A stretch of DNA of 35,025 nucleotides, from positions 1 through 35,025 of the forward strand of contig JACZJC010000028.1 of the NCBI GenBank assembly GCA_014860745.1, in the 5' to 3' direction. The notes under the pieces are model-generated. The model saw only the letters and a list, made by a program, of their open reading frames with translations, was not told where the DNA came from and did not search any database. How positions within the stretch are numbered: position 1 is the first letter of the stretch; every line of letters starts with the position of its first letter. Position numbers and translations under genes: made by a program. Shown here piece by piece: positions 1-35,025 of the stretch. The DNA is from Anaerolineales bacterium. GTDB taxonomy: Bacteria > Chloroflexota > Anaerolineae > Anaerolineales > Villigracilaceae.

Positions 1-153
1 GGCTTCAAATCCTGGCACGGCATGGAAGCTGGGCTCTTGTTAGCTGCTTCTCCGTTCGAGTGATCTTTTCCCCTTCAACTGGACACGCTTGTCCTTTGCC
101 CGTTCCTCAATTTCCCCCACCGCCTATGTTACAGAGTCTTCTGAATATTGCAG
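1..153. other. Leading stretch without a confident gene
   Basis: No complete gene is seen here. The first + strand frame stays open from the window edge for 20 codons and stops with TGA at 61-63, so it could be the tail of a gene that starts outside the window, but 20 codons are too few to support a call. The rest is pyrimidine-rich and shows no clear hairpin terminator. The sequence just before the next gene holds its promoter. Confidence 0.3.
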
Positions 154-181
154 TTGCAATCTTTTTCTCGGGGGGTATAAT
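154..181 (+). promoter_or_regulatory. Sigma-70-type promoter of the metallophosphoesterase gene
   Basis: TTGCAA at 154-159 and a perfect TATAAT at 176-181 are separated by 16 nt. Transcription would start near 188, giving a leader of about 47 nt before the GTG start at 235. Confidence 0.55.
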
Positions 182-234
182 TAAACAATCGTAACCGCAC
201 CACTGCAAGCCATTCCATCACAAAGGATTTGCAT

Positions 235-1176
235 GTGACTACCATTTTCTTCGCCACGGATATTCACGGTTCGGATATTTGCTGGAACAAGTTTTTGAAT
301 GCGGGCAAGTTCTACGGCGCGGATCAATTGATCCTCGGCGGCGACATGACGGGAAAGGCGGTTGTCCCGTTTGTGCACCAGGGCGGAAAGAACCATCGCA
401 TCACTTTACTCGAACAGGTGTTTGATACAACGAACGACGAAGAACTGCAGGACATGGTCAAACGTGTCCGCAGCCGCGGCTATTATCCCTACATGACCAA
501 TCCCGATGAAATTGCCGAGCTTGAAAAAAATCCAGACCGCGTCAGCGAGATCTTTCTTGCTGAAGTGCTCAAGGTCGTTCAGCAGTGGATGGACCTGGCG
601 GATAAAAAGCTGGACGGCACAGGCATGACCTTGTACTGCTGCCCGGGCAACGACGATATGGATGAAGTGGACGCCATCGTTCGTTCGAGCCGAAGCGTGG
701 TTTTGGCCGAAGGGCAGGTGACTACCTTGAAAGGCGGCCACGAGATGATCGCCTCAGGCTGGAGCAACCGCACTCCCTGGGCCACGCACCGTGAAGAGGA
801 TGAGGAGCAGCTCAAAGTCAGGTATGAAGCGATGACTTCACAATTGAAGCATCCCCACACCGCCATATTCAACATTCATGTACCGCCATACAAATCCAAT
901 CTCGATGAAGCCGCCGAACTCGATGAAAACCTGCGCCCGAAGATGGCCGGACAGGCGTTGAAGCCCGTTGGTTCCACAGCCTTACGTCAGTCGATTGAAG
1001 AAGTGCAGCCATTACTCGGCCTGCATGGGCACATCCATGAAGGCCGCGGCGTCTCGCGCATCGGAAAAACTCTTTGCATCAATCCCGGCTCCATGTACGA
1101 GCAGGGGACTCTGCTCGGCACTATTGTGAGACTTGGGAAAAACAAGGTTGAAGATTACGTTTTGACTACAGGTTAA
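235..1176 (+). CDS. Calcineurin-like metallophosphoesterase
   Basis: The product is 313 aa with the metal-ligand blocks of the metallophosphoesterase superfamily in order: DIH at residues 9-11, GGD at 35-37, GNDD at 138-141, an NIH block at 213-215 and GHIH at 265-268. The third block is GNxD rather than GNHD/E, as in YfcE/MJ0936-type phosphodiesterases, so the substrate is probably a phosphodiester, but it cannot be named. No signal peptide is seen, so it should be cytosolic. The GTG at 235 is chosen because AAGGA (223-227) lies 7 nt upstream; the in-frame TTG at 229 would leave almost no spacing. A promoter lies just upstream and a short palindrome separates it from the permease gene. It may be transcribed alone or with the permease. 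Confidence 0.85.
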   Translation: MTTIFFATDIHGSDICWNKFLNAGKFYGADQLILGGDMTGKAVVPFVHQGGKNHRITLLEQVFDTTNDEELQDMVKRVRSRGYYPYMTNPDEIAELEKNPDRVSEIFLAEVLKVVQQWMDLADKKLDGTGMTLYCCPGNDDMDEVDAIVRSSRSVVLAEGQVTTLKGGHEMIASGWSNRTPWATHREEDEEQLKVRYEAMTSQLKHPHTAIFNIHVPPYKSNLDEAAELDENLRPKMAGQALKPVGSTALRQSIEEVQPLLGLHGHIHEGRGVSRIGKTLCINPGSMYEQGTLLGTIVRLGKNKVEDYVLTTG

Positions 1177-1179
1177 TTT

Positions 1180-1227
1180 CCCTCACCCCAATCCCTCTCC
1201 TTCCGGGAGAGGAGCTAAAGGGGAGGG
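1180..1227. repeat. Two-level pyrimidine/purine palindrome between genes
   Basis: An inner hairpin pairs CCTCTCC (1194-1200) with GGAGAGG (1206-1212) around TTCCG; an outer CCCTC (1180-1184) can pair with GGGAGGG near 1221-1227. A related palindrome lies at 18246-18263. Such CCCTCTCC-loop-GGGAGAGG elements act as dispersed intergenic repeats in many genomes. There is no T-tract, so it is not a typical intrinsic terminator. Confidence 0.5.
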
Positions 1228-1253
1228 TTAAATCACCAAATGAGGAGAATGTC

Positions 1254-2879
1254 ATGACTAATTTGTTTGTCCGAAAAGCGACTGGCCTGGTGCGTTCCTG
1301 GTCGGTCATGGACGCGTTCATCTACGCGTTGTTTTCCATCAACCTGATCACCCTCGGTTTGTACAGTTTTAGCCAGATGTACTACTTCGAGGGCGGGATG
1401 GTGAATGCGCTGATCATCAGCGCGATTTTCATTTTCTTTGAAGTCATCGTATATGCCGCGCTGATCGCCGTCATGCCCCGCTCGGGCGGTGATTATGTTT
1501 GGCAAAGCCGTATTCTCGGCGGTGCGGTCGGCTTCATTCTGGCAGTCACTGGCTGGTGGTTCATTTTGTGGCTGTGGGTGCCGCTTTACGGGGACATGTT
1601 CCGGCATATCGTGCTGGTGCCATTGCTGGGCGTGTTCGGCGCAAAAGACCTTGCACTATGGTTCGCCGGCACACAGACAGGCTCCTTCACGGCTTCGATC
1701 ATCACCCTTGCCATCGTGAGTCTTTTCATCATGCTTGGCATGAAAACCTATGCCCGCATCCAGAAGTTTTCATTCTATGGCGGAATGCTGGGCTTGCTCA
1801 TCGTCATTGTCCTGTTATTGACGGGTTCTCCCGAAGCGTTCAAAGCTGGCTTGGAGTCGAACGCAGCCTCCATGTTTGGCGCGGCGCCCGGCGTATATGA
1901 TGCCACTGTCACTATGGGAACGGACGCCGGTGCGGTAACGCCTTTCGCCGGCGGTTCCCTGGCTGTCGTCTTCCTGGTGATTCCCTACATGGTCTTCTTC
2001 AATTTGTGGCCGAACTGGGGCGCAACCCTGTATGGTGAAGTGCGCGGCGCGACGGATTTCAAACGCAACGTCTCCGGGATGGGTTGGGCGCTTGGCATTA
2101 CCACCATACTCGGCATCATTTTGCTCTTCGCCATTCGCAAGACCATTGGCTGGGATTTTTACGTTCAGGCTGGCGGCGCATGGTGGAATTATGCCTGGGG
2201 GTACACCGATGTTGCTCCCGCGCTGCCCGTCTGGCCGTATCCCGCCATGCTGGCCGCGTTCCTCACTACGAATAAGCTTGTACAATTCCTTGTGGTGGCT
2301 TTGATGAGCCTGTGGTGGTTCGGCTGGAGCGGAACGGTTTTCCTTTCCTCCACGCGCGTTATTTTCGCCGCCGCGTTCGACCGCCTGCTCCCCGAATCCG
2401 TTGCAAAGCTGGATGAACGCACAGGCACACCGGTCAATGCTTTGTTGTTGATGGTGGTTCCTTCTGTGGTCGTTGCGTATATGTTCGCCTTTAATATCGC
2501 CAGTTTCCAAACATTGACCTTGTGCTCCACGCTGGTCATTGCGGTGACATTCCTTGGGACCACAGTCTCAGCGATCGTGCTGCCATACACCAAGCCCGAT
2601 CTGTATAAAGCGTCGCCGATAGCCAAATACAATGTGCTCGGCCTGCCGCTGATCTCGGTTGCCGGCGTCATCTTTGGCGGTTTCCTCGTATACCTGCTTT
2701 ATCAATGGATCATCGACCCGAACGGCTTGTATGGTATTGGCATCAAGAATACAAGTTCGGTATATTACATGCTCGGCAATTACGTGCTTGCCGCCCTTAT
2801 TTACTTTGGCTTCAAGTCCTACCGCAAGAGCAAGGGTATCGACCTGAACAAGGTGCAGGCTGAAATTCCGGTGGAATAA
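1254..2879 (+). CDS. APC-superfamily amino acid permease
   Basis: The 541-aa protein is strongly hydrophobic, with about 12-14 membrane helices. The first helix contains the short, helix-breaking glycine-containing stretch typical of the amino acid-polyamine-organocation family, and a proline/glycine motif (MPRSGGDYVW, about residues 74-83) matches the conserved TM2 region of this family. It should be a secondary transporter in the cytoplasmic membrane, probably for an amino acid or related amine; the substrate cannot be told. The ATG at 1254 follows a good ribosome site (GAGGAG, 1242-1247). A strong terminator follows the stop at once, so the transcript ends here. No truncation or frameshift is visible. 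Confidence 0.82.
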   Translation: MTNLFVRKATGLVRSWSVMDAFIYALFSINLITLGLYSFSQMYYFEGGMVNALIISAIFIFFEVIVYAALIAVMPRSGGDYVWQSRILGGAVGFILAVTGWWFILWLWVPLYGDMFRHIVLVPLLGVFGAKDLALWFAGTQTGSFTASIITLAIVSLFIMLGMKTYARIQKFSFYGGMLGLLIVIVLLLTGSPEAFKAGLESNAASMFGAAPGVYDATVTMGTDAGAVTPFAGGSLAVVFLVIPYMVFFNLWPNWGATLYGEVRGATDFKRNVSGMGWALGITTILGIILLFAIRKTIGWDFYVQAGGAWWNYAWGYTDVAPALPVWPYPAMLAAFLTTNKLVQFLVVALMSLWWFGWSGTVFLSSTRVIFAAAFDRLLPESVAKLDERTGTPVNALLLMVVPSVVVAYMFAFNIASFQTLTLCSTLVIAVTFLGTTVSAIVLPYTKPDLYKASPIAKYNVLGLPLISVAGVIFGGFLVYLLYQWIIDPNGLYGIGIKNTSSVYYMLGNYVLAALIYFGFKSYRKSKGIDLNKVQAEIPVE

Positions 2880-2890
2880 ATTTCAATAAA

Positions 2891-2930
2891 GATGGCAGTC
2901 ACCTGCGTGGTGACTGCCATCTTGTCTTTT
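2891..2930 (+). terminator. Strong intrinsic terminator after the permease gene
   Basis: A perfect 13-bp stem (2891-2903 with 2909-2921) closes a 5-nt loop TGCGT and is followed by TTGTCTTTT. It lies 11 nt after the permease stop and only 14 nt before the next start codon, so it separates two transcription units. Confidence 0.9.
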
Positions 2931-2944
2931 ATCAAGGTGAATGG

Positions 2945-3700
2945 ATGGCTATTACGTCACAAGAGATCCTCGCGGAAATGACACGGCTTATCGCTGCGGC
3001 GGAGGCGAAGAGTATACACATCCGCGCCATAGGCGGGCTGGCGGTACAGGCGCACAACAAGAAAAATCATCCTTTGTTCATTCGTGAATTTGCCGACCTG
3101 GACTTTGTGGTTGCCAAAAAACAGCGCCGCGAATTCGAAGCATTTATGCCGGGGGCAGGCTACAGCGCCGACCAGCAGTTCAACCTGTTGAATGGCGCAA
3201 CCCGCCAGATTTATTTTGACGAAAAGACCGGCATGAAAATGGATATCTTCGTCGGCAACTTTGAAATGTGCCATAAAATTCCACTCGAAGACCGCCTCAC
3301 CGCCGACCCTGTCACCATCCCGCTGGCCGAGTTGCTGCTCTCCAAGGCGCAGATCGTAGAACTCAACCGCAAGGACGCACTTGATATTACGTCCATTTTG
3401 TTGAATAATGAAACTGGCACAAACGACAACGAAAAGATAAATCTCGGAATCCTTGCGCAGCTCTGCAGCCAGGATTGGGGCCTATACAAAACCACGTCCA
3501 TCAACCTGCGGCGTGTCGTCGATCTGGTCAACCAAAAAGACATCGACCTCACAGCCGACGAACGCGGCCTCATCGTCAGCCGCGTGCGCGAGATCGAAAA
3601 GACTTTCGTTGAAATGCAAAAACCCGTCGCGTGGCAATTGCGTGACCGCGTCGGCACCCGCATCAAATGGTATATCGAAGTGGAAGAAGTGGATCGATGA
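2945..3700 (+). CDS. Nucleotidyltransferase-fold protein
   Basis: The 251-aa product has the pattern of the DNA-polymerase-beta-like nucleotidyltransferase fold: a GG pair at residues 30-31 after a helix, a DLD pair of metal ligands at 51-53 and a third aspartate at about 100 (KMDIF). This is the arrangement seen in AbiEii-like and related nucleotidyltransferases, but the family is not certain. It would transfer a nucleotide to an unknown acceptor in the cytosol. The ATG at 2945 has AAGGTG upstream. The stop overlaps the start of the next gene by 4 nt, so three genes here are translationally coupled. A toxin-antitoxin or defence role is possible by fold alone; nothing else in the sequence proves it. 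Confidence 0.6.
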   Translation: MAITSQEILAEMTRLIAAAEAKSIHIRAIGGLAVQAHNKKNHPLFIREFADLDFVVAKKQRREFEAFMPGAGYSADQQFNLLNGATRQIYFDEKTGMKMDIFVGNFEMCHKIPLEDRLTADPVTIPLAELLLSKAQIVELNRKDALDITSILLNNETGTNDNEKINLGILAQLCSQDWGLYKTTSINLRRVVDLVNQKDIDLTADERGLIVSRVREIEKTFVEMQKPVAWQLRDRVGTRIKWYIEVEEVDR

Positions 3701-3873
3701 ACAGGCGTCTTCGGCTTTTGCTTGCAATTATTATTCTTGCAGTTTCATTTTCCATTTTATTTTGGGGATACTGGCCCAATCCTCGCGAAGTGCGTGACCG
3801 AAATATTCCGCCCGCAGAGATGCAGCTCCCCACGCCGATCTCGCTTCATTTCTACCTGATACCTGCCGTGTGA
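3697..3873 (+). CDS. Small single-span membrane protein
   Basis: This 58-aa protein starts at an ATG that overlaps the previous stop (ATGA, 3697-3700), which supports it as a real coupled gene despite its size. A positive N-terminus (MNRRLR) is followed by one hydrophobic segment at about residues 6-24, then a polar, proline-containing tail of about 34 residues predicted outside the cell. The end overlaps the next gene by 4 nt (GTGA). The family is not recognised. It probably works with the next gene product, which is also exported. Confidence 0.55.
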   Translation: MNRRLRLLLAIIILAVSFSILFWGYWPNPREVRDRNIPPAEMQLPTPISLHFYLIPAV

Positions 3874-4676
3874 CCAACAAACATTTCTCCCCCCGATTCA
3901 TTTCCCTGCTCGCCGCCGTGCTGACAATTATTTTCGTCAACTATGCCTGCGGTGCACCCGCCGCCGGGGCTCCCGTAGACTCTGGTGCCGAACCCATGGC
4001 AACATTTCCCGCCCCGCCAGAATTCACCCAGCCTGTGATGGCGCCTGAAACCACGTCAACACAAGCCTCAATTCCGCCGCCCCTCACTCCGCAGGTATTG
4101 CCGACGCAAATTTCAGCACCGCCTGCCATCCCGGAATCTCGCCGCCTTACCCTCGAATATCCGCCAAAAATGAAAGCGGGTGCGGAGAGTGATGTAATTC
4201 GCCTGACGCTTGAAGTAGATGAGCAGGGGAATGTTACTTCAACGGCTCAGGTGGAGGGCAATATTGTCACTGGTGAAACCGTCACTGTCCCAAATTTATA
4301 CGAGACCCACTTTGTGACAGCCGAAGCGCGGATCGATATGGCAGGCATGGAGATTCAGCCGCCCGGGGTGGTCCTTGAACCGATGACCCCCGGCCAGCCT
4401 GTAAAATTCTTCTGGAGCATTCGTCCGCAGGAGACGGGCTTGTATCGCGGAACCGTCTGGCTGCATTTGGTGTTTGTAGACCGTGTCAGCGGAGAGGAAA
4501 GCCGGATGGCAGTATCAGCCCAGGTTGTCGAGATCGAGGCGGTGGATTTCTTTGGTCTCCCGGTCAGCGTGGCGAGGACCTCAGGCGTGATCGGTTCCGT
4601 CGTTGGCGGTATCGTTGGTTTTCCTTTCCTTGAAGATATCCTCAAGTTTTTCTTCCGAAGGAGAAGGAAGAGATGA
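3870..4676 (+). CDS. Exported, Pro-rich protein of unknown function
   Basis: The 268-aa protein begins at a GTG that overlaps the previous stop (GTGA, 3870-3873). A hydrophobic signal or anchor segment covers about residues 10-26 and ends at a cysteine (residue 27), but the preceding residues (VNYA) are a poor lipobox, so lipoprotein status is doubtful. Residues about 30-90 are rich in Pro, Ala and Thr, then comes a beta-rich domain of about 120 residues. The C-terminus has a glycine-rich hydrophobic stretch followed by RRRRKR, which suggests membrane anchoring with the basic end in the cytosol. No family is recognised. Coupled translation suggests it works with the two upstream proteins. Confidence 0.6.
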   Translation: MTNKHFSPRFISLLAAVLTIIFVNYACGAPAAGAPVDSGAEPMATFPAPPEFTQPVMAPETTSTQASIPPPLTPQVLPTQISAPPAIPESRRLTLEYPPKMKAGAESDVIRLTLEVDEQGNVTSTAQVEGNIVTGETVTVPNLYETHFVTAEARIDMAGMEIQPPGVVLEPMTPGQPVKFFWSIRPQETGLYRGTVWLHLVFVDRVSGEESRMAVSAQVVEIEAVDFFGLPVSVARTSGVIGSVVGGIVGFPFLEDILKFFFRRRRKR

Positions 4677-4745
4677 TCCTCTCGTGTAGGTGTAGGAGCG
4701 AAGCCGGGGAAAATATGACGAAAATCACCTAAAAAATTGACATGC

Positions 4746-4779
4746 TTTACGGTAGTGCGATTGTTCTCTATGGTACAAT
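4746..4779 (+). promoter_or_regulatory. Promoter of the nuo membrane-arm operon
   Basis: TGGTACAAT at 4771-4779 is an extended -10 (TGnTACAAT). The best -35-like hexamer at a near-normal distance is TTTACG (4746-4751, 22-nt spacer), so recognition probably relies on the extended -10. A TTGACA at 4737-4742 is too far upstream. The transcript would start near 4786, about 36 nt before nuoA. Confidence 0.45.
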
Positions 4780-4821
4780 TTGCGAACTTGTTGTAATAAA
4801 TTTCACGACGGAGTGGTAGGA

Positions 4822-5175
4822 ATGAACGAGTGGTTATATGTAGCGTTGTTTATTGTTGTCGGGCTGATCATCCCCACCGGTGCAATTGCGGCAGGTTTCA
4901 TATTTGGGCCTAAAAAACCAAACCCGGTCAAACAATCAACATATGAGTGCGGTATCGAGCCCGTTGGTGAAGCATGGATCCAATTTAAGGCGCAATATTA
5001 CATTTTCGCGCTGGTCTTCCTGGTATTCGATGTGGAAGCGGTTTTTCTCTTTCCATGGGCGGTGAAGATCGGGCAGTTGGGTCTTTACGCTGTGGTGGAA
5101 GGCATTATTTTTGTCGCCATTCTCGTTGCCGGCCTGGTATATACCTGGCGCAAGGGGATGCTGGAATGGGTGTAA
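4822..5175 (+). CDS. nuoA: NADH-quinone oxidoreductase subunit A
   Basis: The 117-aa protein has three membrane helices and the conserved NuoA loop (KQSTYECGIEPVGEAWIQF, about residues 38-56) containing the invariant cysteine. It sits in the complex I membrane arm next to NuoH and helps form the quinone-site entrance. The ATG at 4822 is chosen because GGAG lies about 8 nt upstream and the protein then has the usual length. It is the first gene of the membrane-arm cluster. In the usual order nuoB, C and D would follow, but here nuoH comes next after an 84-nt gap holding a hairpin. Confidence 0.95.
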   Translation: MNEWLYVALFIVVGLIIPTGAIAAGFIFGPKKPNPVKQSTYECGIEPVGEAWIQFKAQYYIFALVFLVFDVEAVFLFPWAVKIGQLGLYAVVEGIIFVAILVAGLVYTWRKGMLEWV

Positions 5176-5192
5176 GTTTCAAGTAAATAATT

Positions 5193-5230
5193 GAGAAGGC
5201 TGATCGGATTTCTCCTTTCAGCCTTTTCTT
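5193..5230 (+). terminator. Hairpin between nuoA and nuoH, possible attenuator
   Basis: An 11-bp stem with one G-T pair (5193-5203 with 5218-5228) and a 14-nt loop is followed by a weak T-rich tail (TTTGTGT). It could be a partial terminator or an RNA stabiliser that sets nuoA apart from the downstream genes. It sits where nuoB-nuoG would normally be. Confidence 0.5.
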
Positions 5231-5259
5231 TGTGTATTAAGGGAAAACAGGAGCGATTT

Positions 5260-6453
5260 ATGAATTTTTTGAATGATCCTCTTAAAGTCGCCGCAGCCTG
5301 GCTGGAAGGCATATTTACCGGCTGGGGCATGGATGCGGTCGCTGCTCATGTGCTGGTTGTCTTCCTTGGCGTATTCCTGCTCATCGCCATCTTGATGGTA
5401 TTGGATATCTTTCTGGTGTGGGTTGAAAGAAAAGTGGTGGCGCGTTTCCAGGATCGTTTGGGACCAAACCGCGTAGGGCCGTTTGGTTTGATCCAGCCGT
5501 TTGCCGACATTATCAAGCTCATTATTAAAGAGGATACGACCCCGGAGGGGGCGGACAAAGTGGTCTACAACCTCGCGCCGATCCTGTCAATGGCGTCCGT
5601 GTTGATCCTGTGGGCGGTTGTACCTCTGGCTCCCGTGATGCTCGGCGTGGATTTGAACGTTGGGGTGCTGTTCCTGATCGCCGCTGGCGCCATCGGAACG
5701 CTGTCCATCATCATGGCTGGCTGGTCGTCGAATAACAAGTTCGCGTTGATCGGCGGTTTCCGTCAGGTGGCGGTGATGGTGGCCTTTGAAATCCCCATGC
5801 TCACCATGTTGATGATCCCCACCATCTTTGCAGGCTCGATGAATATGAATGACATCATCGAATCCCAGAACATTTGGTACTTCATCATTTCTCCGCTGGG
5901 GGCGTTGATCTTCCTTGTTGCAGCCATTGCCGAACTGGGACGTGCGCCCTTCGACCTCGCGGAAGGCGAATCGGAGCTGGTGGCCGGGTTCAACATCGAA
6001 TATTCGGGCATGAAGTTCGGCATGTTTTATGCGGGCGAACTCCTGCATGCGTTTACTTTTGGTGGTTTCTGGTCCATCCTGTTCTTCGGCGGTTATCGAT
6101 TCTTCGGTCTGGAGCAGGTTAGTCCCTTCCTGGCGATCCTGATTTTGGTGATCAAAGCCATGGTCGGTTATTGGGTCATCATGTGGATTCGATACACCAT
6201 GATGCGCATCCGCATTGATCAGATGCTTGCCTTCAATTGGAAATTCCTCACTCCACTTTCATTTGTCCTTGTATTGGTGACCGCGTTGATGAATGCGCTT
6301 CTTTCCGGCGCGGATGCCTGGCTCTACATCCTGGGCATGTTCCTCTCGAACGTAATCGTCGGGTGGGTTGCGCTGGAAATCGCAAGGTCCGTGGCGCAGA
6401 AAGAACGTGAACGCGTGGAAGGCGCGAAGGCTGTGGAAGCTGCGCCTCATTAA
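5260..6453 (+). CDS. nuoH: NADH-quinone oxidoreductase subunit H
   Basis: The 397-aa protein is the quinone-chamber subunit that links the membrane arm to the NuoB/NuoD module. The signature VERKVVARFQDRLGPNRVGP lies at about residues 54-73, followed by FADIIKLIIKED; the second signature ELGRAPFDLAEGESELVAGF follows in the middle of the protein, with the conserved acidic residues that carry protons to the E-channel. It has about eight membrane helices and a charged C-terminus. The ATG at 5260 follows AGGAG (5249-5253); an earlier in-frame codon at 5191 lies inside the upstream hairpin and is rejected. nuoI, which normally follows, is absent. Confidence 0.96.
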   Translation: MNFLNDPLKVAAAWLEGIFTGWGMDAVAAHVLVVFLGVFLLIAILMVLDIFLVWVERKVVARFQDRLGPNRVGPFGLIQPFADIIKLIIKEDTTPEGADKVVYNLAPILSMASVLILWAVVPLAPVMLGVDLNVGVLFLIAAGAIGTLSIIMAGWSSNNKFALIGGFRQVAVMVAFEIPMLTMLMIPTIFAGSMNMNDIIESQNIWYFIISPLGALIFLVAAIAELGRAPFDLAEGESELVAGFNIEYSGMKFGMFYAGELLHAFTFGGFWSILFFGGYRFFGLEQVSPFLAILILVIKAMVGYWVIMWIRYTMMRIRIDQMLAFNWKFLTPLSFVLVLVTALMNALLSGADAWLYILGMFLSNVIVGWVALEIARSVAQKERERVEGAKAVEAAPH

Positions 6454-6529
6454 TAAACACTTGGGCGTCCGCCTTGCGAAATTCAAATTACACAATTCGT
6501 AAAGTGTGAAGCCCGGGAACGGAACTCTT

Positions 6530-7039
6530 ATGACAGCAGAACAAATCATTTTTCTTATCGTCGCGCTCTTCACCCTCGGCTCTGCGCTGATGGTGGTGAC
6601 AACGGGCAACCTCGTCCATGCGGCGCTGTGGCTGGTATCCACCCTCTTCGGCGTGGCAGTCATTTATGCGCTGTTGAATGCAGGGTTCATCGCCGTGGTG
6701 CAAGTGGTGGTGTATATCGGCGCGATTGCCATCCTCTTCATTTTTGCGGTGATGCTGACCCGCAAAGACCTGCGTGACCAGGGTCCGCAAATGAATTCGA
6801 ACTGGTGGTTGGGGGCCATCCTGGCGGTGCTGGTTTTCGCCGGGCTTGCATTTATGCTTCAGGGTTGGAGCGGTTTTTCGAAAACAGCGGCAGTCCTCCC
6901 GTCCGGATTTGATGCGGTGGGCTTGTTGGGCGAACAGTTAACGTCGCCCAATGCCTATGTCCTGCCGTTCGAAGTGGCATCCGTCCTTTTGTTGGCGGCA
7001 TTGGTGGGCGCGGTGTATGTTGCGTTCAATAAAAAATAG
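6530..7039 (+). CDS. nuoJ: NADH-quinone oxidoreductase subunit J
   Basis: The 169-aa protein has five predicted membrane helices. The TM3 region VVVYIGAIAILFIFAVML carries the conserved tyrosine and the pi-bulge segment known to move during the catalytic cycle of complex I. The ATG at 6530 is preferred over an in-frame GTG at 6506 because GGAAC lies just upstream and the N-terminus then begins directly with helix 1. The 76-nt gap after nuoH holds no nuoI remnant that I can see. nuoK follows after 9 nt. Confidence 0.94.
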   Translation: MTAEQIIFLIVALFTLGSALMVVTTGNLVHAALWLVSTLFGVAVIYALLNAGFIAVVQVVVYIGAIAILFIFAVMLTRKDLRDQGPQMNSNWWLGAILAVLVFAGLAFMLQGWSGFSKTAAVLPSGFDAVGLLGEQLTSPNAYVLPFEVASVLLLAALVGAVYVAFNKK

Positions 7040-7048
7040 GAGGCATGG

Positions 7049-7357
7049 ATGATCCCTCTTTCCTGGTATCTGATTCTTGCGGCTGCGTTGTTCAGCATTG
7101 GTTTGTTCGGTGTGCTGGTGCGCAGGAATGCGGTCGCGATTTTGCTCGGCGTGGAGTTGATGCTCAATGCCGTGAATATCAACCTGGTTTCCTTCTGGCG
7201 CTACGCTGACGTATCCGCGATGACCGGGCAGGTCTTCGCGATCATCGTGTTCGCTGTGGCCGCCGCGGAAGTTTCGGTGGGGCTGGCGCTGGTCATTTCT
7301 GTGTATCGCAGTCGAAATACCGTAATTGCAAACGATCTTAATTTGATGAAATGGTAG
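7049..7357 (+). CDS. nuoK: NADH-quinone oxidoreductase subunit K
   Basis: The 102-aa, three-helix protein has the two buried glutamates of the family, E36 (in GVELMLN) and E74 (in AAAEVSVG), which relay protons in the E-channel. The length matches the family. AGGAGG at 7038-7043 overlaps the nuoJ stop and places the start at the ATG at 7049 rather than the out-of-frame ATG at 7045. It is translated together with nuoJ and nuoL. Confidence 0.96.
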   Translation: MIPLSWYLILAAALFSIGLFGVLVRRNAVAILLGVELMLNAVNINLVSFWRYADVSAMTGQVFAIIVFAVAAAEVSVGLALVISVYRSRNTVIANDLNLMKW

Positions 7358-7433
7358 AGCGAAAACCGATGTTCGATATTTGGAACCCGATGATCGAAAG
7401 ACGATTTATCGAATATCGTTCTTTGGAGGCTTC

Positions 7434-9590
<2,157 letters not shown>

Positions 9591-9599
9591 GAGCGCAAG

Positions 9600-11123
9600 A
9601 TGGATTATTTCAACACACATCTCCTCAGCCTGATCCTGTTCCTGCCGGCTATTGCGGCATTGATCATGCTTTTTCTGCCGGGCGGTGAAACAAAGTTATT
9701 GCGCTGGTTTGCGTTTGGGGCCAGCCTGATTCCCTTTGTGCTCACCCTTCTTGCATGGATTAATTTTGACCCGAATCAAACGGGCTTTCAATTTCAGGAA
9801 AACTATGTCTGGTACGAAGCCTTGAATTCGTCCCTGCACCTCGGTGTGGACGGCATTTCCCTGACAATGGTTTTACTCACCACGCTGCTTACGCCGCTGG
9901 CCATCCTTGCCTCATTCAACATCACGGACCGGGTCAAGCCATATATGATGCTCTTCCTCTTTTTGGAAACAGGCATGCTGGGTGTTTTCATGGCGCTCGA
10001 CCTCCTCATCTTTTTTGTTTTTTGGGAGATCGGTCTCGTGCCGATGTACTTCCTCATCAACCAGTGGGGGAGTGCGAACAGGGATTATGCTTCGCTCAAG
10101 TTTATGATCTATACCATGGGCGGATCGCTCGGTTTGCTGCTGGCTGTGCAAATGCTTGGCGTTCTCTTTGGGACCTATGACCTGGTTATCCTTTACGAGC
10201 GTTGGAACTCGCTGGATCCTGGTTCCGTTCTGCTCGGTATGCCGGTGCATGTCGTCAAGACGATTGCATTCTGGGCGTTTGTAATCGCTTTTGCGATCAA
10301 AGTCCCGATCTGGCCTTTCCATACCTGGCTGCCAGATGCGCACACCGAAGCCCCAACCGCCGGCTCGATGATTCTGGCTGGTGTGCTCCTTAAGCTCGGC
10401 GCTTATGGCTTTATCCGACTCGTCCTTCCTTTATATCCGCTGGAAGCGAATATCTTCGCGGGTGCGTTGGCATTCCTGGCGGTCGCTGCAATTGTCTTTG
10501 GCGCGTTCGGTTCCTACGGCCAAACGGACTTCAAACGACTCGTTGCTTATTCATCCGTGAATCACATGGGCTTTGTGGTTCTCGGTATTGCAGCGGCAGG
10601 GTTGGCTGCCGGTACGCCCGATGCTCACATCGCCATGAACGGCGCGGTCTTGCAGATGTTCAACCACGGTTTGTCGGCGGCGGGAATGTTCTTCCTCGTG
10701 GGTGTGATTTATGAACGCACCCATACCCGTAACCTTGAAGAATTCGGCGGTCTTTTCCCGCTTGTCCCAATATACGGCGGCATTCTGATCTTTACTTCCA
10801 TGGCCTCTCTCGGCCTGCCCGGACTCAACGGTTTTGTCTCCGAGTTTATGGTGGTACGGGGGGCTTACCCTGTGCTTACGATCTATACTGTCATTTCCAT
10901 GCTTGGTTTGCTCTTCACGGGTGCATATATTTTGAAAGGCATCCGAAAAGTGCTGCATGGTCCCATGAACGACCATTGGGCGCACGGCGAACATAAATTG
11001 ACCGAGATCAATACACGCGAAGTGGTTGTGATGGTCCCGTTGATGGCTTTGATCCTGGTCATCGGCATTTGGCCTGCGTGGATTCTTGAAGTGATCAATA
11101 AAGCTGTGGTTGCGCTTTTCTAA
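9600..11123 (+). CDS. nuoM: NADH-quinone oxidoreductase subunit M, canonical copy
   Basis: The 507-aa proton-pumping subunit has all four key charged residues in place: E143 in TM5 (FWEIGLVPMYF), K234 in TM7 (AFAIKVPIWPFHTWLPDAH), K265 in TM8 (GVLLKLGAYG) and E415 in TM12 (GFVSEFMVV). The length is normal. It follows nuoL after 9 nt with AGGAG overlapping the nuoL stop. A second NuoM-like gene comes next. This copy is the one expected to act as the ordinary NuoM. Confidence 0.96.
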   Translation: MDYFNTHLLSLILFLPAIAALIMLFLPGGETKLLRWFAFGASLIPFVLTLLAWINFDPNQTGFQFQENYVWYEALNSSLHLGVDGISLTMVLLTTLLTPLAILASFNITDRVKPYMMLFLFLETGMLGVFMALDLLIFFVFWEIGLVPMYFLINQWGSANRDYASLKFMIYTMGGSLGLLLAVQMLGVLFGTYDLVILYERWNSLDPGSVLLGMPVHVVKTIAFWAFVIAFAIKVPIWPFHTWLPDAHTEAPTAGSMILAGVLLKLGAYGFIRLVLPLYPLEANIFAGALAFLAVAAIVFGAFGSYGQTDFKRLVAYSSVNHMGFVVLGIAAAGLAAGTPDAHIAMNGAVLQMFNHGLSAAGMFFLVGVIYERTHTRNLEEFGGLFPLVPIYGGILIFTSMASLGLPGLNGFVSEFMVVRGAYPVLTIYTVISMLGLLFTGAYILKGIRKVLHGPMNDHWAHGEHKLTEINTREVVVMVPLMALILVIGIWPAWILEVINKAVVALF

Positions 11124-11154
11124 TGCGTACATTAGAGATCACGAAGTACGCATT
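11122..11154. repeat. Hairpin overlapping the nuoM stop codon
   Basis: A perfect 9-bp inverted repeat, AATGCGTAC (11122-11130) and GTACGCATT (11146-11154), has a 15-nt loop. The left arm starts inside the nuoM stop codon, and the right arm ends about 10 nt before the ribosome site of the next gene. No T-tract follows, so an RNA processing or translation-tuning element is likelier than a terminator. Confidence 0.5.
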
Positions 11155-11172
11155 GCGCAATACGAGGTGATT

Positions 11173-12687
11173 ATGAATTTTCCAGTATTAAGTATCATCA
11201 CTTTTCTTCCCTTTTTCGCAGGAGCCATCATCCTGATGATGCCGGCGGCACGGAAGAATGAAACCCGCGCTGTCGCTCTTGCGGCGGCGTCCATCGCCCT
11301 CCTGCTCTCCGCATGGGTTTACCTTCAATACCTTTCGCAAGGCCTGACCGGTTACCAGTTCATCGAACAATATAACTGGCTTCCCCAGCTTGGCATCAGT
11401 CTCAAATTTGGTGTGGATGGTATGAGCGCTCCCCTCGTCCTATTGACAGGCATCGTGATGTTTACCGGTGTTTTGATCTCCTGGGGCGACGAAGACAAGC
11501 ATGTGATGGCCGGCATCCAGGACCGGCCGCGTGAATTCTTTGCCTTTCTCTTCCTGCTGGCGGGCGGTGTTTTTGGCGTCTTCGTGTCGTTAGACTTGTT
11601 CATGCTGTTTTTCTTCTATGAGATCGCCGTCTTCCCGATGTACCTGCTCATCGCCATTTGGGGCTGGGTGAAGACCCGCGAATATGCAGCAATGAAATTG
11701 ACTCTCTATCTGTTCATCGGTTCAGTAGTCTCCCTCGTCGGTGCTCTCGTCATGTATTGGACGCAGTATCAAAACACCGGCGTGCTTTCCTTCGATATGC
11801 TTCAAATGGAAAGCGCGGGCTTCTCACCGACTTTTCAATACATTTGGTTCCTCCCCGTTTTCCTGGGTTTTGCGGTGCTGGGTGGCATCTGGCCTTTCCA
11901 CAACTGGTCGCCGGATGGCCACGTTGCGGCACCGACTGCTGTCTCCATGTTCCATGCAGGGGTATTGATGAAACTTGGCGCTTTCGCCGCTTTGCGTGTC
12001 GGGGTGATGCTCCTTCCCGAAGGCGCGAAACAATGGTCCTGGCTCATTATGGCATTTGCAGGTGTGGCGGTTGTGTATGGCGCGTACATCGCGTTCGTCC
12101 AGACGGATATGAAATACATGATCGGTTTTTCCTCCGTCTCTCATATGGGATTGGTGATGCTGGGCATTTCAACTCTCAATCAAACCGGTTTGACTGGCGC
12201 AGGCGTCCAAATGTTCTCCCACGGCGTAATGACAGCCCTCTTCTTTGCTGTGACTGGAATGATCTACGACAGGGCACATACCCGCATGATCCCCGAACTG
12301 GGAGGCATGTCCAAAGTGATGCCCTTCGCCACAATCGGTTTCATCATCGGCGGCCTTGTTTCGATGGGCATGCCCGGCTTCTCTGGCTTTGTGGCTGAAT
12401 TTCCCATTTTCATGGGCGTGTGGCGGGAACAATGGCTTGTGGCCGTCATCGCCAGCATTTCCATTGTCATCACAGCGGCTTATATCATGATGAATATTCG
12501 CAAAGTCTTCTTCTCTGAAATGCCTGAACATCTGCAAGGACACGTGGGCGACATCACAGTGTTGGATAAAGTTGCCGTCGCCACGCTTTGCCTGTTCATG
12601 GTTGTGATCGGTTTGTTCCCTGCCGTAATGGTGCCGATGGTCGAATCAGGCGTCGATAATATTATGCGCCTGCTGGGAGGTGCATAA
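11173..12687 (+). CDS. nuoM: Second NuoM-like antiporter subunit lacking the TM7 lysine
   Basis: The 504-aa protein is a full NuoM paralogue. It keeps E150 in TM5 (FFYEIAVFPMYLL), K267 in TM8 (GVLMKLGAF) and E409 in TM12 (GFVAEFPIF). At the TM7 position that is lysine in nearly all NuoL/M/N proteins it has L236 (GFAVLGGIWPFHNW; codon CTG at 11878-11880). The following loop is also changed (SPDGHVAAPTA). The ATG at 11173 follows GAGGTG; an in-frame ATG-like start at 11110 would overlap nuoM and is rejected. It lies between nuoM and nuoN, overlapping the nuoN start by 1 nt, so it is produced with the other subunits. It most likely forms a fourth antiporter-like module of complex I. Confidence 0.92.
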   Translation: MNFPVLSIITFLPFFAGAIILMMPAARKNETRAVALAAASIALLLSAWVYLQYLSQGLTGYQFIEQYNWLPQLGISLKFGVDGMSAPLVLLTGIVMFTGVLISWGDEDKHVMAGIQDRPREFFAFLFLLAGGVFGVFVSLDLFMLFFFYEIAVFPMYLLIAIWGWVKTREYAAMKLTLYLFIGSVVSLVGALVMYWTQYQNTGVLSFDMLQMESAGFSPTFQYIWFLPVFLGFAVLGGIWPFHNWSPDGHVAAPTAVSMFHAGVLMKLGAFAALRVGVMLLPEGAKQWSWLIMAFAGVAVVYGAYIAFVQTDMKYMIGFSSVSHMGLVMLGISTLNQTGLTGAGVQMFSHGVMTALFFAVTGMIYDRAHTRMIPELGGMSKVMPFATIGFIIGGLVSMGMPGFSGFVAEFPIFMGVWREQWLVAVIASISIVITAAYIMMNIRKVFFSEMPEHLQGHVGDITVLDKVAVATLCLFMVVIGLFPAVMVPMVESGVDNIMRLLGGA

Positions 12688-14135
12688 TGTTTACCCCAAT
12701 CGTTTTCGCCTCCATCCTCCCTGAAATTTTGATTCTCGTTTTGGGAATCCTGATTCTCATCTTCGAACCGTTTTGGAAGGAAGACCAGCGCCGTAATGCA
12801 GGCTGGCTTACTGCGGGCGGACTTTTTACTGCGATCATCATCAGCCTGTTGTTTGGCCAGCCCGGCGAACCGACAGCTGTGCTGGGCGGGATGATCCGTT
12901 TCGACTGGCTGGGCTTCTTCTTTAAATTATTGTTCATGTTCGCGGGCGCAGCAACGGCTCTGCTTTTGATGGATCACGAAACGGCGGGACGCCGCGGTGA
13001 GGCCTATCTTCTGCTCCTCGCTTCGCTTCTTGGCATGAACCTGATGGCTGTTTCCTCAGACCTGGTCATGCTCTACCTGGCTATTGAGACTGCGTCGATT
13101 CCGCTTTATATTCTTGCCGGCTTTTTGCTCGCAGACGAACGCTCCACGGAAGCAGGTTTCAAGTATCTATTGTTTGGGACGCTGGCATCCACCATCATGC
13201 TGTATGGTTTCTCCCTGATCTTTGGTTTTTCCGGCACGACGGATATATATAAAATTGCTGAAATATTTTCAACGGGAAGTATTTCACCGCTGCTTGGGTT
13301 TGGCTTGTTGGCTCTGGTTATCATCGGTCTTGGATTTAAGATGGCGATCGTTCCGTTCCACTTTTGGGCGCCGGACGTATATCAGGGTTCCCCGACTCCT
13401 GTGGCAGGTTTTCTATCGACGGCCTCCAAGGCAGCGGGCTTTGCTGTGATCGTACGCTTATTCTTTGTTGGATTACCTGAATTCTCCAGCTCCTGGACTC
13501 TCGTTCTTGCTGCTCTTTCCGCAATTACTATGACGGTAGGCAACCTGCTTGCGCTCCCGCAAACCAATATCAAGCGCCTGCTTGCGTATTCTTCCGTTGC
13601 ACACGCGGGATATGCTTTGATCGGCGTGGTGGCATTCAGTCAGCTTGGCGCGGCGAGTGTGGTTTTCTACCTCGCGGCATATATCGCGACTAACCTGCTG
13701 GCCTTTGGAATCGTGATGGCGTTCAGCCGCGTGACCGGCCTGGAAGAGATCACCGATTACGTGGGCTTGAGCCGGCGTAATCCTTTTATGGCGTTGATGA
13801 TGCTGGCGGCCTTTTTGTCACTCGCGGGCATGCCTCCCTTTGGCGGTTTTGTTGCGAAAATTTTTGTCTTTGCGGCGGGTGTGCAGGCGAATTACACCTG
13901 GCTGGTTGTGGTGGGCATCATCAACTCGATCATTGGGGTGTACTATTATCTTAATGTTATGAAGTTCGTGTATCTGTACCGGATGCCGGGCGAAGATGAG
14001 GAAAAGCACCCCGTCCCGTTGACCAGTTCGTATTCGATTGCGCTGGTTGTTTTGGTAATTGGTGTGATTTTGGTCGGAACTGTGTTTGCGCCGTTCTTTA
14101 GCTGGTCGGATGCAGGCGCGTTGAATTTGTTCTAG
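12687..14135 (+). CDS. nuoN: NADH-quinone oxidoreductase subunit N
   Basis: The 482-aa proton-pumping subunit next to NuoK has the conserved residues: a TM5 glutamate (LAIETASIPLYIL), a TM7 lysine (GLGFKMAIVPFHFWAPDVY), a TM8 lysine (STASKAAGF) and a TM12 lysine (GFVAKIFVF), the last being lysine rather than glutamate as usual in NuoN. The start overlaps the previous stop (TAATG) and has GGGAGGTG upstream. It is the last gene of the complex I cluster; no terminator with a T-tract follows, only a 6-bp hairpin and the regulatory region of the atp genes. Confidence 0.96.
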   Translation: MFTPIVFASILPEILILVLGILILIFEPFWKEDQRRNAGWLTAGGLFTAIIISLLFGQPGEPTAVLGGMIRFDWLGFFFKLLFMFAGAATALLLMDHETAGRRGEAYLLLLASLLGMNLMAVSSDLVMLYLAIETASIPLYILAGFLLADERSTEAGFKYLLFGTLASTIMLYGFSLIFGFSGTTDIYKIAEIFSTGSISPLLGFGLLALVIIGLGFKMAIVPFHFWAPDVYQGSPTPVAGFLSTASKAAGFAVIVRLFFVGLPEFSSSWTLVLAALSAITMTVGNLLALPQTNIKRLLAYSSVAHAGYALIGVVAFSQLGAASVVFYLAAYIATNLLAFGIVMAFSRVTGLEEITDYVGLSRRNPFMALMMLAAFLSLAGMPPFGGFVAKIFVFAAGVQANYTWLVVVGIINSIIGVYYYLNVMKFVYLYRMPGEDEEKHPVPLTSSYSIALVVLVIGVILVGTVFAPFFSWSDAGALNLF

Positions 14136-14264
14136 GAGATTGGTTCGTGGACGATGGTCTATTGAAAAAGGTGTAGAAATATTTTTCGAGACAGGAGCAG
14201 GTTAAAGGTCAGGAATGAGGCGGGGTATCCGCCTGGGATAGAAAATCATAAATTTGATTTTCGT
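14136..14264. other. Intergenic region between nuoN and the atp promoter
   Basis: No gene is seen here. A 6-bp hairpin AGGCGG/CCGCCT lies at 14218-14234 and may help end the nuo transcript, although it lacks a T-tract. The operator-like inverted repeat at 14241-14262 is listed separately. Confidence 0.45.
14241..14262. promoter_or_regulatory. Operator-like inverted repeat upstream of atpI
   Basis: GAAAATCA (14241-14248) and TGATTTTC (14255-14262) form a perfect 8-bp inverted repeat with a 6-nt AT-rich centre. It ends 2 bp before the -35 box of the atp promoter, a common place for an activator or repressor dimer. No regulator gene is nearby, so the binding protein is unknown. Confidence 0.45.
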
Positions 14265-14293
14265 TTGACGGCCTTTGACCGTTCAGTTATAAT
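14265..14293 (+). promoter_or_regulatory. Promoter of the Fo gene cluster
   Basis: TTGACG (14265-14270) and a perfect TATAAT (14288-14293) are 17 nt apart, the best promoter match in the window. The expected start site, about 7 nt after the -10, is at or next to the ATG of atpI at 14302, so the transcript would be leaderless or nearly so. Confidence 0.75.
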
Positions 14294-14301
14294 CGTGCGG
14301 C

Positions 14302-14583
14302 ATGGCACAATCTGACCGAGAGCAAAATCGTCGAAATATGGTAAACACCCTGTTGATCGTGGTGGTTGGACAGGTGGGATGTTTGACCCTTGCTGTGATC
14401 CTGGCTTCGGTGTTCGGCGGGTTGTGGCTTGACAATATGTTCGGGACAAAACCGATGTTTACCCTGGTTTTGTTGTTTGCTGGAATTCCTCTTTCGGTAA
14501 TTCTGATGCTGTACGTCTCGCGGAGAGCGCTGGCGCGGTTGAAGGAAAAATACGAGACCGGAGAGAAAGAAAATACTGCTTAG
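14302..14583 (+). CDS. atpI: AtpI/AtpZ-family Fo assembly protein
   Basis: The 93-aa protein has a charged N-terminus, two membrane helices (about residues 14-40 and 48-68) and a basic C-terminus. This is the pattern of AtpZ/AtpI proteins, which are encoded at the head of F-type operons and help assemble the c-ring. The ATG at 14302 has no ribosome site and lies where transcription should begin, which points to leaderless initiation. A later in-frame ATG at 14338 is the alternative start. Its stop overlaps the ribosome site of atpB. Confidence 0.75.
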   Translation: MAQSDREQNRRNMVNTLLIVVVGQVGCLTLAVILASVFGGLWLDNMFGTKPMFTLVLLFAGIPLSVILMLYVSRRALARLKEKYETGEKENTA

Positions 14584-14592
14584 GAGACGGAC

Positions 14593-15606
14593 TTGGAGAC
14601 CCCAAAACGTACCCCCTGGCGGCGCTGGATTGTTCTGGTGTTGATGATCGCTGGCTTTATTTTGGGCGGGATTTTTGTACCTGTTCAACCCGAGATCGTT
14701 GTTGCCGCTGAAAAATTGATCGAAGAGCCGATTGCCGAAAACTTTCTCGGCCTTGGCCCGCTGTATTTGGTGAACACACTCCCAACATTGGCGGTGACGC
14801 TTGTCCTGCTGGTTGTGATTGCGTTTGCTACAAACCGCTCTTTGAAGAAGAGCCAACAGACCGACATGGTTCCTCGGGGGATTGGCAACCTGATGGAAGC
14901 CATCCTTGAGATGTTGTATAACCTGACGGAAGGTTCGGCCGGGCCGAAATATGCTCGGATGATCTTCCCCTGGTTTGCGACGATCATGGTCTATGTGTTG
15001 TTTGCAAACCTGCTCAAGTTGATTCCCGGTTTTGAGTCGGTGGGTGTGTTGCATCATGCGCATGGCGAGGGGCATACAATTGCGGAACTCGGCGGCGGTT
15101 GGGCCAATCTGCTGCCCGAGAAAGTGGAGGAAGGCGGTTATGTTCTTGCGCCGTTCTTCCGCGGCATTTCTGTGGATTTGAACTTTACGGTGTCGCTGGC
15201 GATCATCGCGGTTGTAATGATCCAGGTGGTCGGCTTCCGGGCGCAGGGACTTGGCTATTTGAGCAAGTTCTTCAATACCCGCCGCATGTTCAAGGTCCCG
15301 TTCTTTGGCGCGATGGACTTTCTGGTTGGCCTGCTGGAGTTGATCTCTGAAATTTCGAAGATCCTCTCGTTCGCCTTCCGTCTGTTCGGCAATATGTTCG
15401 CAGGTATCGTGCTGGTCGCCATTGTTGCAGGTCTGCTTGGCAAGATATCCATTCTGCCCGCGATGGTGATGATGTTTGAGTTGTTCGTTGGCATCATTCA
15501 GGCGTTCGTGTTCGGTATGTTGACCATGGTGTTTATGGCGCAAGCCACGCAGGGTCATGGTGAAGAACACGCTGAAGAGCATGCTGTATCCGCACATGAA
15601 ATTTAA
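14593..15606 (+). CDS. atpB: F-type ATP synthase subunit a
   Basis: The 337-aa protein is the proton-channel subunit of Fo. The essential arginine is R263 in AFRLFGNMFAG, and the last helix has Q303 (GIIQAFVFGML), the usual partner position. The C-terminal tail is rich in His and Glu (HGEEHAEEHAVSAHEI). It is longer than the E. coli protein because of an N-terminal extension and a periplasmic loop. The TTG at 14593 is used as start because TAGGAG lies 6 nt upstream; no better ATG precedes the first helix. It sits between atpI and the c subunit, as in standard F-type operons. Confidence 0.93.
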   Translation: METPKRTPWRRWIVLVLMIAGFILGGIFVPVQPEIVVAAEKLIEEPIAENFLGLGPLYLVNTLPTLAVTLVLLVVIAFATNRSLKKSQQTDMVPRGIGNLMEAILEMLYNLTEGSAGPKYARMIFPWFATIMVYVLFANLLKLIPGFESVGVLHHAHGEGHTIAELGGGWANLLPEKVEEGGYVLAPFFRGISVDLNFTVSLAIIAVVMIQVVGFRAQGLGYLSKFFNTRRMFKVPFFGAMDFLVGLLELISEISKILSFAFRLFGNMFAGIVLVAIVAGLLGKISILPAMVMMFELFVGIIQAFVFGMLTMVFMAQATQGHGEEHAEEHAVSAHEI

Positions 15607-15638
15607 ATTATAAGGAAAACCCTAAGGAGGCTTGTACT

Positions 15639-15878
15639 ATGGATGGAAATATTTTAGATGCGATGCGTTATGTCGGCGCAGGCTTGGCAATGATCGGGGC
15701 GGCTGGTGCGGGTGTTGGAATCGGCTTGAGTGTGCAGGGTGCGTTGACGGGCATGGCCCGCAACCCCGATACCTATGGTAACCTTTTGACCAACATGATC
15801 CTTGGCATTGCGTTCTCAGAGGCCATCGCGATCTATTGTCTGGTGATTGCGTTCCTGATGCTCTTCAAAGTAGTTTAA
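15639..15878 (+). CDS. atpE: F-type ATP synthase subunit c
   Basis: The 79-aa proteolipid has two helices joined by the polar loop ARNPD. The ion-binding carboxylate is the glutamate in FSEAIAIY of helix 2. Helix 1 reads GAGVGIG where sodium-binding rings have a glutamine, and the residues after the glutamate are AI instead of ST, so the ring should carry protons. A very strong ribosome site (AAGGAGG) fits the need for many copies per complex. Confidence 0.95.
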   Translation: MDGNILDAMRYVGAGLAMIGAAGAGVGIGLSVQGALTGMARNPDTYGNLLTNMILGIAFSEAIAIYCLVIAFLMLFKVV

Positions 15879-15898
15879 TCCAATAGGAGCATTGAAAC

Positions 15899-16633
15899 AT
15901 GGAAGCTCTTGGAATTAATCTCGGTCTGCTCATCGTCCAGATCATAGCGTTCATCATTGTGTTTCTTACGTTGAACGCCTGGGTCTACAAGCCCATGCTG
16001 GACATGATGGAGACCCGTAAATCAAAAATTGCGCAGGGTCTGGAAGATGCCCGCATCGCCGCAGAAGCCCGCGCGGATGCCGAAAAGGAATCCGCCAAGA
16101 TTTTGGCAAACGCACAGGTGGAAGCGAGCAAGGTCGTTCGTGAGGCTACGGAGCGGGCCGCCGATGCCGTAAAGGATGTTAAAGCTTCCGCCGAATCGGA
16201 GGCTGCAAAAGCCCGCGAGACTGCCATTGCTGAGGCTGAATTGGAACGCAACCGCATTCTCGGCGACTTGCGCGGCCAGGTTGCCGCTCTGGCAATAGCC
16301 GCCGCCAATAAACTGGTTGGTGAGGCGTTGGATGAAAAGAAACAGCACGCTCTGCTGGATGAATTTTTCTCTGGCGTGAAATCCGGCAAGGTTGTGATTT
16401 TGGATGACGCGGATTTCAAGGGCGACTCTGCTGAAATTACCAGCGCCCTGCCGTTGACCAAGGATGAGGAAGCAACAGTCAGGAAGGACGTGCTTTCAAA
16501 GGTTGGGGCCGCAAATGTAAGTTTCCGGGTCGACCCGTCGATTTTGGGAGGTCTCGTCATCAAAGTGGGGGACAAGGTGATGGATGGATCCGTCTCCGGC
16601 AGGCTTGAAGGTCTGCGCCAGAATTTGAAGTAA
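15899..16633 (+). CDS. atpF: Fused F-type ATP synthase b and delta C-terminal stator protein
   Basis: The 244-aa protein begins as a complete b subunit: membrane helix at about 9-30, a long Ala/Glu-rich coiled coil at about 35-125 and the typical b end (ALAIAAANKLVGEALDE, then LLDEFFSGV) up to about 160. It then continues into the C-terminal domain of delta at about 176-243, recognisable by EITSALPLTKDEE and DPSILGGLVIKVGDKVMDGS. The N-terminal helical bundle of delta, which normally grips the alpha subunits of F1, has no visible counterpart. Fusions of b and delta are known in mycobacteria but keep the whole delta. No alpha, gamma, beta or epsilon gene follows; two terminators do. The b-delta junction is inferred by eye from remembered sequences. 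Confidence 0.85.
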   Translation: MEALGINLGLLIVQIIAFIIVFLTLNAWVYKPMLDMMETRKSKIAQGLEDARIAAEARADAEKESAKILANAQVEASKVVREATERAADAVKDVKASAESEAAKARETAIAEAELERNRILGDLRGQVAALAIAAANKLVGEALDEKKQHALLDEFFSGVKSGKVVILDDADFKGDSAEITSALPLTKDEEATVRKDVLSKVGAANVSFRVDPSILGGLVIKVGDKVMDGSVSGRLEGLRQNLK

Positions 16634-16640
16634 ATTCCGC

Positions 16641-16680
16641 AAGAGGACCCTTGATTATCAGGGTCCTCTTTATTATTTAA
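16641..16680 (+). terminator. Intrinsic terminator ending the Fo cluster
   Basis: A perfect 11-bp stem (16641-16651 with 16660-16670) encloses an 8-nt loop and is followed by TATTATTT. It lies 8 nt after the b-delta stop codon, where atpA would normally begin. Confidence 0.9.
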
Positions 16681-16687
16681 TCTTTTT

Positions 16688-16717
16688 GATTGCCCGAAGG
16701 TTCGGGCGATCCTTTTT
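16688..16717 (+). terminator. Second, tandem terminator after the Fo cluster
   Basis: An 11-bp stem with one T-G pair (16688-16698 with 16701-16711) and a 2-nt apex is followed by CTTTTT. Together with the first hairpin it makes read-through from the F-type genes into the A/V-type operon unlikely. Confidence 0.82.
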
Positions 16718-16760
16718 AAATGTGAATAGGAATTTTTGCACAATATCGCGATTTCCACCC

Positions 16761-16789
16761 TTGATTGTCATGTATTTATCCTGTACAAT
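16761..16789 (+). promoter_or_regulatory. Promoter of the A/V-type ATPase operon
   Basis: TTGATT (16761-16766) and TACAAT (16784-16789) are 17 nt apart. Transcription would start near 16796 and give a leader of about 39 nt before ntpH. The -10 TACAAT and the following TTGCGGA resemble the nuoA promoter (TACAATTTGCGAA). Confidence 0.65.
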
Positions 16790-16834
16790 TGCGGACATTA
16801 AAATCCTGGCAGTACTGAGTGAGGTGAAATCGTT

Positions 16835-17146
16835 ATGAACGAGAAGCACATCCAGCAAGTACTTGAGATTGAAAAGCAGGCACAGGAAATACAGGATAGT
16901 GCAAGGCGCGAAGCGCAGGAGATTCCTGTGAAAGCGGAGCAGGAAGCGCAGGCATTGATCGCCAAGGCCAAGGCCGACGCTCATGAAGAAGTGCGCAAAA
17001 TGATCGCGAGCGCACAGTCAAACGATGCCTCCGATCAAGTTGTGGAGAATGCGGCATCCAGAAACAGCGAATTCGAAGCTTTAGCCAGGAAAAACTTCGA
17101 TAAGGCGGTTGCCTTTGTTTTGGAACGCGTCATCGGCAGGGCTTAA
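16835..17146 (+). CDS. ntpH: A/V-type ATPase peripheral-stalk subunit H/G
   Basis: The 103-aa protein is almost entirely charged heptad-like helix with repeated Ala-Lys-Glu blocks, as in the coiled-coil stalk subunit that pairs with subunit E. It has no membrane segment. It is the first gene of the operon, in the place this subunit usually takes, with GAGGTG 8 nt before the ATG. Identity rests on composition, size and position rather than on catalytic motifs. Confidence 0.78.
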   Translation: MNEKHIQQVLEIEKQAQEIQDSARREAQEIPVKAEQEAQALIAKAKADAHEEVRKMIASAQSNDASDQVVENAASRNSEFEALARKNFDKAVAFVLERVIGRA

Positions 17147-17149
17147 CCC

Positions 17150-18235
17150 ATGGCGAGCGGCGTTTCCGGCTATGCGGCAATCAGCACGCGGGTGCGGGCT
17201 ATGTATTCCGATTTGCTTGCGCCTCAAGAGATGACCCGCCTGGGCGATTCCCCCGATCTCCCTGCCCTTGTCAGCTCTTTGAAAAGCACGCCTTACGGAA
17301 AATACCTTTCCGGACTCAAAGACACTGATATGACGCCGCGCCGCGTCATTTTACAGATCAGGAATAGGCTGGCAGACTCGTACTCCAGCGTGGTTCAGCA
17401 GGCACCGGAGCAGACGCGCCCCCTGATAAAGCAACTCTTTCGATATTTTGAAGTGGGAAATCTCAAAGCCGTATTACGTAGTATTCAAACAGTCTCATCC
17501 TGGAATTCGGATATCGCCGCGTGGGACCGCGTGCGCGAGGTTTTATTTCCATTCGGCACCTTTGCTTCCATCCCTGCACAGGCAATGGTGGAATCAGGGA
17601 GCGTCGCTTCGGCGGTGGACCTGCTTCACGGTTCCCCCTACGAGGCGACTATGTCCTTTGCGATGAAGCGTTTCTCCGCTGAGCAGAATCTCTTTCCGCT
17701 GGAAGTGGCGTTGGATTTGGCTTATTGGCGGCACCTGTGGGGCGAAGTCAAGACTCTCAAAGGCAAAGACCGCGAGATGGGCGGAAAGTTGATCGGCTCC
17801 CTGCTTGACCTGAATAACCTGATGTGGGCGATCCGCTACAGGATTTACCACAACCTTTCGGAAGAGGAATTGATCAATTACACCCTGCCGTTCGGCTACC
17901 GTGTGCGGGATGAAGATGTGCGCGCCATTGCGGCAGGCGCGGATATAGCCTCCATTGTGTCGCGTATCTACCCGAATATTCCTGATGTAAACGCGCTTCT
18001 TGACCATCCCCAATCTGGTTTGCCCAAACTGGAGCATTTGCTCAAGCAGCAGGTGATGCGACAATGCGTCTCTGCGTTCATTGGTTACCCGTTCCACATT
18101 GGGCTTCCGCTGGCGTTCTTGTTGCTCAGCGATTTTGAAATCCAGGACCTGGTTGTCTTGATCGAGGCAAAATCATCCAAACTCAAAGATGAAGAGTTTC
18201 GTCCCCTGTTATTGAAAACGACTTTGATACAGTAA
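17150..18235 (+). CDS. ntpC: A/V-type ATPase subunit C
   Basis: The 361-aa soluble, mostly helical protein corresponds to the funnel-shaped C (d-like) subunit that couples the central shaft to the K ring. N-terminal features such as GYAAISTRVRAMYSDLL and later Trp-rich segments (MWAIRYRIYHNLSEEEL) fit the family, and the length is normal. It starts 4 nt after the ntpH stop. A palindrome-containing gap of 65 nt separates it from ntpI. Confidence 0.85.
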   Translation: MASGVSGYAAISTRVRAMYSDLLAPQEMTRLGDSPDLPALVSSLKSTPYGKYLSGLKDTDMTPRRVILQIRNRLADSYSSVVQQAPEQTRPLIKQLFRYFEVGNLKAVLRSIQTVSSWNSDIAAWDRVREVLFPFGTFASIPAQAMVESGSVASAVDLLHGSPYEATMSFAMKRFSAEQNLFPLEVALDLAYWRHLWGEVKTLKGKDREMGGKLIGSLLDLNNLMWAIRYRIYHNLSEEELINYTLPFGYRVRDEDVRAIAAGADIASIVSRIYPNIPDVNALLDHPQSGLPKLEHLLKQQVMRQCVSAFIGYPFHIGLPLAFLLLSDFEIQDLVVLIEAKSSKLKDEEFRPLLLKTTLIQ

Positions 18236-18245
18236 TACTCCCGGC

Positions 18246-18263
18246 CCTCTCCCATTGGGGAGG
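18246..18263. repeat. Short palindrome between ntpC and ntpI
   Basis: CCTCTCC (18246-18252) pairs with GGGGAGG (18257-18263) around CATT, with one T-G pair. It is related in sequence to the palindrome at 1180-1227. No T-tract follows, so the operon probably continues through it. Confidence 0.45.
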
Positions 18264-18300
18264 AGACCCATGCATTTATCACTTTAATATTGGAGTTGCC

Positions 18301-20307
18301 ATGTTATTTCCGAAGCAGATGTCCGAAGTTGAGCTGATCATGCCTTCCAAAGACCTTGTGGCGGTGACAAGGACATTGAGCGGTTATGGGGTATTTCACC
18401 AGGTTGACAGCGCATATTTAGGGTTGGAAAGCCTGGGTCCAAATGCATGGCAGGATAAAGCCGGGGCTTATTCCGCTCTCGAACGCCGTATTCAGGCCAT
18501 CATGCAGAATGTCGGGCTTCAGGAGGAATATCCCGCCAAAGCCGAGATCGAATCGGTGGTTGACATGGACGCCGTCCGCCCGGAGGTGGATCGGATCGAG
18601 GAGGAAGTCAAAGAGGTCAGCGACCAATTATCGGGTGAAAGGAAGCGACTTGAATTGTTGGAAAGTCAGCTTCGCCAGTTGGAGCCGATTGCCGATGTCG
18701 ACGTGGAAGTGGGGATGTTGAAAAAATCATCTTTTATGCACTCCATATTGGGCGTCGTTCCATCAGCTAATATCAGCAGGTTGAGAACCAGCCTATTGAG
18801 AGTTCCGCATGTGTTTTTCATCCTGCGCGAGGATGCTCAAAAACCTGTCGTTTGGATTTTGGGTCCCAGGAGTAATTCGGATGTACTGGAGCGCGCCGCA
18901 AAAAGCGCATATCTTAACCCGTTGAGCCTGCCTGATGAATTTAGCGGCACTCCCGAACAGATCACGGCGATGTTGAGAAAGGAAATCGAATCTGCGAAAC
19001 AGAAGATTTCAGTATTCGAAGCAGACCTTGCCAGACTGGGCGGCTCTTATAAAAGCGAATTGCAGAAATTACTTTGGGATGTTCACATCAGCCGCGTTAT
19101 GGCGGATGCGATCGTTCGCTTTGGGCAATTGCGCCATACCTATGTTGTGGTGGGTTGGGTGCCGACCGCGGATTTGGAGGACCTGACCTCAAGACTCAAG
19201 GAAGCCTCCCGCGAGATCTTGATCGAAACGATGGCGACAAGCCGTTCGGGGCATCATGCGCAGGTGCCTGTGGCGTTGACGCAAAACAAGTGGCTCAAGC
19301 CGATTCAAATGCTGGTGGGCACGTATGGACATCCCAGCTATGGTGAACTCGACCCGACGTTGTTGATGGCTTTCACGTTCCCGCTTTTATACGGCGCGAT
19401 GTTCGGTGATCTCGGGCAGGGGTTGGTCATGCTGGTGTTGGGCGTTTTGATGCACAACAAGATCATTATGAAGAGCATGCAAAGTCTGGGCTTGCTCATT
19501 GCTTACTGCGGGTTCTCAGCGGCGGTGTTTGGATATTTGTACGGAAGCATCTTCGGGTTCGAAGGACATCTCATCGAGGAATACCTTCACTTTCACTTTG
19601 AACCGAGTTGGTTGAGCCCCATGCATGATATTTTGAGCGTGCTAAGCATTGCCATTGACGCAGGTATTGTGATCCTGACGCTGGGCTTTTTGCTCGGCAT
19701 GTTCAATAATATCCGTTCGAGGGATTGGGCACACCTGCTCTTTGGACATTCAGGGGTTGCTGCTTTTCTCTTTTACATATGTTTCCTTGCAGTGGTATTC
19801 GGTGGGTTCTTTGGGTCCACAGCGCTTGCCCCTAAGATCGCTCTTGCCATATATTCACTGCCGCTTCCATTCTCAACTCTGATGATTGTATTTGGCGTGC
19901 TTGTCATGTTGAGTGGTTTCCTCCGAAACATGGTGGAGGGGCATACATTGATCGAGGGCAAGGGTGTTGGCGGCTTCGCGATGTTCCTTGTCCAATCCGT
20001 CATGGATCTGGTGGAGACTCTCATCAGCATGCTCAGCAATACGCTTTCGTTCATCCGCGTGGGAGCGTTCGCGGTGGCACACGGGGGATTGAGCCTCGCA
20101 ATTTTTGCACTGGCGGGCGAGGAACCCGATGCTGGATTTTGGATTACGATCGTCATTGGCAATCTCTTTATCATCGGCTTCGAAGGTTTGATTGTGGGCA
20201 TTCAAACCATGCGCTTGCATTATTACGAAATTCTGGGCAAGTTCTTCCACGGTGGCGGCATGCAGTTTGAACCTCTGAATTTAAAATCCGCGCAAGAGAA
20301 GACATAG
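18301..20307 (+). CDS. ntpI: A/V-type ATPase membrane subunit I
   Basis: The 668-aa protein has the two-part build of subunit I (a). The N-terminal half (about 1-345) is soluble and rich in coiled coil and binds the peripheral stalks; the C-terminal half has about eight membrane helices and forms the proton half-channels. The essential arginine is R586 in LSFIRVGAFAVAHGGLS, and a later helix has the conserved glutamate of GFEGLIVGIQTMRLHYYE. Its presence shows that this operon does not rely on the F-type a subunit encoded upstream. The ATG at 18301 has GGAG upstream. Confidence 0.95.
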   Translation: MLFPKQMSEVELIMPSKDLVAVTRTLSGYGVFHQVDSAYLGLESLGPNAWQDKAGAYSALERRIQAIMQNVGLQEEYPAKAEIESVVDMDAVRPEVDRIEEEVKEVSDQLSGERKRLELLESQLRQLEPIADVDVEVGMLKKSSFMHSILGVVPSANISRLRTSLLRVPHVFFILREDAQKPVVWILGPRSNSDVLERAAKSAYLNPLSLPDEFSGTPEQITAMLRKEIESAKQKISVFEADLARLGGSYKSELQKLLWDVHISRVMADAIVRFGQLRHTYVVVGWVPTADLEDLTSRLKEASREILIETMATSRSGHHAQVPVALTQNKWLKPIQMLVGTYGHPSYGELDPTLLMAFTFPLLYGAMFGDLGQGLVMLVLGVLMHNKIIMKSMQSLGLLIAYCGFSAAVFGYLYGSIFGFEGHLIEEYLHFHFEPSWLSPMHDILSVLSIAIDAGIVILTLGFLLGMFNNIRSRDWAHLLFGHSGVAAFLFYICFLAVVFGGFFGSTALAPKIALAIYSLPLPFSTLMIVFGVLVMLSGFLRNMVEGHTLIEGKGVGGFAMFLVQSVMDLVETLISMLSNTLSFIRVGAFAVAHGGLSLAIFALAGEEPDAGFWITIVIGNLFIIGFEGLIVGIQTMRLHYYEILGKFFHGGGMQFEPLNLKSAQEKT

Positions 20308-20426
20308 TCTGAGGCATCGCGAGATTCATGCCGCCTGGCAGTGCAACAAAAGCATGTTGTGGACTGCGTTATATCGGTTTGTAAAGCTCAAATAAAAACT
20401 TCCATCTAATTAAAAGGAGATAAACA
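20308..20426. other. Gap between ntpI and ntpK with an imperfect hairpin
   Basis: The 119-nt gap holds an imperfect hairpin at 20338-20367: GCAGT pairs with ACTGC and GCAACA with TGTTGT, with a GG bulge and a 6-nt loop. It is followed by an A-rich leader and a strong ribosome site (AAAAGGAGA) for ntpK. Gaps and hairpins before proteolipid genes often help raise their expression or protect the RNA; that role is inferred here. Confidence 0.4.
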
Positions 20427-20858
20427 ATGTTTTTAGTATTCGCTGTTCTGGTTGGTTTGATCCCGGTAATTCCCGCAGTGGTTTTTTTGCTTCAAAACGG
20501 AAAGACCCATCCCGCTCAGGCGGTGTCGCGCATTGTCGGCGGGTTTACCGGATTTAATTTCCTTGTCGGCTTGTTCGCGGCTGGGATTGCGATGGTCTGG
20601 CTCGCCTCCCCGACATCCGTGCTGGCGGCTGGCGCGGCCCAGGAAGGCGGTGTGGTGGATCAATACGCCTCGCTTGCAGCAGCTCTTTCCACAGGCCTGG
20701 CGTGCATTGGCGCAGGTATTGCGGTCGGAAATTCCGGCGCGGCGGCGGTGGGCGCTACAGCTGAAAAACCCGAGTCGTTTGGCCGTGCGCTGATCTTCGT
20801 AGGTCTCTCGGAAGGTATTGCCATTTACGGCTTGATCATTTCCTTCCTCATTCTTTAA
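20427..20858 (+). CDS. ntpK: A/V-type ATPase proteolipid subunit K
   Basis: The 143-aa protein has four predicted hydrophobic segments. Only the second hairpin (about 80-143) is a normal c-like pair: helix GAGIAVGNSGAAAVG, loop AEKPE and helix with E129 in LSEGIAIYG. The first 70 residues form a hairpin without a carboxylate and with no clear c-like pattern; it could instead be a cleaved signal region, because VLAAGAAQ near 65-72 resembles a peptidase site. The sodium-ligand glutamine of helix 1 is absent (valine), so proton use is expected. A strong ribosome site fits its high copy number. Confidence 0.9.
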   Translation: MFLVFAVLVGLIPVIPAVVFLLQNGKTHPAQAVSRIVGGFTGFNFLVGLFAAGIAMVWLASPTSVLAAGAAQEGGVVDQYASLAAALSTGLACIGAGIAVGNSGAAAVGATAEKPESFGRALIFVGLSEGIAIYGLIISFLIL

Positions 20859-20863
20859 AGCAG

Positions 20864-21169
20864 ATGAAGATCCTTGTTATCGGTCATCCTGATGCAGTGC
20901 TTGGTTTTTCGCTGGCAGGCGTGGGCGGCAGAGTCGCCACCACTGTCGACGAGGTAAATCAGGCATTGGATGAAGCGCAAGCCAGCAAGGATATTGGCAT
21001 TGTGCTTGTCACGCAGGATGTGGCTGGGTTAATTCCAGCCCGCATGGAACATCTTAACTTGCGGAGCACTGTCCCACTGGTAGTCGAGATTCCCTCTCGT
21101 GGAGGCGTCCCGGAAGGTCAGGCTTCGCTCGGTGATATCGTTCTGCGGGCGATTGGAATCAAATTATAA
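20864..21169 (+). CDS. ntpF: A/V-type ATPase subunit F
   Basis: The 101-aa protein has the small Rossmann-like fold pattern of subunit F: an N-terminal strand (MKILVIGHPDAVLGFSLAG), a middle strand IGIVLVTQDVA and a C-terminal helix. Subunit F binds subunit D in the central shaft and regulates rotation. It follows ntpK after 5 nt, so the two are translated together. Confidence 0.88.
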   Translation: MKILVIGHPDAVLGFSLAGVGGRVATTVDEVNQALDEAQASKDIGIVLVTQDVAGLIPARMEHLNLRSTVPLVVEIPSRGGVPEGQASLGDIVLRAIGIKL

Positions 21170-21208
21170 GCTTTCCTTCGGATATCCACTTCAAGGAAAA
21201 GGATTGGA

Positions 21209-21829
21209 TTGAGCGCTATGAAATCTGTAGATGAAGATATTGAATTGCTTGCGCGCGCCATCATGGTGGAAGCGCGGGAGGAAGCCGAACAGTTGCACAC
21301 CGAGGCAAAAGAGAAGGCTGAAGCCATTTGGAAGCGTGCCCAGGAACAGGCGGAGTCCGAACGAAAGGTCATCCTTGTCCGGGCAAAAGAGGATGCGGAT
21401 CGCCTTCGCAGCCAGGCATCTGCCACTACCCAGCTTAAGGGGCGTTCCCTGCAATTGGACGAACGCGAGAAAATATTAAACGGTGTGTTTGATGAGGTCC
21501 GCAAACAGTTGGATGCTGTGAAAAAACGCCCGGACTATGGCGAAATTGCAGCTATGTTGGCGCGTGAGGCGTTGTCTCAATTACAGGCGACCGAAGCCGA
21601 AGTGAGTGTGGATGAAACGACGCAAAAGGTGTTGAAACTGGATGATCTTTCGAAAGAATTGAATGGCAAATTTAACTTCGGCGAAAAACTTGAGGAAGGC
21701 ACAGGAGTTGTAGTGAGCGCGGCCAGCGGCAAACTGCATTACGATAACACGCTTGAAACCCGCCTAAGCCGCCTGCAAGGCTCGCTGCGTTCCTCCGTTT
21801 ATAAGCTGCTGATGGGAGAAAAGGTATGA
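21209..21829 (+). CDS. ntpE: A/V-type ATPase peripheral-stalk subunit E
   Basis: The 206-aa protein has a long charged coiled coil in its first 110 residues and a globular C-terminal domain, as in subunit E, which pairs with subunit H to form the peripheral stalk. The TTG at 21209 is preferred because AAGGA lies 5 nt upstream; the ATG at 21218 would be 14 nt away. The two differ by three residues. The stop overlaps the ntpA start (ATGA). Confidence 0.87.
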   Translation: MSAMKSVDEDIELLARAIMVEAREEAEQLHTEAKEKAEAIWKRAQEQAESERKVILVRAKEDADRLRSQASATTQLKGRSLQLDEREKILNGVFDEVRKQLDAVKKRPDYGEIAAMLAREALSQLQATEAEVSVDETTQKVLKLDDLSKELNGKFNFGEKLEEGTGVVVSAASGKLHYDNTLETRLSRLQGSLRSSVYKLLMGEKV

Positions 21830-23595
21830 GCGATCAAGTTGGAACGATAACCTGGATCAGCGGACCGGTAGTACGCGCCCGTGGTTCCCGCCATGTAGGC
21901 ATGCTTGAGCTCGTCCAGGTGGGCGAAGACCGGCTGGTGGGCGAGGTGATCGGACTCAAAGGCGATCAGATGACAATCCAGGTCTACGAAGAAACAGCAG
22001 GCATGCAAACCGGCGCGCCGGTCTTTGGCACGGGTTTGCCGCTTTCTGTGGAGTTGGGGCCGGGCTTGATCCAAAGCATTTACGATGGTGTGCAGCGTCC
22101 GCTTCCGTTAATTGAAGCGGCGATGGGTTCCTTCATCAACCGCGGCGCGCATTTCGATTCGATCAACCGCGAAAAGAAATGGAAGTTCACACCCAAAGTC
22201 AAAGTAGGCGATGCAGTCAAAGGCGGCGCGATCCTCGGTGTTGTAATGGAAACTGAAACACTCGAGCATCGCGTTATGCTTAACCCTGACGACTCCGGCA
22301 CGATCACCTGGGTTGCGCCTGTGGGCGAATATACAGTTGCTGACACTATTGCCAAGCTGAAGATGGGCAAGGAAGAAAAGACAATTACCATGCTTCAGCG
22401 CTGGCCTGTTCGCCGCGCACGGCCATTTACCAATCGGCGTCCCGCGAACATTCCATTGATTACTGGTCAAAGAATTCTCGACACATTTTTCCCTGTTGCA
22501 AAAGGCGGCGCGGCGGGTATCCCCGGTCCGTTTGGATCGGGCAAGACCGTTACCCAGCATAGCATCGCAAAATGGGCGGATGCTGAGATCATCGTCTACA
22601 TCGGATGCGGCGAACGCGGCAACGAAATGACCGAAGTACTGCAGGAATTCCCGCATCTTGTCGACCCGAGAACTGGTCGTCCGTTAATGGAGCGTACTGT
22701 GCTGATAGCCAATACGTCCAACATGCCGGTGGCCGCGCGTGAAGCCAGCATCTATACCGGCATCACCATCGCGGAATATTACCGCGACATGGGCTATCAC
22801 GTTGCACTGATGGCGGATTCAACATCCCGCTGGGCCGAAGCGTTGCGCGAAGTCTCCGGTCGTCTCGAAGAAATGCCGGCTGAGGAAGGTTACCCTGCCT
22901 ATCTTGCTGGCCGTCTCGCCGAGTTTTACGAACGCGCTGGCTATGTTAATAATTTGAACGACACTCAGGGTTCGGTGTCCATTGTGGGCGCGGTTTCTCC
23001 TCCCGGCGGTGACTTTTCGGAACCTGTGACCCAGCACACCAAACGCTTCATTCGCTGTTTCTGGGCACTGGATAAATCGCTTGCATCTGCCCGTCACTTC
23101 CCGGCCATTAACTGGCTGGATAGTTACAGCGAATATCTCGAAGACGTAGCCGGGTGGTGGCGCGAAAAGACCGGCAAAGATTGGCTAACCATGCGCAACC
23201 GCGCAATGGAATTGTTGAGTGAAGAGAGCCGACTTTCTCAGATCGTAAAGTTGGTGGGTCCGGATGCGCTTCCATACACCGAGCGGATGGTGCTTGAAAC
23301 CACGCGCCTCATCCGTGAAGGTCTTTTGCAGCAGAATGCAACTGAGACCGTGGATGCATTCTCGTCAGTGGAAAAGCAGATCCGCATGCTCGAACTCGTG
23401 TTGTACTTCCACGAACGAGGTATGGCAATTGTCAAGCGCGGCGCGCCGATCAACCTGATCCATGACTTGCCCGTGGTCGATACAATCATTCGTGCAAAAT
23501 CCACCGTCACGAACGAAGAACTGCACAAATTCGACGACATTCAAAAACAAATTGACCAGCAAATGGGTCAATTGGATGCGGAGTACAGATCATGA
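21826..23595 (+). CDS. ntpA: A/V-type ATPase catalytic subunit A
   Basis: The 589-aa catalytic subunit has the Walker A motif GPFGSGKT at 234-241 and the catalytic glutamate in GERGNEM (E263). A non-homologous insert typical of subunit A lies between the N-terminal barrel and the nucleotide-binding domain (about 110-190). The C-terminal helical domain is complete and the length is normal. It overlaps ntpE and ntpB by 4 nt each, supporting matched translation of the head subunits. It may make or hydrolyse ATP; the sequence does not show the direction. Confidence 0.97.
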
Positions 23596-25019
23596 GCGAA
23601 GTAACAGTACAAGGCGGTCAGGAAGTTGTCGGCGTTGCGCGCATCGAGGGTCCGATCCTCGTTGTCGAAGGCGGGACGAATGTCAGTTATGACGAGGTCG
23701 TTGAAATTCAGGATTCCCGCGGTCAACTTCGCCGTGGGCGTGTGCTGGAAGTAGGTGAAGGCTACGCAGTGATCCAGGCGTTTGCCGGGTCCACGGGTCT
23801 CTCGATTGACGGAACCCGCGTCCGCTTTTTGGGAACCACTCTCCACATTCCAGTTGCGGAGGAAATGCTGGGACGTATTTTCGATGGTTTGGGCAACCCC
23901 ATCGACGGGGGGCCTGAACCGCTCACAGACCATTATGCCGATGTCAACGGGCAACCGATCAACCCAACAGCGCGTATTTATCCGCGCGATTATATTCAAA
24001 CCGGTATCTCCACCATCGACGGCGTGAATACGCTCCTGCGCGGACAAAAACTCCCATTGTTTTCCGGCGCTGGTATGCCGCATGATCAACTCGCAGCACA
24101 AATTGTGCGCCAGGCAACCTTGGGCAAACTGGCCGGGGCTCCGCAGACTGAAGGCGAAGAATTTGCCATCGTGTTTGCTGCGATGGGCGTGAAGAACGAC
24201 GTGGCAGAATATTTCCGCCGCTCGTTCACCGAAAGCGGAGCACTGACTCGTGTGGCGATGTTCCTCAACCTTGCGGATGATCCCCCGGTTGAGCGTATTG
24301 TCACCCCGCGCGCAGCCTTGACCCTTGCGGAGTATCTTGCCTACGAACGCGAAATGCACGTTTTGGTTGTCCTCACAGATATGACCAACTACGGCGAAGC
24401 CCTGCGTCAGATTTCAAACGTCCGTGGTGAAGTGCCAAGCCGTAAAGGTTACCCCGGTTACTTGTACAGCGACCTTGCTTCTATGTATGAACGCACGGGG
24501 CGCATCCGCACAAGCAAAGGATCGATTACTCAAATCCCGATCCTCACCATGCCCAACGATGATATTACTCACCCGATGCCTGACCTGACCGGCTACATCA
24601 CTGAAGGCCAGATCGTGTTGGGGCGCGAACTTAACTTTGCTGGTATCTATCCCCCCGTCGCGGTGCTGCCGAGCCTCTCGCGCCTGATGAAGGATGGTAT
24701 CGGTAAGAACCGCACACGCGACGATCATCCGCGTTGGGGCGCACAGTTATATGCGGCTTATGCCAGGACCCAGGATGTGCGCGCGCTTGCATCCGTTATC
24801 GGTGAGGAAGAGCTCAGCGACGTGGACCAGAAATATCTTAAGTTTGGACGCGCGTTCGAACGGGAATTCGTCAATCAGAGCTTCACCGAAAACCGCACCA
24901 TCGAGCGAACTCTTGAGATCGGCTGGAAACTTCTTTCCATGCTTCCGAAGAAGGAACTCACTCGCGTGACGCTCGATGAGATCGCCCAATATTACAAAGG
25001 CGACGATGCCTCAAGTTAA
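23592..25019 (+). CDS. ntpB: A/V-type ATPase regulatory subunit B
   Basis: The 475-aa non-catalytic head subunit alternates with A in the hexamer. It lacks a Walker A motif ([13 protein letters not shown] in its place) and has the conserved [16 protein letters not shown] segment that supplies the arginine finger to the neighbouring catalytic site. Length and domain order are normal. It starts within the ntpA stop and overlaps ntpD by 14 nt. Confidence 0.97.
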
Positions 25020-25641
25020 TATCGCTCCCACCCGCACGAACCTGATTCGCCTCAAAAAGGATTTGCGATTTGCGAAAGAGGGATATGAGATCCTTGACCG
25101 TAAGCGCGAAGCCCTGACCGGCGAGCTCGTCCGTGTTGCAAAAGAAGCGGATACCCTTCAAAAGGAAGTCTGGGCATTGCTGGAAACCGCCTACAATGCG
25201 ATGGAAAAAGCGCGCCTTGTGATGGGCTCCGACCATGTTGAGTGGGCCTCGCTCGCGGTGGATAAAACGGTGGATGTGCACCTGCGCCTGCGCGGAGTCA
25301 TGGGTGTGGCACTTCCACAGATCGAAGCGCGAGGCGAACCACCCAGACTTCCCTACAGCCCCGGAGATACCTCTGCCGCCCTCGATGAAGCCAGCGATGC
25401 GTTCCGGGAGGTGTTATTGCGCATCCCGCAGCTTTCGATGCTCACTGCCGCTGTGTGGCGACTGGCCAATGAATTGCGCAAGACCCAGCGCCGCGTAAAT
25501 GCACTTCAACATATCTTCATTCCGCAGTATAAGCATCAGATCGAGTTCATCGTTAGCTCGTTGGAAGAACGCGAGCGCGAAGAGACCTTCCGTTTGAAAT
25601 GGCTGAAAACGAAGATGGCCAGGGCAAAAGCTGAAGGGTAA
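25006..25641 (+). CDS. ntpD: A/V-type ATPase central-shaft subunit D
   Basis: The 211-aa protein has the long antiparallel coiled coil of the rotor shaft, with the N-terminal signature [27 protein letters not shown] split over about residues 7-33 and a C-terminal helix ending in a basic tail. The ATG at 25006 is chosen because it begins the typical [10 protein letters not shown] sequence; the earlier in-frame start at 24976 would add only a 10-residue tail. It is the last A/V-type gene. No terminator follows, only a TGAAAATTTTCA palindrome at 25651-25662, so the next gene may be transcribed with it. Confidence 0.94.
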
Positions 25642-25684
25642 AATAAAGACTGAAAATTTTCAATCTGAAATTTGAGGTGATATC

Positions 25685-26335
25685 ATGAATATTGCTGTGC
25701 TGGGTACGGGACAGGTAGGTCAAACAATCGGCCACAAACTTGTGCAATTGGGCCACGATGTGATGATGGGTTCGCGGGAGGAAGCCAACCGGAAAGCGGT
25801 AGCCTGGGCCAAGGAAGAAAACCACAACGCCTTGTTTGGTACGTTCGCCAACGCGGCTGCATTCGGCGAGGTAATCTTCAATTGCACCCTGGGCTCTGCC
25901 TCGTTGGATGCGCTATATCTGGCAGGCGCCGGGAACTTGAAGGGAAAGATCCTGATCGACACATCAAATCCGCTCGATTACTCGGATGAAAAGCATTGGA
26001 AATTGACGATCTGCAACACCGATTCTCTCGGCGAACAGATCCAGCGCGCCTTTCCCGAAACGATGGTTGTAAAAACGCTTAATACGGTCTATTGCACAGT
26101 GATGGTGGACCCGGACAAACTTGTGGAACGGACCGATATCTTTGTCAGCGGCAACAGCGCCGAAGCCAAAGCCACTGTGACAAAGATCCTGCGCGATTGG
26201 TTCCATTGGAAACACATCGTCGACCTTGGTGATATCACCACATCGCGCGCTGTTGAAATGTACGCGCTCTTGTGGAGAAGCCTGCGCTTGGCTACCTCAT
26301 CACATCGTTTCAACATAAAAGTAGTGGCAACCTGA
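25685..26335 (+). CDS. NADP/F420-dependent oxidoreductase-like protein
   Basis: The 216-aa protein has an N-terminal Rossmann motif GTGQVGQTIG (7-16) and the SRE segment after strand 2 that often contacts the 2'-phosphate of NADP. Overall it resembles the coenzyme F420-dependent NADP oxidoreductase family, many bacterial members of which are of unknown substrate. It is soluble. GAGGTGA precedes the ATG. A terminator follows, so it ends a transcription unit that may begin with the A/V-type operon. Confidence 0.75.
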   Translation: MNIAVLGTGQVGQTIGHKLVQLGHDVMMGSREEANRKAVAWAKEENHNALFGTFANAAAFGEVIFNCTLGSASLDALYLAGAGNLKGKILIDTSNPLDYSDEKHWKLTICNTDSLGEQIQRAFPETMVVKTLNTVYCTVMVDPDKLVERTDIFVSGNSAEAKATVTKILRDWFHWKHIVDLGDITTSRAVEMYALLWRSLRLATSSHRFNIKVVAT

Positions 26336-26349
26336 AATTCAAACTGATT

Positions 26350-26378
26350 TGGACACTGGAGGATTTTGACGATACAAT
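26350..26378 (+). promoter_or_regulatory. Promoter of murE, inside the preceding terminator
   Basis: TGGACA (26350-26355) and TACAAT (26373-26378) are 17 nt apart. The -10 box lies in the loop of the terminator at 26359-26398, so new transcription would begin at about 26385 in the 3' arm, leaving a leader of about 18 nt before murE. Confidence 0.45.
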
Positions 26379-26398
26379 CATCAAAATCCTCTTTTTTT
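26359..26398 (+). terminator. Intrinsic terminator before murE
   Basis: A perfect 11-bp stem (26359-26369 with 26381-26391) with an 11-nt loop is followed by seven T residues. It ends the oxidoreductase transcript 4 nt before the murE start region. Confidence 0.9.
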
Positions 26399-26402
26399 GT
26401 TA

Positions 26403-27998
26403 ATGCGTATGATAAACAATCCCACAACTTCACTCCGGAAGATTTTTCAAGACCTGCCGTTTCCTGCCCCGGCGAAAATTCCAGAAACCCAAATCTCGGG
26501 CATAGCGATCGACAGCCGCGCAGTAAAACCGGGCAGTCTTTTCGTTGCCATGAAGGGCGGAACGATGGACGGCCATGATTTCATTCGGAAAGCCATAGAG
26601 AATGGAGCGGCCGCAGTGGCGGGGGATCGGGAGTTCGATGAACTTCCGATCCCATACATCAAACTCGAGAACCCGCGTCAGGCCCTGACCTGGCTGGCTG
26701 CCTCGTTTCACAACTGGCCTGCCCGCAAACTGACAATGATCGGCGTCACCGGCACAGACGGCAAAACCACGACCAGCAATTTGATCTACAAAATACTCAT
26801 TGCCGCGGGGTTCAAGGCAGGGATGATCTCCACGGTCAATGCTGTCATTGGCGATACGGTGCTGGATACGGGATTCCACGTTACCACGCCGGATGCACAC
26901 GACGTGCAAAATTACCTGGCAAAGATGGTTGCCGCTGGCCTGACCCATGTCGTGCTGGAGACCACCTCCCATGGCTGGGCGCAATACCGTGTGGACGCTT
27001 GTGAATTTGATATTGGCGTTGTCACCAATATCACCCACGAGCATTTGGACCAGCATGGAAGTTATGAGAATTATCGCGCTGCCAAGGCAAGGTTATTTTC
27101 AAGCCTCGAGTGGACGAGAGAGAAGCCCCAGGGAAATCCGCGTTTGGGAGTGATCAACCGCGATGACGATAAGTCATTTGCCTTTCTCAATGACCATATC
27201 AAAGTAAACAAAGTCAACTATGGATTGGCGGAGGAGGCGGATGTACATGCGGAGGAAATTGAATATAGTTCTGCGGGAATAAAGTTTACTGCTGTCTCCG
27301 AAGATTTTCGTGTAGACATATTGAGCAATCTGGTTGGAGCTTATAACGTCTCGAACTGTCTCGCCGCGCTGACTGCCACCGTGTACGGCCTTGGCATCGA
27401 TCCCCAGGTTGCCGCGCAGGGTGTCGCCGCGTTGGAGGGCATCCCTGGACGTATGGAAACCATTTCGATGGGACAGAACTTCATTGCAGTTGTGGATTTT
27501 GCCCATACACCCAACGCCTTGAAAGTGGCCTTGGAGGCGGGCAGGAAAATGAGTCGGGGCCGCGTCATTTCTATTTTCGGGTCAGCAGGCCTGAGGGACA
27601 AAGAGAAGCGGCGCATGATGGCGGAGACATCCGCAGAGCTGGCAGATCTCACCGTCTTAACCGCTGAAGATCCCCGCACTGAGTCGCTGGACGGAATCCT
27701 CGAGGAGATGGCGGAGGGGGCGAGGTCGGAAGGCGGGCGGGGAGGCGAGACCTTGTGGCGTGTTCCAGACCGGGGGGAGGCTATCAAATTTGCTCTGCGC
27801 CTTGCAGTGGAGGGAGATATTGTTCTCTCTTGCGGCAAAGGGCATGAGCAGTCGATGTGTTTTGGTGGGACGGAATATCTTTGGGATGACCGTACCGCTA
27901 TGAAAGCGGCGCTTGCCGAGTTCCTGGGTGTGGACGGGCCTGCGATGCCCTACCTTCCTTCGCAGGATAAGAAGGAGGAGGAATGGTTAAAGGGATGA
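26403..27998 (+). CDS. murE: UDP-MurNAc-tripeptide synthetase (MurE-type Mur ligase)
   Basis: The 531-aa enzyme adds the third amino acid to the peptidoglycan stem peptide with ATP. It has the three Mur-ligase domains: UDP-binding N-terminus, central ATPase with GVTGTDGKTTT at about 114-124 and the carbamylated lysine at about K228 (NYRAAKARLF), and a C-terminal amino-acid-binding domain. The substrate motif, DNPR in diaminopimelate enzymes, reads EDPR at about 422-425, so the amino acid cannot be safely predicted; L-ornithine is known in Chloroflexus peptidoglycan. No ribosome site is seen; ATG 26403 or 26409 are both possible. A run of Gly/Arg/Glu-rich sequence after the motif (about 440-450) looks like a family insertion. 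No other mur gene is nearby. Confidence 0.88.
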   Translation: MRMINNPTTSLRKIFQDLPFPAPAKIPETQISGIAIDSRAVKPGSLFVAMKGGTMDGHDFIRKAIENGAAAVAGDREFDELPIPYIKLENPRQALTWLAASFHNWPARKLTMIGVTGTDGKTTTSNLIYKILIAAGFKAGMISTVNAVIGDTVLDTGFHVTTPDAHDVQNYLAKMVAAGLTHVVLETTSHGWAQYRVDACEFDIGVVTNITHEHLDQHGSYENYRAAKARLFSSLEWTREKPQGNPRLGVINRDDDKSFAFLNDHIKVNKVNYGLAEEADVHAEEIEYSSAGIKFTAVSEDFRVDILSNLVGAYNVSNCLAALTATVYGLGIDPQVAAQGVAALEGIPGRMETISMGQNFIAVVDFAHTPNALKVALEAGRKMSRGRVISIFGSAGLRDKEKRRMMAETSAELADLTVLTAEDPRTESLDGILEEMAEGARSEGGRGGETLWRVPDRGEAIKFALRLAVEGDIVLSCGKGHEQSMCFGGTEYLWDDRTAMKAALAEFLGVDGPAMPYLPSQDKKEEEWLKG

Positions 27999-28044
27999 GG
28001 TTTCCTGTGTTTTGGTTTGGATCTGGTTAACGTCCTGCGAGATT

Positions 28045-28506
28045 ATGATTCACTATTTGCACCGCGAGCAGGTCATTCCCGCCGACATTGGACGCGTGTG
28101 GGAATATTTTTCGAACCCGAAGAATCTAAATGAGATCACTCCCGCCGACATGCATTTCCAGATTGTTGCGGGCGGAAACGAGAAAATGTATGAGGGACAG
28201 ATCATCGAATATCGCGTGGAATTCATTCGCGGGGTCCGTTCCCTGTGGTTGACTGAAATCACTCACGCCAGGGAATATGTTTATTTTGTGGATGAACAAC
28301 GCGCCGGCCCGTATCGTTTCTGGCATCATGAACATAAATTCCAGCAGGTGGATGAAGGAATCCATATGACCGATCTTGTCACATACGAGGCACCTTTTGG
28401 GATTTGGGGCGATCTGGTGACCATCCTTTGGATCAGAAGAAAGCTCGAGGCCATATTTGATTTTCGCCGCCGCAAAATTGCAGAACTTTTTGGAGAATCA
28501 AGATGA
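28045..28506 (+). CDS. SRPBCC-family ligand-binding protein
   Basis: The 153-aa protein has the pattern of the SRPBCC (START/polyketide-cyclase-like) fold: an early strand with REQVIPADIGRVWEYFSNP, a central GxIIEYRVEF strand and a long C-terminal helix. Such proteins bind hydrophobic ligands; the ligand is not known here. The ATG at 28045 gives the normal N-terminus; an in-frame start at 28012 would add 11 residues without a ribosome site. The stop overlaps the next start (ATGA), so it is coupled to the acetyltransferase. Confidence 0.72.
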   Translation: MIHYLHREQVIPADIGRVWEYFSNPKNLNEITPADMHFQIVAGGNEKMYEGQIIEYRVEFIRGVRSLWLTEITHAREYVYFVDEQRAGPYRFWHHEHKFQQVDEGIHMTDLVTYEAPFGIWGDLVTILWIRRKLEAIFDFRRRKIAELFGESR

Positions 28507-29105
28507 CAGACTGGGTATCCCCAATCACCCTGACAGGAAAACATGTTCGCCTAGAGCCGATGACCGAAGCGAATATCGCTGGCCTGGCTGAAATTGGCAT
28601 CGGCCAAAACTTTTGGGATTTTATGTTGTACGGGGAGATCAAAACTGAATCGGATATGCGGAACTGGGTGCTGGACATTCTCAGCCGCGCCGCAAAAGGG
28701 ACGGATCTGCCTTTTGTGGCGATCCACCTCGCTTCGGGACGTGTGGCGGGAGCAACCCGTTACCTGAATATCATGCCCAAAGACCGAGGCTTGGAGATCG
28801 GCGGCACATGGTATGGTCTTGATTTCCAGCGCACTCCGGTAAACACGGAGTGCAAATTCCTGCTGTTGACCCACGCCTTCGAGACCTTGAAGTGCTTCCG
28901 CGTGCAGTTGAAAACAGATGCGCGGAATGAGCGTTCGCAAAAAGCCATCGAACGGATCGGCGCTACGAAGGAAGGCATTCTTCGCAATCATATGATTTTG
29001 CCCGATGGCAGGCTCCGCGATTCCGTCTTTTACAGTATTTTGGATTCGGAGTGGGCGGAGGTGAAGCGGAATCTGGAAGTGTTGATGGCGAAGTACGATG
29101 TATAA
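28503..29105 (+). CDS. GNAT-family N-acetyltransferase, RimJ/RimL-like
   Basis: The 200-aa protein begins with LTGKHVRLEPM, the start of the RimJ/RimL-type acetyltransferase domain, and has the RNERSQKAIERIGATKEG segment that forms the last acetyl-CoA-binding helix and strand. It would acetylate an amine of a protein or small molecule; the target is unknown. It overlaps the SRPBCC gene by 4 nt and is the last + strand gene in the window. Confidence 0.85.
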   Translation: MTDWVSPITLTGKHVRLEPMTEANIAGLAEIGIGQNFWDFMLYGEIKTESDMRNWVLDILSRAAKGTDLPFVAIHLASGRVAGATRYLNIMPKDRGLEIGGTWYGLDFQRTPVNTECKFLLLTHAFETLKCFRVQLKTDARNERSQKAIERIGATKEGILRNHMILPDGRLRDSVFYSILDSEWAEVKRNLEVLMAKYDV

Positions 29106-29332
29106 ATCTTTCAGAAATTAAATGTTGAAAAAAGCATACAGGCAAATGTAAGCTTTCGATCTATCTTCGTGGGGATTTTGAATCTTTCTTTTGGTGTATG
29201 GCCAGTTTTTGTAGAGTTGTTCGGCGGCACTTGTTGCTGGAGTCAATCCCTTTCCAAGGGAATGATGAATTCTCCCGGAGGGATTGGCTCCCACTTGCCA
29301 TCGATCCATTGACGTGAATACTCAAAGTCAAT
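29106..29332. other. Convergent intergenic region at the strand switch
   Basis: This 227-nt region lies between the last + strand gene and the first - strand gene. It is A+T-richer than the left part. It holds a 13-bp inverted repeat (29239-29251 with 29279-29291, one G-T pair) and an inner CCCTT/AAGGG hairpin at 29248-29260. No T-tract terminator was found on either strand. A 27-30-codon open stretch in frame beyond the methyltransferase stop is noted elsewhere. Confidence 0.5.
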
Positions 29333-29959
29333 TTACACTGGAAGACGCTCTATACAAGCACAGGTTGCTGGCACGGGAGGAGCGATTTGACTCAGGAATT
29401 CTACCGTTTGAATTTCTTTAATACGCCATCCTTTTTCAACCGTAAAACGTGTTTGTAATTCATCAATTGAAATTTGGCGGGGTACATTAGGTACTGGAAA
29501 TTCGATTGCAAACTCATGCAAATAATAACAACCATGTGGTTTCAAGATTGAGGCAACTTCATTAATTAATTGCTCGCATTGGTCTGGATTAAATAAATGA
29601 TAAAAGCCTGAATCAAAAACCGCTCCAAATTTTTCTTGCAGTAAAGAGGGTTTTAAAGCATCAGCCACTTGAAAACTTATTGATAGGGCAGTTTCATTGG
29701 GAAGGGCGGCAACTTTGTCTTGGGCGTTCCTGATGGCAGATTCAACAAAATCAATGCCAATAACTTGATGCCCCAACATCGCTAAATAAATGGCAAGGTC
29801 GCCGGAACCGCAGCCAAGATCCAAAATCGGATTTGCGGGCGGACATTTTTCAATAAGAGCAGCCATAGCAGGCTGAGGTGCGCCAATATCCCAAGGCGCA
29901 ATATTCTGATACACGGAATTGAAAAAATTAAGCGGGTCAGAACCAAATCTACTCACCAT
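29333..29959 (-). CDS. Class I SAM-dependent methyltransferase
   Basis: The 208-aa protein has motif I LDLGCGSGD (46-54) and the acidic residue after strand 2 (GIDF, D70), both in the expected places for a Rossmann-type methyltransferase that uses S-adenosylmethionine. The N-terminal YQNIAPWDIGAPQPAM segment resembles thiopurine/tellurite-type methyltransferases, but the substrate is not clear. The ATG at 29959 is chosen because GGAGA lies 6 nt upstream; an in-frame TTG at 30019 starts inside the neighbouring inverted repeat. The base composition is A+T-richer than the left part of the window. Confidence 0.82.
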   Translation of the reverse strand: MVSRFGSDPLNFFNSVYQNIAPWDIGAPQPAMAALIEKCPPANPILDLGCGSGDLAIYLAMLGHQVIGIDFVESAIRNAQDKVAALPNETALSISFQVADALKPSLLQEKFGAVFDSGFYHLFNPDQCEQLINEVASILKPHGCYYLHEFAIEFPVPNVPRQISIDELQTRFTVEKGWRIKEIQTVEFLSQIAPPVPATCACIERLPV

Positions 29960-30013
29960 AAATCTCCAGAAGGGGTGCACGCTTCGGTAGCCTGCTGTTA
30001 ATTGATTAATATT

Positions 30014-30048
30014 CTCCAAAATAGAGACGCGAAGACTCTATTTTGGAG
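30014..30048. repeat. Perfect 13-bp inverted repeat upstream of the methyltransferase
   Basis: CTCCAAAATAGAG (30014-30026) and its exact complement (30036-30048) enclose a 9-nt loop. It lies between the lipoprotein stop and the methyltransferase start on the - strand. No T-tract follows on either strand. A protein-binding site or RNA hairpin are both possible. Confidence 0.6.
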
Positions 30049-30109
30049 CACAATCATCTCCATCACCAGTGATTAAGCCCAACTGCGTGACTCTCCCATA
30101 GATCTTCTC

Positions 30110-30697
30110 TCAAAGGTCAGGTGAAGCTAGTATAGGATTTTGGTTTCCATCTATGAACTCTATGATCGTAAAATTGACACCTTGAGCAGACCAGGTAAAA
30201 AAGCGCTCTTTGCGCGTATAAGAAATTGAATTCTTACCATTTTCGCCGCCTTCGTGTACGGGGTAACTACTCTCGGAGCTGCTTGCAATATAGCCATGGA
30301 AACATTCAAAGCCCAATCGATCTCCACTAAGCCGAAAACTTATATAGATTGTATTTTTATTCTCTCGATCTGTATATGAGCATTCGAATTGAGCCTCTGT
30401 CGCATTTACCATAACAATTGACGACCACCCGTATTCTTGGCAGGGAAGATCGGCTGATACTTTCAGCAGGATACCTCCCAGCCGTGCGCTCTCAGCCGAG
30501 GGTGTTAACAATGCAGGATTTAGAGACTGTGTTGGTGATATGGTGAGAGTATCTATGTTTGTCGGATTCATCGACGGCGAATGGGCAGGAGTGTCAATCA
30601 CTATCGGGCTCACTGGCGATGCAGGTCTGGGCGTACATGCTGTTATCACGAACGCCAATAGCAGGAGCGGAAATAGTAAATTGTTTTTTCTACTCAA
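30110..30697 (-). CDS. Lipoprotein of unknown function
   Basis: The 195-aa protein begins with a basic N-terminus, a hydrophobic signal (about 8-20) and the lipobox ITAC, so it should be a lipid-anchored protein outside the membrane. The next 60 residues are rich in Pro, Ser and Thr, a typical linker, and the rest is a beta-rich domain with several cysteines. No family is recognised. The TTG at 30697 gives the best signal peptide and overlaps the stop of the upstream gene; an ATG at 30769 would place about 25 extra residues before the signal. Confidence 0.6.
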   Translation of the reverse strand: MSRKNNLLFPLLLLAFVITACTPRPASPVSPIVIDTPAHSPSMNPTNIDTLTISPTQSLNPALLTPSAESARLGGILLKVSADLPCQEYGWSSIVMVNATEAQFECSYTDRENKNTIYISFRLSGDRLGFECFHGYIASSSESSYPVHEGGENGKNSISYTRKERFFTWSAQGVNFTIIEFIDGNQNPILASPDL

Positions 30698-31220
30698 TTT
30701 TTCTATGAAACCATGGAATGAACATTGATACTTTTTTTCGATATTCTTCATATTGATTTCCAAAATCATTCAATAATCTTTTTTCTTCCATTTTCACAAC
30801 AACAGTCAACATAAAAGCAAAAAGCGCACCGACTAACACAACAGAGATTATTGAATTAATAATTAGTGCAAAAGCAAGATACATCAATAAAGTTCCAAAT
30901 AACATGGGATTTCTTGTGTATTTATATGGTCCTGATACAACGAGATTCTTTGTTTTTGGACTTATTTCTATATTTCCTATTTCTACAGGACCACCCTGTC
31001 CAATAGTGTTTTGAACAATCATCGACCAAATTCCATATAATAATCCTACAGCAAGCAATATTATGATAATAACCCATCTTATTAGCGTATTCTGGATAAT
31101 TTCTAATCTATACACATTGTCAAGTAACGAAGTAATTGTATAAATAATTGAAGGTGCTAATACAATAACGAGCAATCCACCTACAATATATCCTGCTATC
31201 ATTCTTTTATCTTCATTCAC
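30690..31220 (-). CDS. Isoprenylcysteine methyltransferase-like membrane protein
   Basis: The 176-aa protein has about five membrane helices and the C-terminal signature of the ICMT/phospholipid-methyltransferase family: GPYKYTRNPMLFG, then EEKRLLNDFGNQYEEYRKKV. The family methylates protein cysteines or lipids using S-adenosylmethionine; the bacterial substrates are mostly unknown. The GTG at 31220 follows AAAGGAGG. It overlaps the lipoprotein gene by 8 nt, so the pair is probably coupled. Its strong A+T bias differs from the left part of the window and suggests transfer. Confidence 0.82.
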   Translation of the reverse strand: MNEDKRMIAGYIVGGLLVIVLAPSIIYTITSLLDNVYRLEIIQNTLIRWVIIIILLAVGLLYGIWSMIVQNTIGQGGPVEIGNIEISPKTKNLVVSGPYKYTRNPMLFGTLLMYLAFALIINSIISVVLVGALFAFMLTVVVKMEEKRLLNDFGNQYEEYRKKVSMFIPWFHRKIE

Positions 31221-31314
31221 GAATACCTCCTTTCAAGTTGTTTTAGAATCTTATCATTTTATACAGCCCACCAATACGACGGGCTGCTGAACTGAAAAAA
31301 TCCTGAATAATGCC

Positions 31315-31393
31315 GCCGAACGGGCTTGTGCCCCGAAGGGGTATCGCGTCTGCGGAGCATCCCCCAAAAGGGGACTTTGGCGTTGGGTTAGGC
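31315..31393 (-). repeat. attC-like palindromic element A
   Basis: On the - strand the element starts with GCCTAAC (31393-31387) and ends with GTTCGGC (31321-31315), about 79 nt in all. The two heptamers are nearly complementary, and the inside holds a CCCC-TTTT-GGGG hairpin. The left part is almost identical over about 37 nt to element B. It lies directly downstream of the lipoprotein gene at 31453-32148. The layout matches integron attC sites, but this is by eye only. Confidence 0.45.
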
Positions 31394-31452
31394 GCATTTT
31401 GCTGGAACGGTTCGAAGATCATCCGCCAAAGCATATAGGCGTCCGTACGAAG

Positions 31453-32148
31453 TTAATCCACACATAGATCGTCAAGGTACGGGTCTCTGAAGATTTGCCT
31501 GCTGCTTCGTTCCTCGATATTTCCCTCAACAGATACGTGGACATCCACTTCGGAAACCCAGTGCGGACCACAGCCAAATGCTTGATCATGGAATAAATGG
31601 ACGAGGTAACCGTCTGTATCGGGAGTGACGTAAGTATCTTCAATCGTGTCAACTTCGTACTTGTAAACAGGGTCATATTGGATGCCGTAAGATGCCGACA
31701 GATTTTTTACGGCCAACACATAACTCAGGGATTCATCAGGGGACTCAATGGGCGCAAACAGCTTCCGCAAATCTTCTTCAGTCCTGAGTAATACGAATTC
31801 GCCGTTTTGATAAACGATATAGCGGATGTAACTTCCAAACAAACCGCCGGTGTAGTAGAAGAATTGTCCGTTTTCGATTACTGCTTCCAGTTCTTCTGTT
31901 CCCTCGCCCGGTATGTATTGATTCGCACAAATGGCGATCGGATAGGACGGTTCCAACCCGCCGATTAAGTTCGACGGTGCCTGGATTTCATCACAACCAA
32001 AATTGGCTAAGAGGATATCATCGGAAAAAACATCCATGGAGACAGCAAGGTTTGGCGGAGCATGATTAATAAATTCTGGCTTAGTCTGGCAAGCCGAGAG
32101 GGAAATCAGCAACCAGATTGACAGCCATAAGTTCGTTTTGGTTTTCAT
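31453..32148 (-). CDS. Lipoprotein of unknown function
   Basis: The 231-aa protein has a signal peptide with the lipobox LSAC (cysteine at about 20) after a basic start (MKTKTNLW), so it should be a surface lipoprotein. The mature part is acidic and beta-rich with a few cysteines (GCDE, GCGPHW). No family is recognised. The ATG at 32148 has AGAGGA upstream; the open frame continues 42 codons further into element B, which is not expected to be coding. It is flanked on both sides by attC-like elements A and B. Confidence 0.6.
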   Translation of the reverse strand: MKTKTNLWLSIWLLISLSACQTKPEFINHAPPNLAVSMDVFSDDILLANFGCDEIQAPSNLIGGLEPSYPIAICANQYIPGEGTEELEAVIENGQFFYYTGGLFGSYIRYIVYQNGEFVLLRTEEDLRKLFAPIESPDESLSYVLAVKNLSASYGIQYDPVYKYEVDTIEDTYVTPDTDGYLVHLFHDQAFGCGPHWVSEVDVHVSVEGNIEERSSRQIFRDPYLDDLCVD

Positions 32149-32172
32149 ATTTCCTCTTCTTTGTTCTGTAGC

Positions 32173-32249
32173 GCCTAACACTTGCGTTCGCACATCGTCC
32201 TCGTAGGGGGAAGCATCCCCTAAAAGGGGACTTTGGCGCTGGGGCGGGC
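32173..32249 (-). repeat. attC-like palindromic element B
   Basis: On the - strand the element runs from GCCCGCC (32249-32243) to a perfect GTTAGGC (32179-32173), 77 nt, with a CCCCTTTTAGGGG hairpin inside. It shares about 37 nt with element A and its end with element C. It lies between the peroxiredoxin gene and the start of the next lipoprotein gene. Confidence 0.45.
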
Positions 32250-32276
32250 GCTTCGACACACTTCGTGTCAGCACAA

Positions 32277-32315
32277 GCGTGGACTCTGCTTGGGAGCAGA
32301 AAAAACTCGAAGCCA
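32277..32315. repeat. Dispersed repeat, partial copy 1
   Basis: This stretch begins GCGTGGACTC, contains the CTGCT-TGGG-AGCAG hairpin and matches the first 38 nt of the repeats at 32410 and 34639. It stops where the inverted repeat at 32321 begins, as if another element had been inserted or lost here. Confidence 0.55.
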
Positions 32316-32320
32316 GTCTT

Positions 32321-32387
32321 CCCTCTCCAAATACGACCTGTACACTCTATGTCCTGACCCAAATTTCAATGTCGTATTTGGGGAGGG
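32321..32387. repeat. Long inverted repeat with 17-bp arms
   Basis: The arms at 32321-32337 and 32371-32387 are complementary except at one position and enclose 33 nt. The short size, lack of a coding gene and place within another repeat suggest a small mobile-element remnant or a stable RNA hairpin. Confidence 0.55.
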
Positions 32388-32409
32388 TGTCCAAAGGATG
32401 GGAGGGGCT

Positions 32410-32478
32410 GCGTGGACTCTGCTTGGGAGCAGTATAAACTCGAAACCACGCTGCGCGAAATGCTTGGCTGCGAAGCGT
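32410..32478. repeat. Dispersed repeat, copy 2
   Basis: About 68 nt starting GCGTGGACTC and ending GCGAAGCG match the copy at 34639-34712 with about nine differences by eye. It holds a CTGCT-TGGG-AGCAG hairpin and a degenerate larger palindrome. Confidence 0.6.
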
Positions 32479-32543
32479 GCCGCACGCCGCTAAGAGGCAG
32501 TCCCCAGGGTTAAGTGTATGGCTTTGTTAGCGGCTCTTTGTCT

Positions 32544-33221
32544 TTAGGCTTTCCCGTTTTCTGCAATAGCCTCTTTGATAGCGGCGATGTGCACCAAAGG
32601 ATTGGGAAAGTCTTCGCAATATTGCCAACGATAGGTGAGACGAATAATCCCGCTACGATCTACAACAAATTCACTTGGCATTAGCCAGGGGTTATCTACT
32701 ATTGGACGATCTGCTTCCCTGCGCGTTTGCGCCAACTTAACGCCTGCATCATAATCGCAAAGTAAGAATTCTTCTGGTGCGTCAAAAAATATCTGGGATG
32801 GCTTGCCTTCCAAACACCCATATTTTCGATAAGCAAGTTCTTCGGGGTCACATAAAATAGGACAAGGTACGCCGTACTTTTGGGCGTATAAGGCAGCGCG
32901 TTCCGGCTCGCCTTGACCAATAACAACTATTTTTGCGCCTGCTGAAACATAATCGGTATACTCATTTTGTAGGCGTTGAGCGCGATCCATGCCACAGCCA
33001 CAACCAAATTGACGCCAGAATAATATCAGCGCAGGTTGTTCGCGCCAGAAATCACTTAAACGAACGGACGCGCCAGACGAGTCGAGCATTTCAAAATCGG
33101 GAGCGGTATCGCCAACTTGAGGCGGTATCTCTGTCCAACGTAAACGTGTTGGTCCTTGTTTATAATGCTCCATCCATTCCTGTTCGGCAGACTTAATTTG
33201 CGACTCTAAATTTGATGACAT
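32544..33221 (-). CDS. Peroxiredoxin-like AhpC/TSA-family protein
   Basis: The 225-aa protein has the thioredoxin-fold pattern of redoxins: GDTAPDFEMLDSSG at about 37-50 and the active-site strand LILFWRQFGCGCGMDR (66-80) with C74 and C76. The CGC spacing differs from the TxxC and CxxC sites of ordinary peroxiredoxins. Later cysteines (VPCPILCDPEE and KYGCLEG) could act in disulphide exchange. It probably reduces peroxides or other oxidants in the cytosol. AGGAG is 7 nt before the ATG and overlaps the stop of the dsrE-like gene, so the two form one operon. Confidence 0.8.
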   Translation of the reverse strand: MSSNLESQIKSAEQEWMEHYKQGPTRLRWTEIPPQVGDTAPDFEMLDSSGASVRLSDFWREQPALILFWRQFGCGCGMDRAQRLQNEYTDYVSAGAKIVVIGQGEPERAALYAQKYGVPCPILCDPEELAYRKYGCLEGKPSQIFFDAPEEFLLCDYDAGVKLAQTRREADRPIVDNPWLMPSEFVVDRSGIIRLTYRWQYCEDFPNPLVHIAAIKEAIAENGKA

Positions 33222-33230
33222 GATTTTCTC

Positions 33231-33593
33231 CTAATATGTAAACATGCGGTCATGGTCTAACGACAAGCGAATGAGAACATTCGGCAGGGCAAACTCTGCG
33301 GGTTTACCACTCAAATCCGAATCTGTTACACCACGACCTTTGCTAGACATGCCCGATATATAGAATTTCCCGCCACCTGTAACGATGGCATCATAATGTT
33401 CACGTAATTTGCCTGTACCAAGCCCCACTAAGTTATCAAGAACAGCGTCACGGATTAATTGAACTGCGTCTCCCGCGAGAAAGAGCGAAACAGTATGTCC
33501 CTCATCAGCGGCGCTTTTAGCCACCAAAAATGCTAAAGTTGCACGAGTAGGGTTTTCGGGACCATTTGTTACATGAACCAGTATTTTTGCCAT
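33231..33593 (-). CDS. DsrE-family protein without the family cysteine
   Basis: The 120-aa protein has the DsrE/F-like pattern: an N-terminal strand with TNGPENPTRA, a central GDAV segment and the C-terminal GGKFYISGMSSKGRG block. In sulphur-relay members this last block carries a reactive cysteine; here S80 stands in its place, and the protein has no cysteine at all. So sulphur transfer is unlikely and a binding or regulatory role is more probable. AAGGAG precedes the ATG, and the peroxiredoxin gene follows after 9 nt. Confidence 0.8.
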   Translation of the reverse strand: MAKILVHVTNGPENPTRATLAFLVAKSAADEGHTVSLFLAGDAVQLIRDAVLDNLVGLGTGKLREHYDAIVTGGGKFYISGMSSKGRGVTDSDLSGKPAEFALPNVLIRLSLDHDRMFTY

Positions 33594-33625
33594 CGTCGTC
33601 TCCTTATTAATAAGATTTGGATAAT

Positions 33626-33655
33626 ATTGTACTTGCTGTGGAAGGAACTGCCCAA
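33626..33655 (-). promoter_or_regulatory. Promoter of the dsrE-like/peroxiredoxin operon
   Basis: On the - strand TTGGGC (33655-33650) and TACAAT (33631-33626) are 18 nt apart. The start site would be near 33619, about 26 nt before the ATG at 33593. Confidence 0.4.
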
Positions 33656-33670
33656 TGGCTGCGCGCTGTG

Positions 33671-34555
33671 TTAGCCCGCTTTTCGCTCACCAGATTCTCG
33701 GAACAGCACAACACGCTTCTCTGTTCCCTTGGCCTTATACATTGCTGTATCGGCATTTTTGAAAAGAACATCAGCCGTATCTCCATCTGCGGGGTAAATG
33801 GCAATACCAATACTGGCTCTTATGGAAAAAGCAATCCCATTAAACTTGCAGGCTTCGGCAATCCGATTGATCATCTTCTCTGCAAGGCGAGTCACGTCCG
33901 CTTCTTGCTTGACTTCCAACAACAGGCATACAAATTCGTCGCCTCCCCAGCGGCTGACTATGTCTTCATCGCGTACAAAAGACTTTAAACGATCTGCCAC
34001 CATCTGCAGCACCTGATCCCCCAGATCATGACCATAGGAATCGTTGATATTCTTGAATTTATCGATGTCAATAAATAGGACGGCGAGTCCCCAGCCGTGC
34101 CGTTGTGCCTGGATCAACCCCTGGTCGAGACTCTGTTCAAATGAGACACGGTTGGGAAGGCCCGTGTGTCCATCCTGAAGCGCATTTTGTTGCGCTTCTT
34201 CCGCTTTTACCTGGGCTTTTGATAGATCGTCGTGCGCTTCGGCCAGGTCGGTTTTCGTATTAGCGAGTTCAGTTTCGATGGCTATTCGCTCAGCCATTTC
34301 TTCGGCGAGTTTGACGTTAACCAGCTTCAAATCGTCTGCGGCTTTTGCAACCTTCTGTTCGACATCTTCATTCTGAGCGAGAGCCTCTTTCTTAACCTGA
34401 ACAGGGGCCTTTTTTTGCTTCAGAACTTTATTTACCGATGTGAGTTTACTGGCAGCCTTCTTGACAGTTTCTTTGATCTTCTCATTTTTCTTAAGCACCT
34501 GTTTAAGCGGAGCTTTTTTGGTGGATACGGTTTTTTTTATATTTTTTGATTTCAT
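33671..34555 (-). CDS. Diguanylate cyclase with Lys-rich coiled-coil N-terminus
   Basis: The 294-aa protein ends in a GGDEF domain (about 125-290) with the intact active motif GGDEF (204-208), the metal site FIDIDKFK (161-168) and the allosteric I-site RDED (195-198) five residues before the motif. It should make cyclic di-GMP and be inhibited by it. The first 60 residues are very rich in Lys/Ala/Val like histone H1 tails and are followed by an Ala/Glu coiled coil (about 62-125), not a usual sensor domain. No membrane segment is seen. ATG 34555 is the chosen start; ATG 34573 is an alternative. Element C lies just upstream. Confidence 0.88.
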   Translation of the reverse strand: MKSKNIKKTVSTKKAPLKQVLKKNEKIKETVKKAASKLTSVNKVLKQKKAPVQVKKEALAQNEDVEQKVAKAADDLKLVNVKLAEEMAERIAIETELANTKTDLAEAHDDLSKAQVKAEEAQQNALQDGHTGLPNRVSFEQSLDQGLIQAQRHGWGLAVLFIDIDKFKNINDSYGHDLGDQVLQMVADRLKSFVRDEDIVSRWGGDEFVCLLLEVKQEADVTRLAEKMINRIAEACKFNGIAFSIRASIGIAIYPADGDTADVLFKNADTAMYKAKGTEKRVVLFRESGERKAG

Positions 34556-34579
34556 AAGTATCTCTCTTTGCATAGGGCG

Positions 34580-34640
34580 GGCTAACAGTTTGCGTCTCGC
34601 CCCCGAGCGGAGCGACCGGGGTACTAGCGCTGGGGCAGGC
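34580..34640 (-). repeat. attC-like palindromic element C
   Basis: On the - strand the element runs from GCCTGCC (34640-34634) to GTTAGCC (34586-34580), 61 nt, and contains a CCCCG/CGGGG hairpin. Its end (CGCAAACTGTTAGCC) resembles the end of element B (CGCAAGTGTTAGGC). It lies between the cupin gene and the diguanylate cyclase gene. Confidence 0.42.
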
Positions 34641-34712
34641 GCGGACTCAGCTTGGGAGCAGGAAAAACCCGAAGTCACGCTGCGCGAAATGCTTGGCCGC
34701 GAAGCGCAGCGA
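34639..34712. repeat. Dispersed repeat, copy 3, with strong palindrome
   Basis: This copy matches 32410-32478 closely and keeps a perfect 8-bp inverted repeat CGCTGCGC/GCGCAGCG near its right end. Like copy 1, it lies directly next to an attC-like element. Confidence 0.6.
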
Positions 34713-34865
34713 AGACGGGTGCATTATCCTGGCGTTCATCCAGGACGCTGTGTTGTGCTAGACTCACTGCCTGAAAAAGATACTAATACTGAACTTATAA
34801 AATTATTTTACAGGCTTTTATCTTTGGCAAGAACCAAAAACTTGACTTGCCAAAATACTATGTAA
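34713..34865. other. A+T-rich spacer with an inverted repeat
   Basis: No gene is seen. A perfect 9-bp inverted repeat TTTGGCAAG/CTTGCCAAA (34823-34831 with 34846-34854) lies 12-43 nt after the cupin stop on the - strand. It may end or stabilise that transcript, but it has no clear T-tract. Confidence 0.4.
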
Positions 34866-35025
34866 CTACACCTTCAAGGGTGGCCCAAGTAACTCCATAC
34901 CATGAGAACGCCATAATTCAGGGTCTTGAGGTGGCATAGCATTTGCTTTGGTAACTTCTCGAAAAAAGGCTTCCATTTTCCCTGCTGGCATAAAAGCAAT
35001 TAACATTCTGCCAAGACTACCGCCT
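34866..35025 (-). CDS. Cupin-domain protein, C-terminal part only
   Basis: The last 52 codons of a gene that starts beyond the window. The visible part contains LIAFMPAGKMEAFFREV and ends GMELLGPPLKV, which resembles the C-terminus of small single-domain cupin proteins, where a strand and a helix follow the metal-binding barrel. The metal-ligand motifs lie outside the window, so activity cannot be judged. The protein is encoded on the - strand like the other accessory genes. Confidence 0.55.
   Translation of the reverse strand, partial: GGSLGRMLIAFMPAGKMEAFFREVTKANAMPPQDPELWRSHGMELLGPPLKV

Follow-up and report, generated by a model that had tools for sequence, protein, structure and literature searches.

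The H+/ATP ratio of an F-type ATP synthase is usually ascribed to the size of its c-ring. In an engineered Bacillus PS3 enzyme (deltaDeltaN-alpha FoF1), deletion of delta residues 2-104, with the rest of delta joined to alpha, reportedly yielded as many as three stalks and an H+/ATP ratio of 5.8 versus 3.0 (PMC12229609, 2025). That paper concludes that the N-terminal domain of delta restricts the stalk number to one and raises the question of natural multi-stalk enzymes, naming delta-alpha fusions of the Acidaminococcus type.

The 9itj structure series of Chloroflexus aurantiacus, released on 2025-03-19, holds 36 a chains and 72 b chains in 18 entries, together with 12 delta, 18 alpha and 6 gamma chains in 6 entries each; these chain counts therefore indicate two stalks per F1. 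We found nothing relevant on this series in one open-licence library. Its delta chain is shortened (157 aa), and the organism belongs to the same phylum as ours.

Other known systems join b-like and delta-like parts, or separate Fo from F1. FliH and the A/V-type subunit E carry a helical arm and a domain resembling the delta C-terminal domain (CTD) in one chain, and neither is known to have a membrane helix of the subunit b type. The mycobacterial b-delta fusion contains the whole of delta. Its chain is 445 aa long in the 7jg5 and 7njk series, whose entries also contain a second b chain. N-ATPases (alternate F1F0) have a b with a delta-like C-terminal end and lack a separate delta, in the gene order beta-epsilon-X-X-a-c-(b delta)-alpha-gamma (PMC11738941). 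Fo and F1 occupy separate operons of one genome in Alphaproteobacteria and Nitrospirae, with the break between b and delta, and the same survey lists chloroflexi as not split (PMC4154653).

Results

Fo genes and their signals

The window analysed is a stretch of 35,025 nucleotides from an Anaerolineales bacterium. Its Fo region comprises the following features.

4780-14135, + strand: nuoA, H, J, K, L, M, M2 and N, complex I membrane arm, NuoM encoded twice, adjoining Fo on its upstream side (NCBIfam)
14265-14293, + strand: sigma-70-like promoter before atpI, TTGACG-17-TATAAT (pattern match only)
14302-14583, + strand: atpI (PF09527, 36.4 bits)
14593-15606, + strand: atpB, Fo subunit a, 337 aa (PF00119, 143.8 bits)
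15639-15878, + strand: atpE, Fo subunit c, 79 aa (PF00137, 63.8 bits)
15899-16633, + strand: b/delta gene, 244-aa product (ATP-synt_B and OSCP profile matches)
16641-16670, + strand: terminator-like hairpin 1 (pattern match, fold)
16688-16711, + strand: terminator-like hairpin 2 (pattern match, fold)

Pfam and NCBIfam profiles agree with the sequence-only reading, made before this analysis, that the cluster is an Fo-only gene set with atpI, a and c. The order atpI-a-c-b/delta spans 14302-16633, and no alpha, gamma, beta or epsilon gene lies within it; the cluster looks like a closed Fo unit with an A/V-type operon after it. The promoter proposed in that reading corresponds to a candidate site that agrees with the consensus at 11 of 12 bases and ranks first among 15 matches in the region (9.4 +/- 3.0 in shuffles). 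The two tandem terminators it described are recovered as the two hairpins, which are 2 among 22 terminator-like matches in the region (15.3 +/- 3.9 in shuffles). In a stricter test, 31 of 68 fused named relatives had a terminator-like hairpin within 150 nt 3' of b/delta, with 0.6 expected in mononucleotide shuffles, while 37 failed. The search for named records retained the top 80 of 253 confirmed stretches from a capped pattern stage, and its counts apply to that capped list. We dropped the terminators as a sign of A/V insertion, since relatives without the insertion also have them.

The nearest solved relative of the atpB product is 9itj_T (E 5e-45). Around its key Glu, subunit c reads S-E-A-I by eye, with Ile at the Gln position of what we take to be the Na+ motif, suggesting that the enzyme is probably H+-driven.

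A probable F1 partner on another contig

The sequence-only reading had called the Fo F1-less and offered two alternatives, F1 genes at a different locus or an Fo with some other partner or function; it had itself named a full F1 operon elsewhere in the genome as the finding that would turn the cluster into an ordinary split locus. Our genome search found exactly this, a complete alpha-gamma-beta-epsilon operon in one copy on contig C18 (L008:8903-13399), so that the first alternative holds and the second is not needed. The single gamma, single F-type alpha and single F-type beta of the genome all lie there with epsilon, and the FoF1 set a, b, c plus alpha, beta, gamma and epsilon is thus present. 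Both large subunits are of the ordinary F type (alpha, atpA, 750 bits against a cut-off of 484; beta, atpD, 782 against 463), and the remaining PF00006 proteins are A/V subunits A and B and Rho.

The separation recurs in relatives, in line with the comparison that the sequence-only reading had proposed. All 8 sampled family members have Fo and F1 at separate sites, 832 kb from each other in the single-contig genome G025, a distance that applies to this relative, the source genome being in 82 contigs. All seven fetched family Fo loci conserve the nuo-Fo order, and the two annotated family F1 loci share the order Ddl, then alpha-gamma-beta-epsilon-mreB. The split is regular in relatives and the F1 operon is on C18; we therefore regard this as a split locus. 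Very probably, to judge from the sequences, 14302-16633 is the Fo-plus-stator transcription unit of a two-locus F-type ATP synthase whose F1 is the ordinary alpha-gamma-beta-epsilon operon on C18. The proteins of the two loci would then assemble into one enzyme.

Compared with the split operons of Alphaproteobacteria and Nitrospirae (PMC4154653), the delta remnant has here stayed on the Fo side, joined to b. N-ATPase identity is rejected by gene order and by the alternate-F1F0 cut-offs: I-a-c-b/delta and alpha-gamma-beta-epsilon stand at two loci, and alpha and beta of the C18 F1, the only F1 found in the source genome, miss the alternate models (597 bits against 750.5 and 574 against 752).

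A b subunit carrying the delta C-terminal domain

The 244-aa product matches ATP-synt_B at residues 11-140 and OSCP at residues 176-243, the latter only over profile positions 103-172 of 172. It is the single OSCP match in the source genome at E <= 1. By profile, the fusion protein retains only the CTD of delta/OSCP: the fusion described in the sequence-only reading stands, but as b plus the delta CTD and not b plus a whole delta. It thereby differs from the much longer mycobacterial chain with its complete delta; those entries also have a second b chain, and in the source genome one b gene was found above cut-off. The single b gene leads us to propose a stator stalk that would be a (b-deltaCTD) homodimer.

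A clade profile of the N-terminal domain, the part that caps F1, gave no hit in any of 12 CTD-only genomes (best E 0.21), while 8 of 8 full-delta genomes matched at E <= 1.6e-16 (three of these supplied profile rows and five were outside the profile). We thus reject a domain hidden from the general profile, at the level of this clade profile; a diverged or unrecognisable replacement could exist. The absent or shortened OSCP N-terminal domain of two- and three-stalk enzymes is accordingly seen here. F-type synthases have a delta/OSCP with both domains and this one has the CTD only; we take it as a variant inside the F type because CTD-only enzymes fall among full-delta enzymes in the same F1 tree.

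An AlphaFold single-chain model of b-deltaCTD (pLDDT 80.7, pTM 0.47) predicts a single long helix and, at the C-terminal end, a domain resembling that of delta. It superposes on the E. coli delta CTD with Z 9.3 (70 residues, 2.1 A), and its best structural match is the mycobacterial b-delta series (Z 10.5 over 86 residues). Sequence similarity ranks b and delta first. The alpha N-terminal helix is retained wherever an aligned row extends to the N-terminus (by eye; G086 and G078 are cut short), and deltaCTD may grip it by analogy with canonical enzymes.

Delta states across the class

We sampled 150 genomes of the class and distinguished three states: a full delta with a linked operon (A), a separate CTD-only delta, mostly linked (B), and the b-deltaCTD fusion with Fo apart from F1 (C). 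The N-terminal domain is lost in several lineages, and the loss accompanies the operon split. However, delta lies within 2 kb of gamma in 7 of 8 separate-CTD genomes, and therefore the split is not explained by domain loss alone.

State against linkage was counted in 121 of the 150 genomes (122 rows, G067 giving two), with delta and gamma positions copied by hand from search listings. Left out were 3 genomes without gamma, 8 without a delta row and 18 with gamma or delta on the N-type side (including G147 and G054), F-type and N-type gamma being divided at our own cut of E 1e-62. G134 and G097 (family f43; no delta row among the matches listed) were assigned state C in the alpha alignment and F1 tree, though without an observed delta. 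The four rows scored as fused and linked are two convergent f9 genomes plus G034 and G057, which have separate ORFs on closer look; of the three scored as separate on another contig, G140 and G051 are short frames from fused families. Nine full-delta genomes have delta and gamma on different contigs, and the three checked (G026, G088, G107) all have them at contig ends. For a second fused origin (f12, f37), the split is judged from one genome, G043, the delta of G039 being at a contig end. No alpha lies on the same strand at any fused locus among the best matches listed, and three rows suggesting one come from a loose cut.

A longer subunit a does not mark the fused state, as lengths taken from the longest start overlap (A 241-361, B 293-358, C 228-544 aa); a longer alpha is also mixed.

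How many stalks

Within the two-locus enzyme, two readings of the stator compete. The first, which we hold to be almost an even prospect, is a single-stalk stator resembling that of FliH or V-ATPase E: one (b-deltaCTD)2 with its CTDs on one or two alpha N-termini and the lost domain dispensable. The layout is like that of subunit E, and over residues 65-240 the profile picks up 4dt0 and 2dm9, both chains of V-type E. The model matches FliH 5b0o at Z 6.8 and the yeast V-ATPase at Z 6.5, low scores to which the long helix contributes. N-ATPases have a b of this type as well (PMC5706428). Against this, the a, b and shortened delta chains that are nearest among solved structures belong to an enzyme for which chain counts give two stalks, and the same deletion permitted several stalks in the engineered enzyme (PMC12229609). 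If a single stalk is correct, an F-type ATP synthase can hold F1 without an OSCP cap, as N-ATPases presumably do.

The second reading is plausible but rather short of even: once the OSCP N-terminal domain is lost, the top of F1 would be open at its threefold axis and two or three (b-deltaCTD)2 stalks could bind, each with its own subunit a. The engineered deletion ends where the OSCP match here begins (profile 103), and the engineered and Acidaminococcus fermentans deltas are likewise CTD only, joined to alpha where ours is joined to b (PMC12229609). The Chloroflexus enzyme, with two stalks by chain counts, supplies the nearest solved a and b and the nearest delta chain, but for alpha and c its chains are not the nearest; its delta is a separate chain keeping part of the N-terminal region, whereas ours is fused and CTD only. 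The loss of the domain in several lineages, in company with the operon split, also speaks for several stalks, tempered by the linked separate-CTD genomes. A homodimeric stalk would bear two deltaCTDs, a geometry absent from both the engineered and the Chloroflexus enzymes. Moreover, the engineering study reports few three-stalk particles and a deltaCTD joined to alpha for fear that truncated delta alone would lose F1, and no such alpha join exists here (PMC12229609).

With several stalks, each ATP would cost more H+ and synthesis could proceed at low proton motive force; having Fo in its own unit would allow a and b-deltaCTD in excess of F1. This reading builds on the two-locus explanation and does not deny it.

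Extended to the clade, we tentatively propose, while thinking it somewhat more doubtful than not, that a large group of Anaerolineae has natural multi-stalk F-type synthases, in which domain loss, joining of deltaCTD to b and departure of the Fo-plus-stator genes from the F1 operon go with several a/b-delta units per F1. This would be a high H+/ATP gear for low proton motive force, paired with the two-NuoM complex I encoded just upstream. If loss of the delta domain sets the number of stalks and of a subunits in nature, gearing becomes readable from genomes. Anaerolineae offer many natural CTD-only cases that seem to have arisen more than once, alongside full-delta relatives, and b-deltaCTD fusions would be a second route, besides delta-alpha fusions, for testing natural multi-stalk enzymes. 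We noticed no published account of b-deltaCTD with a split Fo in Anaerolineae in one open-licence library and make no claim that it is unpublished.

Neighbouring genes and the A/V-type operon

Of 52 fused named loci that extend at least 4.5 kb upstream, 50 have nuoN on the left of Fo, and two NuoM genes are present in all 45 fused loci spanning nuoL and nuoN. On the right lie the following genes.

16835-25641, + strand: inserted A/V-type ATPase operon, nine subunit genes (profiles)
16835-17146, + strand: A/V subunit G/H-like (E 1.3e-4, below Pfam cut-off)
17150-18235, + strand: A/V subunit C
18301-20307, + strand: A/V subunit I
20427-20858, + strand: A/V subunit K
20864-21169, + strand: A/V subunit F
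21209-21829, + strand: A/V subunit E
21826-23595, + strand: A/V subunit A
23592-25019, + strand: A/V subunit B
24976-25641, + strand: A/V subunit D
25685-26335, + strand: F420_oxidored-like protein accompanying the A/V operon (PF03807, 49 bits)
26397-27998, + strand: Mur ligase, MurE-like; start maybe a few codons later (PF08245, PF02875, PF01225)

The sequence-only reading was right that the A/V-type operon is complete with its own I and K. Among 60 fused named loci with at least 2 kb downstream, it stands directly after b/delta in only 4; in 38 of the same 60, murE lies within 2.5 kb after b/delta instead. The Mur ligase is the right-hand Fo neighbour in relatives without the A/V operon; of seven fetched family members, five have it immediately after b/delta. 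Subunit C of the V type is encoded by 20 of 150 class genomes and by none of the three other same-genus genomes sampled, and the operon is located away from Fo in G080 and G131. From its gene content and distribution, the A/V-type operon is a distinct machine that was inserted downstream of the Fo genes.

These data also bear on the idea that the Fo is an orphan, acting as an H+ leak or channel and not in ATP synthesis, or paired with something other than F1 such as the A/V-type head. Only its genomic setting and the lack of F1 genes in the cluster favour this, but the genome has its single-copy F1 operon on C18, which rules out an Fo in a genome without F1, and the A/V head, with its own I and K and its absence after b/delta in 56 of the 60 usable loci, is rejected as the partner; we consider the whole proposal highly improbable. 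An assembly artefact, with Fo wrongly joined to the A/V operon (the join at 16.6-16.8 kb that the sequence-only reading had allowed for) or severed from F1, is more improbable still, as no support for it was found, the same junction occurs in at least four named records (L122, L123, L124 and L171, the last on a 3.1-Mb contig), and the single-contig G025 has the same Fo/F1 separation.

The F420_oxidored-like gene that accompanies the A/V operon holds the same position in L122, L123, L124, L171 and L203 and is absent from L202.

Separate Fo and F1 operons

The Fo cluster and the complete A/V-type ATPase operon are both present as the sequence-only reading had described them. The F1-less reading did not hold, and another partner need not be assumed, as the search of the rest of the genome (4.32 Mb in 82 contigs, the window being contig C49; 98.2% complete) returned a full F1 operon on another contig, C18, within the stretch L008:

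Window, 14302-16633: Fo cluster atpI-a-c-b/delta
Window, 16835-25641: complete A/V-type operon
L008, 8903-14413 (contig C18): F1 operon alpha-gamma-beta-epsilon, then an MreB gene

The genome search found one gamma gene, one F-type alpha and one F-type beta, and PF00006 otherwise matches A and B of the A/V operon plus Rho; the Fo cluster therefore has one obvious partner. The alpha and beta of C18 exceed the ordinary atpA/atpD cut-offs and fall below the alternate F1F0 cut-offs. This alpha (L008:8903-10567) has 554 aa versus 501-521 aa in many relatives, and its nucleotide-binding domain match is interrupted after residue 307 by additional residues, which leaves two stretches.

The same break occurs in every family member sampled (8 genomes, counting this one): Fo lies on a different contig from F1 in six, 53 kb from it in one and 832 kb from it in another, single-contig genome. 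All seven Fo loci fetched from relatives read nuoL-M-M-N-atpI-a-c-b/delta, with murE directly 3' of b/delta in five, and in the two annotated F1 loci of the family (L043, L058) Ddl and mreB flank alpha-gamma-beta-epsilon. Alphaproteobacteria and Nitrospirae are among the groups in which separate Fo and F1 operons had already been described, in a survey that enters chloroflexi as not split (PMC4154653). As first put, the finding is unremarkable: the locus is regularly split, and an A/V operon has been inserted next to it. Of the strong promoter proposed before atpI there remains a promoter-like site with 11 of 12 consensus bases, and of the two tandem terminators two terminator-like hairpins 3' of b/delta, both as pattern matches only.

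Of complex I, only the membrane arm (A, H, J, K, L, M, M2, N) is encoded upstream of Fo (4780-14135), and the best NuoD match of the genome is on contig C29, so that the membrane parts of complex I and ATP synthase share one locus. Both NuoM genes exceed the NDH_I_M cut-off; two-NuoM complexes with extra pumping exist. Two more NuoD-like proteins on C21 and C79 (584-592-aa frames) probably belong to other complex-I-like or hydrogenase complexes.

The delta remnant in b/delta

The 244-aa b/delta protein is the sole OSCP match of its genome at E <= 1 and its sole b above the cut-off, and it aligns with the OSCP profile over 103-172 only, the C-terminal domain (CTD). A profile built from 16 N-terminal domains of the class (G030, G007 and G001 supplied rows) matches 8 of 8 full-delta genomes at E <= 1.6e-16, five of which were outside the profile, and gives no hit in the 12 genomes that have the CTD alone, where the best E is 0.21. 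The AlphaFold model (pLDDT 80.7, pTM 0.47) presents a long helix (8-140), a short helix and a C-terminal domain, which fits the E. coli delta/OSCP CTD (Z 9.3, 70 residues, 2.1 A), the mycobacterial b-delta (Z 10.5, 86 residues, 2.3 A) and FliH (Z 6.8, 81 residues, 3.0 A).

Delta states across the class

We surveyed 57 genomes, hand-chosen to cover families, by running our own HMMs on fetched loci. Nineteen have a separate b and a full delta, 8 a b and a separate CTD-only delta (84-167 aa; one with an extra N-type copy), 26 an F-type b-deltaCTD fusion, and 4 are N-type. The follow-up thus leads to a seemingly repeated loss, within one bacterial class, of the OSCP domain that caps F1 in its main ATP synthase, together with b fusion and operon split, a combination that is directly testable.

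Linkage was counted for F-type enzymes only, in 122 rows from 121 genomes of a 150-genome class sample. Among 66 full-delta genomes, delta and gamma are no more than 8 kb apart in 57; the other nine have them on different contigs, and the three checkable ones all lie at contig ends. After two rows with separate ORFs by the HMM survey were moved out of the fused set, 0 of 45 fused rows were linked to gamma on the same strand: two are convergent neighbours about 4 kb off, eight share the contig of gamma at distances between 16.7 kb and 1.0 Mb, and the remaining 35 lie on a different contig, in some cases perhaps through a broken assembly. Of 80 named loci, the best of 253 found with a b-deltaCTD profile, 69 are fused; in the 48 fused ones with at least 6 kb downstream, alpha follows on the same strand in none and convergently in two. 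Separate CTD-only deltas lie less than 2 kb from gamma in 7 of 8 genomes, and in G017 delta is on another contig, well inside.

In a FastTree phylogeny of alpha, gamma and beta (57 taxa, 1275 columns), fusions group in two clades, a main one (support 0.998) and a small one (f12 with f37, 0.925), among full-delta genomes, while separate CTD-only deltas turn up at several points of the tree, not all of them well supported. This suggests that the N-terminal domain was lost more than once, and that loss can occur without fusion. In the main clade fusion and split go together, and one genome shows the same for the second clade; the association is within one tree. In a phylum-wide sample (121 genomes), delta matches are full-length in most genomes from outside the class; G157 has a CTD-only match, and delta is shortened in 13 genomes from families f56 and f66 (match from profile 37-71 on, frames 125-207 aa), where the same loss has gone less far.

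In three separate-CTD loci (L053, L054, L055) b and the delta ORF (84-120 aa) meet or overlap at stop/start, so a small frame change could yield the fusion. Fo and F1 are convergent neighbours in L065, L066, L160 and L162, which may represent a stage of the split brought about by inversion; b/delta of L160 and L162 is followed by mreB-epsilon-beta-gamma-alpha on the opposite strand. G054 has, adjoining a full delta, a 386-aa gamma-like ORF (L114:3510-4667) whose C-terminal end (residues 316-382) gives a second delta-CTD-like match, and G067 has two b-deltaCTD-like copies (C13, C14) and one gamma.

Stator architecture

The alpha N-terminal helix gripped by delta is kept in all states (alignment, by eye), so something presumably still binds it, and the deltaCTD left in b/delta is the candidate. 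A single FliH/E-like stalk has close to an even chance, about as likely as several stalks, because two deltaCTDs per homodimeric stalk would be a geometry not known from any solved FoF1.

More than one stalk per F1 is, by analogy, a serious possibility, if short of an even chance. PMC12229609 describes an engineered delta whose deletion border is the same as the natural one in b/delta; there delta was joined to alpha in case the truncated form should not stay bound unaided, and few particles had three stalks. Among solved chains, those of the 9itj series, titled Chloroflexus aurantiacus ATP synthase, come nearest for a and, by profile, for b and delta (gamma ranks first, alpha fifth, c fourteenth among solved relatives); their chain counts (alpha 3, gamma 1, a 2, b 4, c 10, delta 2 per entry) point to two stalks on one F1. 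The delta of this series has 157 aa; state 1 models one delta chain over 147 residues, and state 2 both over only 69-70, the CTD where a range is given. The split may serve dosage, providing more a and b/delta than F1.

N-ATPases are without delta and have a longer b resembling subunit E (PMC5706428, PMC11738941); our enzyme shares with them the absence of a separate delta and a b with a delta-like C-terminal end. Since 18 of 20 genomes of the Chloroflexota genus T78 have the N-type enzyme only (PMC11738941), N-type and fused F-type enzymes are both in the phylum and must be told apart. Gene order and alpha and beta scores below the cut-offs rule out an N-ATPase here; judged by sequence, the enzyme would be N-ATPase-like at the stator, yet not an N-ATPase.

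The adjoining A/V-type operon

Subunit C (PF01992) was found in 20 genomes of the 150-genome class sample; the three other genomes sampled from the same genus all lack it. Among the 60 fused loci with at least 2 kb downstream (from the best 80 of 253), murE lies within 2.5 kb 3' of b/delta in 38; four (L122, L123, L124, L171) have A/V subunit C no more than 1.5 kb away, and 18 have neither. All four also carry an oxidoreductase, with murE behind it in the two reaching that far. G131 has the block A/V operon-oxidoreductase-murE on a contig other than that of Fo, and G080 an A/V operon with neither as neighbour. The A/V-Fo adjacency is patchy and no sign that the two work together. In L171 (3.1-Mb contig) b/delta, one NuoM, V_B and V_D are in broken pieces, probably uncorrected assembly indels.

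The window is 79% (A), 85% (B) and 84% (b/delta) identical to L122, and to G131 90% (A), 93% (B), 70% only (A/V subunits E and G), 68% (b/delta), 46% (a), 66% (nuoN), 80% (nuoL) and 77% (nuoM). This mismatch in relatedness between A/V and Fo genes hints at a transfer of the A/V operon between lineages.

When L203 and L122 are compared with window 16835-26335, A and B are nearer G131 and b/delta is nearer L122.
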